This document shows, piece after piece, positions 1-64,000 of a stretch of DNA of 64,000 nucleotides. A model generated the notes under the pieces. The model was not told the DNA's origin, made no database searches, and saw only the letters and a list, made by a program, of their open reading frames with translations. Each line of letters starts with the position of its first letter. The stretch's first letter is position 1. A program made the translations under genes and the position numbers. This DNA is from Dyella sp. RRB7 (GTDB lineage: Bacteria > Pseudomonadota > Gammaproteobacteria > Xanthomonadales > Rhodanobacteraceae): positions 496,001 to 560,000 of the forward strand of contig NZ_JAKWJS010000001.1 of NCBI RefSeq assembly GCF_022761115.1. The letters run 5' to 3'.

Positions 1-1403
1 ACCGCGGAGTGGTAGCCGATCATGCAACCGGTCTCCACGCCTTGCAGCGGCCACACCGGCGGGCCTTCGGGGCTTTCGGCGGCCATGCGCACCAGGCCAT
101 TGACCAGGTCCGGCACGCGATCGGGCTGGAACAGGGTCAGCAGCGGGTGCAGCGCGCGATAGGTGTCCCACAGCGAGTAGGTGCTGTAGTTGTGCTGTCC
201 CTGCGCCAGCTGGTGGACCGCCAGGTCCATGCCGCGATATCGGCCGTCCACGTCGCTGAACAGCGTCGGCGCCAGCATGGTGTGGTACAGCGCGCTGTAG
301 AACGTGCGCAGCGTGGGCTCGGAAGACGACTCGATGCGGATGCGGCCGAGCTCGCGCTCCCACGCATCGCCGGCGGCCTGCACCACCTGCTCGAACTCCC
401 AGCCCGGGATTTCCGCGTCGAGGTTGCGCAGCGCGCCCTCGATGTCGACCGCCGAGATGCCCACCTTCACCAGCAACGGGGCGTGGGCCACGTCATCGAT
501 ATGCAGGGCGGCCTTGAGATGCGTGCCCTTGGCCTCGCCGGTGCCGCTCGGCAGCGCGGTGTCTTCGGAATACAGCGTGGCGCTGGAAAACGGCCGCGAC
601 AGCTTCATCGCGAAATAGATATGGCGGCCGTTGGCCCATTGGTGCACGCGGCGGCCGCCCACCAGGGTGTCGTTGCCGACCAGGCGCAGCTGCGCGTCGG
701 TGACCGCGGCCGGCAGCTTGGCGCTGTCGTGATAAGCGTGCGCGAAGTCGACCAGCAAGTGGCCGGCGCCCTGCCCGTGGAAGGTGTAGCGATGCAGGCC
801 CGCGCGCAAAGTGGCGGTAAGCTCGGCGGCGATATCGTGATCGCTCAGGTGCACCCGGTAATAACCCGGACGCGCCTGCTCCGACGCCTTGTCGTAGCGC
901 GAGCGATAGCCATGGCCCGGCGTGGCCTTGCTGTCGGCCGACAGATGCGAACCGGGCGCCGCGCCGTCAAAGCGCGAATGGTAGTTTTCGTCCGGCAACC
1001 CACGACTGCCCGGCTGCAGCAGCACGGGGCCCTGTGCGGGCATCACCAGCACGTCGAGCATGTCGCTGGCACCGGTGCCGCTCAGATGCGTGTGCGAAAA
1101 CCCCATGATCGAGCCATCGGCCTGGTGATAGCCCGAACAGCCGTCCCATCCGAAGTCGTTGGTGTCCGGGCTCAGCTGCACCATGCCGTAAGGCATCGAT
1201 GCGCCCGGATAGGTATGGCCGTGCCCACCCGTGCCGACGAAGACATCGACATAGCGCGATACGCCGCTGGCCGATGGGGCGAGCAGGTCGGCCGGCCTGG
1301 ATGCCACGGCGGCACCGGTCAGGCGCTTGGCCAGGGACGGCAAGGGGCTGCCAAGCACGGCCAGCGCGCCCATGCCTTGCAGGAATTGTCGGCGGGACAC
1401 CAT
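1..1403 (-). CDS. GH92 alpha-mannosidase, N-terminal part (runs off the window)
   Basis: Calcium-dependent exo-alpha-mannosidase of family GH92, the family that removes alpha-1,2-, 1,3- or 1,4-linked mannose from N-glycans and mannans. The protein opens with a Tat-type signal (S-R-R-Q-F-L-Q, then a hydrophobic stretch), so export as a folded protein is likely. The GH92 N-terminal beta-sandwich begins at about residue 45 with the family-typical VDVFVGTGGHGHTYPGA and MVQLSPDTNDFGWDGCSGYH. About 467 of roughly 750 residues are visible; the catalytic acid and base residues lie in the missing C-terminal half. It is the last visible gene of a minus-strand operon behind GH2 and GH125 genes, 68 bases after the latter. 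The start is an ATG with GGAG about 11 bases upstream. Linkage specificity cannot be read from the sequence. Confidence 0.88.
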   Translation of the reverse strand, partial: MVSRRQFLQGMGALAVLGSPLPSLAKRLTGAAVASRPADLLAPSASGVSRYVDVFVGTGGHGHTYPGASMPYGMVQLSPDTNDFGWDGCSGYHQADGSIMGFSHTHLSGTGASDMLDVLVMPAQGPVLLQPGSRGLPDENYHSRFDGAAPGSHLSADSKATPGHGYRSRYDKASEQARPGYYRVHLSDHDIAAELTATLRAGLHRYTFHGQGAGHLLVDFAHAYHDSAKLPAAVTDAQLRLVGNDTLVGGRRVHQWANGRHIYFAMKLSRPFSSATLYSEDTALPSGTGEAKGTHLKAALHIDDVAHAPLLVKVGISAVDIEGALRNLDAEIPGWEFEQVVQAAGDAWERELGRIRIESSSEPTLRTFYSALYHTMLAPTLFSDVDGRYRGMDLAVHQLAQGQHNYSTYSLWDTYRALHPLLTLFQPDRVPDLVNGLVRMAAESPEGPPVWPLQGVETGCMIGYHSA

Positions 1404-1471
1404 GTGGGGGTACTCCGTAAGTGTGGGGACTGCCATGAACAACCGGTGGAACGGTACGCCTGCGGCGCGGC

Positions 1472-2944
1472 TCAGCCGCGCAACAGCTCTGGATGCTTGC
1501 CGTGAACATCGACGATCAGCTCGCCGAACAAGGTATTGGCCCAGGCGAACCAGCTGCGCGTGAAGTGCGCGGGATCGTCCTGGTCGAACGCTTCGTGCAT
1601 GAAACCCGTGCCCGCATCGGTGTCGCGCAACCAGCGCAGGCACTGACGGATCTCGGCTGTGTCCAGGCTGGTCTGCGCATAGATCATGATGGACATCGGC
1701 CACACCATGCGCAGGCCCTCGTGCGGACCGCCGATGCCCTCGGCGGCGGCGCCCTTGAAGAAATACGGGTTGCGTTCGCTCCACACGCGCTCGCGGGTGT
1801 GGCGATAGACGGGATCGGCGCGATCGCAGCAACCCAGGTAAGGCAGGCTGAGCAGGCTCGGCGCATTGGCATCGTCCATGAACAGCTGGTTGCCGAAGCC
1901 GTCGATCTCATAGGCCCAGTAAGCGCTGCCGTCGGCCTCGTGCATGCGGCCATCGCGCTGCACCGCCTGCTCCACCTCATCCGCCAAGGCGGTGCAGGCG
2001 ATTGCAAAAGCATCGTCGCGATAAATCGAGCGGCTCATCTGCGCGAGCTGGCGCAGGCTGACCACGGCAAACAGGTTCGCCGGCACCAACAGCGGGTACA
2101 GGCAGGCATCGTCCGACGGACGAAACATCGCATGGATCATGCCGTTGGGCCGCGTGGGATTGCCGTAGCCCTGCAGGTACTGGCTCTCGCTCGGTGCCGG
2201 CGAGGTGCGCTGGAAGTGATAAGGCCCGCGATCGCGCTTGCGCTGCTGCTCGCGGAACGTCTGCAGCACGCGCGCCATGGCGTCGCGCCAGTCGTCGTCG
2301 AACGGCGCGGTATCCGCCGTCGCCTGCCAGTAGGCGTAGGCCAGGCGAATCGGATAGCACAGCGAATCGATCTCCCACTTGCGCTCGCCCACGCCGGGCT
2401 TCATCTCGGTGGCATCGTGCAGGGCCCAGCTCAACGGCCGCGCCGCCGGGTCGGGCATGAAGGCATTGGCATACGGGTCGATGCGGATGCAACGCGCCTG
2501 GCGCCGGATCAGTCCGTGGAACAAGCGCCGCAATGCGGCATCGTGCATCGCCAGCGGGATATACGGCATCACCTGCGCCGAGGAATCGCGCAACCACATC
2601 GCATCGATGTCGCCGGTGATGACGAACGTATCCGGCTTGCCATCCAGCGTGCCCAACTCGACCGTGGTATCCAGCGTGTTCGGATAGCAGTTCTCGAACA
2701 TCCAGGCGAGCTTGGGATCGGCGATGGCCGATTTCACCATGGCGAGCTGATGCTCGACGGCGCTGCTCGCGAACTTGCGCTTACCCACCGGCGGCCGCCT
2801 GCTTGCGTAGCGGGAAGACGCACTCGCCGCCGCGCGAGCGGACAGGCTGCCCAGCGCCACCCCGGAGGCGGTGGCGGCGCCCAGCCATTTCAGAACATCA
2901 CGACGCGATGGCATGGCCGGCCCTGTCTTTTCCATGAAGTTCAT
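1472..2944 (-). CDS. GH125 exo-alpha-1,6-mannosidase
   Basis: Metal-independent exo-alpha-mannosidase of family GH125 (formerly DUF1237); characterised members remove alpha-1,6-linked mannose. The 490-residue protein has a Tat-type signal ([10 protein letters not shown], then an Ala-rich hydrophobic run ending near residue 38). The hallmark segments [15 protein letters not shown] and YANAFMPDP follow, and then a long alpha/alpha-barrel body to the C terminus. The length matches the family. It lies between the GH2 gene (stop 7 bases before its start) and the GH92 gene, so the three are almost certainly cotranscribed and export complementary mannosidases. A start at the internal PSRRD methionine is also possible. 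GH125 plus GH92 is a typical pairing for trimming mannose-rich glycans. Confidence 0.9.
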
Positions 2945-2950
2945 CTCGAT

Positions 2951-5647
2951 TCACTGCCCCTGCATCACGCCGGCCAGGTTCTGTACCTGCAGCGCGCGCA
3001 CCACCTCGTCCAGCGGCGCCTTGCTGATCACGCTGACCGTCACGCTCTGCCCCGGCAGGATGTCGAAAGCGTTGTCGGACATTTCCACATCCAGGTTGCC
3101 GAACGACACCCACACGTCGCGGGCCAGCGTATCGGTGGCAAGGGTGAGCCTGTAGCCATCCACCGAAGGCTCCAGCTGCGTGCGGATGTGGGGCGACGGC
3201 AGCTTCAGGTTCTTCGCTTCATCGAAGAACACCAGGTTGCGCGACTGCACACCGTCGCCATCGGCCAGCTCGAACACGGCGAATACGCCATGGGGATCGG
3301 CGCCGTGCAGCAACTGGGCATCCGTATAGCTGGCCACCTGGGTGCTGCTCAGCGCCGGCAGGTTGACCACGCGCTTGTGTTCATCGAGCACCTTGCCGCT
3401 GAAGTCCATCAGCTGGACCCTCCAGTGGCCGTCGAACGCGGCCAGGCGGTCGGACACCAGCGACACCGTGGTGTTGCCGTCATGCCGCAGCGCCGCGACC
3501 AGCAGCGGCGCATAGAAGCGCCGGGCGTGGAATTGCAGGGCTTTCCAGCGGCCGTAGTAGTCGATGCTCGACCATGAGGCACCCGGCCAGACGTCGTTGA
3601 TCTGCCAGTACAGCGAGCCCATCGACTGCGGTCGCGAGGCGCGCAGATGCTCGGCGGCCAACGCGATGCCCTGGGCCTGCATCACCTGGCTGAGATAGAC
3701 GAACGCCGGAAAATCACGCGGCTCGCCAAAGCTGCGCTCGATGTACAGCCGCAGGCGCTGGTTGCCGTTGCCGCCGTCGTATTTCTGGTGCGCGCGCATC
3801 ACCGGCGATTCGGCCTGCATGTCCTCCGGCGCGGCGAACGCGCGAATGGTGCGCATCACCGGAAACGACTGCAGCCCATACTCCGACTGGAAGCGCGGGG
3901 TGATGTTGAGATATTCCGTGGCCGGCCTGGCCTGGCCGGACCACACATCCCAGTAGTGCATGTCGCCGTCGTCGGGCACGTTGGCGGGACCGTCGTAGTC
4001 GGTGCCCGGCGTACCGGCCCAGTACGGCACGTCGCCGTCGTAGCGGGTCACCACGTCGCGCAACACATGGCCGAACAGGTTGACCATGCCGGTGACGATG
4101 CGGTCGCGCTGCGCACCCGACAAAGTCTGCTGGAACGCCGCGCGGTCCGGCCACGATTCCCAGCCGGTCTGCACTTCGTTGTTGCCACACCACAGCACGA
4201 TGCTGGGATGGTGGCGAAGCCGCTTGACCTGCTCGATCGCCTCCTGCCGCGTGTTGTCGACGTAGGCCGTGTCGTTGGGCGGAATCGCGCCGCCGAACAT
4301 GAAGTCCTGCCAGATCATGATGCCGAAGCGGTCGGCCAGCTCGTAGAAGCGGTCCGGCAGGTAATAGCCACCGCCCCACACGCGCAGCATGTTCATGTTG
4401 GCATCGCGGGCGGACGCCAGCACATCGTGCATGCGCAGCCCGGCATCGCGCGAGGGGAAGCTGTCGAACGGAATCAGGTTCGCCCCCTTGGCGAACACCG
4501 GGATGCCGTTGACGACAAACTCGAAGCTCCTGCCCCAGCGGTCCGGCTGCCTGCGCAGCTCGATGCTGCGCAGCCCCACCGCCCGCTCGGCGCCATACAG
4601 CACGCCGGCGGCGTCGCGCAGGGTGAGCTTGAAGGTGTACATGTCCTGCGCGCCGTAGCCGGCGGGATACCACAGCCGGGGATCGGCGATGCGCAGCGGC
4701 AGGCTGACCTGGTGACTGCCCGGGTCCACGGTGACTTCCCGCGCGATGTGTGCAGCGGTTTCGCCATCCGGCCCCAGCACATCCATGCTGATGTTCAGCG
4801 GCTGGCTGGCGTCGACCTCCACCTCGATCCTGGCGCTGACATGCGCCACCTGCTTGTCGACCTGCGATTGCTCCACGTGGAAGTCGGCGACACGCAAAGC
4901 GTCCCAGCTGTCCAGGTGCACGTCCTGCCAGATGCCCTCGGTGACGATGCGCGGACCCCAGTCCCACCCGTACTGATAGTTGGCCTTGCGGATGTAGTTG
5001 GCGGTCTGCTTGCCCTTGGGCTCGTCGCCAAAGGCCGAGTCGAACTCGCCGGGCAGCGCGTACGGCTGCTTGAGCAGCCACGGTTGCAGGCGCTTGATCG
5101 GCGAGTACAGGCGCACTTCCAGCGTGTTCTTGCCCACGCGCAGCAGCGACTTCACCGGCACCTGCCAGCGGCGGAACATATTGTCGGCAGCGAGCAGCTT
5201 GCTGCCGTTCAAGTAGACGTCGGCGTAGGTATCGAGCCCATCCAGCACCAGCTCCACGTGCTGGCGGGACAACTCCGCGGGGTCCACCTGGAAGGTCGTG
5301 CGGTAGACCCAGTCGGACAGGCCCACCCACTGGATCCGCGCTTCGTTGTCGCGATAGAACGGATCGTCGACCAGCCTGGCCGCCATCAGGTCGGTCTGCA
5401 CCGTGCCGGGCACCGTGGCGTGCTGCCAACGCGCGGCCTCCGGATGCGTGGCCGCCGCGCCGTCGCCCGGCGCGAGGCGAAACTGCCAGTCGTCGTTGAG
5501 CAGGCGCGTGGTCAGGGGCGTGGCCGTACCCAGCGCTGGCAGCGTCAACGCCAGCAAGATGCCGACGCATCGGAACAGCATCCGCCTACAGGCGAACCTG
5601 TCCTTGGCCCTGCCGCCTACACTCACTGCATTGCTCGAAGCGATCAT
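2951..5647 (-). CDS. GH2 beta-mannosidase
   Basis: Retaining exo-beta-mannosidase of family GH2, which releases mannose from beta-1,4-mannosides such as the N-glycan core or mannan oligosaccharides. Domain order is signal sequence, jelly-roll sugar-binding domain (from LLNDDWQFRLAPGD), immunoglobulin-like domain, TIM barrel and C-terminal beta domains. The general acid/base is the Glu of WCGNNE (residue 491) and the nucleophile the Glu of FQSEYGLQSFP (residue 589). The start at 5647 was chosen for its AGGGAA ribosome site. A start at 5581 gives a tighter signal peptide (MLFRCVGILLALTLPALG) but has a poor ribosome site. The frame stays open further upstream with no support. It is the first gene of the minus-strand mannosidase operon and divergent from the LacI gene. 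Confidence 0.9.
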   Translation of the reverse strand: MIASSNAVSVGGRAKDRFACRRMLFRCVGILLALTLPALGTATPLTTRLLNDDWQFRLAPGDGAAATHPEAARWQHATVPGTVQTDLMAARLVDDPFYRDNEARIQWVGLSDWVYRTTFQVDPAELSRQHVELVLDGLDTYADVYLNGSKLLAADNMFRRWQVPVKSLLRVGKNTLEVRLYSPIKRLQPWLLKQPYALPGEFDSAFGDEPKGKQTANYIRKANYQYGWDWGPRIVTEGIWQDVHLDSWDALRVADFHVEQSQVDKQVAHVSARIEVEVDASQPLNISMDVLGPDGETAAHIAREVTVDPGSHQVSLPLRIADPRLWYPAGYGAQDMYTFKLTLRDAAGVLYGAERAVGLRSIELRRQPDRWGRSFEFVVNGIPVFAKGANLIPFDSFPSRDAGLRMHDVLASARDANMNMLRVWGGGYYLPDRFYELADRFGIMIWQDFMFGGAIPPNDTAYVDNTRQEAIEQVKRLRHHPSIVLWCGNNEVQTGWESWPDRAAFQQTLSGAQRDRIVTGMVNLFGHVLRDVVTRYDGDVPYWAGTPGTDYDGPANVPDDGDMHYWDVWSGQARPATEYLNITPRFQSEYGLQSFPVMRTIRAFAAPEDMQAESPVMRAHQKYDGGNGNQRLRLYIERSFGEPRDFPAFVYLSQVMQAQGIALAAEHLRASRPQSMGSLYWQINDVWPGASWSSIDYYGRWKALQFHARRFYAPLLVAALRHDGNTTVSLVSDRLAAFDGHWRVQLMDFSGKVLDEHKRVVNLPALSSTQVASYTDAQLLHGADPHGVFAVFELADGDGVQSRNLVFFDEAKNLKLPSPHIRTQLEPSVDGYRLTLATDTLARDVWVSFGNLDVEMSDNAFDILPGQSVTVSVISKAPLDEVVRALQVQNLAGVMQGQ

Positions 5648-5943
5648 CTGGTTCCCTGTCTGCGGCGGGATTCGCCAGCGGGCAGATGCTGACTCGTACG
5701 GCGGCTTGCGTGCACCGACACGGCAAGCAGCACTGGCCAGCAAGGCTGTCGTGCCGTGAATCCCACCCACTATCGCTGTACCACTTGCCGGCGATCTGGC
5801 CGCCCAAACCCGGCCCGCAGCGCTACTCGCCACCGGCCGGTCCATGCCTGCCCCCGGCCCGCGAGCCCGGTAGCGCGGCATGACGCACGCTCGCATTTCC
5901 CTGCCGCTGAGCAGGATCACGCAATCGCTGCCAATCCCCGATT

Positions 5944-5955
5944 TAGATCGATCTA
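5944..5955. promoter_or_regulatory. Candidate LacI-family operator, perfect 12-bp palindrome
   Basis: TAGATCGATCTA is a perfect palindrome with a central CG, the usual form of LacI-family operators. It lies in the 421-bp region between the divergent mannosidase operon and the LacI-led sugar operon. Binding by the neighbouring LacI protein is an inference. Confidence 0.5.
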
Positions 5956-6035
5956 GTTCCTACGGTAGCATTGGCTCTCGCGACGATGCATGCCGCACTG
6001 CAATATGGCTTACCCGCACAGGATTTCGGTTACAT

Positions 6036-6049
6036 TTGGATCGTTCCAA
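6036..6049. promoter_or_regulatory. Second candidate LacI-family operator upstream of the LacI gene
   Basis: TTGGATCGTTCCAA is a near-perfect palindrome around a central CG, with one mismatched pair. It lies 19 bases before the lacI-type start codon. It shares the GATCG(A/T)TC core with the palindrome 92 bp upstream, so one repressor could occupy both. Confidence 0.5.
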
Positions 6050-6068
6050 TCGACGGATAGCTGATGAC

Positions 6069-7121
6069 ATGGCCACGGAAAGCTCCGCCCCCGTTCACCG
6101 CAAGACCACGCTCAGCGACATCGCCGCGGGCTGCGGCGTATCGCGCGCCACCGTTTCACTGGTGCTGCGCGGCAGCCCGCTGGTGAACCAGCGCACGCGA
6201 ACGCGAGTCGAGGAGGAGTTGCGCCGCCAGGGCTATGTCTACAACCGCGCCGCGGCCAACCTGCGTCGACGCACTTCGTCGAGCATTGCGCTGGTGGTCA
6301 ACGAACTGGCTAATCCGTTCTTCGCCGAATTCGCCGCGGGCGTCGACGAGGCGCTGGGCAAGGCCGGCTTCGTCACCCTGCTCGGCAGCACCGGCGAGTC
6401 GGCCGCGCGCGAGCAGGCGGTGCTTGGCTCGCTGATCGAACATGGACCGGGTGGCATCATCCTGTCGCCCGCCGAAGGCAGCGAGGCGCGCGACGTGCTG
6501 GCGGCGGTGGGCGCGCACATGCCGGTGGTGCTGTTCAACCGCGAACTGGGCGGCCCGGCCAGGCAGTACGCGCACTGGGATCGCCTGATGCTCGACAACC
6601 AGCCCGGCACGCGCCTGGCCACCGAGCACCTGATCGCCCGCGGCCATCGACGCATCGCGTTCTTTGGCGGCCACGACGACGCCAGCTCGACGCGCGAGCG
6701 CTATGCCGGTTATGCGCAGGCCATGCAGGCGGCAGGGCTGCCCATCGCGCCGCATTGGCGCGTGCAGAGCACGCCCACGCGCATGGATGCGGCACGCGCC
6801 ACGCCTGCCCTGTTCGAGGGCGATGCGGTGCCCACGGCGGCGGTCTGCTACAACGACGCGGTGGCGCTGGGCCTCGTGCTGGGCCTGCACCAGCGCGGGC
6901 TGCAGGCAGGACGCGACTTCGCCGTCACCGGCTTCGACGACATCGCCGAAGCCGCCATGAGCGTGCCGCCGCTGACCACGCTTTCCACGGCACCGCGCGC
7001 GCGCGGGCGGCAAGCCGCCGAAATTCTTCTCGCCCGTCTGCGCGATCCGCAGGCGCCGGCGAGCACCGTGATCGCGCCGGTGGAACTGGTCGTGCGCGAA
7101 AGCAGCTGTCCACTCTCCTGA
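6069..7121 (+). CDS. LacI-family transcriptional regulator of the mannoside locus
   Basis: DNA-binding regulator of 350 residues. An N-terminal LacI helix-turn-helix (TTLSDIAAGCGVSRATVSLVLRG, here split over about residues 14-36) is followed by a hinge helix and a periplasmic-binding-protein-like sugar domain (from SSSIALVVNELANPFFAEF to the C terminus with FDDIAEAA). The ATG at 6069 was chosen because the helix-turn-helix starts shortly after it; the frame is open back to 5880 without support. It heads the plus-strand operon: the porter gene starts 14 bases after its stop. Divergence from the mannosidase genes and two CG-centred palindromes in between suggest it represses both operons until a mannose-derived signal binds. 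Confidence 0.92.
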   Translation: MATESSAPVHRKTTLSDIAAGCGVSRATVSLVLRGSPLVNQRTRTRVEEELRRQGYVYNRAAANLRRRTSSSIALVVNELANPFFAEFAAGVDEALGKAGFVTLLGSTGESAAREQAVLGSLIEHGPGGIILSPAEGSEARDVLAAVGAHMPVVLFNRELGGPARQYAHWDRLMLDNQPGTRLATEHLIARGHRRIAFFGGHDDASSTRERYAGYAQAMQAAGLPIAPHWRVQSTPTRMDAARATPALFEGDAVPTAAVCYNDAVALGLVLGLHQRGLQAGRDFAVTGFDDIAEAAMSVPPLTTLSTAPRARGRQAAEILLARLRDPQAPASTVIAPVELVVRESSCPLS

Positions 7122-7135
7122 CCCACGGAATCCGC

Positions 7136-8854
7136 ATGGCCTTCACAGCCCCACCCATCCAGTCGGCGGCCACGCCACCGGCTACCGGCAAGATGCGCTA
7201 CACCGACTACCCGCTGGCGATGGGGGTCATCACCACGATCTTCTTCATGTGGGGATTTCTTACCGTCCTCAATGACATCCTGATCCCGCACCTGAAATCG
7301 GTATTCGAGTTGAACTACGCCCGCGCGATGCTGGTGCAGTTCACCTTCTTCGGCGCGTATTTCCTGATGTCGCTGCCGGCGGGACGGCTGGTCGCCGCAT
7401 TGGGCTACAAGAAAGGCATCATCGCCGGCCTGGCCATCGCCGCACTCGGTGCGTTCGGCTTCTGGCCGGCGGCGCTGCTGCATTCGTACGCCGCGTTTCT
7501 CGGCGCGCTGTTCGTGCTGGCCACCGGCATCACCGTGCTGCAGGTGGCGGCCAATCCGTATGTCGCGCTGCTGGGGCCCGAGCGCACCAGTTCCAGCCGG
7601 CTCACGCTGGCGCAGGCGATGAACTCGCTGGGCACCACGCTGGGCCCGTTGTTCGGCGGCCTGCTGATTCTCTCCTCGGTTTCCACCACGATACCGGACG
7701 ATGTGCGCAAGGCGCCCGCAACGGTGCAGCTGGTGCAGACGCTCAACACCGCCGCACCGGCACAGGCACTGGACGCCATTCGCCACGCCGCGGCGCCACC
7801 GCTGGTGGCCGCCATCAACGATGCCGCCGCGACCGCGCTCGATCGCCTGCCCGCCAGCGACGTCGCCGCCAGCGTTTCCCGCCTCGACCCAACGCAGCTG
7901 GCCGACGTGCTGGACAAGCTCCCGGGCGACGCGCTGCTCGATACATTGGTGGCGCAATCGCCGCAGCAGCTGGCCGCGTTGCCGACGGAGCGGCTGACTG
8001 GCGCACTGGACAAGCTGGCCGCGTCGCCGCTCGACGCCGCGCAGGCCACGCAGCTCGCCAACGTCCACCGCGCCCTGCTGCCGGAAACGGCACAGCAGCT
8101 GCAGGCGTATCGACAGAAGCAGGCCCAGCTGGTGCAGCGTCCCTACCTGGGCCTCGGCATCGCGCTGCTGTTGCTCGCCGTGGGCGTGGGCCTGTTCAAG
8201 TTGCCCGCACTCACCGAGTCCACCGAGCAGGCGGACCCGCAGCACCACACGCTGCTCGACGCGCTGCGCCATCCGCATGTGGCCTTCGGCGTGCTGGCGA
8301 TCTTTTTCTACGTGGGCGCCGAGGTATCGATCGGCAGCTTCATGGTGAACTACCTGTCGCTGCCCGAGATCGGCCATATGAGCCAGCAGCAGGCCTCGCA
8401 CTATGTATCGCTGTACTGGGGCGGCGCGATGGTAGGTCGCCTCGCCGGTTCCGCGCTGCTGGTGCGCTTCAATCCGCGCAAGCTGCTGGCGTTGTTCGCG
8501 GGCGTGGCCGGCCTGCTGGTGCTCACCACCATGCTCACGCAGGGCCATGTGGCCATGGGCAGCGTGATCGCCATCGGCCTGTTCAACTCGATCATGTTCC
8601 CCACCATCTTTGCGTTGGGCATCGAGCGCATGGGTCCGCTGACCGGCAAGGCATCGAGCCTGCTGATCATGGCCATCGTCGGCGGCGCGCTGCTGCCGTG
8701 GATCCAGGGCAACCTGGCCGACCGGCTGGGCATCCAGCACGCCTTCGTGCTGCCGCTGCTGTGCTACGGCTACATCGTGTTCTACGGACTGCGCGGCTCG
8801 CTGATCCGCGACATCGCCACCTCCTCTTCCGCCTCCACTGCCGGTAACGTTTGA
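7136..8854 (+). CDS. GluP/FucP-type sugar:H+ symporter with a large inserted loop
   Basis: Major-facilitator sugar porter of the FucP/GluP group, importing a hexose (probably mannose, or fructose) across the inner membrane with protons. Family signatures are TTIFFMWGFLTVLNDILIP near the N terminus, LQVAANPYVALLGP, and LAQAMNSLGTTLGPLFGG. Relatives are about 410-440 residues, but this protein has 572. The difference is an Ala/Leu-rich segment at about residues 185-330, between the helix ending GGLLILSS and the helix PYLGLGIALLLL. The segment contains repeated leucine-spaced units such as LPASDVAASVSRLDPTQLA, is predicted soluble and would project from the membrane. The last base of its stop codon is the A of the kinase start codon. 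No frameshift is seen. Confidence 0.85.
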   Translation: MAFTAPPIQSAATPPATGKMRYTDYPLAMGVITTIFFMWGFLTVLNDILIPHLKSVFELNYARAMLVQFTFFGAYFLMSLPAGRLVAALGYKKGIIAGLAIAALGAFGFWPAALLHSYAAFLGALFVLATGITVLQVAANPYVALLGPERTSSSRLTLAQAMNSLGTTLGPLFGGLLILSSVSTTIPDDVRKAPATVQLVQTLNTAAPAQALDAIRHAAAPPLVAAINDAAATALDRLPASDVAASVSRLDPTQLADVLDKLPGDALLDTLVAQSPQQLAALPTERLTGALDKLAASPLDAAQATQLANVHRALLPETAQQLQAYRQKQAQLVQRPYLGLGIALLLLAVGVGLFKLPALTESTEQADPQHHTLLDALRHPHVAFGVLAIFFYVGAEVSIGSFMVNYLSLPEIGHMSQQQASHYVSLYWGGAMVGRLAGSALLVRFNPRKLLALFAGVAGLLVLTTMLTQGHVAMGSVIAIGLFNSIMFPTIFALGIERMGPLTGKASSLLIMAIVGGALLPWIQGNLADRLGIQHAFVLPLLCYGYIVFYGLRGSLIRDIATSSSASTAGNV

Positions 8855-9834
8855 TGTCACGCACCATCCTCTGCTTCGGTGAAGCACTGATCGATTTCCA
8901 CAGCGAGGGCGGCGACGAGTCCGGCTTTCCACGCAGTTTTGTCCCGTATGCCGGCGGCGCGCCGGCCAATGTCGCGGTGGCGGTGGCGCGGCTGGGCGGC
9001 AGCGCCGCGTTTGCCGGCATGCTGGGCCAGGATCTATTTGGCGATTTCCTGCTGGACAGCCTGCGCCGCGCGGGCGTCGATACCCGCGGCGTGGCGCGTA
9101 CCGGCGAGGCCAATACCGCGCTCGCCTTCGTCGCGCTGGACGCGCACGGCGAGCGCAGTTTCAGCTTCTACCGTCCGCCGTCGGCCGACCTGTTGTTCCG
9201 GCCCGGGCATTTCCATGAGCAGAGCTTTCGCGACGCGGCGGTATTCCACGTCTGCTCCAACAGCATGACCGATGCCGCGCTGGCCGAGACCACCCGCGAA
9301 GGCATGCGCCGTGCGCGCGACGCCGGCGCGCTGGTGAGTTTCGACCTCAACCTGCGCCTCGCCCTGTGGCCGCGCGATGTCGCGCCGCGTCCGTTGCTGT
9401 GGCCGGCGCTGCAGCTGGCCGACGTGGTCAAGCTCAGTGCCGAGGAATTCGCCTGGCTGGCCGACGACGAGGGCGAAGAGGCCACGCTGGAACGGCTGTG
9501 GCAAGGCCATGCGCGCCTGGTGGTGGTGACCGACGGCGCCAACACGCTGCGCTGGTTCCACCCCGATGCCGACGGCGAACTGCCGGTGTATGCGGTACCC
9601 GCGGTGGATACCACGGCGGCCGGCGATGCCTTCGTCGGTGGCCTGCTGTGCCAGCTTGGCATGCTCGACGCCGGCCCCGACCGCCTCGACCAGTTGGTGA
9701 GCGCACTGCCGCGCCTGCATGCCGTGCTGCGCTTCGCCGCGGCCTGCGGCGCCCTCACCGTCACCCGCCAGGGCTCGTTTTCGGCGATGCCGGACGAAGC
9801 CGAAGTGCTCAGCTTCATGGAAACCTACGCATGA
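8854..9834 (+). CDS. PfkB-family fructokinase
   Basis: Cytoplasmic ribokinase/PfkB-family sugar kinase of 326 residues, most like fructokinases: ATP plus fructose gives fructose-6-phosphate. The N-terminal family signature is GEALIDFHSEG, followed by FVPYAGGAPANVAVAVARLGG. The C-terminal catalytic signature DTTAAGDAFVGGLL carries the general-base Asp. The ATG at 8854 overlaps the porter stop by one base, and the gene overlaps the next gene in an ATGA arrangement, indicating translational coupling. Placed between a hexose porter and a mannose isomerase, it would complete mannose to fructose to fructose-6-phosphate. Another ketose or aldose substrate cannot be excluded from sequence alone. Confidence 0.88.
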   Translation: MSRTILCFGEALIDFHSEGGDESGFPRSFVPYAGGAPANVAVAVARLGGSAAFAGMLGQDLFGDFLLDSLRRAGVDTRGVARTGEANTALAFVALDAHGERSFSFYRPPSADLLFRPGHFHEQSFRDAAVFHVCSNSMTDAALAETTREGMRRARDAGALVSFDLNLRLALWPRDVAPRPLLWPALQLADVVKLSAEEFAWLADDEGEEATLERLWQGHARLVVVTDGANTLRWFHPDADGELPVYAVPAVDTTAAGDAFVGGLLCQLGMLDAGPDRLDQLVSALPRLHAVLRFAAACGALTVTRQGSFSAMPDEAEVLSFMETYA

Positions 9835-11039
9835 CCACCCCCGATTTTCGCAGCGAAACGTTCCTGCGCGCGCATATCGCGCAAACCATGGCGTTCTACC
9901 ATCCGCGCGCCATCGATCCGGCCGGCGGCTTCTTCCACTACTTCAAGGACGACGGCACGGTGTACGACCGCAGCCATCGCCACCTGGTAAGCAGCACCCG
10001 CTTCGTCTTCAACTACGCGATGGCCGCGCGCGAGTTCGGCGACCCGGCCTACCTGGATGCCGCGCGCCATGGCCTGCGCTATCTGCGCGACGTGCATCGC
10101 GACCCGCTCAGCGGCGGCTACGCCTGGACCATCCGCGACGGCAAGCCCGAGGATCGCACCCATCACGCCTATGGCGTGGCCTTCGTGCTGCTTGCCTATG
10201 CCACCGCGCGCAAGGCTGGCATCACCGAGGTCGACGCATGGATGGATGAAACCTGGAACCTGCTGGAACAGCGCTACTGGGATGCCGAGGCCGGCCTCTA
10301 TCGCGACGAAGCCGACGAGCACTGGCAGTTCAGCGGCTATCGCGGCCAGAACGCCAACATGCACATGTGCGAGGCCATGCTGGCCGCGTACCAGGCTACC
10401 GACGAACCGCGCTACCTGGAACGCGCCCTGGCCCTGGCCGAGCGCATGACGCGCGTGCAGGCTGCCAAGGCCGGCGGCCTGGTGTGGGAACACTACGACG
10501 CCAACTGGAACATCGACTGGGATTATCACCGCGACGACCCCAAGCACCTGTTTCGCCCCTGGGGTTTCCAGCCGGGCCACCAGACCGAGTGGGCCAAGCT
10601 GCTGCTGATCATGGAGCCGTTGCTGCTTGAGCGTGGCCGCGAAGAAAACTGGCTGGCGCCGACGGCGATGCATCTGTTCGACACCGCGCTGGCGCGCGCC
10701 TGGGACAACGAGCACGGCGGCATCTGCTACGGCTTCGCACCGGATGGCAGCGTGTGCGACGACGACAAGTACTTCTGGGTGCAGGCCGAATCGCTCGCCG
10801 CCGCGGCCCTGCTGCATGCGCGCACCGGGCTGGCTGCGTACGACGGGTGGTACGAAAAGTTGTGGAGCTACGCATGGCAGCACTTCATCGACCACCAGTA
10901 CGGCGCGTGGTATCGCATCCTCACGCGTGACAACCGCAAGATCGACGACCAAAAGAGCCCCGCCGGCAAGACCGACTACCACACCATGGGCGCGTGCTAC
11001 GAAGTGATGGAACTGGTGCGCGAAGGCGGCGTGCCGTGA
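9831..11039 (+). CDS. AGE-family D-mannose isomerase
   Basis: N-acylglucosamine 2-epimerase (AGE) superfamily sugar isomerase of 402 residues, of the YihS/mannose isomerase type converting D-mannose to D-fructose. It is an alpha6/alpha6 barrel. Visible conserved segments are YDRSHRHLVSSTRFVFNYA, THHAYGVAFVLLA, NANMHMCEAMLAAY, WGFQPGHQTEWAKLLL and TDYHTMGACYEV. The His in PGHQTEW and in DYHTMG match the catalytic histidine positions known for this group. Its start codon overlaps the fructokinase stop by 4 bases, so the two are coupled. The pair bypasses mannokinase and mannose-6-phosphate isomerase. A GlcNAc or cellobiose 2-epimerase is the alternative, but the mannosidase context argues against it. 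Confidence 0.87.
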   Translation: MTTPDFRSETFLRAHIAQTMAFYHPRAIDPAGGFFHYFKDDGTVYDRSHRHLVSSTRFVFNYAMAAREFGDPAYLDAARHGLRYLRDVHRDPLSGGYAWTIRDGKPEDRTHHAYGVAFVLLAYATARKAGITEVDAWMDETWNLLEQRYWDAEAGLYRDEADEHWQFSGYRGQNANMHMCEAMLAAYQATDEPRYLERALALAERMTRVQAAKAGGLVWEHYDANWNIDWDYHRDDPKHLFRPWGFQPGHQTEWAKLLLIMEPLLLERGREENWLAPTAMHLFDTALARAWDNEHGGICYGFAPDGSVCDDDKYFWVQAESLAAAALLHARTGLAAYDGWYEKLWSYAWQHFIDHQYGAWYRILTRDNRKIDDQKSPAGKTDYHTMGACYEVMELVREGGVP

Positions 11040-11048
11040 CTTGAAGCC

Positions 11049-11070
11049 CCTCCCCTGCCCGCAGGGGAGG
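11049..11070 (+). terminator. GC-rich hairpin after the mannose operon
   Basis: CCTCCCCTGC and GCAGGGGAGG form a perfect 10-bp inverted repeat with a 2-base centre, 10 bases after the isomerase stop. No U-tract follows, so it may be a weak terminator or an RNA-stabilising 3' hairpin. Confidence 0.45.
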
Positions 11071-11204
11071 TTGGGAGGGAGACGCAGGCCACAGGGAGTG
11101 ACAGCGGCGCTTGCCAAGGGCTAGGGTGTGGCCGGTGATCCCGTACCCTTGACGGGTACGCTCCGGCGCCGACATCCGTCCATGCCCGCCAGCAGGAGTC
11201 CATC

Positions 11205-12020
11205 ATGTCCTCCACGGCCCCGTTCGATACGGCACTCGTCACCGGCGCATCGACTGGCATCGGCGCGACCTATGCCGACCGCCTGGCCGCGCGCGGCCAC
11301 GACCTCGTCCTGGTCGCCCGCAACAAGACTCAGCTCGAATCGCTGGCGGCACGTCTGCGGCGTGAGCATGGCGTGAAAGTCGACGTGCTGGCCGCCGACC
11401 TGACCTCGCCCGCCGAGCGCGCGCAGGTCGAGCAACGCCTGCGCGACGACGATGCCATCGGCTGGCTGGTCAACAATGCGGGCATGAGCGGCGGCGGCGC
11501 CGTGGCGACAGCGCCGATCGACACCGTCGAGAACATGCTGCAACTCAACGTGATCGCCCCCTCGCGACTCACCAGCGCGATACTGCCCCGCCTGCTGGCG
11601 CGCGGTCGCGGCAGCATCGTCTACCTTGCCTCGGTGCTCGCGCTGGCGCCTGAGCAATCGCTGGGCGCCTATGCCGCCAGCAAGAGTTATCTGCTTACCT
11701 ATGCGCTGTCGTTGCTCAAGGAAGTCGGCGATGGCGGCGTGCGCGTGCAGGCCGTGCTTCCCGGCATCACGCGCACCGACCTATGGGCACGCGGGGGCAA
11801 CGACCTCAACGCCATTCCCGCGCACACGGTGATGGAAGTGGCCGAGCTGGTGGATGCCGCGCTGGCCGGCTACGACCTGGGCGAAACCGTGACCATCCCC
11901 TCGCTGCCCGATATCGAGGACTGGAATCGCTACAACGCGGCACGACTGCTGCTGGCGCCCAATCTTTCGCACAACGTCGCTGCCGACCGCTACAAGAGCG
12001 ACATCCCCGAGGACGCCTGA
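11205..12020 (+). CDS. SDR-family oxidoreductase
   Basis: NAD(P)-dependent short-chain dehydrogenase/reductase of 271 residues. The cofactor motif TGASTGIGATYAD is near the N terminus and the NNAG motif follows. The catalytic Tyr and Lys lie in YAASKSYLLTYA, after a Ser-containing strand (SIVYLASVLAL). The form is the classical SDR of the DltE/YqjQ-like group, whose substrates are usually unknown. Translation starts at an ATG preceded by CAGGAG. It stands alone between the mannose operon and a DoxX gene, so context gives no substrate. Confidence 0.85.
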   Translation: MSSTAPFDTALVTGASTGIGATYADRLAARGHDLVLVARNKTQLESLAARLRREHGVKVDVLAADLTSPAERAQVEQRLRDDDAIGWLVNNAGMSGGGAVATAPIDTVENMLQLNVIAPSRLTSAILPRLLARGRGSIVYLASVLALAPEQSLGAYAASKSYLLTYALSLLKEVGDGGVRVQAVLPGITRTDLWARGGNDLNAIPAHTVMEVAELVDAALAGYDLGETVTIPSLPDIEDWNRYNAARLLLAPNLSHNVAADRYKSDIPEDA

Positions 12021-12170
12021 AGGCCGCGCCCACGCGGCCCGACAACCATCGCGGGAGGCCACCTGCGGAAACATGGAGAGGGATATAGTGTGCCCAACCA
12101 CCGCCTGGCGGCGGCGGCCGACGCGGGCGCCATGCCCGCATGCACCATGTACATTCATGGGAGAACGACC

Positions 12171-12584
12171 ATGCGATATACGCTCCTGGATGGCAGCAGG
12201 GATGGCTTGATTCTCGTTGCACGCGTGTTGCTGATGATCCTGTTCGTGGTCTTCGGCTGGAGCAAGCTGACGGGCTTCTCCGGTACGGCCGGCTATATGG
12301 CCACGATGGGCGTTCCACTGCCGACCGTCTCCGCTGCGGTGGCCGTGATCATGGAGTTCTTCGTGGGCCTGGCCATCGTGCTTGGCTTCTATACCCGGCC
12401 ACTGTCATTGCTGTTGGGGCTGTATACGCTGGCGGCCGCACTGCTGGGGCATCCGTTCTGGAACATGGCCGATCCGGATCGCATCGGCGCCATGATCAAT
12501 TTCTACAAGAACGTAAGCATCGCCGGCGGCCTGCTGCTGCTGTGCCTGGCCGGACCGGGCAAATACTCGCTCGACGGCCGATAG
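12171..12584 (+). CDS. DoxX-family membrane protein
   Basis: Small integral membrane protein of 137 residues with four predicted transmembrane helices and the DoxX-family N-terminal pattern (LILVARVLLMILFVVFGWSK, then GTAGYMATMGVP). Members are linked to quinone or thiol redox processes, but most have no assigned reaction. The ATG at 12171 was chosen for the GGGAGA ribosome site; the frame is open upstream. A short hairpin follows the stop. It is probably a single-gene unit. Confidence 0.82.
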   Translation: MRYTLLDGSRDGLILVARVLLMILFVVFGWSKLTGFSGTAGYMATMGVPLPTVSAAVAVIMEFFVGLAIVLGFYTRPLSLLLGLYTLAAALLGHPFWNMADPDRIGAMINFYKNVSIAGGLLLLCLAGPGKYSLDGR

Positions 12585-12594
12585 CCAGCAGCCT

Positions 12595-12618
12595 CCTCGC
12601 GGCCACGATATCGCGAGG
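12595..12618 (+). terminator. Short hairpin after the DoxX gene
   Basis: CCTCGCG and CGCGAGG form a 7-bp stem with a 10-base loop, just after the DoxX stop codon. No clear U-tract, so terminator function is tentative. Confidence 0.35.
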
Positions 12619-12777
12619 TTGACGGGCAAGGTTGCGCAGGGCTCGCCGTCCCGCTTCCCTGCGCACCTGGCCGGGTCGTCACACCGCGTGGGGCAGGCCC
12701 CGCGCTTTCGCCATTCGCTTCCATTCATGCGCCCTGTTCCGAGTACTCCTGGCGGCTTTCATCCGGCGATGCGGTCG

Positions 12778-14331
12778 TCATGGATCAACGGCGCAGGTAG
12801 CCTCGTGTGCATCACAGGTCGTCGCTTTCGAGCATGCATCCTTAAGTCCGAATGTGGTGAAGCTGGCCATGGCCAACACCCAGGCACCGATGCCGCCATA
12901 AACCATCACCCAGCCAAACCCATGCGCGAGCGCGCCCTGCGCCGCCACCTCGGAGACCTGTGGCAATGACGTCGACATCACCGCGCCAGCGGCAATCCGC
13001 GCGGAAAGCGCGTGCAGCTGCGAGGCAGGCACCATCCCCTGGGTGATCCGTTCGAGTTCGCTGAGGATGCCCTGCAACAACAGGAACCCCATCAACGCGA
13101 TATTGATGGCGAGCGTGATCAAGCGCGCGCTCATGTCGATGCCCGAGGCCATGCCGGCGCGGGAAGTGGGCACGGCGCCCGTGGTGGCGTTGGTCACCGG
13201 GGTGTTGGTCATGCCCAGGCCCGTGCCAGCCATGACGCAGCCGGGCAACAGGGTCAGCCAGCTGGCGTGCTCCGCCACGCTGCCCAGCTTCATCATGAAA
13301 AAGCCGAGACCGATGGTGAACAGGCCCGCGGGAATGATCACCCGTGGCTGGTAGCGCAAGGTCAGTCGCTCGGCCAGCGGCGGTATCACCAGGGTGGGCA
13401 AGGTATAGGCCAACGAAGCCAGTCCCGACGCCACCACGCCGTAGCCAAGCGCGCTCTGGAAGTAGATGGGCAGGTAGATCATGAACGGCCAGAAGCTGAA
13501 GTTCATGCCCATGGAGCCATACAGCGCGCCTGAAAATTGCCGAATGCGAAACACCGAGAAATCGAACATGGGATGCGCGCGATGTTTCTCCACATAGACA
13601 AAGGCGAGGAAGCTCAGCACCGCCATGACCATGCAGGCGAGCGCCGCCGGGCTGGTGAAGCCGAGGTCGGGGCCTTGCGTGATGAAGTACGCGAGCCCGA
13701 ATACCGCGAGGGAAAGCGTGGCGATACCGGGGACGTCCAGTCGCTTTGCCTCGGGGTCGCGCGACTCGTCCACGCTGCCAGCCAGCAGCAGCATCGTCAG
13801 CACCGCCAGCGGCGCCTGGATCAGGAACACCCATGTCCAGTCCAGCCAGGCCGCGATGGCGCTGCCGATGATGGGGCCAAACCCGAGGCCGACGCCCAGG
13901 ATGATGCCCCAGGCGGCGAAAGCACGACTGCGCCGCGCCCCTTCCTGAAACTGATGGGAGAGCGCGGCAATCTGGCAGATCACCATCGCGCCACCGCTCA
14001 TGCCCTGCAGAAAACGGCTGACGATCAGCACCGAGGCTTCGCGTGACCATCCGCAGGTCAGCGAGGTAACGCCAAAGGCGAACACGCTGATCATCAACAC
14101 CCGCTTGCGTCCATAGCGGTCGGCCAAGGTACCGGCAGCCATAAGCACCGTGGTGCAGGCGATGGTGTACGCATTCATGATCCACTGCACGCTGCTGAAA
14201 TCGGCGTGCAGCACTTTTTCCACGTGGGGAAGAATCGCCGGCACGCTGGAAATTTCCAGGCCGAACATCAGGGCCGCCAGGCAGATCGCCACCACGGCGA
14301 CGGCATCTTTGCTTGTGTGGGAAACAGACAC
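12778..14331 (-). CDS. MFS multidrug exporter (DHA2 type)
   Basis: Fourteen-helix drug:H+ antiporter of the DHA2 group, about 517 residues. Motif A is present as GTLADRYGRKRVL and the antiporter motif C as GIILGVGLGFGPIIGSAIAAW. Transport of a toxic organic compound out of the cytoplasm is expected; the substrate is unknown. The GTG start at 14331 is preceded by AGAGGA at good spacing. An ATG at 14376 is an alternative with a weaker site. It is transcribed divergently from a LysR gene, the usual arrangement for regulator and target. Confidence 0.85.
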   Translation of the reverse strand: MSVSHTSKDAVAVVAICLAALMFGLEISSVPAILPHVEKVLHADFSSVQWIMNAYTIACTTVLMAAGTLADRYGRKRVLMISVFAFGVTSLTCGWSREASVLIVSRFLQGMSGGAMVICQIAALSHQFQEGARRSRAFAAWGIILGVGLGFGPIIGSAIAAWLDWTWVFLIQAPLAVLTMLLLAGSVDESRDPEAKRLDVPGIATLSLAVFGLAYFITQGPDLGFTSPAALACMVMAVLSFLAFVYVEKHRAHPMFDFSVFRIRQFSGALYGSMGMNFSFWPFMIYLPIYFQSALGYGVVASGLASLAYTLPTLVIPPLAERLTLRYQPRVIIPAGLFTIGLGFFMMKLGSVAEHASWLTLLPGCVMAGTGLGMTNTPVTNATTGAVPTSRAGMASGIDMSARLITLAINIALMGFLLLQGILSELERITQGMVPASQLHALSARIAAGAVMSTSLPQVSEVAAQGALAHGFGWVMVYGGIGAWVLAMASFTTFGLKDACSKATTCDAHEATCAVDP

Positions 14332-14534
14332 GGTGGCGTTCCTCTTCGGGGAGGTGGGCAAGGCCACCCGCGGCATGGCCTCAGCGAGGCGCGCACACTC
14401 CCGTCTCCTGCGGTGACCGCAGGGGAAGTGAAAGATACGCTCGGGTGGTGGCGCTGATTCTGGGCGGACCAGCGTCATGATGGAAATGATTTAATTTTGT
14501 GGCATCCATTACCAACCATCATTAATCTACCGGC

Positions 14535-15407
14535 ATGGACTTCGACCCCGCCCTGCTGCGTGCCTTTGTCGCCGTGAAGGAAGCCGGAGGCTTTACCCGC
14601 GCCGCCCAGCGACTGAACCTGACCCAGTCAGCCATCAGCCATCAGATCCGGCGGCTGGAGGAACAGGTCGGCCGGCAGCTGTTGTTTCGCACCACGCGCA
14701 GCCTGACCCTGACCGAAGACGGCGAGGACCTGCTGCACTACGCGGAAAAGATCCTCGACACGCTCGACAGCATGACCCAGCGCTTCCGCCCTTCGCCGAT
14801 TTCTGGCGTGGTGCGCTTCGGCGTGCTGGAAAATTTCCTGGGCGATCGACTGGCCAACCTGCTGTGCCAGTTCGGGCGGGCCTTCCCTTCCGTGCGGCTG
14901 GATGTAAGCGTGGGCATGAATCTCGACCTGCACCCGATGATCAAGGCCGGCGAACTCGACCTGGCCGTGGTGATGTCGGCCCCGGATAGCGGTGAAGGCA
15001 CGCCGTTGCGGCGCACGCAGTTCGTCTGGGTAGCCGCCGAATCGTTCGACCTGCCGGCTGGCGATTCGCTGCCCTTCGCGTTCTTTCCCGCCCCCTGCAT
15101 CAATCGCCTGGTTGGCCTTGGCGCACTGGATGGCACCACCGTTCCGTGGCATGTCGTGTTTACCTCGCAGAGCCAGCAAGGCATCCGCGCGGCGGTGCTG
15201 GCGGGTCTGGCCATCACCGTCATCACCCGCGATGACGTGGAACCCGGCATGCGGATCGTCGATGGCAGCTATGGCTTGCCATCACTGTCGGATGCGGAGT
15301 TCACCCTGGTCTGGAGCGCTGGCGGCAAAACCCCCGCCGCCATCGAATTCGGCCAGATGATCATGAAACTGCCCTCTTCGCCACTCAGCGCGCGCGGCCA
15401 GGCTTAG
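14535..15407 (+). CDS. LysR-family transcriptional regulator
   Basis: LysR-type regulator of 290 residues. The N-terminal winged helix-turn-helix (LLRAFVAVKEAGGFTRAAQR, then LNLTQSAISHQIRRLEEQVG) is followed by a linker helix and a substrate-binding domain from about residue 88. The start ATG is about 200 bases from the start of the divergent MFS exporter, and the AT-rich region between them (14470-14530) is the likely shared control region. Regulation of the exporter is inferred from position only; the effector is unknown. Confidence 0.88.
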   Translation: MDFDPALLRAFVAVKEAGGFTRAAQRLNLTQSAISHQIRRLEEQVGRQLLFRTTRSLTLTEDGEDLLHYAEKILDTLDSMTQRFRPSPISGVVRFGVLENFLGDRLANLLCQFGRAFPSVRLDVSVGMNLDLHPMIKAGELDLAVVMSAPDSGEGTPLRRTQFVWVAAESFDLPAGDSLPFAFFPAPCINRLVGLGALDGTTVPWHVVFTSQSQQGIRAAVLAGLAITVITRDDVEPGMRIVDGSYGLPSLSDAEFTLVWSAGGKTPAAIEFGQMIMKLPSSPLSARGQA

Positions 15408-15451
15408 CGCATTCTTTTTGCGACAGATCGAACAGCCGTGCTGTGGTGCGC

Positions 15452-16405
15452 TCAACGATAGCGATCCGCCAACGCATCCGTCGCCTTCACCAGTACGTCG
15501 ACGATGGCCGGGTCCGCCGCGCTATGGCCCGCCAGCACGATATGGAAGTCCGCCTCGGGCCACGCCTTCGCCAGATCGTGCGCCGTTTTCACCGGGCAGA
15601 TGATGTCGTAGCGACCATGCACGATGGTCGCCGGGATAGCGCGGATGCGCTCGATATGCTGCAGCAGCTGATTGGGCTGCATGAAAAAGGCATGGCGAAA
15701 GTAGTGCGCCTCGGCGCGCGCGACGCTGATGGCCGCCTGCGGATCGGCGAAGTTTCCCGGTTCGTCGGGGTCGTGCAGCAAGGTGGTGCTGCCGCCTTCC
15801 CAGCTGCCCCATGCCAGCGCGGCCGCCAGGCGCACGGCCTCATCCGCGCTGTCGAGGCGGCGCCAGTAGGCTTCGACCATGTTGCCGCGCTCCTCGACCG
15901 GGATGTGTTCCAGATAGCGCTCCCAGCGCTCGGGAAATATCCACGATGCGCCACCGTCGAGTTCATTGAACCAGCGCAGCTCACCGGGCCGGCCCAGGAA
16001 GATGCCACGCAGCACCAGGCCCAGCACCCGCTCGGGATGGGCCTGGGCATAGGCCAGCGCCAGGGTCGAACCCCACGAGCCGCCGAACACTACCCAGTGC
16101 GCGATACCGAAGTGCGCGCGGATCTTCTCGATGTCGGCCACCAGATCCCAGGTCGTGTTATTGCGCAACTCGGCATGCGGCGTGGATCGGCCGGCGCCGC
16201 GCTGATCGAACAACACGATGCGGTAACGCGCGGGGTCGAAGAAGCGCCGATGATAGGGCGATACCCCCGCGCCCGGGCCACCGTGGAGAAACACCACGGG
16301 CAGGCCATCGGGGTTGCCGCACTCTTCCACGTACAGTTCGTGGATATCATCCACGGCAAGCCGATGCGTGCGATAAGGTTCGATCTCTGGATACAGCTCA
16401 CGCAT
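15452..16405 (-). CDS. pip: Proline iminopeptidase
   Basis: Alpha/beta-hydrolase serine peptidase (family S33) that removes N-terminal proline from peptides in the cytoplasm. It has 317 residues, the usual length. The oxyanion motif HGGPGAG is at residues 41-47 and the nucleophile elbow GGSWGST holds Ser110. The Asp of GRYDIICP and the His of LAGHSAAD supply the rest of the triad. The segment FDQRGAGRSTPHAEL is diagnostic for the family. The ATG at 16405 follows an AGGGAGA ribosome site; the frame is open for 23 codons upstream without support. It converges with the LysR gene. Confidence 0.92.
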   Translation of the reverse strand: MRELYPEIEPYRTHRLAVDDIHELYVEECGNPDGLPVVFLHGGPGAGVSPYHRRFFDPARYRIVLFDQRGAGRSTPHAELRNNTTWDLVADIEKIRAHFGIAHWVVFGGSWGSTLALAYAQAHPERVLGLVLRGIFLGRPGELRWFNELDGGASWIFPERWERYLEHIPVEERGNMVEAYWRRLDSADEAVRLAAALAWGSWEGGSTTLLHDPDEPGNFADPQAAISVARAEAHYFRHAFFMQPNQLLQHIERIRAIPATIVHGRYDIICPVKTAHDLAKAWPEADFHIVLAGHSAADPAIVDVLVKATDALADRYR

Positions 16406-16493
16406 GGGTGCTCTCCCTGGGTTTCCCACGCGAGCATAACCGCCCGTTGGCAAGCCGGGGTGGACGCGAGCCATCCGGCTCGACCGGCGCCAA

Positions 16494-16520
16494 CTTAGGC
16501 GTCCCTAAGACAAGCCTAAG
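16494..16520 (+). promoter_or_regulatory. PmrA-like response-regulator box upstream of the TonB receptor
   Basis: CCTAAG at 16504-16509 and 16515-16520 form a direct repeat with a 5-base gap (11-bp period), and an inverted copy CTTAGG lies at 16494-16499. The PmrA-type box is CTTAAG-N5-CTTAAG, so the spacing matches OmpR-family dimer binding. It is 93 bases before the receptor start, and an OmpR-type regulator gene lies downstream. Confidence 0.5.
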
Positions 16521-16612
16521 AGTTCCGCCGATCCACATCACTCATACGAAACAGAACTGTCAAACGGCTCTCCCACGCTAACGGGCTTACGTCACTCACT
16601 TCGTAGGCCACC

Positions 16613-18928
16613 ATGCAAAGCCGATTCAGCCGCACGCCCGCGCCCGCCCAGCCCCCTGCCCTGCACCCCATTGTCCGCGGTATACGGCAATGGTCTGCCC
16701 CGCTCTGCCTGGTCATGCTCGCCGGCCTTTGCATGAGCGCCCCGGTGCACGCCGACGACAACGCCACCAGCAACACGGCCGATCCAGCGCCGGCCAAACA
16801 GACGCCCAAGCCGCCCAAGGAGCTGGAAGAAGTCGAGGTGCAGGGCACCACCAACAATTCGGCGCTCACCCAGACGCCAAGCCAGGCCGATCTCAATATC
16901 ACCCAGCCGCAGTCGGTGATCGGCCTGGACTGGATCAGCAACCACGTCGCGCCCACCGCCGACTACGCCACCATCGCCGCCATCGCGCCCGGCGTGACCA
17001 ACGTGAGCACGGCCGGCCCCGGCCTGGGCGAATCCAAGCAGATGACGCTGCGCGGCTTCAACGACGCGCAGTACAACGTCACCTATGACGGCATTCCGTT
17101 CGGCGACACCAACGACTTCAGCCACCACACCAGCAGCTATTTCCCGGCCAAGATGATCGGCCAGGTGCTGATCGACCGCGGCCCCGGTGGCGCCAGCACC
17201 ATCGGCGAAGCCACCTTCGGCGGCACCGTGGCACTGAGCTCGAAGGACCCGCTGGACACCTTCGGCTTCGTCGCCACCCAAAGCCTGGGCAGCTACGACA
17301 CGCGCCTGACCAACATCGACATCGACTCCGGCCGACTGGACGACCTCAATGGCGGCAAGTTCATCGCCAGCGCGCAGTACCTGAGCACCGATACCGCCAA
17401 GACCAATGGCGATACCTCGCGCAAGACCGGCTACATCAAGTATGTGCAGCCCATCGGCAGCAGCACCGAACTCACCTTCGTCAGCAACTACAACTACATC
17501 CGCTTCAACAACCCGAACCTGAGCTCGCTGACCAAGCAGCAGATCGCCCAGTTCGGCAGCAACTTCGGTCTCAACAACGACCCCAGTAGCGTCAACTGCG
17601 TCTGCTACAACTACCAGACCAAGCAGACCGACCTGGAATACATCGGCGTGCACAGCCAGCTGTCCGAAAGCTGGTCGCTGGACAACAAGGTCTATACCTA
17701 CGCCTACGACAACACCAGCCACGAAAGCGCGTACGTCGGCACCAAGACGTCCAAGACGGACATGGGTGGCTACATCAAGATCAACAATTACCGCGCGTGG
17801 GGCGACACGCTCGAACTCGTCCATACCGATGACCACGGCCAGTTCCGCACCGGCGGCTGGTACGAGTACACCAACAACGACCGCAGCAGCATCGCCATCG
17901 ACTATGCCCGCGGCGGCGCCATCGACGTCAAGCCCGGCCAGCCGCTGTACGGCAGCTTCAACGCGCAGGGCGTTTACAGCGGACCCTACAAGTACACCAT
18001 GCAGGACCAGCTGCACACCGGCCAGCTGTATGCGGAGTACGAGTGGTACGCCACCGACAACCTCAGCATCACCCCCGGCGTGAAGAACCTAAACGTGACG
18101 CGCGACATCGAGGCGCCGATCAACCAGACCACCAAGACGCCGCTGTACTACAGCCAGACCTGGCACAAGACGCTGGGCTACCTCACCGCCAACTACCTGC
18201 TGCGCGACGACTGGAGCCTCTACGCCACGGCGGCCCAGGGCTTCCTGTCGCCGAACCTCAACGAGTTCTACGTGCCCGATCCCACGCAGAACAAGGCATC
18301 CCCCGAGCAGACCATGAACTACCAGTTCGGCACGGTCTACAAGACCGACCGCTTCAATGCGGACGCCGACGTCTATTTCATCAACTTCAAGAACTACGCT
18401 TTCTCCACCAATATCCCCGGCACCACCGATCCGGTGTACTACCTGGCGCGCGGCGCCTACATCAAGGGCATCGAGGGCGAGGCCACCTACTTCCTGGGCT
18501 GGGGCACCAGCGTGTTCGTCAACGGTTCGCTGCAGAGCGCCACCTTCAAGGGTTCGGACCTCGACATCCCCAACGTGCCCAACCGCACGGCGGCCATCGG
18601 CGCCATGTACGAGCACAACGGCTTCTTCGCCTCGCTGTACGACAAGTTCTCCGGCGCACAGAAGGCCTATAACTCGAGCTTCGACCCCGACTTCGCCTCC
18701 ACCGTGACCTCGACCGTGGGCACCGGTGGCTTCTGGCAGACCGGCATGAGCATCGGCTACGGCCAGAACCTCAGCGGCGCCGCGTTCAAGAGCTACAAGG
18801 TGCGCCTGCAGGTGGACAACCTGTTCAACAAGCAAAACCTGGTCATCAACTCGGTAAGCAACAACGTGGGTTCCTACTACGTATTGCCGGGCCGCAGCTG
18901 GTTTGCCTCCTTCTCGCTGGCACTCTGA
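16613..18928 (+). CDS. TonB-dependent outer-membrane receptor
   Basis: Outer-membrane ligand-gated transporter of 771 residues. A signal segment (LCLVMLAGLCMSAPVHA) is followed by a Pro/Lys-rich linker, a TonB-box-like segment (LEEVEVQGT) and a plug domain (from about residue 95; QMTLRGFNDAQYNVTYDGIPFGD, here split over about residues 143-165). A 22-strand beta barrel ends in the aromatic-ended C terminus SWFASFSLAL. The ligand is not evident. A phosphatase gene follows 21 bases later, then a two-component system, which suggests uptake linked to a phosphorylated ligand or to envelope stress. An inverted and direct CCTAAG repeat lies upstream. Confidence 0.92.
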   Translation: MQSRFSRTPAPAQPPALHPIVRGIRQWSAPLCLVMLAGLCMSAPVHADDNATSNTADPAPAKQTPKPPKELEEVEVQGTTNNSALTQTPSQADLNITQPQSVIGLDWISNHVAPTADYATIAAIAPGVTNVSTAGPGLGESKQMTLRGFNDAQYNVTYDGIPFGDTNDFSHHTSSYFPAKMIGQVLIDRGPGGASTIGEATFGGTVALSSKDPLDTFGFVATQSLGSYDTRLTNIDIDSGRLDDLNGGKFIASAQYLSTDTAKTNGDTSRKTGYIKYVQPIGSSTELTFVSNYNYIRFNNPNLSSLTKQQIAQFGSNFGLNNDPSSVNCVCYNYQTKQTDLEYIGVHSQLSESWSLDNKVYTYAYDNTSHESAYVGTKTSKTDMGGYIKINNYRAWGDTLELVHTDDHGQFRTGGWYEYTNNDRSSIAIDYARGGAIDVKPGQPLYGSFNAQGVYSGPYKYTMQDQLHTGQLYAEYEWYATDNLSITPGVKNLNVTRDIEAPINQTTKTPLYYSQTWHKTLGYLTANYLLRDDWSLYATAAQGFLSPNLNEFYVPDPTQNKASPEQTMNYQFGTVYKTDRFNADADVYFINFKNYAFSTNIPGTTDPVYYLARGAYIKGIEGEATYFLGWGTSVFVNGSLQSATFKGSDLDIPNVPNRTAAIGAMYEHNGFFASLYDKFSGAQKAYNSSFDPDFASTVTSTVGTGGFWQTGMSIGYGQNLSGAAFKSYKVRLQVDNLFNKQNLVINSVSNNVGSYYVLPGRSWFASFSLAL

Positions 18929-18949
18929 TCAGGCCACCGGACTCGCATC

Positions 18950-19696
18950 ATGAAGAAGATCCCAATCCGCCTCGCTGTCCTGCTGGCCGCCACCCTCGCC
19001 TGCGGCATGGCCGATGCCCGCAGCAACCACGCCACCGACGCTTACCTCACCCCTGCCCAGATGGCCAACGCCATGGCCATCCTCGCGCCGCCCAGCGCAC
19101 CGGGCAGCGCCGAAGACCTGGCCGACCGCGCCGCCACCGACCGCGCTTTCGCGCAGCGCTCCACGGCGGATTTCAACGCCGCGTTGCAAGAGGAAAAGTT
19201 TGACGCGTTCGCGTTCGCCTCGGTCGTCGGCCCGGGTTTCCAGGCCGACAAGCTTCCGCATGTAGCCGCACTCTTCAAGGAGGCCGAGGAGGAAACCAAG
19301 CAAGCCGTCGACACCTCCAAGAACCATTGGAAGCGCCTGCGCCCCTGCCCGCCCGCCTCGGCCTGTGCCCGCGATCCGGAGGAGGCGAAGAAGAAGAGCT
19401 ACGGCTATCCCAGCGGACACTCCAGCCGCGCCACGGTCGACGCCATCCTGCTGGCCCAGCTGTTTCCGCAGGACACGGACGCGCTGATGCAGCACGCGCG
19501 CGATATCGGCTGGCGCCGCGTGGTGAAGGGCGTGCACACCCTGCAGGACATCTATGCGGGTCGCGTGTTCGGCCAGGCCCTGGCCACCGCCATGCTCACC
19601 TCCCCCGCGATGCAGCACGATCTGGCGGCGGCCACCGAGGAACTGCGCACGGCCGGCCTGGTGAAGGCCGCCGACGCGGCGCCAGCGACGCCCTGA
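18950..19696 (+). CDS. Class A nonspecific acid phosphatase (PAP2 superfamily)
   Basis: Secreted or periplasmic phosphomonoesterase of 248 residues with signal peptide LAVLLAATLACGMADA. The PAP2 signature is complete: K-x6-RP (KNHWKRLRP), PSGH in YGYPSGHSSR, and R-x5-H-x3-D in RRVVKGVHTLQD. The layout resembles PhoN/PhoC-type enzymes, which release phosphate from many organic monoesters. It sits 21 bases after the TonB-receptor gene and is probably cotranscribed; the receptor may import what the enzyme releases, or both may belong to one phosphate or envelope response. A hairpin follows the stop. Confidence 0.9.
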   Translation: MKKIPIRLAVLLAATLACGMADARSNHATDAYLTPAQMANAMAILAPPSAPGSAEDLADRAATDRAFAQRSTADFNAALQEEKFDAFAFASVVGPGFQADKLPHVAALFKEAEEETKQAVDTSKNHWKRLRPCPPASACARDPEEAKKKSYGYPSGHSSRATVDAILLAQLFPQDTDALMQHARDIGWRRVVKGVHTLQDIYAGRVFGQALATAMLTSPAMQHDLAAATEELRTAGLVKAADAAPATP

Positions 19697-19707
19697 CGGA
19701 AAGAATG

Positions 19708-19730
19708 CGGGGCCCCATGGACGGGCCCCG
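19708..19730 (+). terminator. Hairpin after the phosphatase gene
   Basis: CGGGGCCC and GGGCCCCG form a perfect 8-bp stem around a 7-base loop, 11 bases after the phosphatase stop. There is no U-tract. It may reduce read-through into the two-component genes. Confidence 0.45.
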
Positions 19731-19835
19731 CCCACCGACCGTCGCCATACGTACCCATCCAAGGCCCCGGTTACCCGGGGCTGTCACACTTCTGCAAGAC
19801 AATCTGGCCGGGCGACACACGCGACGTGCGTCGCG

Positions 19836-20525
19836 ATGGCAGCATCGACGGGGCGACACTTGCACATCATCCTGATTGAAGACGACGAGCAGCTGGGCGC
19901 GGCGATACGGCGGGCGCTCGAACGCCTCTCCTATACGGTGACCTGGCTGCGCGACGGCTGCCAGGCGGTGGCCGCGTTGCAGGAGGAATCGGCCGATCTG
20001 GTGCTGCTCGACCTTGGCCTGCCAGGCAAGGACGGCCTGGACGTGCTCATCGAGGCGCGTCGCAACAACATCCGCACGCCCGTACTCATCCTCACCGCAC
20101 GCGACGCGGTACAGGCGCGCGTCCACGGCCTGGATGCAGGGGCGGACGATTACCTCACCAAGCCATTCCACCTGGACGAGCTGGGCGCGCGCATCCGCTC
20201 GCTGACGCGCCGCATGCAGGGCCTGGCCATCAACCGCATCGAGGTCGGCGCGCTATGCCTGGACCTCGCCACGCTGGAAGTGACTTTCCGCGGCCAGCGG
20301 GTGGACCTCACCCGCCGCGAGTTCTCCCTGCTGCAAGCCTTGATGGAGCGCGCCGGACGCCTGGTGCGCAGGGACACGCTGGAAAGCTCGCTGTACGGTC
20401 ACGACAAGATCGTGGGCGACAGCGCGCTGGACGTGATCGTCCACTCGCTTCGACGCAAGCTGAGTTTCGAGACCATCCAGAACATCCGCGCGTTTGGCTA
20501 CATGATTCCGCGTGACCCGCAATGA
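19836..20525 (+). CDS. OmpR/PmrA-type response regulator
   Basis: DNA-binding response regulator of 229 residues. The receiver domain has the phospho-acceptor Asp59 (VLLDLGLPG) and the conserved Lys109 (LTKPF). A C-terminal winged helix of the OmpR class follows (VDLTRREFSLLQALMERAG to RAFGYMI). It overlaps the kinase gene by 4 bases (ATGA). The start is uncertain: the ATG at 19836 lacks a good ribosome site and a TTG at 19860 is possible. Similarity in form to PmrA/QseB fits the CCTAAG-N5-CCTAAG box upstream of the nearby TonB receptor. Confidence 0.88.
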   Translation: MAASTGRHLHIILIEDDEQLGAAIRRALERLSYTVTWLRDGCQAVAALQEESADLVLLDLGLPGKDGLDVLIEARRNNIRTPVLILTARDAVQARVHGLDAGADDYLTKPFHLDELGARIRSLTRRMQGLAINRIEVGALCLDLATLEVTFRGQRVDLTRREFSLLQALMERAGRLVRRDTLESSLYGHDKIVGDSALDVIVHSLRRKLSFETIQNIRAFGYMIPRDPQ

Positions 20526-21952
20526 AGCTCAACAGCCTCCGCGGCCGGCTGCGCTGGATGATCGTGGCGATGCTGCTCATCGTATGGGTACCGCTGGCGA
20601 TCTACAGCTTTACGCATACCAGCGCGGAGCTGGAGGAAATGTCCGACGGACGGCTTGCGCAGGCCGCGCATACCATCAGCGCGCTTATCCAGCGTGTCGG
20701 CATCCAGGGCCTGGTCGGCAACGAGCCGCTGCTGGCGAGCGTGCAGAAGAAGAAGGTGGTGCAGGCAGCCGGCGATGTTCCCACGTGGGAATCGGAAGTC
20801 GGCTACCAGGTCTTCGACAAGCATGGAAAGCTGATACTTGGCTCGGCCAACCTGCTGACGCTGCCGGCCTCGCCGAGCGACCGATCGTCGTTCCTGGACC
20901 TGCAAAAGGCCCACCACATCTGGCGTGTCTACACGTATGTCGACAAGACCAACGACATGGTCATCCGCGTGGCCGAACGCTACGACACGCGCGAGGCGAT
21001 CATCCAGACGCTATGGCTGGAACACGGCCTGCCCTTCCTGCTCGGCTTGCCGGTGCTGGCCCTGCTGATCGGCTGGTCGGTGACGCGTGGCTTGCGGCCG
21101 CTGGTGGCGTTGGCATCGGCGCTGTCATCGCGCGAGCCCGGCAGTCGCGAGCCGATCACCCTGGATCACGCGCCGCTCGAACTGCAGCCGGTGTTGAGCG
21201 CACTCAACGAACAGCTGGGGCGACAGGAGGATGCGCTGGAACGCGAGCGCCGCTTCAGCGCCGACGTGGCGCACGAACTGCGCACGCCGCTGGCGTCGAT
21301 CATGCTCAATCTCGAGAGTGCGCTGGCCACCGACGATCTGTCGGAAGTGCATGACAGCCTGGCTGGCGCGCACCAGAGCGTGGCCACGCTGGCGCGCCGC
21401 GTGGAGCAATTGCTGGCCCTGGCCAAGCTGGAGGCCGGCGCCGCCGCGAGCGCACCGGTCACCATCGACCTGCTCGCCATTGCCGGCGACGTGATCGATG
21501 AACTCACGCCGGTGATCTCCCGCCGTGGCGTGGGGCTGGGCTTCCAGCCCAAGGGCGAGCCGGTGCTGGTCAAGGGCTACGATGCGGCCTTCGCCGCAAT
21601 GATGCGCAACCTGCTCGAGAACGCGCTGCGCCATGTGCCCCATGGGGGACAGGTCCAGCTGGCTATTGAACAGAACACGCATGAGACCACGCTGGACGTG
21701 ATCGACGATGGCCCGGGCATTCCACCCGAGCGCCGCGATGCCGTCTTTGCGCGCTTCCATCGCGAGAGCTCCAGCCACGGCGAAGGCTATGGCCTGGGCC
21801 TTTCCATCGTGCAGCGCGCGGCCGGGCTGCATGGTGCGTCGATCGAGCTGCTGGATTCGCCGCACGGCAGGGGGCTCAGGGTCAGGGTGGCGATCCCGGC
21901 CAGCAGCAACGCTGCGCCGACGCCATCCGATCCGCGCCTGTGGACACAATGA
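20522..21952 (+). CDS. Sensor histidine kinase of the PmrB/QseC type
   Basis: Inner-membrane sensor kinase of 476 residues. It has a transmembrane helix at about residues 12-33, a periplasmic sensor domain of about 130 residues, and a second transmembrane helix (LPFLLGLPVLALLIGWSV). The HisKA dimerisation domain carries the phospho-His in FSADVAHELRTPLAS (about residue 251). The HATPase domain shows the N box (LLENALRHV) and G boxes (DDGPGIP, GYGLGLSIV). It is translationally coupled to the preceding regulator. The stimulus is unknown; related kinases sense cations or iron, cationic peptides or phosphate. Confidence 0.9.
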   Translation: MKLNSLRGRLRWMIVAMLLIVWVPLAIYSFTHTSAELEEMSDGRLAQAAHTISALIQRVGIQGLVGNEPLLASVQKKKVVQAAGDVPTWESEVGYQVFDKHGKLILGSANLLTLPASPSDRSSFLDLQKAHHIWRVYTYVDKTNDMVIRVAERYDTREAIIQTLWLEHGLPFLLGLPVLALLIGWSVTRGLRPLVALASALSSREPGSREPITLDHAPLELQPVLSALNEQLGRQEDALERERRFSADVAHELRTPLASIMLNLESALATDDLSEVHDSLAGAHQSVATLARRVEQLLALAKLEAGAAASAPVTIDLLAIAGDVIDELTPVISRRGVGLGFQPKGEPVLVKGYDAAFAAMMRNLLENALRHVPHGGQVQLAIEQNTHETTLDVIDDGPGIPPERRDAVFARFHRESSSHGEGYGLGLSIVQRAAGLHGASIELLDSPHGRGLRVRVAIPASSNAAPTPSDPRLWTQ

Positions 21953-22069
21953 GGGGCCTTCCAGCACCGGCCTGACCGGGGCGTGTTCGATCCCATGGGG
22001 GCGCGGACGGCGCGTCCCGCCCGGCGGGCGTGAGACAATCGCCCTCCCCCGCCAGAACGATGTACCGTC

Positions 22070-22339
22070 ATGACCGTCCCCAAAGACGCTTTCCGGCGCT
22101 TCCAGGAAGAACTCGCCGAACTCGACCGCAAGCAGCAGGCGGCGCAGCGAGAAGTCACCGGCGACGCACGGCTCGCCCGCGCCAAGGCCGAGTTTCTCGC
22201 GCTGGTGCAGCGCTACCGGCTATCAGTCGCCGACGTGGTGGCCTTCTTTCCCGAAGAAGAAGGCATCCAGTACCTGCAGCAGCTGATCGCGGCGAGCGAA
22301 ACCAAGGCCAAGCCCCGCAAGAGCGCCAAGAAGCCATAG
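22070..22339 (+). CDS. Small basic protein with predicted coiled coil, possibly H-NS-like
   Basis: Protein of 89 residues, not firmly recognised. The first half is charged and helical (FRRFQEELAELDRKQQAA), as in coiled coils. The middle (ALVQRYRLSVADVVAFFPEE) resembles the end of H-NS-family oligomerisation domains. The C terminus is a lysine-rich tail (KAKPRKSAKK) without the usual H-NS DNA-binding signature. No clear ribosome site precedes the ATG. A nucleoid-associated role is only a suggestion. Confidence 0.55.
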   Translation: MTVPKDAFRRFQEELAELDRKQQAAQREVTGDARLARAKAEFLALVQRYRLSVADVVAFFPEEEGIQYLQQLIAASETKAKPRKSAKKP

Positions 22340-22423
22340 GCACTGGCGGCGTCCGGCCTGCCACGGGGCGGATGCACGCCCTGCAAACATGCGCCGTACA
22401 CGCGGCGGTTCCCGGTACGGGGG

Positions 22424-22807
22424 CTAGCTGAGCGCGGCGATCTGCCTGGCCACGTAAAGCAGCAGGAAGACGGTCATCACGATCAGCAGCGCCGCCATCA
22501 GGCGCGCGGTCCACGAATCACCATAGGTCGACACGGCAGCGGCCTCGATGGCACGCCGGTTCCGGTAGAAACGCATGCTGGCGCCGATAATCACCAACGC
22601 CGCCACCAGCAGCAACGCCAGGCCCAGCCATTCCGAGGCCCGCGTGTGCAAGGCGCCAGCGGCCTTGTCGGATGTCTTCGCCGCGTAGATCAGGAAGATA
22701 TCGAAGCGCTCCAGCAGGAAGCCGAACGCCATCAGGGAAATCGCCGTGCGTACCCATGCCAGGTAGGTCCGCTCATTGGCCGAATGGTCAGTGAAATGAG
22801 GTATCAC
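22424..22807 (-). CDS. DUF202/YidH-family membrane protein
   Basis: Inner-membrane protein of 127 residues with three predicted helices (AISLMAFGFLLERFDIF; WLGLALLLVAALVIIGASM; LMAALLIVMTVFLLLYVA) and the family N-terminal motif ANERTYLAWVRTAISL. Members have no established biochemical role. Translation begins at a GTG preceded by AAAGG at 8 bases. It lies between a small plus-strand gene and a minus-strand phosphatase gene that ends 44 bases upstream of it. Confidence 0.85.
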   Translation of the reverse strand: MIPHFTDHSANERTYLAWVRTAISLMAFGFLLERFDIFLIYAAKTSDKAAGALHTRASEWLGLALLLVAALVIIGASMRFYRNRRAIEAAAVSTYGDSWTARLMAALLIVMTVFLLLYVARQIAALS

Positions 22808-22850
22808 GGGTCACCTTTCCGGTCGAATCAGGCGAGTGGGAAGCGGCGAA

Positions 22851-23462
22851 TCAGGCGCCCATCAAATGCTGGGTACCATTGACCATGCGGATGGCAAAGC
22901 GGTCACCCGCCTGCACCAGGGTCACGCCGCAAGGCGCAGGTTCGAACAACCAATAGCTGGACAGCGGCAAACCCGAAAAATGGCATAGCAACACGCGAAT
23001 CACGCTGTCGTGCGTGACCACGGCGACCGTGCCTTGCGGATGCGCCGCGAGAATATCGGCCAGCGCATCGGTGCCGCGTGCCGCTACCTCCTGCAGGCTC
23101 TCGCCCTGCGGCAGGCGCAGCGTATGCGGCGCGCTTTTCCAAAGACCATATTCCCTGGGCGACCGCTCCTGTATCTCCAGCACCGGGTGGCCAGACCAGG
23201 CGCCGTAATCGATATCGGTAAGGCCCGCATGCGTCGTCGCCTGCAAGGCGAAGGGCTGGGCGATCATGCCCGCCGTTCGCACACAGCGCCCCAACGGGCT
23301 GCAATAGATCGCATCAACATCCCAATGCTGGCGAAGATGATCCCGCGTCAGCTCCGCCTGGCGCACACCATGGGGGGTCAAGGCCAGTTCGGCGCGCCCA
23401 CGAAATATCGGCGGGCTGATGCCCTCCACTTCACCGTGGCGTATGAGTAGTAGCGACGTCAT
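22851..23462 (-). CDS. Histidine phosphatase family protein
   Basis: Phosphoglycerate-mutase-like phosphatase of 203 residues. The catalytic phospho-His is in the N-terminal LLLIRHGEVEG, with YCSPLGRCVRTA as the second conserved Arg segment and VVTHDSVIRVLL holding the second His. The form is close to CobC/alpha-ribazole phosphatase, though no cobalamin genes are nearby, so the substrate is open. The ATG at 23462 has AGGA 8 bases upstream. A bidirectional terminator separates it from the formate dehydrogenase gene. Confidence 0.85.
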   Translation of the reverse strand: MTSLLLIRHGEVEGISPPIFRGRAELALTPHGVRQAELTRDHLRQHWDVDAIYCSPLGRCVRTAGMIAQPFALQATTHAGLTDIDYGAWSGHPVLEIQERSPREYGLWKSAPHTLRLPQGESLQEVAARGTDALADILAAHPQGTVAVVTHDSVIRVLLCHFSGLPLSSYWLFEPAPCGVTLVQAGDRFAIRMVNGTQHLMGA

Positions 23463-23533
23463 GCAGGCATTCCTTTGGGACAAGCGAATCTAGCAAGCCC
23501 GAGGCTGGAGAGCCACCTGTCGGTCAGGCAGCA

Positions 23534-23559
23534 AAAAGCCCGCGCTTGCGCGGGCTTTT
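23534..23559 (-). terminator. Rho-independent terminator of the formate dehydrogenase unit
   Basis: AAAAGCCCGCGC and GCGCGGGCTTTT form a 12-bp perfect inverted repeat with a 2-base centre; the A and T runs let it act in either direction. It lies 150 bases after the formate dehydrogenase stop. Confidence 0.85.
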
Positions 23560-23708
23560 CGGCATGGGCGACAACACCCGGTTCTCAATAGGGTTCTTTT
23601 CACCTGACAGGCAGTCAACCCGGTGAAAAGCCCATGGCCACGGCAAGCTGGCGACACCAGGACTTGCAGCAAGCGGCCCCGTCGTTGCGCTGCCCGATCG
23701 CCATGGAC

Positions 23709-24866
23709 TCAGTCGAGCTTATAGGACTTGGCACCGGTGCCGGCCAGCGCGCCTCCGGCGACGATCATGTACTCGTCGCGGATCGGGCGTTGCTCGAAAT
23801 AGCTCTGCAGAATTTCGAGCGTGCCGGCCGCATAACGGGCCTGGCCGGACAGCGAGGTTCCCGAAATGTGCGGAGTCATGCCGTTGTAGGGCATCGTGCG
23901 CCACGGGTGGTTGGCCGGGGCCGGCTGCGGATACCACACGTCACCGGCGTAACCGGCCACCTTGCCGGACTCCACCGCGCGCACCAACGCATCACGATCC
24001 ACCAGCCGTCCACGCGCCGTATTGATGAGATACGAGCCGCGCCTCATCCTGGCGAACATCGCATCGTTGAAAAAGTCCTGCGTCGATGGATAGAGCGGCA
24101 TCTGGAGGTTGACTATGTCGACGGCCTCGACCAGCGACGCGGCATCGGGGTGATAGGTCAGACCCAGTTCCTGTTCCGTCTCGTGGGGAAGGCGGTGCGG
24201 GTCCGTGTAGTGCAGGTGCAGGCCAAACGGCTTCAGGCGACGGAGCACCGCCAGCCCGATGCGGCCTGCCGCAATCGTGCCGAAGTGCATCCCTTCCACG
24301 TCGTAACTGCGGGAAACAGCGTCGGCGATGTTCCACCCGCCCCGTACCGCGATCTCATGCGACGGCAGGTAGTTGCGAACCAGGGCCAGCACTGTCATGA
24401 CCACGTGCTCCGCCACGCTGATGCTGTTCGATCCGGTGACTTCCGCCACGGTAATGCCCGCTTTCGCCGCGGCATCCAGGTCGACGTGGTCCGAGCCGAT
24501 GCCGGCCGTCACGGCCAGCTTCAGGCGGGGCGCCTTGGCAATGCGTTCCGCCGTGAGATAGGCGGGCCAGAATGGCTGCGAGATGACGATCTCCGCATCC
24601 GGCAGGTGCTTTTCGAACTCGGAATTCGCGCCATCCTTGTCGCTGGTCACGATGAGCTCGTGACCCAGCCCTTCGAGATACGCGCGCAGACCAAGTTCAC
24701 CCGAAACGCATCCCACCAGCGCTCCCGGCGTGAAGCCCAGGTCGTGCGGCGTCGGCGCCGTCTGCCCGTTCGCGTAGGACGTGATCTCGGGAATCGAATC
24801 ACGCGCGTATTTCGGCGGATAACCGCTCTCCGGATCCGGGTAGAGCACGCAAAGAATTTTAGCCAC
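23709..24866 (-). CDS. NAD-dependent formate dehydrogenase
   Basis: Cofactor-light D-2-hydroxyacid-dehydrogenase-type formate dehydrogenase of 385 residues that oxidises formate to CO2 with NAD+. Segments match the known Pseudomonas-type enzyme: SQPFWPAYLTAERIAKA (substrate Asn region), TAGIGSDHVDLDAA, the dinucleotide motif GTIAAGRIGLAVLRR, the acidic NAD-specificity residue in HYTDPHRLP, the Arg in NTARGRLVDRD and the catalytic His in TPHISGTSLSGQARYAAGT. The GTG start has AGGAG 7 bases upstream. It follows a broken alcohol dehydrogenase gene by 49 bases, probably in one transcript, and a divergent AraC gene may control both. Confidence 0.93.
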   Translation of the reverse strand: MAKILCVLYPDPESGYPPKYARDSIPEITSYANGQTAPTPHDLGFTPGALVGCVSGELGLRAYLEGLGHELIVTSDKDGANSEFEKHLPDAEIVISQPFWPAYLTAERIAKAPRLKLAVTAGIGSDHVDLDAAAKAGITVAEVTGSNSISVAEHVVMTVLALVRNYLPSHEIAVRGGWNIADAVSRSYDVEGMHFGTIAAGRIGLAVLRRLKPFGLHLHYTDPHRLPHETEQELGLTYHPDAASLVEAVDIVNLQMPLYPSTQDFFNDAMFARMRRGSYLINTARGRLVDRDALVRAVESGKVAGYAGDVWYPQPAPANHPWRTMPYNGMTPHISGTSLSGQARYAAGTLEILQSYFEQRPIRDEYMIVAGGALAGTGAKSYKLD

Positions 24867-24915
24867 GAAACTTCTCCTGATGTTCGGTAATGTCACCGCG
24901 TTGGTGACGAAGGGA

Positions 24916-25924
24916 TCATTGCCATGCTTCGACCACCACCTTTCCGTGGGCCGCCCCGCTTGAAACAAGCATGTGCGCGTCACGCAGGGTCTTGGCATGG
25001 ATGGGGGACAGGCGCTGGGTGAGTGTGCTCACCACCTTCCCGGCATCGACCAGTCGGGATACTTCTTCCAGAATGCCGTGCTGCACGGACAAGTCCGTCG
25101 TCTGATAAGTCGACCGGCCGAACATGTATTCCCAGTGGGCCGAGATCATCTTTGACTTCAAAGGAACAATATCACTTGGGATCATCGATGAACGCAACGC
25201 GCCCTTGCGGGGCGATCAGCTTGACGATTTCCGGCAGGTGCTCTTCGCTATGCGTTGTCGATAACACAAAGCCCGGCGCCGCTATGCCCAGCCTGGCGAT
25301 CTCGCCGGCCAGAGGCTGGCGATGATCGACCACGTGGTCCGCACCCAACGATCGCACCCACTCTGACGACTCTTGCCCGGATGCCGTGGCGATGACGACA
25401 AGATCCGTCCGCGCCTTGACCAATTGAATGGCGACAGACCCCACGCCCCCTGCGCCACCCACCATCAGGATGGCATTCGCGCCCGGCACGGGGCGACAAA
25501 TATCCAATCGATCGAACAACGCCTCCCATGCCGTTATGGATGTCAAAGGCAACGCGGCGGAAGAGGCCCAATCCAAGGACGACGGCTTGTGTCCCACGAT
25601 GCGCTCATCCACCGCGTGCAGCTCGGCATTGGTGCCCTGTCGATTGATGTCGCCCGCGTAGAAAACGTGGTCCCCTGGCTTGAACAGCGTGACGTGTTCG
25701 CCTATCGCTTCGACCACGCCTGCAGCGTCATAGCCCAGGATCTTCCAACCGACGCCGGGCCCCGCGCTTGCTGCCAGGACCTTGGTGTCGACCGGGTTGA
25801 CCGAAACGGCGTGCACCCGCACCAGCACGTCTCGTGGCCCAGGAACCGGGACAGGTATCTGGATATCAACCAGCGACTCTGCCGTGCCGTCAGAAGCTGC
25901 AAGATCAACGCCGACCGCTCTCAT
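24916..25924 (-). pseudogene. Zinc-type alcohol dehydrogenase-like gene broken by a frameshift
   Basis: A quinone-oxidoreductase/zinc-type alcohol dehydrogenase-like protein of the medium-chain family, split into two frames. The first part (25924 to 25172) covers the GroES-like domain and the NAD(P) motif (LMVGGAGGVGSVAIQLVKA) and stops at GRVAFIDDPK. The rest of the family sequence resumes at once in another frame (DIVPLKSKMISAHWEYMFGR ... GKVVVEAW). The join is at about 25170-25176. A net shift of one base, or a small deletion, explains it. The first frame alone would give a 250-residue protein without the C-terminal part of the catalytic fold. Sequencing error is the alternative. Confidence 0.8.
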
Positions 25925-26708
25925 ACCGCTCCCTGTGTTCTGGCACCATGCGTACCCATCATCTGATCGGATCCATCGCACCCTATGCGCGAGTGCTTGC
26001 ACATCGCTCGACGGTGCGCTGCGGGCGGGGCCGCATGCGCACCGATGCGCATCACCCCGGCCCGCGAAAACTACTTAGGAGCATCCCGATTGGATAGCCA
26101 TTTTTTGCGGTCCGTAGGCCGCGATTGCTCAATGCGCGTAATTCCTTCCGCTGGAGGCATCCGCGCGAGGTTCGACACAAGCACGAGTAGCGAAACGGGC
26201 GTCGACAATCCAGTCGATACTCGCTTCCATTACGAAGTCATGGAAACCCGCCTGCAATTGCCCGGGCTGCTGTCACGCAGGCGTCGCTACTGATAGCCGT
26301 GACAGCGATCAAGTACGAAGCGGTCGGTCATAGGGCAAGCTGTCGAGAGGCTGCTTGGCAGCCGCGTCAAACAGCCGTTGATGCCGCAAGGCACGCCGAC
26401 CGGACCGCCCCGATCGGCCGAGGTAAAGCTGCCGCCCTACGGATGCGCCATTCAGCCATGGCGCTTCAACACGTTCGGCAATCGGCGCTGGCAGAGACGA
26501 GGATGAGCCGTCGTTCCACCCAAACCACCTTTTCCTAACGCAACGCTGTCCCACTGGGAGCAAAATGGAACAAGAATATAGAGTGCCGCTCGGACTCAAG
26601 ATAGCGATGCAGGCCAGAAAGGTCGAGCGACGGGCATGGGATGAAAAGAATCCTGGGTTCAAGTCGTCAGTCGCTCGACATATCGGCCATCGGTGATGGG
26701 GAAAGTTC
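25925..26708. other. 784-bp region between the broken dehydrogenase and the AraC gene
   Basis: No convincing gene. Short ORFs on both strands lack ribosome sites and recognisable domains. It contains a 9-bp inverted repeat, GCTGTCACG at 26269-26277 and CGTGACAGC at 26298-26306, separated by 20 bases, which could be a regulator site or a hairpin. The divergent promoters for the dehydrogenase and AraC genes should lie here. Confidence 0.5.
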
Positions 26709-27665
26709 ATGACTATCGAAAGTGTCACCCGATCATCTTCCGTTCGAAATTTGATCTCGATCGACGAAATCCTGCATGCCAGGCCGCAGATGCCCATGAC
26801 AAGCACGCGCGGACGCGGCTGGAACGGCGTAACCGTCGATGTTCATCGCGCCTATTCCAAGGTGGGCGAAAGCTATGCCGGTCTGGACCACCACATGGTC
26901 CACTACTGCCCCTCCGGTAGCGCCAAGCTGACGCAGATCCGCGGTGGCGGCGTGCACAGCAGCCTGATCAAGGCCGGGCACACCATCATCATGCCAGCCG
27001 GCTACCCATCATCCTGGGAGGGAGACGTGGCTCCGTCCGCCCGACTGCGCGTCCCGACTTCGCTCATCGCAGCGGCCGCAGAGCAGCTGGGCCAGCATGT
27101 GGTTACCCAGGTGGAAATCCGCAATGTCTTTGAGGTTTTCGATCCGATCATTGGCCGACTCGTTCAGACCTTTATTGCAGAGATGGAATTGGAACCCCAC
27201 CCCTGCCAGATACTCATCGTCGATGCGCTCTCAACCGCCATCGCGGCTCACTTGATTCGACGCTACAACATCTTTGGCGTCGTCGAGGTGGAGCGCACCC
27301 GATCGCTCGGAAGATTGGAGATGACACGCCTGACGGCATTTGTCGAAGACAATCTGCACCGAAGCATAAGTCTTGATGAACTCGCCAATCTGGTGAATGT
27401 GAGTCGCTTTCACTTCTGCCGAATTTTCAAGCAGAGCACCGGAACAACCGCATTCAGTTTTGTGGAACAGTGCCGTATCCGCCGGGCTCAGGTGCTCATT
27501 ATCGAAACCAGCCTGTCACTGGCCGAAGTGTCGTTGATGGCCGGGTTCGCCGATCAAAGCCACTTCACGCGAAGGTTTCATTTCCACGTGGGATGCACGC
27601 CTGCGGCCTTCGCAAGAGAACACGGCCGACGCCGGTCGACCCGGCGGGAAACGCTCCCCAACTGA
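26709..27665 (+). CDS. AraC-family transcriptional regulator
   Basis: Regulator of 318 residues. The N-terminal cupin-like sensing part (from about residue 30, including HHMVHYCPSGSAKLTQIRGG) is followed by two helix-turn-helix motifs near the C terminus (ISLDELANLVNVSRFHFCRI and LAEVSLMAGFADQSHFTRRF). The ATG has GGGGAAA upstream. It is divergent from the alcohol dehydrogenase remnant and formate dehydrogenase genes, which it may control. The inducer is unknown; AraC proteins of this form often respond to aromatic or small organic compounds. Confidence 0.88.
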   Translation: MTIESVTRSSSVRNLISIDEILHARPQMPMTSTRGRGWNGVTVDVHRAYSKVGESYAGLDHHMVHYCPSGSAKLTQIRGGGVHSSLIKAGHTIIMPAGYPSSWEGDVAPSARLRVPTSLIAAAAEQLGQHVVTQVEIRNVFEVFDPIIGRLVQTFIAEMELEPHPCQILIVDALSTAIAAHLIRRYNIFGVVEVERTRSLGRLEMTRLTAFVEDNLHRSISLDELANLVNVSRFHFCRIFKQSTGTTAFSFVEQCRIRRAQVLIIETSLSLAEVSLMAGFADQSHFTRRFHFHVGCTPAAFAREHGRRRSTRRETLPN

Positions 27666-28018
27666 GCTGCCCGCCAAACGATCGATGGCGCCATGAAGCA
27701 GGAATCAGGCAGCCCCATGTTTCGCCGTTCCAGGGTTGCACAGCAGCGGCGTGATGGTGCAGCGCTCGCAACAGAAATCCAGTAAGCGCAAGAAATATCA
27801 ATCGACAACCATGAATGGCGGATAGGATGTCCGCCCAGTCGCATGTCGATTGGGCAAGCGGGCATAGGCTTCTATGCATCTCTTAGGCCCCATCGCCCAG
27901 TTGCTTTGGTGAACTTAAGTCACAGGACGAGACGGCGTTTCAGGGCCGCCGCAAAGACTTGCCTTTCTTCCAGAGGCTCTTCGCCGCGCCTTCAACCACG
28001 AATGTGGGGTGCGAGACG
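27666..28018. other. 353-bp region between the AraC gene and the IS3 remnant
   Basis: No gene is supported. The right part, directly before the IS3-type orfA, probably includes the insertion-sequence left end, but no terminal inverted repeat could be paired because the other end is missing. Confidence 0.4.
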
Positions 28019-28285
28019 ATGCCTAAGAGTCGGTTTACCGAGAGCCAGATCGTCGCGGCGTTGAAGCAAGTCGAAAGTGGCCGCAAGGTCAGGGATGTCT
28101 GTCATGAGCTCCATGTTTCGCAGACAACCTACTACGCCTGGCGAACCAAGTACGGCGGCATGGACGTTTCCGGCGTGCAGCGATTGCGTGACATCGAGGC
28201 GGAGCACGGAAAATTGAAGCGGATGTATGCCGAACTGGCCATGGAAAACCACACGCTGAAGGCGCTCATTGCAAAGAAGAGCTAA
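28019..28285 (+). mobile_element. IS3-family orfA, orphan remnant
   Basis: Transposase OrfA of an IS3-family element, 88 residues. A helix-turn-helix (MPKSRFTESQIVAALKQ, VRDVCHELHVSQTTYYAWR) is followed by a C-terminal leucine-zipper segment (LKRMYAELAMENHTLKALI), which is the complete form of OrfA. The orfB that should overlap or follow it is absent: the next 250 bases show no DDE-transposase sequence. The element is therefore a fragment, unable to move by itself. It marks the left edge of the lactate-oxidation genes and suggests past rearrangement there. Confidence 0.85.
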
Positions 28286-28536
28286 TCGATCGCATGAGTG
28301 GATATAAAGACCAAGAAAGCCTGCATCCAGGACATTGGTTTTGAGAAGCAATGGCGGTCAATGGCACGCAAGAAACCGCAATCGTTACCGCGCCACGCGA
28401 TTTCGGTGCCGCGCACGATCCAGCGGGCCCGGGCCAAGCGAGTCAGCCTCTACAGGCTGCGTGCATTACTATCCGGCCGTGATGACAAGATTGTCGAGCT
28501 GACGGCAACCAACGTGTTTCATCGAGGTTACATCTC

Positions 28537-29280
28537 ATGCGCGTAGCACTGTTCGTTCCCTGCTATATCGATGCCTTCGAGCCCGAGGTCGGCATCGCCA
28601 CGCTGAAGCTGTTGCGCCGTTTTGGCATCGACCCCGAGTATCCGTTCGATCAGACGTGCTGCGGCCAGCCCATGGTCAATGCCGGCTGTCACAACGAGGC
28701 GAAAGCGACCGAGGAGCTTTTCGTGCGCAACTTCGCCGGCTTCGACTATATCGTCGTGCCCTCGGGAAGCTGCACGCACCAGATACGCTGCCACATGACC
28801 GCCATCGACCAGACCGAAGAGGTCCGGCAGGTGCGCGAGCGGACCTTTGAACTGGTCGAGTTTCTGCACGACGTGCTGAAGGTCGATGGGTTCCCCTGGG
28901 CCGAATTTCCGCACAAGGTCAGCTACCACAACAACTGCAACGCGTTGCGCGGCATTTTCCATGGCAGCATGTCCGAACGGCGGGAGCCGCCCTATTCCAA
29001 GCCACTCAACCTGTTGCGGATGGTGAAGGGGCTGGAACTGGTGGAGAAGGCGCGACCGGACGAGTGCTGCGGTTTCGGCGGAACCTTCAGCGTGTTCGAG
29101 CCGGCCGTCTCGGTGAAGATGGGACAGGACAAGGTCCGCGACCATGCATCGGCGGGTGCCGAGTACGTGGTGTCGGCGGACAGCTCCTGCATGCTCCACC
29201 AGCAAGGTTGTGCCGATCGCCTCGGGTTGCCACTCAAGTTCCGGCACATCGCCCAGGTGCTGAACGGAGATCGCGCATGA
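28537..29280 (+). CDS. lutA: L-lactate oxidation protein LutA (Fe-S, CCG domains)
   Basis: Subunit of the LutABC (LldEFG) iron-sulfur complex that oxidises L-lactate to pyruvate in the cytoplasm. The 247-residue protein has two cysteine-rich CCG domains: the first around FVPCYIDAF, DQTCCGQPM and PSGSCTHQIR, the second around YHNNCNALRG, DECCGFGGTF and SADSSCMLHQ. The length is normal. The ATG has a GAGG site upstream and the stop overlaps the lutB start (ATGA). No lactate permease or LldR regulator is in view; the TPR-LuxR gene after lutC could be a regulator. Confidence 0.93.
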   Translation: MRVALFVPCYIDAFEPEVGIATLKLLRRFGIDPEYPFDQTCCGQPMVNAGCHNEAKATEELFVRNFAGFDYIVVPSGSCTHQIRCHMTAIDQTEEVRQVRERTFELVEFLHDVLKVDGFPWAEFPHKVSYHNNCNALRGIFHGSMSERREPPYSKPLNLLRMVKGLELVEKARPDECCGFGGTFSVFEPAVSVKMGQDKVRDHASAGAEYVVSADSSCMLHQQGCADRLGLPLKFRHIAQVLNGDRA

Positions 29281-30857
29281 AAGAGTCACACGAACAGCGC
29301 CGTGCCAAGGACGGCCTGCCGGCGTTGCTTCACGAGGCGCTAGGGACCCCGGACGATGGCGGCGCGAAGAGTGGGAGCGGGGAGCGCCTGACCCATGGCG
29401 AGGCGACATCGCGGCCGCTTCAGCCGCCACCGCCGGAGCGTCAGCCTCGCGGCGCAAAGGTACACCACCGTCGACCGGTCGATCACAACGAAGCAGCGCA
29501 GCGCTTTATAGACGCGCCGCGACACGAAAAGATGCACGACGAGCGCCTTTGGGATCTTCGCCAGAAGCGCGACCGGCAGATGCACGGCATTCCCGAATGG
29601 GAAACGCTTCGTGAGCTGGCTTCGTCCATCAAGCAGCACACGCTCGCCCACCTTGGCGACCATCTTGAACGATTCGAGGCACAGGCATCGGCCAATGGAA
29701 TCCACGTGCACTGGGCGCAGGACGGTGCTGAACATAACCGAATCGTGCATGGCATCCTGTCCGACCACGGTGCCAGACGACTGATCAAGTCGAAGTCGAT
29801 GCTGACCGAAGAAACCGGTTTCAGGCACTACATGCAAGGCGTCGGCATTGAAGTGATCGAAACGGATCTGGGCGAGCGTATCCAACAGCTGGACGACGAA
29901 GCGCCAAGCCATATCGTTGTTCCCGCCGTGCACAAGCTGCGCAGCGACGTCGCCGAGGTCTTCGCCAGAACCCTGGGTACCGACCCCAACAACGACGACG
30001 TCCACTATCTCGCCGAGCAACAGCGCGAGAAGACACGCCCATTGATTCTCGGCGCGGACGCGGGAATGACGGGCGCCAATTTTGCCGTCGCGGAAACCGG
30101 CACCTTCGTCGTCTGCACCAACGAAGGCAACGCCGACCTGTCGGCCAACGTGCCGCCGCTACACATTGCCTCGATCGGCATCGAAAAGCTCATTCCGCGA
30201 ATCGCCGATCTTGGCGTCTTCATTCGCCTGCTTTCGCGTTCGGCGCTCGGCTCGCCGATCACGCAATATACCTCGCACTTTCGTGGGCCACGCCATGGCG
30301 GCGAGATGCATGTCGTGCTGGTCGACAACGGCCGTTCCGCCCGCCTTGGAGAGGTCGATTTCTGGGAAAGCCTGAAGTGCATCCGATGCGGCGCCTGCAT
30401 GAATACCTGCCCGGTCTACCGGCGCTCGGGCGGCCTTTCCTACGGCGCAACCTATTCGGGGCCGATCGGGCTTATCCTCGATCCGACCTTCGACCGCCGG
30501 CGCTATTCGTCGCTTCCGTTTGCCTCGACCCTCAACGGCTCATGCACGAATGTCTGTCCGGTAAAGATCGACATCCACAAGCAGATCTTTGCCTGGCGCA
30601 AGGCCCTGGCCGAAACTCACGACATCGGCCTGGGCAAGCAGGCGTTGATGAAGGCCGCTGGTGCCGTCCTGTCTCACCCCAAGCTCTATCGTGCCGCCAT
30701 AGCGACCGCAGACGGCGCACTGAAGGTTCTGCCGGACTTCGCGGTCACCAACCGCCTCAATACCTGGACACAGGGCCGCGATATGCCCGAACCGCCGCGC
30801 GAGACTTTTCACCAATGGTATGAACGCACTCATGGCGGCGAGGAGGGAGCACAATGA
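29277..30857 (+). CDS. lutB: L-lactate oxidation iron-sulfur protein LutB
   Basis: Central LutB/LldF subunit with 526 residues. The DUF162/LUD domain (from about residue 80) includes LIKSKSMLTEETGFRHYM and ADAGMTGANFAVAETGTFV. A ferredoxin-like twin 4Fe-4S region follows (CIRCGACMNTCPVYRR and SCTNVCPVKIDIH) and then a C-terminal helical tail. It overlaps lutA and lutC by 4 bases each. The first 75 or so residues are a charged, Pro-rich extension (PLQPPPPERQPRGAKVHHR) not usual in LutB; the typical start resembles the later AAQRFIDAPRHEKMHDERLW. The start at 29277 is kept because of the ATGA coupling. Confidence 0.92.
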   Translation: MKESHEQRRAKDGLPALLHEALGTPDDGGAKSGSGERLTHGEATSRPLQPPPPERQPRGAKVHHRRPVDHNEAAQRFIDAPRHEKMHDERLWDLRQKRDRQMHGIPEWETLRELASSIKQHTLAHLGDHLERFEAQASANGIHVHWAQDGAEHNRIVHGILSDHGARRLIKSKSMLTEETGFRHYMQGVGIEVIETDLGERIQQLDDEAPSHIVVPAVHKLRSDVAEVFARTLGTDPNNDDVHYLAEQQREKTRPLILGADAGMTGANFAVAETGTFVVCTNEGNADLSANVPPLHIASIGIEKLIPRIADLGVFIRLLSRSALGSPITQYTSHFRGPRHGGEMHVVLVDNGRSARLGEVDFWESLKCIRCGACMNTCPVYRRSGGLSYGATYSGPIGLILDPTFDRRRYSSLPFASTLNGSCTNVCPVKIDIHKQIFAWRKALAETHDIGLGKQALMKAAGAVLSHPKLYRAAIATADGALKVLPDFAVTNRLNTWTQGRDMPEPPRETFHQWYERTHGGEEGAQ

Positions 30858-31426
30858 ATGCGCGCGACACGATCCTCCAAAGGATTCGCGAGAACCAGCC
30901 CGCCGGTGCATACCCGCTGCCGGATCTGCCGAGCTTTCCGTTCGACGACGGCGGTGACCTTGTAGCTTGCTTTCTCAGGAACCTTGTCGCCATGGGCGGG
31001 CATTACTATGACGGCACGATCAACGCCGCCATGGCCGAACTTTTTCCAGACGCCGCCGTGATCGCGTCGACGGTTCCCGATTTTTCGGGTAACCGCGCCA
31101 TAACTTCCGGCACCGAAGCCGGGCAACTGGCGGATGTGGATGTCGGGATCACACGGGCCTCGGTTGGCGTGGCAGAAACCGGTTCCGTCCTGCTGGTTGA
31201 TGAAAACCTAATCTCGAATGCCGTGGCCTATCTCGCACAGCATTTGATCGTGCTTCTCGATCGAGCCAGCATCGTCACGACGCTTCAGGATGCCTATCGC
31301 CGTCCGGAATTCCACCAATACCGTTATGCAAGCTTTCACACCGGACCATCGGCCACCGCCGACATCGAAGGCGTCCTCATACATGGCGCCCAGGGCGTAC
31401 GGTCACTCACTGTGTTGCTGACCTGA
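30854..31426 (+). CDS. lutC: L-lactate oxidation protein LutC
   Basis: LutC/LldG subunit (LUD domain) of 190 residues, the third component needed for lactate oxidation. The conserved segments TVPDFSGNRAI, GITRASVGVAETGSVLLVDE and HTGPSATADIEGVLIHGAQG (the last is the family signature) are all present. The start overlaps the lutB stop. It ends the lut operon; a 680-bp region without genes follows. Confidence 0.93.
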   Translation: MNARDTILQRIRENQPAGAYPLPDLPSFPFDDGGDLVACFLRNLVAMGGHYYDGTINAAMAELFPDAAVIASTVPDFSGNRAITSGTEAGQLADVDVGITRASVGVAETGSVLLVDENLISNAVAYLAQHLIVLLDRASIVTTLQDAYRRPEFHQYRYASFHTGPSATADIEGVLIHGAQGVRSLTVLLT

Positions 31427-32105
31427 GTTCCTTATCGAGGTCGGCATGACTTGGATGCACCGAGTGATTCCTCAGTCGCATCCATGACTGAATCCAGCCC
31501 AATCCCGGCAAGGCAGGCGCGCCGCGACCGTCGCGCCTTCCACGGGCACGATACTGGCCAAGGATAAGGTCATCGCCGGTTCTTCGCCAAATCCGACGCA
31601 AACGCCGCTTCATGTCACATGTGATGTGCGGAACATCGGCCAGCCATGAACGCTCGCCCGACGTGGCGCGGGATCGGCACCCGAGCTGAGCAGACAGTTA
31701 TAGCGTGGTCTTTCGGATGCGTTGCCGCAAAAAGAGCAACAAGGTTCTTTTGACCGCAAAACCTTTCAATCGATTCCCGCCCATACGGTTCAGCATAGCC
31801 AATATCACGGGACGGCATCCCTTGCCGGAACCATCGCCGTGAAACGTGAGGACAGTGCACCTGGGCTGAGGGGATCATCCAATGCCGTTGTCTTGCAGTT
31901 CGCTTCGGATCCGCTTTGCGAGCGCCGATGACGACGCAGCCAGTGAAGCATGCCGTCCTCCCTCGCTGCAAATCGATCCGACCAAGCATATGGCCTTCGG
32001 CACGAGAAGCGTACTGGCTCATCGTTCTTGCTCGCGCCCAATCACACGCCATGACACCTGGAAGCCAACCCTTATGCCGTCGAAAGCGCTTCAGCAGGTG
32101 ACGGC
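31427..32105. other. 679-bp region between lutC and the LuxR-type gene
   Basis: No gene is supported; overlapping ORFs on both strands lack recognisable sequence. A perfect 10-bp palindrome TCACATGTGA is at 31615-31624. No rho-independent terminator with a U-tract was found after lutC. Confidence 0.5.
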
Positions 32106-33659
32106 ATGAATGCGCGACCGCAGGTGGTCGCGGCGCTACGGGCCAAGCCCATGCATGCCATGACGGATTGCAAAGCCGCGCCAGCCTTTCATCTGGATGG
32201 CGTACCGCTGGCGCCGCTCCTGACCGAGGCGCTCCAGGAAGCCTGGCACGCTATCGACCGGGGAATAAGGCCAGCCATTCAGGCGGCAACAGCCCGCGCC
32301 CTGGCGCTCGGGGCAAGGATGGCGCACTGCACCAGCGCGAACGCACTTGAGGAACTCGACGCCATTGCGGCCATCGCCGCAACGTGGGGTGACGATGCGA
32401 CGCATGCGACGCTCCAGGCGCAGGCCGTTCTCCGTCGAAGCCCATCCACGCGCATCCAAGCCGAACTTATCCGAACGTTGAAGATCGGTTACTGGCGGTC
32501 GCGGGATTTCGAGTCGCTCTATCGACTCTACGCAGCGCATCGGACACCGACCCAACTTTCCGAGGCATCTACCGAAGCAGGCCATCTGTCGATCGATGCC
32601 GCCATCGAGGCGGATCAGCTGCGCTTGAAGTCGGCCGAGCGCCTGGCAAAGGCCGCGCTGGCTCTTTGCGAGGCTTCGGTCGCGTGTAAAAGCCCCATCT
32701 CGTCGCTTTCACGCTGCCTGCTTGCCCATATCGCCTATGAAGTAGGTGACGTGGCACAAGCCGACGCCATGCTCCGCGGCCAGCTTTCATTGATCGAGCA
32801 ATCGGGGTCCATCGAGAGTGCTCTTTTCGCCTTCGATACCTCCGCCAACATTGCGTTCGCCGGAGGCAATGACAGTCTCGCATTCTCGATTTTGCGGCAG
32901 GCCGAACTGACCGGCAAAAGACTGGGCTGGAAACGCCTGGCATTGCAGTCGGCCAGCCACCAAGCCACGCTGCACATCTATCAGGATCGTCTTGACCTGG
33001 CGGAAGACGCGATGTTCAGGTGCAGGGACATCGTCTCTTCGCCCGACCATGGGATCAATGGCGTCGCCGACACATGGCCCTTCACGATCGCCATGCTCCA
33101 CTTCAAGCTGGCAACGAAGGACGCTTCTTTACACGTCAGCTCCGAACTCGAGCATCACATTCAGCGATCCGTGGCGCAGCGCCACCCCGCGGTGGAAATC
33201 CGACTAAGGCAGATGCTGGCGTGCGCGCTGAATCGTGCCGGACGGCCGGCCGAGGCGGATGTCGAGCTAGTCAACGCTCTTCACAGGGGATGCGAGGCCG
33301 GCCTGTACAGAAGCTTTGTCGATCACCTGCCGATGATCGAGGAGCATTTGCAGCGCCTGCACAAAAGATCGATTGACGGCAGCCTGCATCATCTATCCGC
33401 CTATATCGATTCGCTGCTGCCGGAGCCGGCAGTCACCAGGATCACCAGGGAAGTCGTCCGCCTGCCCATCGTGTTGAGCAAGAAGGAAACGGCCGTCCTT
33501 CACCTCATACGCCTGGGGTTATCCAACAAGAGCATTGCCCGGGAAATGCACGTGGCTCCGGAGACCGTCAAGTCCCACGTCAAAAGGGTGTTCATAAAGC
33601 TCGCATCAAGGACGCGGGCCGAGGCCGTGTCCAGGGCGCAGGACCTGGGGTTCATATAG
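32106..33659 (+). CDS. LuxR-family regulator with MalT-like helical repeats
   Basis: Protein of 517 residues. Most of it is helical, TPR/MalT-like repeats (residues about 100-430, for example ISSLSRCLLAHIAYEVGDVA and SALFAFDTSANIAFAGGN). A C-terminal LuxR helix-turn-helix follows (LSKKETAVLHLIRLGLSNKS, IAREMHVAPETVKSHVKRVF). It lacks the N-terminal ATPase of full MalT/AlkS proteins, so it resembles their C-terminal half. It lies between lutC and the bufferin precursor gene, in the same direction, and could control either. The signal is unknown. Confidence 0.85.
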   Translation: MNARPQVVAALRAKPMHAMTDCKAAPAFHLDGVPLAPLLTEALQEAWHAIDRGIRPAIQAATARALALGARMAHCTSANALEELDAIAAIAATWGDDATHATLQAQAVLRRSPSTRIQAELIRTLKIGYWRSRDFESLYRLYAAHRTPTQLSEASTEAGHLSIDAAIEADQLRLKSAERLAKAALALCEASVACKSPISSLSRCLLAHIAYEVGDVAQADAMLRGQLSLIEQSGSIESALFAFDTSANIAFAGGNDSLAFSILRQAELTGKRLGWKRLALQSASHQATLHIYQDRLDLAEDAMFRCRDIVSSPDHGINGVADTWPFTIAMLHFKLATKDASLHVSSELEHHIQRSVAQRHPAVEIRLRQMLACALNRAGRPAEADVELVNALHRGCEAGLYRSFVDHLPMIEEHLQRLHKRSIDGSLHHLSAYIDSLLPEPAVTRITREVVRLPIVLSKKETAVLHLIRLGLSNKSIAREMHVAPETVKSHVKRVFIKLASRTRAEAVSRAQDLGFI

Positions 33660-33964
33660 ATCGAAAAGTGCCGCCGAAACAGCGTGGCCATCTCGCCTCG
33701 CTCGGCGGCGGAAAACCGGCAGTCAATCGAACTGCAGGGGTTCGCCATGCTTCGGTGGACCGCACCGGTGTCTGCAGGAACTTTTTTGGTGAAGCCAAGT
33801 GGTTTTGCGGCATCTCAATGACAATCTGGAAATGATCCATGGAAGGAAGTGTTCAGTGGAAATTGACCCGATATACACGTGATGGGTCTCCGTTCGGCAG
33901 CCACCTGGCTTCCACGCATGCAACGCTCAAGCGTATTTACAAACCAAAACCAAGGAGTACAACG
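33660..33964. other. 305-bp leader region of the bufferin locus
   Basis: No gene is supported, although the frame upstream of bufA is open from 33839. The promoter for the bufferin precursor should lie here. A GGAACTTTT stretch at 33777-33785 resembles the -35 element of ECF sigma factors, but no matching -10 was identified. Confidence 0.4.
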
Positions 33965-34297
33965 ATGTCGAACAATAAAATGACCGCTCTCGTCGCAGGC
34001 GCCCTTGCCACCCTCATCAGCGGCATGGCCTCCACGACTGTCAGCGCCCAGGACTTCACTCCGGCGCAGAAAAAGATCCAGGCTGAGCATACGGCGCTGG
34101 TGAAGTCCGGCAAGGTCGAACCCTGCTTCGGCACCGCGCTCAAGGGGCAGAACGACTGCTATGCCGGCGCAGGCACCACCTGCGCAGGTACCAGCACGGC
34201 CGACTACCAGGGCAATTCGTTCAAGCTCGTGCCGAAGGGCACCTGCGAGTCGATCAAGACCCCGAACGGCAATGGCAGCCTGAAGCCCAAGGTCTGA
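33965..34297 (+). CDS. bufA: Bufferin precursor BufA (DUF2282), copper-binding RiPP
   Basis: Secreted precursor peptide of 110 residues, DUF2282 family. A Sec signal peptide (cleavage after STTVSA, about residue 28) is followed by a core with four cysteines at 54, 65, 73 and 94, the pattern of type-1 bufferins. In characterised bufferins the MNIO enzyme converts core cysteines to thiooxazoles that bind copper, protecting the periplasm. The ATG has AAGGAG at good spacing. The genes for the enzyme, partner and a DoxX protein follow, after a strong hairpin and a MAPEG gene. Modification state cannot be seen from DNA. Confidence 0.88.
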
Positions 34298-34302
34298 CCT
34301 CT

Positions 34303-34339
34303 TTGCAAAGCCGGGCGGCGCTGTCGCTCGGCTTTGCAA
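34303..34339 (+). terminator. Strong hairpin (attenuator or terminator) after bufA
   Basis: TTGCAAAGCCGGGCG (34303-34317) pairs with CGCTCGGCTTTGCAA (34325-34339) over 15 bp with one G-U pair and a 7-base loop, and is followed by TTTCC. It lies 5 bases after the bufA stop and before the remaining operon genes. It would make the precursor mRNA more abundant than the downstream genes, as in many RiPP operons. Confidence 0.75.
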
Positions 34340-34382
34340 TTTCCAGCGTCCATCTTCCCACCGTCTTTGTACAACAGCCCCT

Positions 34383-34793
34383 ATGACATCACCATTTGAG
34401 CTCAAAGTGCTTACCTACGTTGCACTTGCAACGGCATTGATGTGGTTGCCGTACACCCTTGCGCTGATCGTGAACGGCGGGCTGGCGGTGACGATGGGCA
34501 ACCGCGATCGTCCTCTGCCGCCGCTGCCCCTGTGGGCCCAGCGCGCCAAACGAGCCCATGCGAACGCTATAGAGAACCTAGTCGTCTTCGCACCACTCAC
34601 CTTGGTTGCATCCATGGTGCACGTCAGCGCGCCGCTGCTTGCATGGACGACCATGCTGTATCTGTTGGCGCGCGTTGCCCATTACATCATCTACGCTGCC
34701 GGCATCCCTGTTGTTCGGACGCTGCTGTTCTTCACGGGATGGATAGCCACCTTGGTGATTGGCGCGTCCATTCTCTCCACGCTGTCCCAGTGA
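34383..34793 (+). CDS. MAPEG-family membrane protein
   Basis: Membrane protein of 136 residues with four predicted helices and the MAPEG pattern (RAKRAHANAIENLVVFAPLTL; LLYLLARVAHYIIYAAGIP in near form). Eukaryotic MAPEG proteins are glutathione-dependent transferases; bacterial ones are mostly uncharacterised. It lies between the bufA hairpin and bufB, inside the bufferin locus, and ends 28 bases before the bufB start. A thiol-related role is only an inference. Confidence 0.82.
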   Translation: MTSPFELKVLTYVALATALMWLPYTLALIVNGGLAVTMGNRDRPLPPLPLWAQRAKRAHANAIENLVVFAPLTLVASMVHVSAPLLAWTTMLYLLARVAHYIIYAAGIPVVRTLLFFTGWIATLVIGASILSTLSQ

Positions 34794-34821
34794 ACACGAC
34801 CTATCCATTCCGGGCCACGAA

Positions 34822-35712
34822 GTGAAGACTTTCAACGATCAATCCAGCCATGGCAGCATCGCGCCCGCGCGACCGAAGAGCCTGCCTTCACTCAAAGCCG
34901 GCGTGGGGCTAAAGCCCGAGCACTATCGGGCCATCCTCGACCAACATCCGGCTGTTGGATTCTTTGAGATTCATGCGGAAAACTACATGGGCGATGGTGG
35001 ACCTCCCCACCGCTATCTCACGGCGATCCGCGAGATGTACCCCATCTCCATTCACGGGGTAGGTTTGTCCATCGGCTCAAGCGGCCCTCTCAGCGAAGCG
35101 CACCTGCTACGCCTCAAGGTACTCATTGAACGCTACGAGCCGGCGATGTTCTCGGAACACCTCGCCTGGTCGACGCACCCGTCCGGATACCTGAACGACC
35201 TCCTGCCGATCCCTTACACCAAGGAAGCGCTACGGCGGGTCGTCGAACATATCGATACGGCCCAGGCGTTCCTGGGACGCAGGCTATTGCTGGAGAACCC
35301 CTCCACCTATGTCCAGTTCGCGGAGAGTTCCTACAGCGAGCCCGACTTCATCAACGAGATCGTCCGGCGAACAGGGTGTGGCCTGCTGCTGGACGTCAAC
35401 AACATCTATGTTTCAGCCAATAACCATGGCTTCGACCCCTATGCCTATGTCGACCAGATCAACCATCTGGCCGTCGGAGAGATTCACCTTGCCGGCCACA
35501 CCCGGGAACTCGACACGGACGGTTCGCCCTTGCTGATAGACACTCACGACCGATACGTCGACGACGCGGTCTGGTCGCTCTACGCGCACGCGATCCGCAG
35601 CATAGGGGGCGTCTCCACCATGATCGAGTGGGATGCGAATATCCCCGACCTTCCCGTTCTGCTGGCCGAGTCCGACCTGGCCAACGCAGTTTCGCTGGCT
35701 GCGACCGGATGA
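34822..35712 (+). CDS. bufB: Bufferin-modifying MNIO enzyme BufB (DUF692)
   Basis: Multinuclear non-heme iron oxygenase of 296 residues (DUF692), a TIM-barrel enzyme that modifies precursor cysteines using iron and O2. Candidate metal ligands are in the conserved strands: EIHAENYM (His51), SIHGVGLSIG (His78/79), SEHLAWS (Glu112, His113), LLENPSTYV (Glu158), LLLDVNNIYVS (Asp191, Asn193), EIHLAGH (His222) and MIEWDANIP (Glu269). A GTG start at 34822 fits best although its ribosome site is weak; the frame is open back to 34759. The substrate is most likely the BufA protein encoded upstream. Confidence 0.9.
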   Translation: MKTFNDQSSHGSIAPARPKSLPSLKAGVGLKPEHYRAILDQHPAVGFFEIHAENYMGDGGPPHRYLTAIREMYPISIHGVGLSIGSSGPLSEAHLLRLKVLIERYEPAMFSEHLAWSTHPSGYLNDLLPIPYTKEALRRVVEHIDTAQAFLGRRLLLENPSTYVQFAESSYSEPDFINEIVRRTGCGLLLDVNNIYVSANNHGFDPYAYVDQINHLAVGEIHLAGHTRELDTDGSPLLIDTHDRYVDDAVWSLYAHAIRSIGGVSTMIEWDANIPDLPVLLAESDLANAVSLAATG

Positions 35713-35766
35713 CGTCCATGGCGCTTACCAACGTTCTTTGGCGAAAAAACATGCAGGGGTCTATCC

Positions 35767-36747
35767 ATGTCTGAGCGGCGCGTTGTCTTGTATTTCTCCT
35801 GGAGTCGCCCCGAAGAGATCGCGGCGCCGCTCACCGTCATCGACAACCGCTTTCCGGCGCTATTCGAAAGCCGGCGCATGCTCTACCCGCGATACGAGGC
35901 ATTTTCGCGAGTCGACCAGTTCGACCAGGGCATCGGCGGTTTCCTCGACCACATCCAGAAACCCAATTTTACGGCCTTCACCCAATTCGCCGAGGACATC
36001 ACCAAGCATCCGGCGCCGGCCATCGAGCGCATGGGTGACGATGGCGTGGTGCGGGAGATCAACGACGCACTTTTGCGTGATGTGGATACGCTCATCATCA
36101 TCAGCCTGGACTCCCTACGTACCCGCCAGATGCCGACCTCGGACGAAGTGGAAGCGATCAGGCGCTTTCTCTCCCATCCGGATCATGTCCTGTTTGTCTG
36201 CCCTCATCACGACATCGGTGATGTGAACGGACTTCCTGAGGACAAGCACCAGCCTCGCCAGGAGCAGGAGTTCTACCACCATGGCGACAGGACCATTCCG
36301 CCCCAGCAGCGATTCGGCGGCTTTGCCCGCTCCCTGCTTGCGGAACTCGATGTGCCGGTGGAAAACCAGTTTGGCCTTCATCCTCGGCTCGATGCGTCCG
36401 GTGCGCCGTGGCCATTCCACGCCGAGCACGCCCTGGACCGATGGCAACTGCTGCGCCAGGTGGAGGCTTTCAACGCCCATCCGCATCTGCCGCATCTCGC
36501 GCGGCTTGGAGCGGCGGTTTCCAAGCTGGAGGTACTGGTTCGCCAGCAAGTCGACCCCAACGCTCCGCCTCACCCGTTTAACCAGACCGGCCTGAAGGAA
36601 TTCGATGCCCTTCTACAGTCAACGCCGGGCACGTTCGAGGGCACGCTGCTGGTGAGCGATGCCACGCTATGGAGTTCGACGGCCGGAGGTGTCCAGCAGT
36701 TGGAGACCTTCTGGTCGAATGTCCTGCAACGCTCCGCCGCGAACTGA
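35767..36747 (+). CDS. Unrecognised 326-residue protein inside the bufferin locus
   Basis: I do not recognise the family. The protein is soluble, with no signal peptide or membrane helix. The first 190 residues alternate helices and hydrophobic strands (DVDTLIIISLDSLRTRQMPT, FLSHPDHVLFVCPHHDIGDV), which resembles a class-I glutamine-amidotransferase or ThuA-like Rossmann fold, without clear catalytic residues. It is rich in histidine (PHHDIG, KHQPRQEQEFYHHGD, HPHLPHLARL), so metal binding is possible. It lies 54 bases after bufB and 12 before bufC, in the same direction. Coding is supported by the spacing, the GGGG ribosome site and the gene layout. Confidence 0.75.
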   Translation: MSERRVVLYFSWSRPEEIAAPLTVIDNRFPALFESRRMLYPRYEAFSRVDQFDQGIGGFLDHIQKPNFTAFTQFAEDITKHPAPAIERMGDDGVVREINDALLRDVDTLIIISLDSLRTRQMPTSDEVEAIRRFLSHPDHVLFVCPHHDIGDVNGLPEDKHQPRQEQEFYHHGDRTIPPQQRFGGFARSLLAELDVPVENQFGLHPRLDASGAPWPFHAEHALDRWQLLRQVEAFNAHPHLPHLARLGAAVSKLEVLVRQQVDPNAPPHPFNQTGLKEFDALLQSTPGTFEGTLLVSDATLWSSTAGGVQQLETFWSNVLQRSAAN

Positions 36748-36759
36748 TCGAGCACCGTC

Positions 36760-37581
36760 ATGCCCTTTCCCCAACCACGCACCTTCCATGGGCGCCAACT
36801 GGTGTTTGGCCAGGCGCTTCTCGACGCCAGCCGGCCGATACCGGACGGCGTCATCGGACCCGACGGAAGGCCGAGTGTGCGGCGCTTCAATGTCTACCGG
36901 AACAATGTCGTGGCGGGACAGGTTTCCACCCTTTGCGATGCATATCCGGCCACGGTCAAATTGGTTGGCGAAGAATTCTTCCACGCCATGGCGCGCGACT
37001 ATGTCGTCACGCACTCGCCGATCAGCCCCATGATGTTCGACTATGGCTCGGACTTTCCGGACTTCATCGATGCGTTCCCGCCGGCATCCGGGCTGCCCTA
37101 CCTTGGCGATGTGGCGCGTATCGAACGGGCCTGGGTGGAAGCCTATCACTCGGCTGAATCCCTGCCGCTTTCCGCCAGCTGCCTGAAAGACATACTCGCG
37201 AACGACCTGCGTTTCCTGAGCCTGCAACTGCACCCTTCCACGCGCATCCTGCAATCCAGGTTTCCGGCGCTTTCGATCTGGCGGATGAACACCGAGTCGA
37301 ACGAAGGGCAGACCATCCACCTGGATGATGGCCCCGAGGAAGTCCTTGTCGTTCGCCCGGATGCGGATGTCCATGTCTACCCGTTGCCCAAAGGCGGCGC
37401 CAGGTTTTTCAAGGCCTTGTTGCAGGGAGCTTCGATGGTGGATGCCGCCGACCAGGCTTTCGAGAGCGACGATCCATTCGACCTCGTCGCCCATATGGCC
37501 ATGCTCTTTGAAGCGCAATTGGTGGTAGGCACTCGCACCACCCAGGACAACCCTCATTCATCCGGTGTGCAACATGGCTAA
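36760..37581 (+). CDS. bufC: Bufferin partner protein BufC (DUF2063)
   Basis: Partner of the MNIO enzyme, 273 residues. The N-terminal DUF2063 domain has the family pattern (RRFNVYRNNVVAGQVSTLCD, AYPATVKLVGEEFFHAMARD, YLGDVARIERAWVEAYHS), and the C-terminal part resembles a RiPP-recognition-like domain. In known systems it brings the precursor peptide to BufB. It starts 12 bases after the unrecognised protein gene and overlaps the DoxX gene by 8 bases, so cotranscription is near certain. Confidence 0.88.
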   Translation: MPFPQPRTFHGRQLVFGQALLDASRPIPDGVIGPDGRPSVRRFNVYRNNVVAGQVSTLCDAYPATVKLVGEEFFHAMARDYVVTHSPISPMMFDYGSDFPDFIDAFPPASGLPYLGDVARIERAWVEAYHSAESLPLSASCLKDILANDLRFLSLQLHPSTRILQSRFPALSIWRMNTESNEGQTIHLDDGPEEVLVVRPDADVHVYPLPKGGARFFKALLQGASMVDAADQAFESDDPFDLVAHMAMLFEAQLVVGTRTTQDNPHSSGVQHG

Positions 37582-38080
37582 GCTTTCATCGCAACGCAAC
37601 ATGGGAACACTCTTTGATCGAGTGCAGGACGGCATCGCGAAAATCGGCATGGCCCTGGGGCCTATCGCCGCTCGCATCGCGCTCGCATTGCCGTTCTTTC
37701 GCTCCGGCCTGACGCGGTGGGATGGCTTCCTGTCCATCTCGCCAGGAACGACCTACCTGTTCGAAGACGCCTTCAAGCTGCATATCTTCGGCAACCTCTA
37801 CGGTTTTCCGGCACCCGACCAGTTGGCCTACGTTGTCGGCTCGGCGGAGATCATCCTTCCCTTGTTGCTGCTTGTGGGACTGGCCACCCGTTTTGCCGCC
37901 TTGGGCCTGCTCCTGATGACGGCAGTCATCCAATTGGTGTTTCCCGATGCCTGGGCGAATTTTCACCTGTACTGGGGCTCCCTCGCGCTGACTCTCATGG
38001 CCTTGGGAGCCGGGCCGCTGTCGCTGGACCATGGCATTGAATTGCTTCGGCAACGTCGCCGCGCCACCGCGATGCGGTGA
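37574..38080 (+). CDS. DoxX-family protein of the bufferin locus
   Basis: Membrane protein of 168 residues with four helices, including PIAARIALALPFFRSGLTRWDG (split here over residues about 30-51) and the segment YVVGSAEIILPLLLLVGLATR. DoxX proteins regularly end bufferin-type operons (for example gigD in Caulobacter), where they may take part in redox steps. The ATG at 37574 overlaps the bufC stop by 8 bases. No terminator was found in the 284 bp that follow, which hold a tandem GAAAGCTTC repeat and no gene. Confidence 0.85.
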   Translation: MAKLSSQRNMGTLFDRVQDGIAKIGMALGPIAARIALALPFFRSGLTRWDGFLSISPGTTYLFEDAFKLHIFGNLYGFPAPDQLAYVVGSAEIILPLLLLVGLATRFAALGLLLMTAVIQLVFPDAWANFHLYWGSLALTLMALGAGPLSLDHGIELLRQRRRATAMR

Positions 38081-38364
38081 GAACCTCGCCCAGGGCAGGC
38101 GTTAACCAGCTGAAAGTAATCACCGACGCTTGAGCCAGAGCGCGCGTGCGCTTTGGTGGGCGAAGCCTTGTCTGAAAGCTTCACGGAAAGCTTCGACAAC
38201 GGCGTCGGGTTGCCCCATTAGGGGGATAGAGCAACACATCATCTGGCATCAAACTCGAAATGGGATCTGATGCACTTCATCGCGCGTCGCCGCCTAGGCG
38301 CACCCAGGCATCCACGCGCGCGGTAGCACCGCGTCCACACAAGCTCAATAGAAAGGTTCTTTGG

Positions 38365-38652
38365 ATGCTTTCATTTCGACAGTTCCGGGCCGTCCCGCTG
38401 GGACAAGCCGTGCTCCTCGCAGTGTCGAGCGGCGCGCTGACGGCATGCAACGCATCGCCGTCACAGAACCTATTGGGCTCTTATTTTCCCACCTGGATGC
38501 TGTGCGCCATTCTGGGCGGCATCGGCACTGCCCTGATACGGCTGGTCCTTGCCAAGACCGGCATCGACGCCGTGCTGCCCGTCCCCGTGCTGGTTTATCT
38601 GAGTTGCTGGATCGCGGTGACGCTGGCCATTTGGCTCGTGTGGTTGGGCTGA
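38365..38652 (+). CDS. ytcA: YtcA-like small lipoprotein
   Basis: Membrane lipoprotein of 95 residues. A signal segment ends in the lipobox LTAC (Cys about residue 29), followed by two helices (WMLCAILGGIGTALIRLVL and VLVYLSCWIAVTLAIWLVW). The same order ytcA-mdtN-mdtO-mdtP occurs in E. coli. The ATG has AAAGG upstream; the frame is open back to 38260 without support. It is 15 bases before the mdtN-like gene. Its role in the pump is not known. Confidence 0.8.
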   Translation: MLSFRQFRAVPLGQAVLLAVSSGALTACNASPSQNLLGSYFPTWMLCAILGGIGTALIRLVLAKTGIDAVLPVPVLVYLSCWIAVTLAIWLVWLG

Positions 38653-38667
38653 CGGGAGGGCGATCGC

Positions 38668-39693
38668 ATGAAGGTGAATAGCACCACGGGTCGTCTTGTC
38701 GCCGCCATCGCGATGGTCGCTGCCGTCGCGCTTATCGTCGCGGCGGTGATCGTGGTTGACCGGCGCCCAAGGACCCACGATGCCTACATCTACGCCTATA
38801 GCGCCGGCATCACTCCGGAGGTGAGCGGACGCATTGTTTTTATCGGCATCCGAAATGACCAGGTGGTCCACAAGGGCGACATTCTCCTGAAGATCGATCC
38901 GGAAGTCTTCTCGCTGCAGCTGCGGCAGGCCAATGCCCAGGTGGCGGCGCTGCAGGCCCAGATCGAGCTGACAAGCCGCCAGGTCACCGCCCAGGGGTCC
39001 GGGGCCGAAGCCGCCGCGCACCAGGTTGAGCGCGCCCGCCAGCAGCTGTCGCTGGCCCGGGACACGCGCGAACGCCTGGAGCCTCTTCATGGCAAGGGCT
39101 TTGTAACCACCCAGCAGATCGACCAGGCCCGAACCGACGAACGCTCGGCCGAGGCCCAACTGGCCGCCGCCATCCAGCAGGCCTCGCAGGCCAAGGAGGC
39201 GATCGGGGATGTCGAGAGCCTGAAGGCGCAGCTTGTTGGGGCCGAGGCCGCTCAAGCGCTGGCTGCACGTAATCTGCGCGAGGCCACCATTGTCGCGCCG
39301 GTGGACGGACGGATCGTCGGCCTCAACCTTGCCCTCGGCTCCTTTGCCACGGCAGGGCATCCGCTGTTCACCATCATCGATGACAACAATTGGTACGCGA
39401 TTGCCAACTTCCGCGAGACGGACCTGGCGCATCTGCGCGCCGGTGCTCACGCCACCGTCTGGCTCATGGGGCAAGAGGGTCATCCGCTGGAAGGCGTGGT
39501 TGAGAGTCTGGGTGCCGGCGTGCAGCCCCAGGGTGCCGTCGGGCCCGGGTTGCCACAAGTCGATCGAAACCTGAATTGGGTGGTGGTGGCCCAGCGGTTC
39601 CCGGTTTGGGTGCATCTGGATAACGGCGCGACACCATTCCTGCGCATCGGCGCCACCGCTTCTGTACGGGTGCGCCATGGCCATGCCGACTGA
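38668..39693 (+). CDS. mdtN: MdtN-like HlyD membrane-fusion protein
   Basis: Periplasmic adaptor of a tripartite efflux system, 341 residues. One N-terminal transmembrane anchor (LVAAIAMVAAVALIVAAVIV) is followed by a biotinyl-lipoyl half (AGITPEVSGRIVFIGIRNDQ), a long coiled-coil hairpin (residues about 85-205) and the second lipoyl half (IVAPVDGRIVGLNLALGSFA). A beta-barrel domain follows. It connects the inner-membrane MdtO-like protein to the MdtP-like outer-membrane channel. It overlaps the next gene by 17 bases. Confidence 0.9.
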   Translation: MKVNSTTGRLVAAIAMVAAVALIVAAVIVVDRRPRTHDAYIYAYSAGITPEVSGRIVFIGIRNDQVVHKGDILLKIDPEVFSLQLRQANAQVAALQAQIELTSRQVTAQGSGAEAAAHQVERARQQLSLARDTRERLEPLHGKGFVTTQQIDQARTDERSAEAQLAAAIQQASQAKEAIGDVESLKAQLVGAEAAQALAARNLREATIVAPVDGRIVGLNLALGSFATAGHPLFTIIDDNNWYAIANFRETDLAHLRAGAHATVWLMGQEGHPLEGVVESLGAGVQPQGAVGPGLPQVDRNLNWVVVAQRFPVWVHLDNGATPFLRIGATASVRVRHGHAD

Positions 39694-41614
39694 TCGTGTT
39701 GCACGGGACGCGCTTTCGTCCCTGCTCCATCGGGAACTTGTGCTGGATCCGGCCAGATACCGCTCCATCGCGCGCATTTCGGTAGGTACGGCCATGGTCG
39801 TGGCCATCGCCATGACGTTCCAGATTCCCCTGCCCGCCTATATGGCTTACCTGGTGTTCCTGGTCAGCCAGGAAGATACAGCGTCTACACTGGTGACCTC
39901 GGTCGGCGGCCTGCTGGCCGCCACGTTGGCGGTGGCCCTTTCCATTCTGCTGTACGTCTTCGACGCGTCGGAACCCGCGCTGCGCATTCCCCTGCTGGCG
40001 CTCAGCACGTTTGCCGGCGTGTTTCTGGCGCGGACCAGTGCCTTGGGGCCGGTGGCATTCCTCGCCAGCTATGTGCTGGTTCTGTCGCAGACCCTGGCGG
40101 ACGACATTCCCGCCACCGATCCACTGACCCATGGCCTGCTATGGCTATGGGTGGTGGTTGCCGTTCCCGTAGGCGTCACGGTGCTGCTGAATCTGCTGTT
40201 CGGCGAAAGCCCTGTTGCGCTTTCGCGCAGGCGCGCAAGCCATTTGTTCCATCGCCTGGCTTGCTTTGTTGAGAGCCCTGCCGCTGAAGACCCTAGCAAG
40301 CTGCGCGATGAGCTGCTCGCCATCAGCGAGCTAAAGAACAAGGCGTTCCTTTGGGACAAACGCCTGCAGGCCTATGCGCAGGAAGACAACCACCTGGTGG
40401 CACTGCTGCTGGAGATCCTGTCGATCGCGCGCACGCTGCCTGACGATGCGCCCCACGATGCCCGCGTGAGCCTTGCGGCCTCCATCCGCGAGGCGGGACG
40501 GCAGTTCCTGCGGCGTCGTTCACCTCACCACACGCTGCCATCGCAGGTGGCCGCGCCACGAGGTATGGACTTCAAGCATCCGTCATGTGCCGCGCTGCAA
40601 CTCGCCGTGCAAGAACTGCAACAGGCGGCGTCCGGGCACCATGCCGAGCCACCCGAACCGGCGCGGCGATCGGCGCGGTCCTTCCTGGTACCGGATGCTT
40701 TTGAGAATCGCGCCCATGCCCGATTCGCGATCAAGGTGATGCTTGCGGTACTGGCCTCCTATGCCACCTATACGCTGCTCGACTGGCCAGGCACGCGCAC
40801 TGCCGTAACCACCTGCTTCTTTGTGTCGCTGACCACTTTTGGCGAGAGCGTTCACAAGTTCACGCTACGCGCGACCGGCGCCATCATCGGTGGGCTACTG
40901 GCCGGCCTAAGCATCGTCTTCCTGTTGCCCCTGTTCACGGACATCGGCCAGCTTTGCCTGTTGATAGCCGCCGTGTCGGCCTTCTGCGCATGGATATCCA
41001 CCAGCAGCGAGGCGATCTCCTACGCCGGCATGCAAACCGCATTCGCCTTCTTTCTCGGCATCCTTCAAGGCTACGGCCCGGCCAGTGACCTGACCGTCCT
41101 GCGCGACCGCGTGGTCGGCATCTTGATCGGCAACATCTGGGTCACTGTGGTATTCGCCTGCCTGTGGCCATCGAGTGCCTTCGACCAGGCGCGCTCCCTG
41201 CGCACCGGCGTGCTCAACAAGCTTGGACAGTTGCTGGTGAAGCGGGGGAGCCAGCCTTTGTCGCCGGCGCACCTGTCGGTTGACCAGGATCTCTCGCATG
41301 CAGCGCTGCTTACCGATCGCGCCGCGTTCGAGTGGCGACGGAAAGGTTCGAACCTGGGGGAGACCGCTTATGCGGACTTTGTCGAGCGGGCGACGTCGCG
41401 CATGTTCGCGCTTGTTCGCCTACGTGGCTCAAGTGATCCGGCCGTGCCTGCCAACGCCGTGGACCAACATATCTCCGCGCAACTGATCGCCCTTTCCAAG
41501 GGCGAGACTCCCGGTCCCCCGACAGTCGATCCCGAACCCACTGAAGCCCCGGTGCTATGGCAGGCACGTCATGACCTTGAAGAGGAAGTTTCCCATGCCC
41601 CTCGCCCGAACTGA
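39677..41614 (+). CDS. mdtO: MdtO-like FUSC-family inner-membrane exporter
   Basis: Fusaric-acid-resistance (FUSC) family transport protein of 645 residues. Two membrane halves of about six helices (residues about 35-165 and 350-500) flank a cytoplasmic domain, ending in a soluble tail. E. coli MdtNOP gives tolerance to sulfa drugs, acriflavine and similar compounds; aryl carboxylates are also typical FUSC substrates. The start may be at 39677 or 39683 (both ATG). It overlaps mdtN and mdtP, indicating coupled translation. Confidence 0.9.
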   Translation: MAMPTDRVARDALSSLLHRELVLDPARYRSIARISVGTAMVVAIAMTFQIPLPAYMAYLVFLVSQEDTASTLVTSVGGLLAATLAVALSILLYVFDASEPALRIPLLALSTFAGVFLARTSALGPVAFLASYVLVLSQTLADDIPATDPLTHGLLWLWVVVAVPVGVTVLLNLLFGESPVALSRRRASHLFHRLACFVESPAAEDPSKLRDELLAISELKNKAFLWDKRLQAYAQEDNHLVALLLEILSIARTLPDDAPHDARVSLAASIREAGRQFLRRRSPHHTLPSQVAAPRGMDFKHPSCAALQLAVQELQQAASGHHAEPPEPARRSARSFLVPDAFENRAHARFAIKVMLAVLASYATYTLLDWPGTRTAVTTCFFVSLTTFGESVHKFTLRATGAIIGGLLAGLSIVFLLPLFTDIGQLCLLIAAVSAFCAWISTSSEAISYAGMQTAFAFFLGILQGYGPASDLTVLRDRVVGILIGNIWVTVVFACLWPSSAFDQARSLRTGVLNKLGQLLVKRGSQPLSPAHLSVDQDLSHAALLTDRAAFEWRRKGSNLGETAYADFVERATSRMFALVRLRGSSDPAVPANAVDQHISAQLIALSKGETPGPPTVDPEPTEAPVLWQARHDLEEEVSHAPRPN

Positions 41615-43004
41615 GGCTGGCCATACGGCCGGGCGGCGACTGGCGCTCGCGATCGTGCTTGGACTCGGAGTCAGCACGCCCCATGCGCAGACGGCGACGT
41701 GGGCCGCGTCCCCTGCCCAGGGCGGCAGCGTCATCGCGCAAAAGACCTATTCCCTGCCGGAACTCATCCAGCTTGCGCTGGCCATCAGCCCCAAGAATGC
41801 AGAGGTTCAACAGCAAGTGACGCAAGCCGACCTTGCCGGCGACCTGGTCAAGAGCAAGTACGCGCCCCAGGTCAGTCTCAAGGCGCTGGGCGGCATTGAG
41901 CACACGCCGTTGGCGATACCGCAAACGGTGTTGCCCCGGGGCTATTTCATTTCGTCGTCCCGCGAGATATTTCCCACCCTGGAACTCAAGTGGCTGTTGT
42001 TTGATTTCGGGCGGCGAAAGAGCCAGGTGGAGGAAGCCGCGCAAAACGCCAGGGCAGCGGACTTCGGCCTGACGGCCGAGCAAGACAGATTGATCTTTGA
42101 TGTCTCCAAAGCCTATTTCGATGCCACCTCATCGCAAGGGAAAGTCCGCGCCGCGGAAAAGGCGCTGCACGCGGCACGCTTGACGGAAGAGGCCGTGACG
42201 GATCAGCGCAGTCATGGCCGCGCAACCGTAGTGCAGGTCGCGCAAGCACATCGCCAGGCGGCGGCCGCGCAGCTTGCATTGACCAAGACCTCCGGTGATG
42301 CCGAAACCGCTTTTGCCACGCTCGTTGCGACCGTCGGCCTTCCTCCAGGTTCCCGCTTCGAACTGCTTTCTCCCAAGGACTCCGGCCTCGATGGGGAACA
42401 ATCCCTGCAGACACTGAATGCCCTTATCGACGAGGCGATGCAATCCCGTCCGGATATCCAGTCGGCCATGAGCAAGATCGCGGCGGCACAAGCGAAGCTG
42501 GACACCGCCCATGCGGCCTATCACCCCACCATCAGCATTCAGGCCCAGGTGCTCCAGAACATCGGCGAAACCAGCAGCGACGGCAGCCCCTATTCCTCCA
42601 TCAACCGCACAGGGGACAGCATCTTTGTGGCGTTCGAGCTGCCGCTGTTCGACGGCGGTAACCGTTCGACCAATGTGGCGCTTGCGGTCTCCCAGAAAAC
42701 CCAGGCCGAGGATGCCCTGGCCGCCACCCGCAATACGGTGGCCCAGCAAGTGGTGGAAAGCTACAACAACCTCAAGACTAGCCTTGATAACCGGCGAGAG
42801 GCCGTTGCGTATACCAAGGCGGCGGAACTCGCCTACCAGGCCTCGCTTGATTCGTATCGGCACGGATTGTCCAGCGTCACCGATCTGACCAATGATGAGG
42901 CCGCGTTGGCCCAGGCCGAGGCCAACCAGGAAGACGCCGACGCGAATGTGCTGGTAGCGCGCGCCGCGCTGGCGCTGGCCCTTGGGCGACGCACCGCCGA
43001 GTAA
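41571..43004 (+). CDS. mdtP: MdtP-like outer-membrane efflux protein (TolC family)
   Basis: TolC-type channel of 477 residues. A signal peptide (LALAIVLGLGVSTPHA) is followed by two outer-membrane-efflux repeats (LPELIQLALAISPKNAEVQQ and TLNALIDEAMQSRPDIQSAM as repeat starts). No lipobox is seen, unlike NodT proteins. It overlaps the mdtO stop by 44 bases and closes the operon. Together with MdtN and MdtO it should form a complete export path for small toxic molecules. Confidence 0.9.
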   Translation: MTLKRKFPMPLARTEAGHTAGRRLALAIVLGLGVSTPHAQTATWAASPAQGGSVIAQKTYSLPELIQLALAISPKNAEVQQQVTQADLAGDLVKSKYAPQVSLKALGGIEHTPLAIPQTVLPRGYFISSSREIFPTLELKWLLFDFGRRKSQVEEAAQNARAADFGLTAEQDRLIFDVSKAYFDATSSQGKVRAAEKALHAARLTEEAVTDQRSHGRATVVQVAQAHRQAAAAQLALTKTSGDAETAFATLVATVGLPPGSRFELLSPKDSGLDGEQSLQTLNALIDEAMQSRPDIQSAMSKIAAAQAKLDTAHAAYHPTISIQAQVLQNIGETSSDGSPYSSINRTGDSIFVAFELPLFDGGNRSTNVALAVSQKTQAEDALAATRNTVAQQVVESYNNLKTSLDNRREAVAYTKAAELAYQASLDSYRHGLSSVTDLTNDEAALAQAEANQEDADANVLVARAALALALGRRTAE

Positions 43005-43152
43005 GCCGGGCGTGGCATGTCCCGTGCCGCGGCCTGGACTGGGACGACTGCAGCAGACAAAACCGAAACTGGGGCCACGGGATATCGCGGTCATGCCAAG
43101 TTCGCCGGACAGCTTCCCGTGTCCAGCACGGCCAACAAGCCCCGTGGGGGGC

Positions 43153-43542
43153 CTACCGTTGCGACTCTATAAGCCGCTGCATCGGCATCATGTTGTGATT
43201 GAGATGCGCCATGATCCACAAGGATCCTACGACTACGATCGCAATGATCACGATGGTCAGGATGAAGGCGAGGATATTGGTCTTGTGTTCTGGCGACGTG
43301 TTGATGTGCAGAAAGAAGATCAGGTGCACCAGCATCTGGGCGATGGCCAACACGACCACCGCGGATGTGGCGCTGGCGGCCGTAAGCAGCGGCGATCGCG
43401 CAAAAAGGAAGGCCGCGCCAGTCAAGGCCATGGCCACCAGGTAGCCCGTCGCATAGCCCTGCCAGCTGCCATGCTCGCCCGATTGACGCGTACCCGGCGT
43501 GCGCTCACTGCCTGGTGCGATATAGCTCGGCTGGTCACTCAT
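43153..43542 (-). CDS. cyoD: Cytochrome bo3 ubiquinol oxidase subunit IV (CyoD), from a broken operon
   Basis: Small membrane subunit of cytochrome bo3 oxidase, 129 residues, three helices (YLVAMALTGAAFLFARSPLL; VVLAIAQMLVHLIFFLHI; ILAFILTIVIIAIVVVGSL). The motif QMLVHLIFFLHI is typical for CyoD. The gene itself looks intact, but the genes before it (cyoC, cyoB, cyoA) are truncated, so no working oxidase can form here. It begins 5 bases after the cyoC remnant. Confidence 0.85.
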   Translation of the reverse strand: MSDQPSYIAPGSERTPGTRQSGEHGSWQGYATGYLVAMALTGAAFLFARSPLLTAASATSAVVVLAIAQMLVHLIFFLHINTSPEHKTNILAFILTIVIIAIVVVGSLWIMAHLNHNMMPMQRLIESQR

Positions 43543-43547
43543 GACGA

Positions 43548-43967
43548 TCACCCTACGAGGTAGACAAACGTAAACAGTGCGATCCAGACAATGTCCAGCA
43601 CATGCCAGAACAGGCTGAAGCAGATCAGCCTTCTGAGCACGCCCGGCGTGATCCCTTTGAGCTGGATCTGCACCATGCAGACCAGCAGCCAAACCAAGCC
43701 GGCGGTGACATGAAGGCCATGCGTGCTGACCAACGTAAAGAGCGCAGAAGCCGCGGCGCTATCCGAAAAGGTCACGCCAACCGAGGACAGCCTGGCCAGC
43801 TCACGCACTTCGGTGGTCAGGAAAACCGCACCCAACAACATCGTAGCCAGGAACAGCAACTGCGCCTGGTCGACGCGCCGGCGATTCACGGCGATCATCG
43901 CTATGCCACAGGTGAAGCTGCTGGTCAGCAGACTTACGGTTTCGAAATACGCGTTGTTGATATATGG
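43548..43967 (-). pseudogene. cyoC: cyoC remnant, 5' part deleted
   Basis: The C-terminal 140 residues of cytochrome bo3 subunit III. In frame from about 43967 it reads YINNAYFETVSLLTSSFTCG, then MIAVNRRRVDQAQLLFLATM, down to FSLFWHVLDIVWIALFTFVY. The first part of the gene (roughly 60-80 codons) is absent. Upstream the sequence turns directly into the start of cyoB in another frame. The first methionine in frame is at 43898. Confidence 0.85.
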
Positions 43968-44289
43968 TGCCGTGCGCGGAAAACACCTGGTCGTAGTGTT
44001 CGGGCACCAGGAAGCCCGCGTGATCGTGACTGGCGAGCGCCTGCTGCGAGCGCATCATCACCGCGTCGCTGAAGCCGCGCAAAAGCATGACGGCCGCAAG
44101 CAGGCAATACATGATGCCGATGCGCTTGTGGTCCACCGTCGTGAGCCATTCGCGCCACAGCCACAACCACTTCTTCGCCACCGTCAAATAGGCGAGAACG
44201 GCAGCAATGGCTAGCAACAACACCAGGCAGGTGCCCATGATGATGGGCTGATCCAAGGGGATGTCGGCGAGCGTCAGTTTACCGAACAT
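43966..44289 (-). pseudogene. cyoB: cyoB remnant, only the first 108 codons or so
   Basis: N-terminal part of cytochrome bo3 subunit I: MFGKLTLADIPLDQPIIMGT, WREWLTTVDHKRIGIMY, LLRGFSDAVMMRSQQALA and HYDQVFSAHGT. After this last segment, where the family continues with MIFF and the heme/copper-ligand helices, the sequence switches to cyoC. All metal-ligand histidines except none or one near the start are therefore lost. The frame continues into unrelated residues and stops at 43801. Confidence 0.88.
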
Positions 44290-44634
44290 TTACGGTCTAT
44301 CCTTTGCCTGGGAATTTGAAGCGGCGACCCCGGACATCGATGGCATGTCCTGATGCGTGTCATGAATGCCAAGCGCATGCTCGAAGACGTCGCCTTGGGT
44401 CATCGAGTAATACGTCTTGCCCTGCACACTGCGGTTTCCTACGAGCGCATCGAAGGCGTCGTTGTTCATGACGCCCGATGCATTGGCCTGGACCTGATCG
44501 ACCCACTCATCGAATTTCCCCCCATCCATGGCCAGGACCGGGAAGTGCATATCGGAGAAACCATCGCCACTGAACTCGGACGACAGGCCTCGATAGGTAT
44601 GGGCCATCCCAACGGCTCTTGAAGGGATCACCAT
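44290..44634 (-). pseudogene. cyoA: cyoA remnant, C-terminal part only
   Basis: C-terminal part of cytochrome bo3 subunit II. YRGLSSEFSGDGFSDMHF, PVLAMDGGKFDEWVDQVQ and KTYYSMTQGDVFEHALGIH match the end of CyoA, directly before the cyoB start. The signal, both membrane helices and most of the cupredoxin domain are missing; a stop lies in frame upstream. The residues before TYRG do not match well, suggesting a second deletion at about 44595-44630. Confidence 0.8.
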
Positions 44635-44776
44635 GGTGCCGGTCCGTAACCGATCGGCACCACGTCATGCGCCAGTGCGAGCAAGACTGTTCTATCGACA
44701 TCAATCGACTACGGGTTAAAACATCGTCTGGCGGCCTTGCCTGAGCCGCCATGGCACTCACCCCCAGGAGGCGACC

Positions 44777-46429
44777 ATGGAAAGCATGGCCTTCATCGTG
44801 ATCCTGCTCGCCACTGTCGTTCTCAGTTCGATCATCGCGCGGTCCTTCACGATCACCTTGCCCCTGCCGCTGATCCAGATCGCACTCGGCTGTGTCATCG
44901 CCAACGTATCGAGCTTCAGGGTGTCGCTTGAACCCGATGTGTTCTTTCTCCTGTTTCTCGCGCCACTGCTGTTTCTCGATGGATGGCGCATTCCCGGAGA
45001 GGGCTTGTTTCGGGACAAGTGGACGATCATTTCGCTGGCATTCGGCCTGGTGTTGTTCACCGTGCTTGGCGCTGGCGTGTTCATCCATTGGCTGATTCCC
45101 GCCATTTCTCTTCCCGCGGCATTCGCGCTTGCCTCCATTCTTTCGCCGACGGACACGATCGCGGTGTCGTCCGCCGCCTCTCGGGCTCCCATTCCAAGGC
45201 GATTGATGGTGATCCTGGAAGGCGAATCGCTGCTCAACGATGCCTCCGGCCTGGTGTGTTTTCGCTTTGCGGTGGCCGTCGCCATGACGGGGAATCTGGT
45301 GCTCTGGAAAGCCGCTGGCACTTTCATCTGGCTGGCGCTCGGCGGGCTTCTTGTCGGCGTCGCCACCTGCGTCGTCGCCAATACGACGAAAGACTGGGTC
45401 TCGAGGAAATTCGGCGAGGAAGTGGGCGCACAGATTCTGGTGAGCCTGATCATTCCGTTCACCGCCTACCTCATCGCCGATGCGGTCGGCGCTTCCGGCA
45501 TCCTAGCGGCTGTCGCGGCCGGCATCATGATGGGCATCGAGGAGCGTTCAGGACGCGCCTCCGCCGTCACCCGCATTCGTCGCTCCGCCGTTTGGGATGC
45601 CGTCCAATTTGCCGGGAATGGCGTGATCTTCGTGCTTCTTGGCCATCAGCTGCCCGGCATCATCGCCGGTGCGGGATCGGCCATCCAGCAGACCGACAAG
45701 CACAACGAGCTGTGGCTCATCTTCTACGTGCTAGCCATCTGCGTGGTCTTGACGGCGATTCGATCGGCCTGGGCATGGGTGACCATTCGGTTGCGTCTAG
45801 CCCTTGGGGAGAAGTGGGGACATGGCACCGCCGCAAGTGATTCGCGCCTGGTGGCGATCACCGCTTTCGCCGGTGCGCGGGGGGCGGTGACCCTTGCAGC
45901 CGCCATGACGATCCCGCTTTCCCTTCGCGATGGGACGGCGTGGCCGGCGCGCGATCTGACCATCCTTCTCGCGGCGGGCGTCATTGTCGTCTCGCTGATT
46001 TCGGCCAGCGCCGGGCTGGCTTTCGTGACCAGGCCATTCAAGGTTTCGAGGGTCAACGAACTCCAGGAGGAATGCGCAATCAGATCGATCGCCGCCCGTG
46101 CCGCGATCGACGCGATTGGCGAAGCCGTCCGCGAAAAAGAGGCTCAAGGTTCCGGCGCTGATCTCTATGTGCAGGCCGGCGAACGAATCGCCGCGGATTA
46201 TCACCGACGCATTGAGGCCAATTCGGTGACCGGCCGCGAGAGTCCTTTGGCCGCGCAGGCGGACGAGATCGAGCGAAGCCTGCGACTCATCGCGCTAGAT
46301 GCAGAGCGCCGGGAAATGTACAGCGCGGCGAGACTGGGAAGGCAGAACCAGGAACTGATCCGCGACCTCGTGTATGAGATCGATCTTCAGGAATCCCAGT
46401 TGTTTTCCCGGCGCCCGACGGCCTCATGA
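44777..46429 (+). CDS. CPA1-type Na+/H+ antiporter
   Basis: Inner-membrane monovalent cation/proton antiporter of 550 residues, about 12 helices. The signature SPTDTIAVSSAASRAPIP and LEGESLLNDASGLVCFRFAV (ion-binding Asp of the ND motif) are both present, as is GARGAVTLAAAMTIPLS. The C-terminal 130 residues form a soluble helical tail, likely regulatory (YjcE/Nha1-type). It probably serves pH and sodium balance. It is separated by 142 bp from the cyo remnant, with which it is divergent. Confidence 0.9.
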   Translation: MESMAFIVILLATVVLSSIIARSFTITLPLPLIQIALGCVIANVSSFRVSLEPDVFFLLFLAPLLFLDGWRIPGEGLFRDKWTIISLAFGLVLFTVLGAGVFIHWLIPAISLPAAFALASILSPTDTIAVSSAASRAPIPRRLMVILEGESLLNDASGLVCFRFAVAVAMTGNLVLWKAAGTFIWLALGGLLVGVATCVVANTTKDWVSRKFGEEVGAQILVSLIIPFTAYLIADAVGASGILAAVAAGIMMGIEERSGRASAVTRIRRSAVWDAVQFAGNGVIFVLLGHQLPGIIAGAGSAIQQTDKHNELWLIFYVLAICVVLTAIRSAWAWVTIRLRLALGEKWGHGTAASDSRLVAITAFAGARGAVTLAAAMTIPLSLRDGTAWPARDLTILLAAGVIVVSLISASAGLAFVTRPFKVSRVNELQEECAIRSIAARAAIDAIGEAVREKEAQGSGADLYVQAGERIAADYHRRIEANSVTGRESPLAAQADEIERSLRLIALDAERREMYSAARLGRQNQELIRDLVYEIDLQESQLFSRRPTAS

Positions 46430-46509
46430 GATCGAGATCGATGGCTGCGAAACGCTCTACCGACAGAGCACCTGCGCAGCGGATGCGACGATCCAGGCGC
46501 CTGCCATCC

Positions 46510-47094
46510 TCAGGTCCGGATGAGCCGCTCGATGGCATCGTTGGTGACTTCCCGGAAAAGCCGGGTATTGCCATAGGCACGTGCAGCCAGCATCGCACCG
46601 TAGACCAGCGATACGAACGTCTCGGCCTCGGCCTTGGCGGTTCCCTTCAACTGGAGTTGATGGTTTTCGGCGCCGGATGCGAGCACGTGTTCGAGCCACC
46701 TGGCGACGTCCTCGAAATGCGTGCGGACCTCTTGCGCCACTTCATCCGGCAACGTCGGGAGTTCCGCGCCGAGCATGCCGGCAACGCAAAAGGGGGCGCT
46801 GTCGTCCGCAATGCACTGTTCCCAATAGCCGACGTAGGCACGCAGCTGCGTCAACGGGTCGGCGCCGCTCGCCTGCAATGCGGCCATGTCGGCGTCGAAC
46901 CGCTCGCGTGATTGCTTGACCACAGCGAGCGCCAGATCGGCCTTCGCAGGGAAATGGTGATGGATGCTTGCCTTGCGAATGTCGACCGCGTCGGCAATGT
47001 CGGCATAGCTGAAACCGTTATAGCCGCGACGCATGATGAGCTGGCGCCCCGTCTCAAGGATTTTTTCGGCGGTCGTTTCACCGGTGGCCATCAT
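46510..47094 (-). CDS. TetR-family transcriptional repressor
   Basis: Regulator of 194 residues. The N-terminal helix-turn-helix (FSYADIADAVDIRKASIHHHFP) is followed by a ligand domain with a cysteine (APFCVAGMLGAELP), of the NemR/AcrR-like type. It is divergent from a secreted hydrolase gene. Two copies of CTACCNNCTAGTNGGNTG lie in the shared region, one over each predicted promoter, so the protein probably represses both itself and the hydrolase. The start may be at 47094 or 47091. Confidence 0.9.
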   Translation of the reverse strand: MMATGETTAEKILETGRQLIMRRGYNGFSYADIADAVDIRKASIHHHFPAKADLALAVVKQSRERFDADMAALQASGADPLTQLRAYVGYWEQCIADDSAPFCVAGMLGAELPTLPDEVAQEVRTHFEDVARWLEHVLASGAENHQLQLKGTAKAEAETFVSLVYGAMLAARAYGNTRLFREVTNDAIERLIRT

Positions 47095-47100
47095 GCAAAA

Positions 47101-47118
47101 CTACCATCTAGTTGGTTG
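47101..47118. promoter_or_regulatory. Candidate TetR operator 1, over the tetR-side promoter
   Basis: CTACCATCTAGTTGGTTG, a pseudo-palindrome centred on CTAG. It overlaps a -10 candidate TATCAA (47121-47116, minus) whose -35 TTGTTA is at 47144-47139 with a 17-base spacer. It lies 7 bases before the regulator start codon. Confidence 0.6.
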
Positions 47119-47180
47119 ATAAGCGGTAAGTCTATATATAACAAGGAGAAAGATCCAGGGAAAAACACTTGCAATCCATT

Positions 47181-47198
47181 CTACCTACTAGTAGGATG
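47181..47198. promoter_or_regulatory. Candidate TetR operator 2, over the hydrolase-side promoter
   Basis: CTACCTACTAGTAGGATG shares 14 of 18 positions with operator 1; its centre CCTACTAGTAGG is a perfect palindrome. It overlaps a plus-strand -10 TAGGAT (47192-47197) with a -35 TTGCAA at 47169-47174 and a 17-base spacer. Confidence 0.6.
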
Positions 47199-47259
47199 GC
47201 TTTCGCCAAATGAGCAAACACCCGTCAATCCTTCCCTATCTCATCTCTGGAGCATGCAA

Positions 47260-48030
47260 ATGAACGCCAAGTCCCGTATGACCCGTATCGCCGCCGCGCT
47301 TGCCCTTTCCTTCGCCGCCTTGGGCGCCCAGGCCACGACGACCGCGCCGGTCAAGAACATCGTGCTTGTCCATGGCTATTTCGCCGATGGCTCCGGCTGG
47401 CAGGGGGTGTCGAACATCCTGACGCGCGACGGCTACAAGGTATCCGTGGTGCAAGAACCGGAAACCTCGTTCGAGGATGACGTCAAGGCGACGACGCGGG
47501 TCATCGATGCACAGGATGGCCCCAGCATCCTGGTGGGCCATAGCTACGGTGGCGCGGTGGTGACCGAAGCCGGCAATGACGCGAAAGTGGCGGGCCTCGT
47601 CTACGTGGCGGCTTTCCAGCCGGATACGGGTGAAAGCCCCTTGGTGCTGAACAACAAGATGCCCTCCGCCACCAAGGCGATCAAGCCGACCGCCGACGGT
47701 TACCTGTACCTGGACCCAGCCCATTTCCACGAGGATTTTGCCGCCGACCTGCCCGCTGACCAGGCCAACTTCATGGCGATCTCCCAGGTCATGCCCCTGG
47801 CGCAATCCTTCGGCACGCCGATCACAGCGGCCGCGTGGAGGGCCAAGCCGAGCTGGGCGGTTGTCGCCACGGCCGACCGCGCCATCAATCCCGATCTCGA
47901 ACGCTTCATGACCAAGCGTGCCGGCAGCAAGACGGTCGAGATCAAGGCCAGCCACGCCGTCTATATTTCGCACCCTGCCGAAGTCGCCAAGCTGATCGAG
48001 CAGGCCGCCGCCGCATCCAACAAGCCATAA
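47260..48030 (+). CDS. Secreted alpha/beta hydrolase
   Basis: Alpha/beta-hydrolase of 256 residues with signal peptide (IAAALALSFAALGAQA). The oxyanion region is IVLVHGYFADGSGW, the nucleophile Ser95 lies in VGHSYGGAV, and the Asp and His are in VATADRAINPDLERF and KASHAVYISHP. It belongs to the short, lid-poor group related to salicylate-esterase-like and RsbQ-like hydrolases; the substrate is not known. The ATG at 47260 has GGAG 8 bases upstream. It is divergent from a TetR gene with paired operators between. Confidence 0.88.
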   Translation: MNAKSRMTRIAAALALSFAALGAQATTTAPVKNIVLVHGYFADGSGWQGVSNILTRDGYKVSVVQEPETSFEDDVKATTRVIDAQDGPSILVGHSYGGAVVTEAGNDAKVAGLVYVAAFQPDTGESPLVLNNKMPSATKAIKPTADGYLYLDPAHFHEDFAADLPADQANFMAISQVMPLAQSFGTPITAAAWRAKPSWAVVATADRAINPDLERFMTKRAGSKTVEIKASHAVYISHPAEVAKLIEQAAAASNKP

Positions 48031-48150
48031 CTTGCCAGGTGCGGTTCTGCATGGTGTTCATCCCCACGGGGCATGGGCCATGCTCATGCGCCGTGGGCGA
48101 TGAGGTAACTGCTCGACGCCCTTCGCCCCGGGCATCCTTCGGACCATAAG

Positions 48151-48173
48151 AAGCCCGCGGCAATCGCGGGCTT
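48151..48173 (+). terminator. Hairpin after the hydrolase gene
   Basis: AAGCCCGCG and CGCGGGCTT form a 9-bp stem with a 5-base loop, 120 bases after the hydrolase stop. The U-tract is short (TT), so efficiency is uncertain. Confidence 0.55.
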
Positions 48174-48311
48174 GGATCGAAAGATGGCAAAACAGGTGCC
48201 GGCAGCCTTCTGAACGGTGCTTACCGCCTGACACCCCGCCCGCTTTGGAAAAGGCCACGCATTCGCAACCAGCTAATATCTGGGAAACCTACAGCGAACA
48301 GCCTGTCCGCC

Positions 48312-48824
48312 ATGCATGCCTACAACATACCCGGCTGGGAAAATCTATTCGTCGCCGAAGCAGGCGCGGCGGCCGCGCTTAGCGGCCTCATCTTCGTCGC
48401 CATATCCATCAATCTCTCTCGAATACTTGAAAGCAGCATCCTGCCGAGCCGCGCCATCGAAGCGCTCTGCAAGCTCGTCACGGTGCTGATGATTTCAACC
48501 ATTGGGCTGGTCCCGGGTTTTACGCCAGTCGGGCTGGGAGCGTCCTTCCTCATCATAGGAAGTATCTCCTGGCTAATACCTACCCGCCTCCAGCTGTCAC
48601 AACTCCTGCACCAGACACAGGAGTGGAACTGGGCATCCCACAAGCAATGGATTCTGATGCGCGCCACCATGAGTCAGCTTGCATCCATTCCCTTCGTTAT
48701 TGCGGGAGTATCGCTTGTGCTCGGGCGCGGCGGCGGGCTCTACTGGCTCGTTCCTGGCGTCATTCTCTCGTTCCTCGGCGGCATGTACGGTGCGTGGATA
48801 CTTCTCATCGAAATTCTCCGCTGA
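48312..48824 (+). CDS. Uncharacterised membrane protein of 170 residues
   Basis: Predicted inner-membrane protein with four or five helices. The first helix segment FVAEAGAAAALSGLIFVAIS followed by INLSRILESSILPSRAIEAL is a recurring pattern in bacterial proteins of unknown function. It ends GLYWLVPGVILSFLGGMYGA. Nothing in the sequence suggests a catalytic role. It appears to be a single gene between the hydrolase and the convergent exporter gene. Confidence 0.75.
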   Translation: MHAYNIPGWENLFVAEAGAAAALSGLIFVAISINLSRILESSILPSRAIEALCKLVTVLMISTIGLVPGFTPVGLGASFLIIGSISWLIPTRLQLSQLLHQTQEWNWASHKQWILMRATMSQLASIPFVIAGVSLVLGRGGGLYWLVPGVILSFLGGMYGAWILLIEILR

Positions 48825-48919
48825 CGCGCGTGATGGAACGCGGGCAAACTCGATCGTCGACACCAGCATGCGACGCGCATGCCCGGTGTTTCCCCCTCAC
48901 CGAAGGCCTATGGCCGGTC

Positions 48920-50506
48920 TCAGTGCGCCGCCGCTGCATGACCGCTCGCGCGCACGCGTCGTAACAGGAAGGCCAGCGGTATCAGCGAAAGAAAGATCAG
49001 GCCGAGGATCTTGAAGTTGTCCAGATACGCGAGCATGGTCGATTGCTGCTGCAAAGCGTTCCCAACCGTCTGGATTGCCGCCTGGGCAGACTGCGTCGGG
49101 TCCATGCCTTGCTGGGCATAAAGCTGGCTGGCCTGGTCCAGCGCGCCTTGATAGACCGGATCATGCGGCGTCAGATGGGCCACGAGTACGGACTGATGGT
49201 ATTGCGCGCGACGTGCCAGCAATGCGGTAACCAAGGACGTTCCGAAACTGCCGCCCAGGTTGCGGGCGAGATTGACCAGCGCCGACGCATTGCCGATGCG
49301 CGGACCTGGTGGCACCGAACTCATCGAAATGGTGTTGATCGGCACGAAGAGGAAGGCCAGGCCCAGCGACTGGTAGATGCGATACAGCGCAATCGTGTGC
49401 TGGTCGACCCCGGTGTAAAGCGTGGTCATGTGCAGCATGGCGATGCCACCGATGGTGAATCCGATGGCGACCATCACGCGCGGGTCCATGATCGATACCA
49501 GCCGGCCGATGAAAGGCATGCATAGCAACAGCACGAAACCACCAGGCGATATGACCAGACCGGCCGCCGTGGCGGTATAGCCGAGCAGCGTCTGCGTGAA
49601 TTGCGGAATCAGCAGCGTGGTGGCCAGCAGGACAAAGCCCAGCGCAAACATCAGCACGAAGGAAATGGCGAAGTTGCGTATGCCCAGCAGTCGAATGTCG
49701 ACAATGGGGTCTTTCTCGCCCAGCTCCCATATCACGAAGCACACCAGGGAAATCGCCGAGACCAAGGTCGTGACCAGGATGAATGGCGATGCCATCCAGT
49801 CGTTCTGTTGGCCGCGGTCCAGCACCACCTGCATGGCGCCCAAGCCCAGGGCAAGCAAGGCGAAGCCGATGCCGTCGACACGAAAGCCCTGTTGGCGACG
49901 CTTCTCGCGCTGCGCGTTCAGATATTCCGGATCGCGCACAATCGAACCGGCCGCCATGATCAGGATGATGGATACCGGAATATTGATCAGGAAAACCCAG
50001 CGCCAGCTGTAATGGTCAGTGATCCAGCCACCCAGGGTGGGGCCGATCGCAGGCGCAAAGACCACCGCGATGCCGTACATGGCGAACGCCATGCCGCGCT
50101 TTGCCGGAGGCGCGGCATCCGACAGGATGGCCTGTGCGATGGGCTGCAGTCCACCGCCTGCCAGGCCCTGCAGGGCGCGAAAGAATACCAGCGCCCCCAG
50201 CGTCGGGGCCGCGCCGCACAATAGCGATGCGACGCCGAACAGCCCGATGCAAGTGAGGAAAAGCCGCTTGCGCCCGACCACCGACGAGAGCCAGCCGGTA
50301 ATCGGCAACACGATGGCGTTGGCGACCAGGTACGAGGTAAGCACCCAGGTGGCCTCGTCCTGCCCGGCCGAGAGGCTGCCGGCGATGTGCTGAAGCGCCA
50401 CGTTGGCAATGGAGATGTCGAGCACCTCCATAAAGGCCGCCATCGCCACGATGGGCGCGATCAGCCAGAAGCTGGCGCCCCCTTTCGAAGTCATTGCGGT
50501 GTTCAC
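48920..50506 (-). CDS. emrB: EmrB/QacA-type multidrug exporter (DHA2)
   Basis: Fourteen-helix MFS drug exporter of 528 residues. Motif D1 is FMEVLDISIANVALQHIAGS, motif A GWLSSVVGRKRLFL and motif C GIAVVFAPAIGPTLGGWI. It works with a membrane-fusion protein (16 bases upstream) and a NodT-type channel (same operon) to move drugs across both membranes. Translation begins at a GTG with GAGGGG upstream; an ATG at 50494 is possible. The operon is divergent from a TetR gene. Confidence 0.9.
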   Translation of the reverse strand: MNTAMTSKGGASFWLIAPIVAMAAFMEVLDISIANVALQHIAGSLSAGQDEATWVLTSYLVANAIVLPITGWLSSVVGRKRLFLTCIGLFGVASLLCGAAPTLGALVFFRALQGLAGGGLQPIAQAILSDAAPPAKRGMAFAMYGIAVVFAPAIGPTLGGWITDHYSWRWVFLINIPVSIILIMAAGSIVRDPEYLNAQREKRRQQGFRVDGIGFALLALGLGAMQVVLDRGQQNDWMASPFILVTTLVSAISLVCFVIWELGEKDPIVDIRLLGIRNFAISFVLMFALGFVLLATTLLIPQFTQTLLGYTATAAGLVISPGGFVLLLCMPFIGRLVSIMDPRVMVAIGFTIGGIAMLHMTTLYTGVDQHTIALYRIYQSLGLAFLFVPINTISMSSVPPGPRIGNASALVNLARNLGGSFGTSLVTALLARRAQYHQSVLVAHLTPHDPVYQGALDQASQLYAQQGMDPTQSAQAAIQTVGNALQQQSTMLAYLDNFKILGLIFLSLIPLAFLLRRVRASGHAAAAH

Positions 50507-50521
50507 GTTGCCCCTCTCTTC

Positions 50522-51784
50522 TCAACGTGCCGTTGACGCAACGCCGCTGCCGTCGGCGTTCTGTCCGATGGACTGGTCGCTGCCCAGGTTCTCCGCCACG
50601 ATGCGCGCGATCAGCTCATCCGCGCCGCGCTCCGCGTGGCCAAAGACATCCGTGCGGTAGGCCACTTGCGGCGCGGGTTCCGTCGCCAGCATGGGGCCGG
50701 AGCCGTCGCGCAGGGAGATGGCCACGTCCATCGATAGCCCGATGCGCAGCGGGTGCGCGCGCATGGCATCGAGGTCAGGCTGGATGCGCACCGGCACACG
50801 CTGCACGATCTTGATCCAGTTGCCGGTGGCGTTCTGCGCCGGCAGCAGCGAGAAGGCATTGCCGGTGCCCAGCCCGACGCCGATCACCTTGCCGGGGAAT
50901 TCGACGCTGCTGCCATAGAGGTCCGCATGCATGGTCACGGGCTGTCCGATGCGCACCTGATGCAGCTGGGTTTCCTTGAAATTGGCATCGACCCACATCT
51001 GCTCGATGGGAACGATCGAGAGCAATTGCGTGCCGTCGTGCACACGCTGGCCCACCTGCACGCTGCGCTGCGCGATATAGCCGGTGACCGGCGCGAGGAT
51101 GGTCGTGCGCTGCCGTGCCACATAGGCGGTACGCAAGGCTGCCTCGGCCTGCAGCACCTGCGGCTGGGTGGCCGGCGTGGTGTGCTCGATCGCCGCCTGG
51201 GCCGCCCGTAGCTGGCTTTCCGCCTGCTTCAACTGCGCTTCGTCGCTCACCATGTCGGTGTGCGAATGCTGCAGTTGCTCGATCGATACGCCCTGGCGCG
51301 GCAGCAGCTGCTTGTTGCGCGCATCGTCAAGCGTCGCTTGCGCCAACGCCTGGCGCCGCTCCACCACCATCTGCTGCAGTTGCGTTTCCGTATGGAACAG
51401 CTGGCGCGCCTGGCGCACGGCCTGCGCGAGGTTGGCCTCGGCCTGGCGCAGGGCGACGTCGGTGTCCGTGGTATCCAGTTGCACGACGGGTTGTCCCTGG
51501 CGCACCAGTTGCGTGGTATCGGCCGCGATGGACACCACCGTGCCGTCCACCTGCGGCGTCAAGGCCACGGCATTGCCCTGCACGTAGGCGTCGTCGGTTT
51601 CCTCAAACCAGCGGCCATCGAGCCACCACCAGGTGCCGTAGCACGCTCCCCCCAGCACGATGGCCAGGGCGACGACCAGCAAGGCGCGGCTGCGCCCCGT
51701 CATGCGGCTCGGGCCTGTCGCCGGAGCGCTGGTTGCGGGCAGAGGGGCCTGACCCGCTTCATCAGGTTTCGTTTCGGTTGTCAT
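50522..51784 (-). CDS. emrA: EmrA-type membrane-fusion protein
   Basis: HlyD-family periplasmic adaptor of 420 residues. An N-terminal membrane anchor (ALLVVALAIVLGGACYGTWW) is followed by the motif TDDAYVQGNAVALTPQVDG typical of EmrA, a long coiled-coil hairpin (about residues 105-215), the second lipoyl half (TILAPVTGYIAQRSVQVGQR) and a beta-barrel. It lies between the NodT-type gene (38 bases) and the emrB-type gene (15 bases) in one operon. Confidence 0.9.
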   Translation of the reverse strand: MTTETKPDEAGQAPLPATSAPATGPSRMTGRSRALLVVALAIVLGGACYGTWWWLDGRWFEETDDAYVQGNAVALTPQVDGTVVSIAADTTQLVRQGQPVVQLDTTDTDVALRQAEANLAQAVRQARQLFHTETQLQQMVVERRQALAQATLDDARNKQLLPRQGVSIEQLQHSHTDMVSDEAQLKQAESQLRAAQAAIEHTTPATQPQVLQAEAALRTAYVARQRTTILAPVTGYIAQRSVQVGQRVHDGTQLLSIVPIEQMWVDANFKETQLHQVRIGQPVTMHADLYGSSVEFPGKVIGVGLGTGNAFSLLPAQNATGNWIKIVQRVPVRIQPDLDAMRAHPLRIGLSMDVAISLRDGSGPMLATEPAPQVAYRTDVFGHAERGADELIARIVAENLGSDQSIGQNADGSGVASTAR

Positions 51785-51822
51785 GGGTCGTTACTCGTAA
51801 GAACGAATGTGAAAGCGCGCGC

Positions 51823-53337
51823 TCAACGGGCGCGCGGTGGTTCCGGTTGCTGCGCTACGTCGGCCGACCACCAGCCGCCGCCGAGGCTACGGTAGAGGCT
51901 CACGACGTCCAGCAATTGCTGGCTGCGTGCCTGGATGTCGGCAACGCTGGCCTGCTGGAACTGCGTGTTGGAGGTGAGCAGATCCAGGTAACCGGTGCTG
52001 CCGTGACTCACCTGGGCATCGACCACGCCCGAGGCGTCCCGCGCGGTGCTCATGGCCTCGTCCTGGGCGCTTACGCCGGCCGCGTCGTTCTGCAATGCCT
52101 GCAGGGTGTTGGAAACCTCCGCAAAGGCGTTGAGCACGGCGTTGCGATAGTCCGCGGCGGACGCTTGCAGCGCCGCCTTGGCGGCGTCGCGTTCCGCATG
52201 CAGGCGGCCACCTTCGAAGATCGGCTGGGTGATCCCTGCCCCCAGCGACCAGATCACCGACCCGGCCTTGAACACATCGCCCGCCACGTTGGTGGAGGTG
52301 CCGTAGGAGGCACTGAGGGTGATGCTCGGATAGAGATTGGCGGTCGCGATGCCCAGTTGGGCGGTGGCGTCATGCAGATTGGCTTCCGCCACCAGGATGT
52401 CCGGCCGCTGGCGTACCAAGTCGGACGGAAGGCTGACCGGCAGCACGGTCGGCAGACGGAAGTCCTTCATGCTGAGCGCCGGCATCTGGAACTGGCCCAC
52501 GGGTACGCCGACCAGGGTGGCCAGCGTCGCACGCGTCACCGCCAGCTGCTGCTGCAACGGCGGCAAGGTCGCGCGGGTCGCGGCGATCTGCGAGCGCAAC
52601 TGCAATAGCGCCGATCCGGCGATGGCTCCGGCGCGCTGTTGCGCCTCGAAGATGGCGAGGCGATGGGCGTCGGCATCGAGAATGGACTGGGTGGCGGCAA
52701 TCGTATCGTTGAGCGCCGCGGCCTCGATGGCCGAGGACACCACGCTCGCTTCCAGGCTTATGTACGCCGCCTGATACTGCGCGGTGGCGACATCGAGCTT
52801 GGCCGCGGCGCTTTCCACGCCGCGCCGGTTGGCGCCGGCCAGATCCAGGTCGTAGCTTGCGCCCAGGCTGGTGCTGTACAGCCCGAAGGACGACTGGAAT
52901 TGCGGCCCGCCGAGCCCAAGCTGCGCACCATTGCCCTGGTTGCGCGAGGCGTCGATGGCGGCATCGACATGGGGCAACAACGAGCCACGCTGCGCGCGCA
53001 ATTGCTCGCTGGCCTGCGTCACGCGCGCGCGCGCCTGCTCAAGGGTGGGGCTGCCGGCCAGCGCCTGCTGAATCAGCGCGTCGGTCGCCGTCGAGCCGAA
53101 TATCCGAAACCAATCGCGTTGAATGGCGTCGCCGACCGCGAATGACGGTGCCGTGGCCTGCGGGCCAGGCACCACGTAACTGTCAACGGCGGGTGCCACC
53201 GGCCGGTGGAAATCAGGACCCGCCGTACAGCCAGCAAGCACCAGGGCGGTTCCCAGCGACATGGCGGCCAAGCCGGCCCTTGCCTTAGTTTGGCGACGAC
53301 CATGCGCCGTGCCGCCGGGGCGTTTCTGTGGTTTCAT
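51823..53337 (-). CDS. NodT-type outer-membrane efflux lipoprotein
   Basis: Outer-membrane channel of about 504 residues, TolC/NodT type. The lipobox LAGC (signal segment MSLGTALVLAGCTAGPDF) gives an acylated N-terminal Cys, followed by FHRPVAPAVDSYV and two channel repeats (ALIQQALAGSPTLEQARARV; QLGIATANLYPSITLSASYG). The start is an ATG at 53337 or 53343; neither has a good ribosome site. The perfect 22-bp palindrome begins 12 bases upstream, so a bound repressor would block this promoter. It is the first gene of the pump operon. Confidence 0.88.
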   Translation of the reverse strand: MKPQKRPGGTAHGRRQTKARAGLAAMSLGTALVLAGCTAGPDFHRPVAPAVDSYVVPGPQATAPSFAVGDAIQRDWFRIFGSTATDALIQQALAGSPTLEQARARVTQASEQLRAQRGSLLPHVDAAIDASRNQGNGAQLGLGGPQFQSSFGLYSTSLGASYDLDLAGANRRGVESAAAKLDVATAQYQAAYISLEASVVSSAIEAAALNDTIAATQSILDADAHRLAIFEAQQRAGAIAGSALLQLRSQIAATRATLPPLQQQLAVTRATLATLVGVPVGQFQMPALSMKDFRLPTVLPVSLPSDLVRQRPDILVAEANLHDATAQLGIATANLYPSITLSASYGTSTNVAGDVFKAGSVIWSLGAGITQPIFEGGRLHAERDAAKAALQASAADYRNAVLNAFAEVSNTLQALQNDAAGVSAQDEAMSTARDASGVVDAQVSHGSTGYLDLLTSNTQFQQASVADIQARSQQLLDVVSLYRSLGGGWWSADVAQQPEPPRAR

Positions 53338-53348
53338 GGGCATCACGA

Positions 53349-53370
53349 TGTATGTATGTACATACATACA
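53349..53370. promoter_or_regulatory. Perfect 22-bp palindromic TetR operator
   Basis: TGTATGTATGT followed by its exact reverse complement, all 11 pairs matched. It lies between the divergent pump operon and TetR gene. A -10-like GATAAT for the TetR gene follows at 53381-53386. The form matches operators of AcrR/TtgR-type regulators. Confidence 0.8.
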
Positions 53371-53416
53371 GCATAGGCGCGATAATGGGCCAATGCAAGT
53401 CACCCCAGGGAATCCG

Positions 53417-54028
53417 ATGCGCCGCCGGGATCGCCAATCCACCGAAGCCGCTCTTATCAAGGCCGCCATGGCCGAATTCGTCAACAAGGGCTATGACGCC
53501 GCCACCACCCGTGGCATCGCAGACGCGGCGGGTTGCTCGGAAGTACTGATCCAGCGCTATTTCAACGGCAAGGAGGGACTGCTGCTGGCGGTCATGCGCG
53601 ACGCGCAGACCGAGGCTGGGCTGGCCGAATTCATGCAACGCCCGCTCTGTGCCACGCTTTTCGACGAGGCCCGGGATTTGATGACGAAGGCCATGGAAAG
53701 CTTCGAGGCGAAGTCGGGACCGATGCGCATTGCCCTATCCCGCGCCATGCACGACAGCGCCTTCAGCGAGGATCTCGCCAAGATCTCGGTTCGCAACGAA
53801 CTCAAGCGCGGCCTGCGCCAGCGCCTGATTCGTTATCAGCGCGAAGGCATGATGGATGCTGACGTCGACATCAACGCCGCCGTGGAGCTGCTGTTGACCA
53901 TGAACTTCCAGATCGGATTCATCTACCCCGTGCTTCTGCAAGCGACACACACCAAGCAACGACGCCTGATCGAACAATTCGCCGCCGCATTCGCCAAGGC
54001 CATGGCACCGAGTGACGCCAGCGCGTGA
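53417..54028 (+). CDS. TetR-family regulator of the NodT-EmrAB pump
   Basis: Regulator of 203 residues. The N-terminal helix-turn-helix (TTRGIADAAGCSEVLIQRYF) begins about residue 35, followed by a helical ligand domain. The start at 53417 has AGGGA at good spacing; an ATG at 53393 without a good site would add 8 residues. It is divergent from the pump operon, with the perfect palindrome 46 bases before its start, so it probably represses the pump and itself until a drug-like ligand binds. Confidence 0.9.
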   Translation: MRRRDRQSTEAALIKAAMAEFVNKGYDAATTRGIADAAGCSEVLIQRYFNGKEGLLLAVMRDAQTEAGLAEFMQRPLCATLFDEARDLMTKAMESFEAKSGPMRIALSRAMHDSAFSEDLAKISVRNELKRGLRQRLIRYQREGMMDADVDINAAVELLLTMNFQIGFIYPVLLQATHTKQRRLIEQFAAAFAKAMAPSDASA

Positions 54029-54120
54029 GTTTACCGCTGGGCCGGCTGAGGCAAATGACGCGGGATAGCTGACAGGAAAGATACCCTTCGCAGCAGCAAC
54101 CATCACCTTCTGCGGCGCAA

Positions 54121-54147
54121 AAAAGGCCACGAAAATCGTGGCCTTTT
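54121..54147. terminator. Bidirectional rho-independent terminator
   Basis: AAAAGGCCACGA and TCGTGGCCTTTT form a perfect 12-bp stem around AAA, between the convergent TetR and ssb genes; the A and T runs serve both directions. Confidence 0.88.
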
Positions 54148-54180
54148 GGACAAACGCAACAATGTAGTCGCTGGTAAAAA

Positions 54181-54723
54181 TCAGAACGGAATATCGTCGT
54201 CGTCGAAGCTGTTGTTCTGCACCGGCGGCGGCGCGGACTGGCGCTGCTGCTGACCGCCGTAGTTGTCGCTGCCACGGGACTGGCCGCCGCCGTAGCCGCC
54301 GCCAGCCTGGCGCTGTTGACCACCACCGCCACCCTGCGAACGCTGGAAGCCGCCACCACCGCCACCACCCGCGCCGGCGCCTTCGGAGCCGCCGCCGAGC
54401 ATCTGCATTTCGTTGGCGATGATGTCGGTGCTGAAGCGCTCGACGCCGTCCTTGTCGGTGTACTTGTCGGTGCGCAGCGAGCCTTCGATATACACCTGGC
54501 GACCCTTCTTCAGGTATTCGCCGGCGATTTCAGCCAGGCGGCCGAACAGCTTCACGCGATGCCACTCGGTGCGTTCCTGCTTTTCGCCGCTCTGCTTGTC
54601 GGTCCAGTTTTCGGACGTCGCGATGCGCAGGCTGGTGATGGCCGTGCCATTGCCGGTGTAGCGGGTTTCCGGATCGGCGCCGAGATTGCCGACGATGATG
54701 ACTTTGTTGATACCACGTGCCAT
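54181..54723 (-). CDS. ssb: Single-stranded DNA-binding protein
   Basis: Homotetrameric SSB of 180 residues for replication and repair. The OB fold spans residues about 1-110 ([54 protein letters not shown]). A Gly/Gln-rich linker follows, and the acidic tip DDDIPF binds partner proteins. The linker contains long runs of glycine codons, prone to length change. It is a single gene; its promoter should lie in the 233-bp region upstream, which holds no gene. Confidence 0.97.
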
Positions 54724-54956
54724 GGATGGATGTCCTCTGGGAGCCGGCGCTGCGTTCTGGGGCTGTCAGCACCGGGATGTTGAACAGGTGGGCATCATAC
54801 CCTTGGGGACCGGCTCGAAAACAGGATTGACCTGCGTCCTGAACCGGTGAGTCCGTTCCGCCGCCGCCCATTCCCGCTGTCCGGAGTGGACGAAAAACGT
54901 CAAGGAATCAGACCACTACTGACTCTCAGCGGTTGAGATGCGCCTGAAAAGACGGC

Positions 54957-55652
54957 TCAAACGCCGCTGATAAAGCGGTACCCCACCCCAGGCTCGGTCT
55001 TGAGCCAGCGCGGGGTGGTCGGGTCGTCGCCCAGCTTCTGGCGCAGCTTGCCCACCACGATGCGCAGGTAATGGCTGTCGTGGGTATGGGTGGCGCCCCA
55101 GATATCGCGGAGCAGCTGCTGCTGGGTCACCACGCGGCCCGCATGGCGCAGCAGCATGGCCAGCACGGCGTATTCCTTGCGGGTGAGCGCCAAGGGCGCG
55201 CCATCCAATATGACCTCGCGACGGGCCAGGTCGATGACCAGCTGGCCATCGTCGTAGCGCTGCGGCGCTTCCGGTTCGCCGGGGCGAGTGCGCAGCAAGG
55301 CACGCAAGCGCGCCATCAGCTCCTGGATGCCGAACGGCTTGGTCACATAATCATTGGCGCCGGCATCCAGCGCCTTCACCTTCTCGCTCTCGGCATCGCG
55401 TACCGACAGCATCAGCACCGGCACCTGGCTCCACTGGCGCAACTCGGCCAGCACGTCGTGGCCTTCGCGATCGGGCAGGCCGATATCCAGGATCACCAGA
55501 TCGGGCGAGCGCGTGGCGGCCAACGCCAGGCCCTCGCCGCCGGTGGCCGCCAGTAGTACCTCATAGCCTTCGGCGCGCAGGCCGATGTCGAGGAACTTGC
55601 GGATCTGCGCCTCGTCATCGATGACCAGGACGCAGGGGGAAGCGGCTGTCAT
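54957..55652 (-). CDS. kdpE: KdpE response regulator
   Basis: OmpR-class response regulator of 231 residues controlling the kdp potassium-uptake operon. The receiver has Asp56 (LVILDIGLPD) and VTKPFG, and the C-terminal winged helix (PLALTRKEYAVLAMLLRHAG to EPGVGYRFI) is typical for KdpE. It overlaps the kdpD stop by 4 bases (ATGA). It is the last gene of the operon; no clear terminator was seen after it. Confidence 0.95.
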   Translation of the reverse strand: MTAASPCVLVIDDEAQIRKFLDIGLRAEGYEVLLAATGGEGLALAATRSPDLVILDIGLPDREGHDVLAELRQWSQVPVLMLSVRDAESEKVKALDAGANDYVTKPFGIQELMARLRALLRTRPGEPEAPQRYDDGQLVIDLARREVILDGAPLALTRKEYAVLAMLLRHAGRVVTQQQLLRDIWGATHTHDSHYLRIVVGKLRQKLGDDPTTPRWLKTEPGVGYRFISGV

Positions 55653-58315
55653 GCGGGGTTGTCGGGCGGCGCCGGTAGCGGCAAGGTGATGCGAATGGTG
55701 GTGCCTGTGCCTTCGCCCGGCAAGGCCTCCACGCTGCCGCCATGGGCGCCGATCATACCGCGGCAGATGGCCAGCCCCAGGCCGGTGCCCTGTGGCGCCC
55801 GATCGCCGCGCGATACCGAATAGAACATGTCGAAGATGCGCGCCCGCTCATCCTCGGGGATGCCGGGGCCGCGATCGGTGACATCGATCTGTACCTGTTC
55901 GCCCCTGGTGCGCACCACCACGCGCACCGGCTCGCCCGGCGGCGAGAAGCGCGCGGCGTTCTCCAGGATGTTGAACAGCGCCTGCTCGATCAAGGCCGGA
56001 TGCACGTACAGCAGCAACGTACCCTGTGGCAGCACGGTATCCAGCTTCAGGTCCGGGAACAGCTTGCGCAGTCGCGTGGTGGATGCGGCGACGATTTCGG
56101 CCACGTCGGTCCAGTCACGATTGAGCTTGAGCGTGCCGTGGCCCAGGCGCGTCATGTCCAGCAGGTTCTGGATGTAACGGTCCAGCCGCTGGCCTTCGCC
56201 GAGGATGGCTTCCAGCAGTTCGCGACGCTCGCCGGCGGGTAGCTGGTCGCCATAGCTGGCCAGCGTGCCTGCCGAGCCGATCATCGAGGCCAGCGGCGAG
56301 CGCAGGTCGTGCGACACGGAGGACAGCAGCGCGTTGCGAAGCCGCTCGGTTTCGCCCTGCACGCGCGCGCCTTCCAGCTCTTCGGCGAGGCGGGCGCGCT
56401 GCAGCGCCTGACCAATATCCTGCACCATCGCCAGCGCGAGGCTGCGCTCATCCGGCGCGGGCTCGCCCTGCCCCTGCGGAAAGCGCAGGGCGGCCACGCC
56501 AAGCTGATTGTCTTCACTGCCCAATGGCAACACCCAGCACGGCGCCGCATTCAGCGTATCGGTGTGGCGCCCCGCCTGCTCGGCATGCTGCTCGCTCCAG
56601 GTAGAGGCGGCGAAGTCCTGCGTGGTCAACGGGAAATCGCGCGGCGACGACGCCACCACGCGCAGCACCTGGCTGGCATCGCGCGCCAGGATCGCCGCGT
56701 CGCAATGCAGGGCATGCGCCAGCGCCGCCGCCCCCACCGCGCGGATGCCGGCGGCATCGGTGCTGGTGGACAGGCGCTGCCCCAAGGCCAGCAAGGCGCG
56801 TGCATGCGCATGCGCCGCGCGCATGGATTCCACCTGGCTGGCGAGCTGGGTGGCCAAGCGGCTGCATACGAGGGCGGCCACCAGGAACAGGCACACGGCC
56901 AACACGTCGTCGAAGTTGGAAATGGCCAGCGTGTAGCGCGGCGGTGCGAAGAAAAAGTTGTAGCCGAGGAAACACACGATGGCGGTATACACGGCCACCG
57001 CCATGCGCGTACGCACCGCCACCACCAGCACCGCGGTGAGGAAGATCAGCGAGAGATTGGCCACCGACAGGTAACGGTCGGCAATAAAGGACAGGCCAAA
57101 GGCCACCAGCGTGGCAAGCGTGGCGTAGACGTATTCGCCAGGCCGTCCCGGGCCACCCGGCATGCGCAATCGCAAGCGCGACTTCGCCCGCTCGGCGGGT
57201 GTGGCGATGATGGTCAGTTCCAGATGCGCGCCGCGACGCAGCAGCAACTGCGTCAGCGATCGTCCCAGCATGCGCGCCAATGGCCGTTCGCGCGTGCGGC
57301 CGAGGATGATCTGGCCAATGCCCTCGCGGTCGGCATGGGCGATCAGTTCATCGGCAACGGCATGGCCGCGCAGCACCACGGTGTCGCCGCCCAGCCGACG
57401 CGCCAGCCGCATGGCCGAATCCAGGCGCTCGCGCCGGGCCTTGTCCAGCGTGCTGCCGGTGTCGACGAAGGCCACGCTCCACGGCGCCCCTCGCCGCTCG
57501 GCGATGCGACGCGCCACGCGCACCAGGTACTCGCTCTGCGAGTGGCCATCGATGGCTGCCAGCACCCGGCGACGTACCGGCATGACACCACCGCGCGCCA
57601 GCATGTGTTCGCGCAGGTCGCTGTCCACATGGCCGGCCACGGTATCCACCGCCAGCTCGCGCAGCGCGACGAGGTTGGTGGGTGAGAAGAACGCATCGAG
57701 CGCGGCAGCTGCCGTTTCCGGCACATAGACCTTGCCCTGCTTGAGGCGCTGGATCAGTTCGCGCGGCGGCAGATCCACCAGCACGATGTCGCGGGCACGG
57801 TCGAGGAAGGCATCGGGCACCGTCTCGCGCACCGTTACATTGGTGATGCGCCGCACCTGGTCGTTGAGGCTTTCCAGGTGCTGCACGTTGAGCGCGGTGT
57901 AGACCTCGATGCCGGCGTCCAGCAACTCGGTGATGTCCTGCCAGCGCCGCTCGTGACGGCCACCGGGCAAGTTGGTGTGCGCCAGCTCGTCCACCAGGAT
58001 CACGTCCGGATGCCGCCGCAACGCGGCATCCAGATCGAACTCGGTGAAGTCGCGGCCGCGATAGTTCACCGTCCGGCGCGGCAGCTGCTCCAGCCCTTCC
58101 AGCAGCGCCGCCGTTTCGGGCCGGCCATGGGTTTCCACCAGGCCGACCACGACATCCACGCCCTGCCGCTTCAGCTCGCGCGCAGCCGACAGCATGGCGT
58201 AGGTCTTGCCCACGCCGGGAGCCGCACCCAGGAAAATCTTGAGGCGCCGGCTGCGCTCCTCCTGCACGGTATCGAGCAAGGCGTCGGCGCGAGCTTCGCG
58301 GGAAGGTTCAGACAT
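55649..58315 (-). CDS. kdpD: KdpD sensor kinase
   Basis: Potassium/turgor sensor kinase of 888 residues. Order: KdpD domain with Walker A (FLGAAPGVGKTYAML) and VDELAHTN, a universal-stress-protein domain (about residues 245-370, RRRVLAAIDGHSQSEYLVRV), four membrane helices (about 395-500), a GAF-like domain, HisKA with the phospho-His in SVSHDLRSPLASM (about residue 665) and HATPase (LFNILENAARFS, GTGLGLAICRG). The length is normal. It starts 51 bases after kdpC. Confidence 0.96.
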   Translation of the reverse strand: MSEPSREARADALLDTVQEERSRRLKIFLGAAPGVGKTYAMLSAARELKRQGVDVVVGLVETHGRPETAALLEGLEQLPRRTVNYRGRDFTEFDLDAALRRHPDVILVDELAHTNLPGGRHERRWQDITELLDAGIEVYTALNVQHLESLNDQVRRITNVTVRETVPDAFLDRARDIVLVDLPPRELIQRLKQGKVYVPETAAAALDAFFSPTNLVALRELAVDTVAGHVDSDLREHMLARGGVMPVRRRVLAAIDGHSQSEYLVRVARRIAERRGAPWSVAFVDTGSTLDKARRERLDSAMRLARRLGGDTVVLRGHAVADELIAHADREGIGQIILGRTRERPLARMLGRSLTQLLLRRGAHLELTIIATPAERAKSRLRLRMPGGPGRPGEYVYATLATLVAFGLSFIADRYLSVANLSLIFLTAVLVVAVRTRMAVAVYTAIVCFLGYNFFFAPPRYTLAISNFDDVLAVCLFLVAALVCSRLATQLASQVESMRAAHAHARALLALGQRLSTSTDAAGIRAVGAAALAHALHCDAAILARDASQVLRVVASSPRDFPLTTQDFAASTWSEQHAEQAGRHTDTLNAAPCWVLPLGSEDNQLGVAALRFPQGQGEPAPDERSLALAMVQDIGQALQRARLAEELEGARVQGETERLRNALLSSVSHDLRSPLASMIGSAGTLASYGDQLPAGERRELLEAILGEGQRLDRYIQNLLDMTRLGHGTLKLNRDWTDVAEIVAASTTRLRKLFPDLKLDTVLPQGTLLLYVHPALIEQALFNILENAARFSPPGEPVRVVVRTRGEQVQIDVTDRGPGIPEDERARIFDMFYSVSRGDRAPQGTGLGLAICRGMIGAHGGSVEALPGEGTGTTIRITLPLPAPPDNPA

Positions 58316-58366
58316 GCGGACCGTGCCGTGGGTGAATGGCCACTAGATTAGCGCCTGCTCCATGTC

Positions 58367-58936
58367 TCAATGGCCATCCAGCGCCAGATTGAGTTTGAGT
58401 ACATTGACCCGCGGCTCGCCCAGCAGGCCAAACTGACGGCCACTGGTGGCCATGCTGACCATGGCCTGCACCTGCGCCACGCTCAGGCCACGCGCCTTGG
58501 CCACCCGCGACACCTGGTAGGCCGCGGCGGCGGGCGAGATCTCCGGGTCCAGTCCGCTGCCCGAGGCCGTGACCAGATCCACCGGTACCGGCGCGGTATT
58601 GCCCGGATCGGCGGCACGCAGTGCGTCGATCCGTTGCTTCACCGCCTCGGTAAGCGCCGGATTGGTCGGCCCCAGGTTGCTACCGTTGGAATTGATGCCG
58701 TTGTACGCCTGCGGCGTCGTGGCCGACGGGCGGCCCCAGAAATACTTCGGATCGGTGAACGACTGGCCGATCAGCGTGGAGCCGATTGGCTTGCCGTCCT
58801 TCTCGATCAGGCTGCCGTTCGCCTGCGAAGGGAACAGCACCTGGGCCAGCCCGGTGACCACCAGCGGGTAGGCGATGCCGGTGATCACCGTCATCATCAG
58901 CAGCATCACCGCCGCGTTGCGCAAGAGCCTGCTCAT
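58367..58936 (-). CDS. kdpC: KdpC, potassium-transporting ATPase subunit C
   Basis: Accessory subunit of the KdpFABC potassium pump, 189 residues, with one N-terminal membrane helix ([20 protein letters not shown]) and a periplasmic domain. Conserved pieces [20 protein letters not shown] and [18 protein letters not shown] are present. The ATG at 58936 replaces an upstream GTG-like start in the open frame. It lies 10 bases after an outer-membrane protein gene that separates it from kdpB. Confidence 0.95.
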
Positions 58937-58946
58937 GTCATGAACC

Positions 58947-60470
58947 TCAATAGTGAAGGATCGCGTCAACCAGCGCGGTCGTCTGATGGTTCTTCGTGCC
59001 GCCGTTGTAGGCCGGGAAATCGTAGGCGTGCTCGTAGCGAAGTTCCGGACGGATTTCCAGGTCCGGCGATACCCAGTGCGTCATGCCAATCGTGTGGCTG
59101 GAGTAGCGCGTGGCATAGCCGGTGCGCTGGCCCTGCTCATCGTTATAGAACTCGTTGCGGATCGACATCATGTTGGTCGGATTGAGTTCGATGTTGAAGT
59201 AATTGACGATGCCGAACGCGGGGTTGTGGCCAAGCGGAAAACTCGGCGCCTCGCCCAGCGGATAGCCCGGCACGCCGGTAGGCGCCTGGGATTGCCCGGG
59301 TCCGGTGGCCAGCGACTGGTCACGCACATAGATGCGATAGGCCTCGGTCAGCATGTGCACGGTAGGCGTGAAACGATGCCCCCAGGTGAGCACGAACTCC
59401 TGCAGATTGTTGTAGGTCTGCTTGTCATGGTTATACGACTCGATGCAGGGATAGAGCATGTCGTCGTTGGACTTGGACACCCAGCGCACGCACGCCTGGC
59501 CACTCAAGCGGCTGGTGCTATCCCATACCGCCGAGTCGTCACCGCCATGCAGGCCAAGCTGCAGCGTCCATTGATCGCTTAGCTTGGTCGTCGTAATGAC
59601 GCCCATGTTCGTATAGGCATCGACGGTGTAGAGAATCGAGTGCGTCAGCAGATAGTTGTTCGGGGCAAACTGCGCCTCGATATCGGGCAACGACAAATAG
59701 CGACCCGCCGTGATCACCATGCCCTGGGCCACCCAGGGAATGTACAGGTCAACATACGCAATCATTGGATCATTGCCGTAGATCTTGCCGTTCAACGCGC
59801 TGTTCGGCCTGGGGTTGTTGAGCAGCTGATCGCTGGTCACGCCCTTCATGGTCGTGTAGTGATAGTCGTAGCCGTACAGGTCATCGAAATGGAAGCCCCA
59901 ATCGATGTGATCTGTCTGCACCGTGTCGGGAAGTCGCTCGATGCGGAACAGAAATTGATCGAACTCCACGCGATTGGGGCGCGTCGCGTAGGACAGCGGA
60001 TAGTTGGTACGGCTTGATGTGCTCAGGTTGGCCGAAGGGTTGATCCAACCATACGTCTCGATGCGATTGTCCTGCATCCAGTGGCCCAGCTTGGTGCAGG
60101 ACAGCGCCTTCTCCAGCGGATACTGCGAATTTTCGTTGGGTACACCGATCGGATAGTCGACGCCGCCGAGCTGCCACTCCGACGAAGGGAACGGCGGCGA
60201 GGAGAACGGCGAGTCCATGCCGCGGCGCGCCGGAGCCGGTGCATTCGGATCGGCCGGCTGCGCATCTTCGCGATAGGCGGCAGCCAGTCGCGAGAAGAAA
60301 CCCTGCGAACAATCACCGCTGCCAGCCACCGGGGCGGTGGGCGTGGCCTGGCCAAGGTCGGCGGCGGCCACGTCGGTCGTCGGCATCGCATCGCCGGTCG
60401 ACGCCACGGCTTCACCAGCCGGGGCCAGGGCAAGCAGCAGCGCGAGCGAAAGCATCTTCTTCGAAAGCAT
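58947..60470 (-). CDS. Outer-membrane beta-barrel protein inside the kdp operon
   Basis: Predicted outer-membrane porin-like protein of 507 residues. The signal peptide is [23 protein letters not shown], followed by an Ala/Pro-rich part, and then a barrel with many alternating strands ([51 protein letters not shown]). It ends in ALVDAILHY with a terminal aromatic. It is similar in form to the BBP2/DUF1597 outer-membrane group of unknown function. The AGGA site supports the ATG at 60470. Its place between kdpB and kdpC with short gaps suggests a pore for K+ entry across the outer membrane, an inference. Confidence 0.82.
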
Positions 60471-60550
60471 AGATAGTCCTGCAAACCGGCCCGGGGTGGA
60501 CCGTCCTTTTCTAGTGAGTGGTGGGGTGTCGATGCGCTCCGGCATCGACC

Positions 60551-60760
60551 TCAGATGCCGGCGTAACCGCCGAGCACGTAATCGTCTCGATCATCGCCAG
60601 GCGCTTCGCTGTCGTGCGGCACCGGGGTCGCCACCGGTGGACGCGGCGTCACCGGCAGCGCAATGACCACGGCGCAGTCCGAGCCGTCGGCGTATAGGCG
60701 CAGCTGCATGTCCGGATGCGTGTCGTCAGGCAGCGAAACAGAAAGCTTGAGCGTTTGCAT
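60551..60760 (-). CDS. Small 69-residue protein in the kdp operon
   Basis: Unrecognised small protein. The N terminus is strand-like (QTLKLSVSLPDDTHPDMQLR), and the second half is Pro/Asp-rich (PRPPVATPVPHDSEAPGDDR). The ATG has GGAG 5 bases upstream, and the gene fills the gap between kdpB (15 bases) and the outer-membrane gene, in the same direction, so it is probably real. It has no signal peptide or membrane helix. It is not KdpF, which is a hydrophobic peptide upstream of kdpA. Confidence 0.6.
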   Translation of the reverse strand: MQTLKLSVSLPDDTHPDMQLRLYADGSDCAVVIALPVTPRPPVATPVPHDSEAPGDDRDDYVLGGYAGI

Positions 60761-60775
60761 GACTCCAACCTCGCT

Positions 60776-62857
<2,082 letters not shown>

Positions 62858-62877
62858 GAATCAATGTCCCGTAGGCT

Positions 62878-64000
62878 TCAATGGGCCGACATCAGGTATT
62901 CGGCGATCGGCCCCAGCGCGAGCGCCGGGAGGAAGGTCAGCGCGCCCACCACGATCACCACGCAGGCCAGCAACGTGATGAACAGCGGCGTATGCGTAGG
63001 CAGCGTGCCGGCCGAGGGCGGCACGTGGCGCTTGGCGGCCAGCGAGCCGGCCATCGCCAGCATCGCGATCGCCAGCAGGAAGCGCGACCAGTACATGCAC
63101 ACCGCCAGCAGCACATTCCAGAACGGCGTGTTGGCCGACAGACCGCCAAACGCACTGCCGTTGTTGTTGGATGCGGACGAGACGGCGTAAAGCACTTCGC
63201 TGAAACCGTGCGCCCCGGGATTGGACACACCCGCCACACCTGCCGGCGAAATCACCGCAATGGCCGTGCAGATCACCACCAGCGCACAAGGCACCAGCAC
63301 GGCGAGGCTGGCCATCTTCATCTCATGCGCCTCGATCTTCTTGCCGAGGTACTCCGGCGTGCGCCCCACCATCAGGCCGGCGATGAACACCGCCACCACG
63401 GCGAAGGCGAGCATGCCGTACAAACCCGAACCGACGCCGCCGAAAACCACCTCGCCCAACTGGATCAGCCACATCGGCACCAGGCCGCCCAGTGGCGTCA
63501 GCGAGTCGTGCATGGCGTTCACCGCGCCGCACGAGGCCGCCGTGGTGATGGTGGCGAACAATCCACTCGCCGCGATGCCGAAGCGGGTTTCCTTGCCCTC
63601 CATGTTGCCGCCGGCCTGCAGTGCCGAGGCCGTCTGATCCACCGCTAGGCCATGCAACGCCGGGTTGCCGCCCTGTTCGGCGCCAATGGCGCAGTAGGCC
63701 AGCGGTACAAAAATCAGCAGCATGGTGGCGAGGATCGCCCACCCTTGCCGTCGGTCACCCACCATGCTGCCAAAGGTGTAGCAGAGCCCGCCGGGAATCA
63801 GGAAGATCGCCAGCATCTCGATGAAATTGCTGAAAGGCGTCGGGTTCTCGTAGGGGTGCGCGGAGTTCGCGTTGAAGAAGCCGCCACCATTGGTCCCCAG
63901 CTGCTTGATCGCGATCTGCGAGGCGGCCGGACCCATCGGCAAGGTCTGCGTGGTCACCTTCGACTCCTGCGTGACGTCGTTGCCCGCCGCATCCTTGAGC
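62878..64000 (-). CDS. kdpA: KdpA, potassium-binding subunit, C-terminal part (runs off the window)
   Basis: Channel-like K+-translocating subunit of KdpFABC. About 374 of roughly 560-590 codons are visible. Selectivity-filter-like repeats are seen at [20 protein letters not shown] and [20 protein letters not shown], and [20 protein letters not shown] is diagnostic. The frame is open to the window end, so the true start (and probable kdpF and the kdp promoter) lies beyond it. Confidence 0.96.

Follow-up and report, generated by a model that had tools for sequence, protein, structure and literature searches.

Bufferins have been treated as copper-response peptides encoded by a core of four genes. 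The Buf1 layout, bufABC-doxX, is that of the gig-type operon, and sigma factor and NrsF genes are also named for Buf1 BGCs (PMC12452194). Buf1-type bufferins have recently been grouped as captophorins (PMC13097082). Unknown proteins encoded between bufB and bufC had already been noted in the 2025 survey PMC12452194 and named 'adjamnio-VI', a term confined to that paper in the literature searched; the accessible parts of the survey report no fold, regulator or lone copies for them. A literature search, most subscription papers being outside its reach, found no paper that treats AraC, NhaP and DUF692 together, and the accessible passages of PMC8719888, which matched AraC with DUF2063, describe DUF2282/DUF692 clusters and do not mention AraC.

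The locus described here lies in a 64,000-nucleotide stretch of Dyella sp. RRB7 (the window), where six plus-strand genes in the order bufA, MAPEG, bufB, X326, bufC, doxX occupy positions 33965..38080, an extent confirmed for all six. The bufA gene (33965..34297, +) encodes a Buf1 bufferin precursor of 110 amino acids with a DUF2282 match (PF10048, 3e-22, 78.8 bits) and four Cys behind a Sec-type signal peptide, the latter judged by eye only. The MNIO maturase gene bufB (34822..35712, +; GTG start) reaches 391 bits against the NCBIfam BufB model NF050167, whose cut-off is 310. The bufC gene (36760..37581, +) encodes the DUF2063 partner protein (1.2e-21; PF09836, 77.2 bits), and its reading frame overlaps that of doxX (37574..38080, +; ATG at 37574, alternative GTG at 37565; PF07681, 2.5e-15, 57.3 bits). 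By these family matches, which bear out for all four genes the bufA-bufB-bufC-doxX layout put forward in a preliminary description of this DNA, the locus is a Buf1 bufferin operon with its DUF2282 precursor, BufB-type MNIO, DUF2063 partner and DoxX in the order of described Buf1 BGCs. It differs from them in two additional genes, located where that description had placed them, and in a linked AraC gene and operator-like repeat. The first additional gene encodes a MAPEG-family membrane protein (34383..34793, +; 136 amino acids; PF01124, 1.4e-21) and ends 28 bp before bufB; the second, between bufB and bufC, encodes the unrecognised His-rich protein of 326 residues referred to here as X326 (35767..36747, +). 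No RNA family at gathering score and no tRNA was found in the window.

A neighbourhood survey of the X326 family, proposed in the preliminary description, found co-occurrence with bufB and bufC: the gene lies between the two in 18 of 28 full-length relatives and downstream of doxX in two more (directly in L020, one gene further in L025), and eight 'lone' copies have no buf gene in the examined stretch. Four loci (L001-L004) had been dropped as the window itself and places counted again as L005, L006 and L021, and L033 was dropped as a partial, broken copy; neighbour genes of unannotated loci are crude gene calls. The placement is very unlikely to be due to chance, because just one of the 397 other genomes sampled from the phylum has a match to X326 at E<=1e-20, yet 18 of the 28 relatives are inside a buf operon and two downstream of one. 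In the genus sample, 4 of 27 BufB-like places adjoin X326 and 23 do not. Forty of 45 distinct BufB-like places served as control loci and were chosen as not adjoining X326, so its absence from them is not used as evidence. The MAPEG gene is found inside the operon in only one of 21 X326-buf loci, namely that of the window, and relatives of it (E<=1e-15) occur in 2 of the 28 other X326 genomes, at 61% and 40% identity, the former as first gene of a pump operon adjoining the buf operon. Judged by gene order and distribution, X326 marks a true variant of the Buf1 operon and is a regular member of it, unlike MAPEG, which is ruled out as a defining gene; the earlier suggestion that the extra genes define a variant is upheld for the former and fails for the latter. 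Most likely, MAPEG is a pump-operon gene that was relocated between bufA and bufB in the lineage of the window.

In the BufB tree (a quick tree), 18 rows stem from operons that have X326 between bufB and bufC; these make up a single clade (SH-aLRT 93), and the 40 control rows fall outside it. L020 and L025 pair with each other elsewhere in the tree; L023, frameshifted and not joined, was omitted. The 20 in-operon rows of the X326 tree also make up a single clade (86/80), save for one lone row nested within it. Both trees place Dyella sedimenti (L021) with Burkholderiaceae (SH-aLRT 89 for BufB; 86/90 for X326), as after joint transfer of bufB and X326, and the X326-bearing Buf1 subtype has apparently moved horizontally. 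Most X326 copies of the in-operon clade accompany bufferin genes, which fits a maturation role as well.

X326 shows no Pfam or NCBIfam family above cut-off and no PHROG match. Its gene lies, within a buf1 operon, between those of the MNIO and a PME-type 1 protein, and by this place and the survey's description it probably belongs to the adjamnio-VI family. Values of dN/dS of 0.10-0.16 in all eight pairs (dS >1 in some) indicate purifying selection and therefore a real gene. Sixteen of the 326 residues are His; every one of the 29 alignment rows has H147, H148, H171, H172, H238 and H240, and PHHDxG, HHxD and FNxHxHLP are the invariant His-rich motifs. The predicted structure (pLDDT 85, pTM 0.88) is nearest to the ThuA-like 1t0b (E 2.5e-4) and the IFT52 GIFT domain 5fmr (E 2.8e-4), with modest TM-scores of 0.38-0.40 by query, and on this model a GATase-like fold of the ThuA/GIFT type is predicted with confidence. 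Although the ThuA-like and GIFT group (IFT52, DUF4350) holds the closest folds, its Pfam profiles miss X326, which carries its own invariant His/Asp motifs. ThuA (PF06283) is absent from the Pfam matches at E<=1, has an hhalign probability of 0.6% and was rejected; it has no match in the four X326 genomes of the genus sample. DUF4350 (PF14258), also absent at E<=1, was rejected too: its profile aligns weakly with the core strand-helix-strand of X326 (hhalign E 0.0015, probability 17%), and the three DUF4350 matches in genome G000 are all away from X326. Class I glutamine amidotransferases are defined by an invariant nucleophile Cys, and this assignment was rejected since the protein encoded in the window has a single Cys, C145, and the Nostoc and Streptomyces relatives carry Ala or Gly at that position. 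Ferrochelatases were ranked weakly by Foldseek (E 0.13 or worse, probability <0.2) and a chelatase-like function was dropped. Searched against the sequences of solved structures, the X326 profile gave four matches, the best at E 0.27 and none meaningful.

An AraC-family regulator gene (26709..27665, +) lies 7 kb from bufA. In the genus sample it is matched (E<=1e-30) in 4 of 20 genomes, exactly the four with X326. Amongst the 28 X326 genomes a match at E<=1e-40 is found in 19 of 20 buf-linked and two of eight lone cases, one of the latter partial and at a contig end. In 18 of the 20 buf-linked loci the gene and bufB are no more than 9 kb apart, and C67, H61 and H62 in the N-terminal half of its product are invariant in 15 rows. 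Its absence from six of the eight lone-copy genomes means that the wider X326 family is independent of it. X326-buf and control loci were also compared with marker queries (for AraC, the antiporter, the pump, a molybdopterin enzyme and others) that came from X326 loci, which thus count themselves. Sigma factor genes show no difference between X326-buf loci (5/21) and controls (9/40). Because of shared descent, the loci are not independent observations.

The regulator is associated with a composite direct repeat, GCAA-N16-RCAANANNNNNCAATM, of two half-sites 20 bp apart. Upstream of the operons the motif scored 224.6 against 161.3 +- 2.6 in eight block shuffles, the near-duplicates L013 and L018 having been left out of the search. 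All nine loci outside the motif set carry a site scoring 13.2-22.8 bits no more than 400 bp upstream of the first gene, compared with a best of 9.5 bits in 19 control bufA upstreams. With at most one mismatch, the repeat is found in 19 of 20 X326-buf loci, 14 of which are among the 18 sites that defined it, versus 1 of 40 control loci; the exception is L008. Rhizobium loci planned as negative controls for the motif turned out positive, with their AraC genes about 8 kb away, and the four sites of Rhizobium type lie upstream of an ABM-family gene that precedes bufA.

In the window, the repeat has five matches against 0.03 expected, all near the AraC gene and the operon. One on the minus strand (26093..26128, one mismatch) is 91 bp before a gene of the zinc-type alcohol dehydrogenase family (25172..26002, -; TIGR02817, the last part of the profile uncovered), and one on the plus strand (26540..26575, one mismatch) is 134 bp before the AraC gene. 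Three plus-strand sites without mismatch are located between AraC and lutA (27768..27803), 154 bp before lutA (28348..28383), and 335 bp before the LuxR-type gene preceding bufA (31736..31771). The genes concerned encode LutA-like (28537..29280, +; CCG domains), LutB-like (29277..30857, +) and LutC-like (30854..31426, +; LUD domain) proteins and a LuxR-type regulator with a TPR region (32106..33659, +), the last situated between the repeat and bufA. No site is found in the 300 bp before bufA (best 9.1 bits); the nearest is the one in front of the LuxR-type gene, 2.2 kb upstream, and control of bufA would thus require read-through. Downstream of doxX follow genes for a YtcA-family protein (38350..38652, +), an HlyD-type adaptor (38668..39693, +), a FUSC-type permease (39677..41614, +; MdtO-like at 272.7 bits, under the family cut-off of 821) and a TolC-type outer-membrane channel (41571..43004, +), a row that is taken here to be the ytcA-mdtNOP grouping. 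It resembles a YtcA-MdtNOP-type tripartite pump in these consecutive genes; what sets it apart is its location beside a buf operon and, for the two relatives L021 and L190, its position under the same operator-like repeat. A right half-site alone (44681..44696, +; 17.2 bits) is 96 bp before a gene for a CPA1 Na+/H+ antiporter (44777..46429, +; TIGR00831). The repeat and the AraC linkage give the X326-buf operons the appearance of an AraC regulon.

A MAPEG/pump operon, a bufA-pump operon and the lone X326 of Paraburkholderia monticola (L017) are preceded by the repeat too; the lone L027 has a right half only, on the opposite strand. In the P. monticola draft genome X326 is intact (dN/dS 0.11-0.14 in two pairs) and accompanied by a perfect repeat and an AraC gene, and neither BufB at E<=1e-20 nor DUF2282 is matched, which speaks against an action of X326 on BufA alone. 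BufB and DUF2282 are both undetected in three of the eight lone-copy genomes (G464, G475, G479). The genes that adjoin lone copies vary widely and include those for ribonucleotide reductase and, on Nostoc and Streptomyces plasmids, DyP-type peroxidase genes. Since the repeat precedes pump operons as well as the lone P. monticola gene, X326 probably works beside the bufferin and not only on it.

These observations are best accommodated by a distinct Buf1 subtype with X326 as its regular fifth gene, a dedicated AraC regulator with its direct repeat, and an X326 that acts in parallel to the bufferin; this account, taken as a whole, is considered moderately probable. It draws on gene order, rarity, the inheritance of X326 together with a single BufB clade, AraC linkage, the repeat, the predicted fold and the His/Asp set. 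The AraC regulator would bind the repeat and set transcription of the X326-buf operon, and BufB and BufC, as in the bufferins studied, would convert the Cys of BufA into copper-binding thiooxazoles. X326 would be a metal-dependent enzyme of hydrolase or transferase type acting on a small molecule encountered under the same stress. It would work alongside the bufferin and, in some lineages, alongside a pump of MdtNOP-like type and a Na+/H+ antiporter. It is possible, if on balance doubtful, that X326 is instead a tailoring enzyme adding a further modification to BufA, as suggested for adjamnio-VI proteins in the accessible text of PMC12452194. Its regular place, its inheritance with one BufB clade and its enzyme-like predicted fold with the invariant residues suit that role, whereas the three genomes that keep X326 with neither BufB nor DUF2282 detected, and the relatives beside peroxidase genes, speak against it.

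A broader proposal, regarded as unlikely, is that the island is a mobile regulon against the combined threat of copper and an aromatic or other electrophilic compound. AraC would sense the compound and the pump would expel it, while detoxification would fall to MAPEG and oxidoreductases; the antiporter would restore pH, the bufferin would bind the copper liable to redox-cycle with the compound, and X326, as a new enzyme family on a GATase-like fold, would degrade the compound. Less probable again is that X326 assists in metal handling by loading iron into BufB or copper into BufA. The His-rich motifs would suit such a role, and DyP peroxidases and ribonucleotide reductases are metalloenzyme families; against it stand the great variety of genes beside lone copies and the many BufB-like genes, most of those in the genus sample, that do without X326. 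That MAPEG is a working part of the pathway, supplying thiol or glutathione, is suggested by its position just before bufB and is very improbable given its single occurrence inside the operon and the pump-operon place of its closer relative. Chance insertion of both genes without any link to the bufferin would fit MAPEG alone; for X326 it is contradicted by the place, the clades, the regulator and the operator, and by recurrence at the same place in distant genomes, and as an explanation it has hardly any probability.

New here are the predicted GATase-like fold of X326 with its invariant His/Asp residues, the apparent AraC regulon with its repeat, and the repeat before pump operons and a lone X326. 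The existence of a subtype that regularly carries an additional gene, has an AraC regulator and operator to itself and is tied to an efflux pump suggests that certain bufferins respond to a different signal and act as part of a team. Through the operator there is a direct route to the inducing signal and to the full gene set, and the role of X326, a conserved family without a Pfam or NCBIfam model, becomes testable.

The six genes at 33965-38080 (+ strand) of the window follow the order bufA, MAPEG, bufB, X326, bufC, doxX, with X326 denoting the 326-amino acid protein. The DUF2282, MAPEG, bufferin maturase BufB, DUF2063 and DoxX assignments are backed by Pfam and NCBIfam, and X326 matches no family above cut-off in either database. 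Gene order and family matches confirm the preliminary description of an expanded bufferin locus with two extra genes. Its further proposal, that these genes define a variant, holds for X326, whose operon is a real variant known in part already, and is not supported for MAPEG, seen as an operon gene in this genome only. Judged by the operon genes, the closest named relatives are Dyella. X326 is probably adjamnio-VI of Antoine et al. 2025 (PMC12452194), a name for unknown proteins encoded between the MNIO and bufC-type genes of buf1 operons, matched here by gene position; AraC, MAPEG, antiporter and efflux were not found in the main text of that paper. MNIO-PME1 clusters are described in PMC13097082 as broadly installing 5-thiooxazoles.

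The AlphaFold2 model of X326 (29 sequences; pLDDT 85, pTM 0.88) is weak at residues 30-47. ThuA-like 1t0b (E 2.5e-4) and the IFT52 GIFT domain 5fmr (E 2.8e-4) rank highest in Foldseek, with further GATase-like folds just below. Across a wider alignment of 17 sequences, with relatives from Nostoc, Streptomyces and R. leguminosarum (37-47% identity) among them, PHHDxG, HHxD, FNxHxHLP and DxT are invariant and C145 is not. The retained motifs and variable cysteine favour a putative metal-binding protein over an amidotransferase with a Cys nucleophile.

A scan of species genomes yielded 29 X326 relatives, 28 of them full length, a set tilted to closer kin because the search patterns were taken from the window protein. 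X326 lies between bufB and bufC in 18 of the 28 (Dyella, Luteibacter, Burkholderiaceae, Rhizobiaceae), downstream of doxX in two (loci L020 and L025, one further gene intervening in L025), and apart from buf genes, within the stretch around each copy, in eight. It is rare: one genome has it (E<=1e-20) among 397 others sampled from the phylum, and in the genus sample 4 of 20 genomes do, versus 19 of 20 for BufB-like MNIOs. BufB adjoining X326 shares 57-75% identity with the window BufB in the other 20 loci (measured on the longer piece in L023), and BufB of 40 control loci 43-57%. One BufB clade holds all 18 in-operon rows (moderate support, SH-aLRT 93), and one X326 clade holds all 20 in-operon rows plus one lone row (moderate support, 86/80). 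A catalase-family gene directly precedes bufA in L020 (2310-3284); a related gene, itself with no Pfam match, precedes bufA in L025.

The eight lone copies have mixed neighbours, among them glutamine synthetase (L012), ribonucleotide reductase (L017) and a zinc-type dehydrogenase (L028). BufB-like MNIOs were not found in four of these eight genomes (E<=1e-20), DUF2282 in five, and both are missing in three (G464, G475, G479); absence is less certain in several, since they are draft or metagenome assemblies. X326 of Paraburkholderia monticola (L017, G464) is nested inside the in-operon clade, which suggests that the buf genes were lost there and X326 retained. Nostoc and Streptomyces plasmids (L034, L035, L038; ~7000-11300) have in common a three-gene set that joins the X326 relative to a conserved unknown protein of ~180 residues and a DyP-type peroxidase. 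On R. leguminosarum plasmid pSK02 (L036, 2400-6951) the X326 relative directly follows a pyridoxal-dependent decarboxylase gene, with M4 metallopeptidase and emfourin genes upstream.

The motif GCAAnAnCGTnCAATC, derived from 300 bp before bufA at 12 loci including the window, scored 224.6 versus 161.3 +- 2.6 in 8 block shuffles. All nine loci outside the motif search (L011, L015, L017, L019, L023, L025, L026, L027, L030) carry a site scoring 13.2-22.8 bits no more than 400 bp before bufA, before an ABM-family gene preceding bufA, or before lone X326; the best score in 19 control bufA upstreams was 9.5. The L017 site is identical to a training site, and that of L027 is on the opposite strand. 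Matches of at least 13 bits occur anywhere in the locus in 8 of 40 controls (best 14.6). Of the 18 listed sites, 17 have GCAA at a spacing of exactly 20 bp ahead of the motif. Mean identity is 0.70 within sites versus 0.40 and 0.29 in the flanks, so conservation is not mere relatedness; the left flank contains the second half-site. The resulting composite repeat, an operator-like direct repeat allowed one mismatch at most, is present in 19/20 X326-buf loci: 13 of the 14 in the site list behind the GCAA finding (L008 fails) and all six outside it (L010, L013, L018, L019, L023, L030). Anywhere in the locus, it occurs in 1/8 lone loci (L017) and 1/40 controls. Searching for the right half in an exact, shortened form gave nine occurrences in 8 of 20 genomes, seven of the nine at the island; none is found in the window's genome or the backwards control.

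The window has five composite repeats against 0.03 expected, all within 26093-31771, preceding an alcohol dehydrogenase family gene (25172-26002, -; repeat 91 bp before), the AraC-family regulator gene AraC (26709-27665, +), lutABC (two) and a LuxR gene upstream of bufA. The dehydrogenase match ends at profile position 250/336, and its C-terminal end seems missing. An NAD-dependent formate dehydrogenase gene (23709-24998, -; NF005750, 667 bits) adjoins the island; a transposase gene (HTH_Tnp_1; 28019-28282, +) lies between AraC and lutA, and L007 and L021 have similar genes close to the island.

Within ~6 kb each side, AraC is found in 13/21 X326-buf loci versus 1/40 controls, a CPA1 antiporter in 9/21 versus 3/40, HlyD in 8/21 versus 2/40, FUSC in 6/21 versus 0/40 and molybdopterin oxidoreductase in 5/21 versus 0/40, with no difference for sigma factor genes (5/21 versus 9/40); these counts are leads, not clean statistics, because X326 loci supplied the queries and the loci share ancestry. 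By whole-genome search, 19 of 20 buf-linked X326 genomes have AraC versus 2 of 8 lone ones. It lies <=9 kb from bufB in 18 of the 20, the exceptions being L015, a genome in small contigs, and L019, with AraC on a different contig and the operon close to a contig end. Four of the 20 genus-sample genomes have AraC, the same four that have X326. Two Dyella genomes have a single row, AraC-bufA-bufB-X326-bufC-doxX-antiporter-HlyD-FUSC-outer-membrane channel.

A one-mismatch repeat in Dyella sedimenti (L021) precedes both MAPEG-YtcA-HlyD and, on the opposite strand, the antiporter; FUSC and channel genes follow in that genome. Another one-mismatch match in L021 lies at 8781 (minus strand). A second exact site in Paraburkholderia sp. 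BCC1885 heads an operon of a second bufA, YtcA and HlyD (L190, 600-1600, -). Given these repeats heading pump operons, bufferin and pump seem to be under common control in both, and the window MAPEG is best interpreted as a gene relocated from a pump operon. Other genus-sample genomes have more distant MAPEG genes (29-36%). Between pump and antiporter in the window, an N-terminal fragment of cytochrome o oxidase subunit I (43801-44289, -; profile positions 1-109 of 646) and an adjoining subunit IV gene (43153-43539, -) look like a decayed oxidase operon.

Most likely, AraC would sense a compound and turn on bufferin and X326 and, depending on lineage, also the pump, antiporter and oxidoreductases. 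Against such a regulon, the window bufA has no close site within 300 bp (best 9.1 bits), the antiporter site at 44681 is missing its left half, and the compared loci share descent. X326 would be a putative enzyme working beside bufferin, although the argument from buf gene loss is carried mostly by one genome. The 'detoxification' sense that the island may have comes from its gene families alone. To the partly known X326 variant, this work adds a fold, a phylogeny, lone copies, a regulator and an operator.
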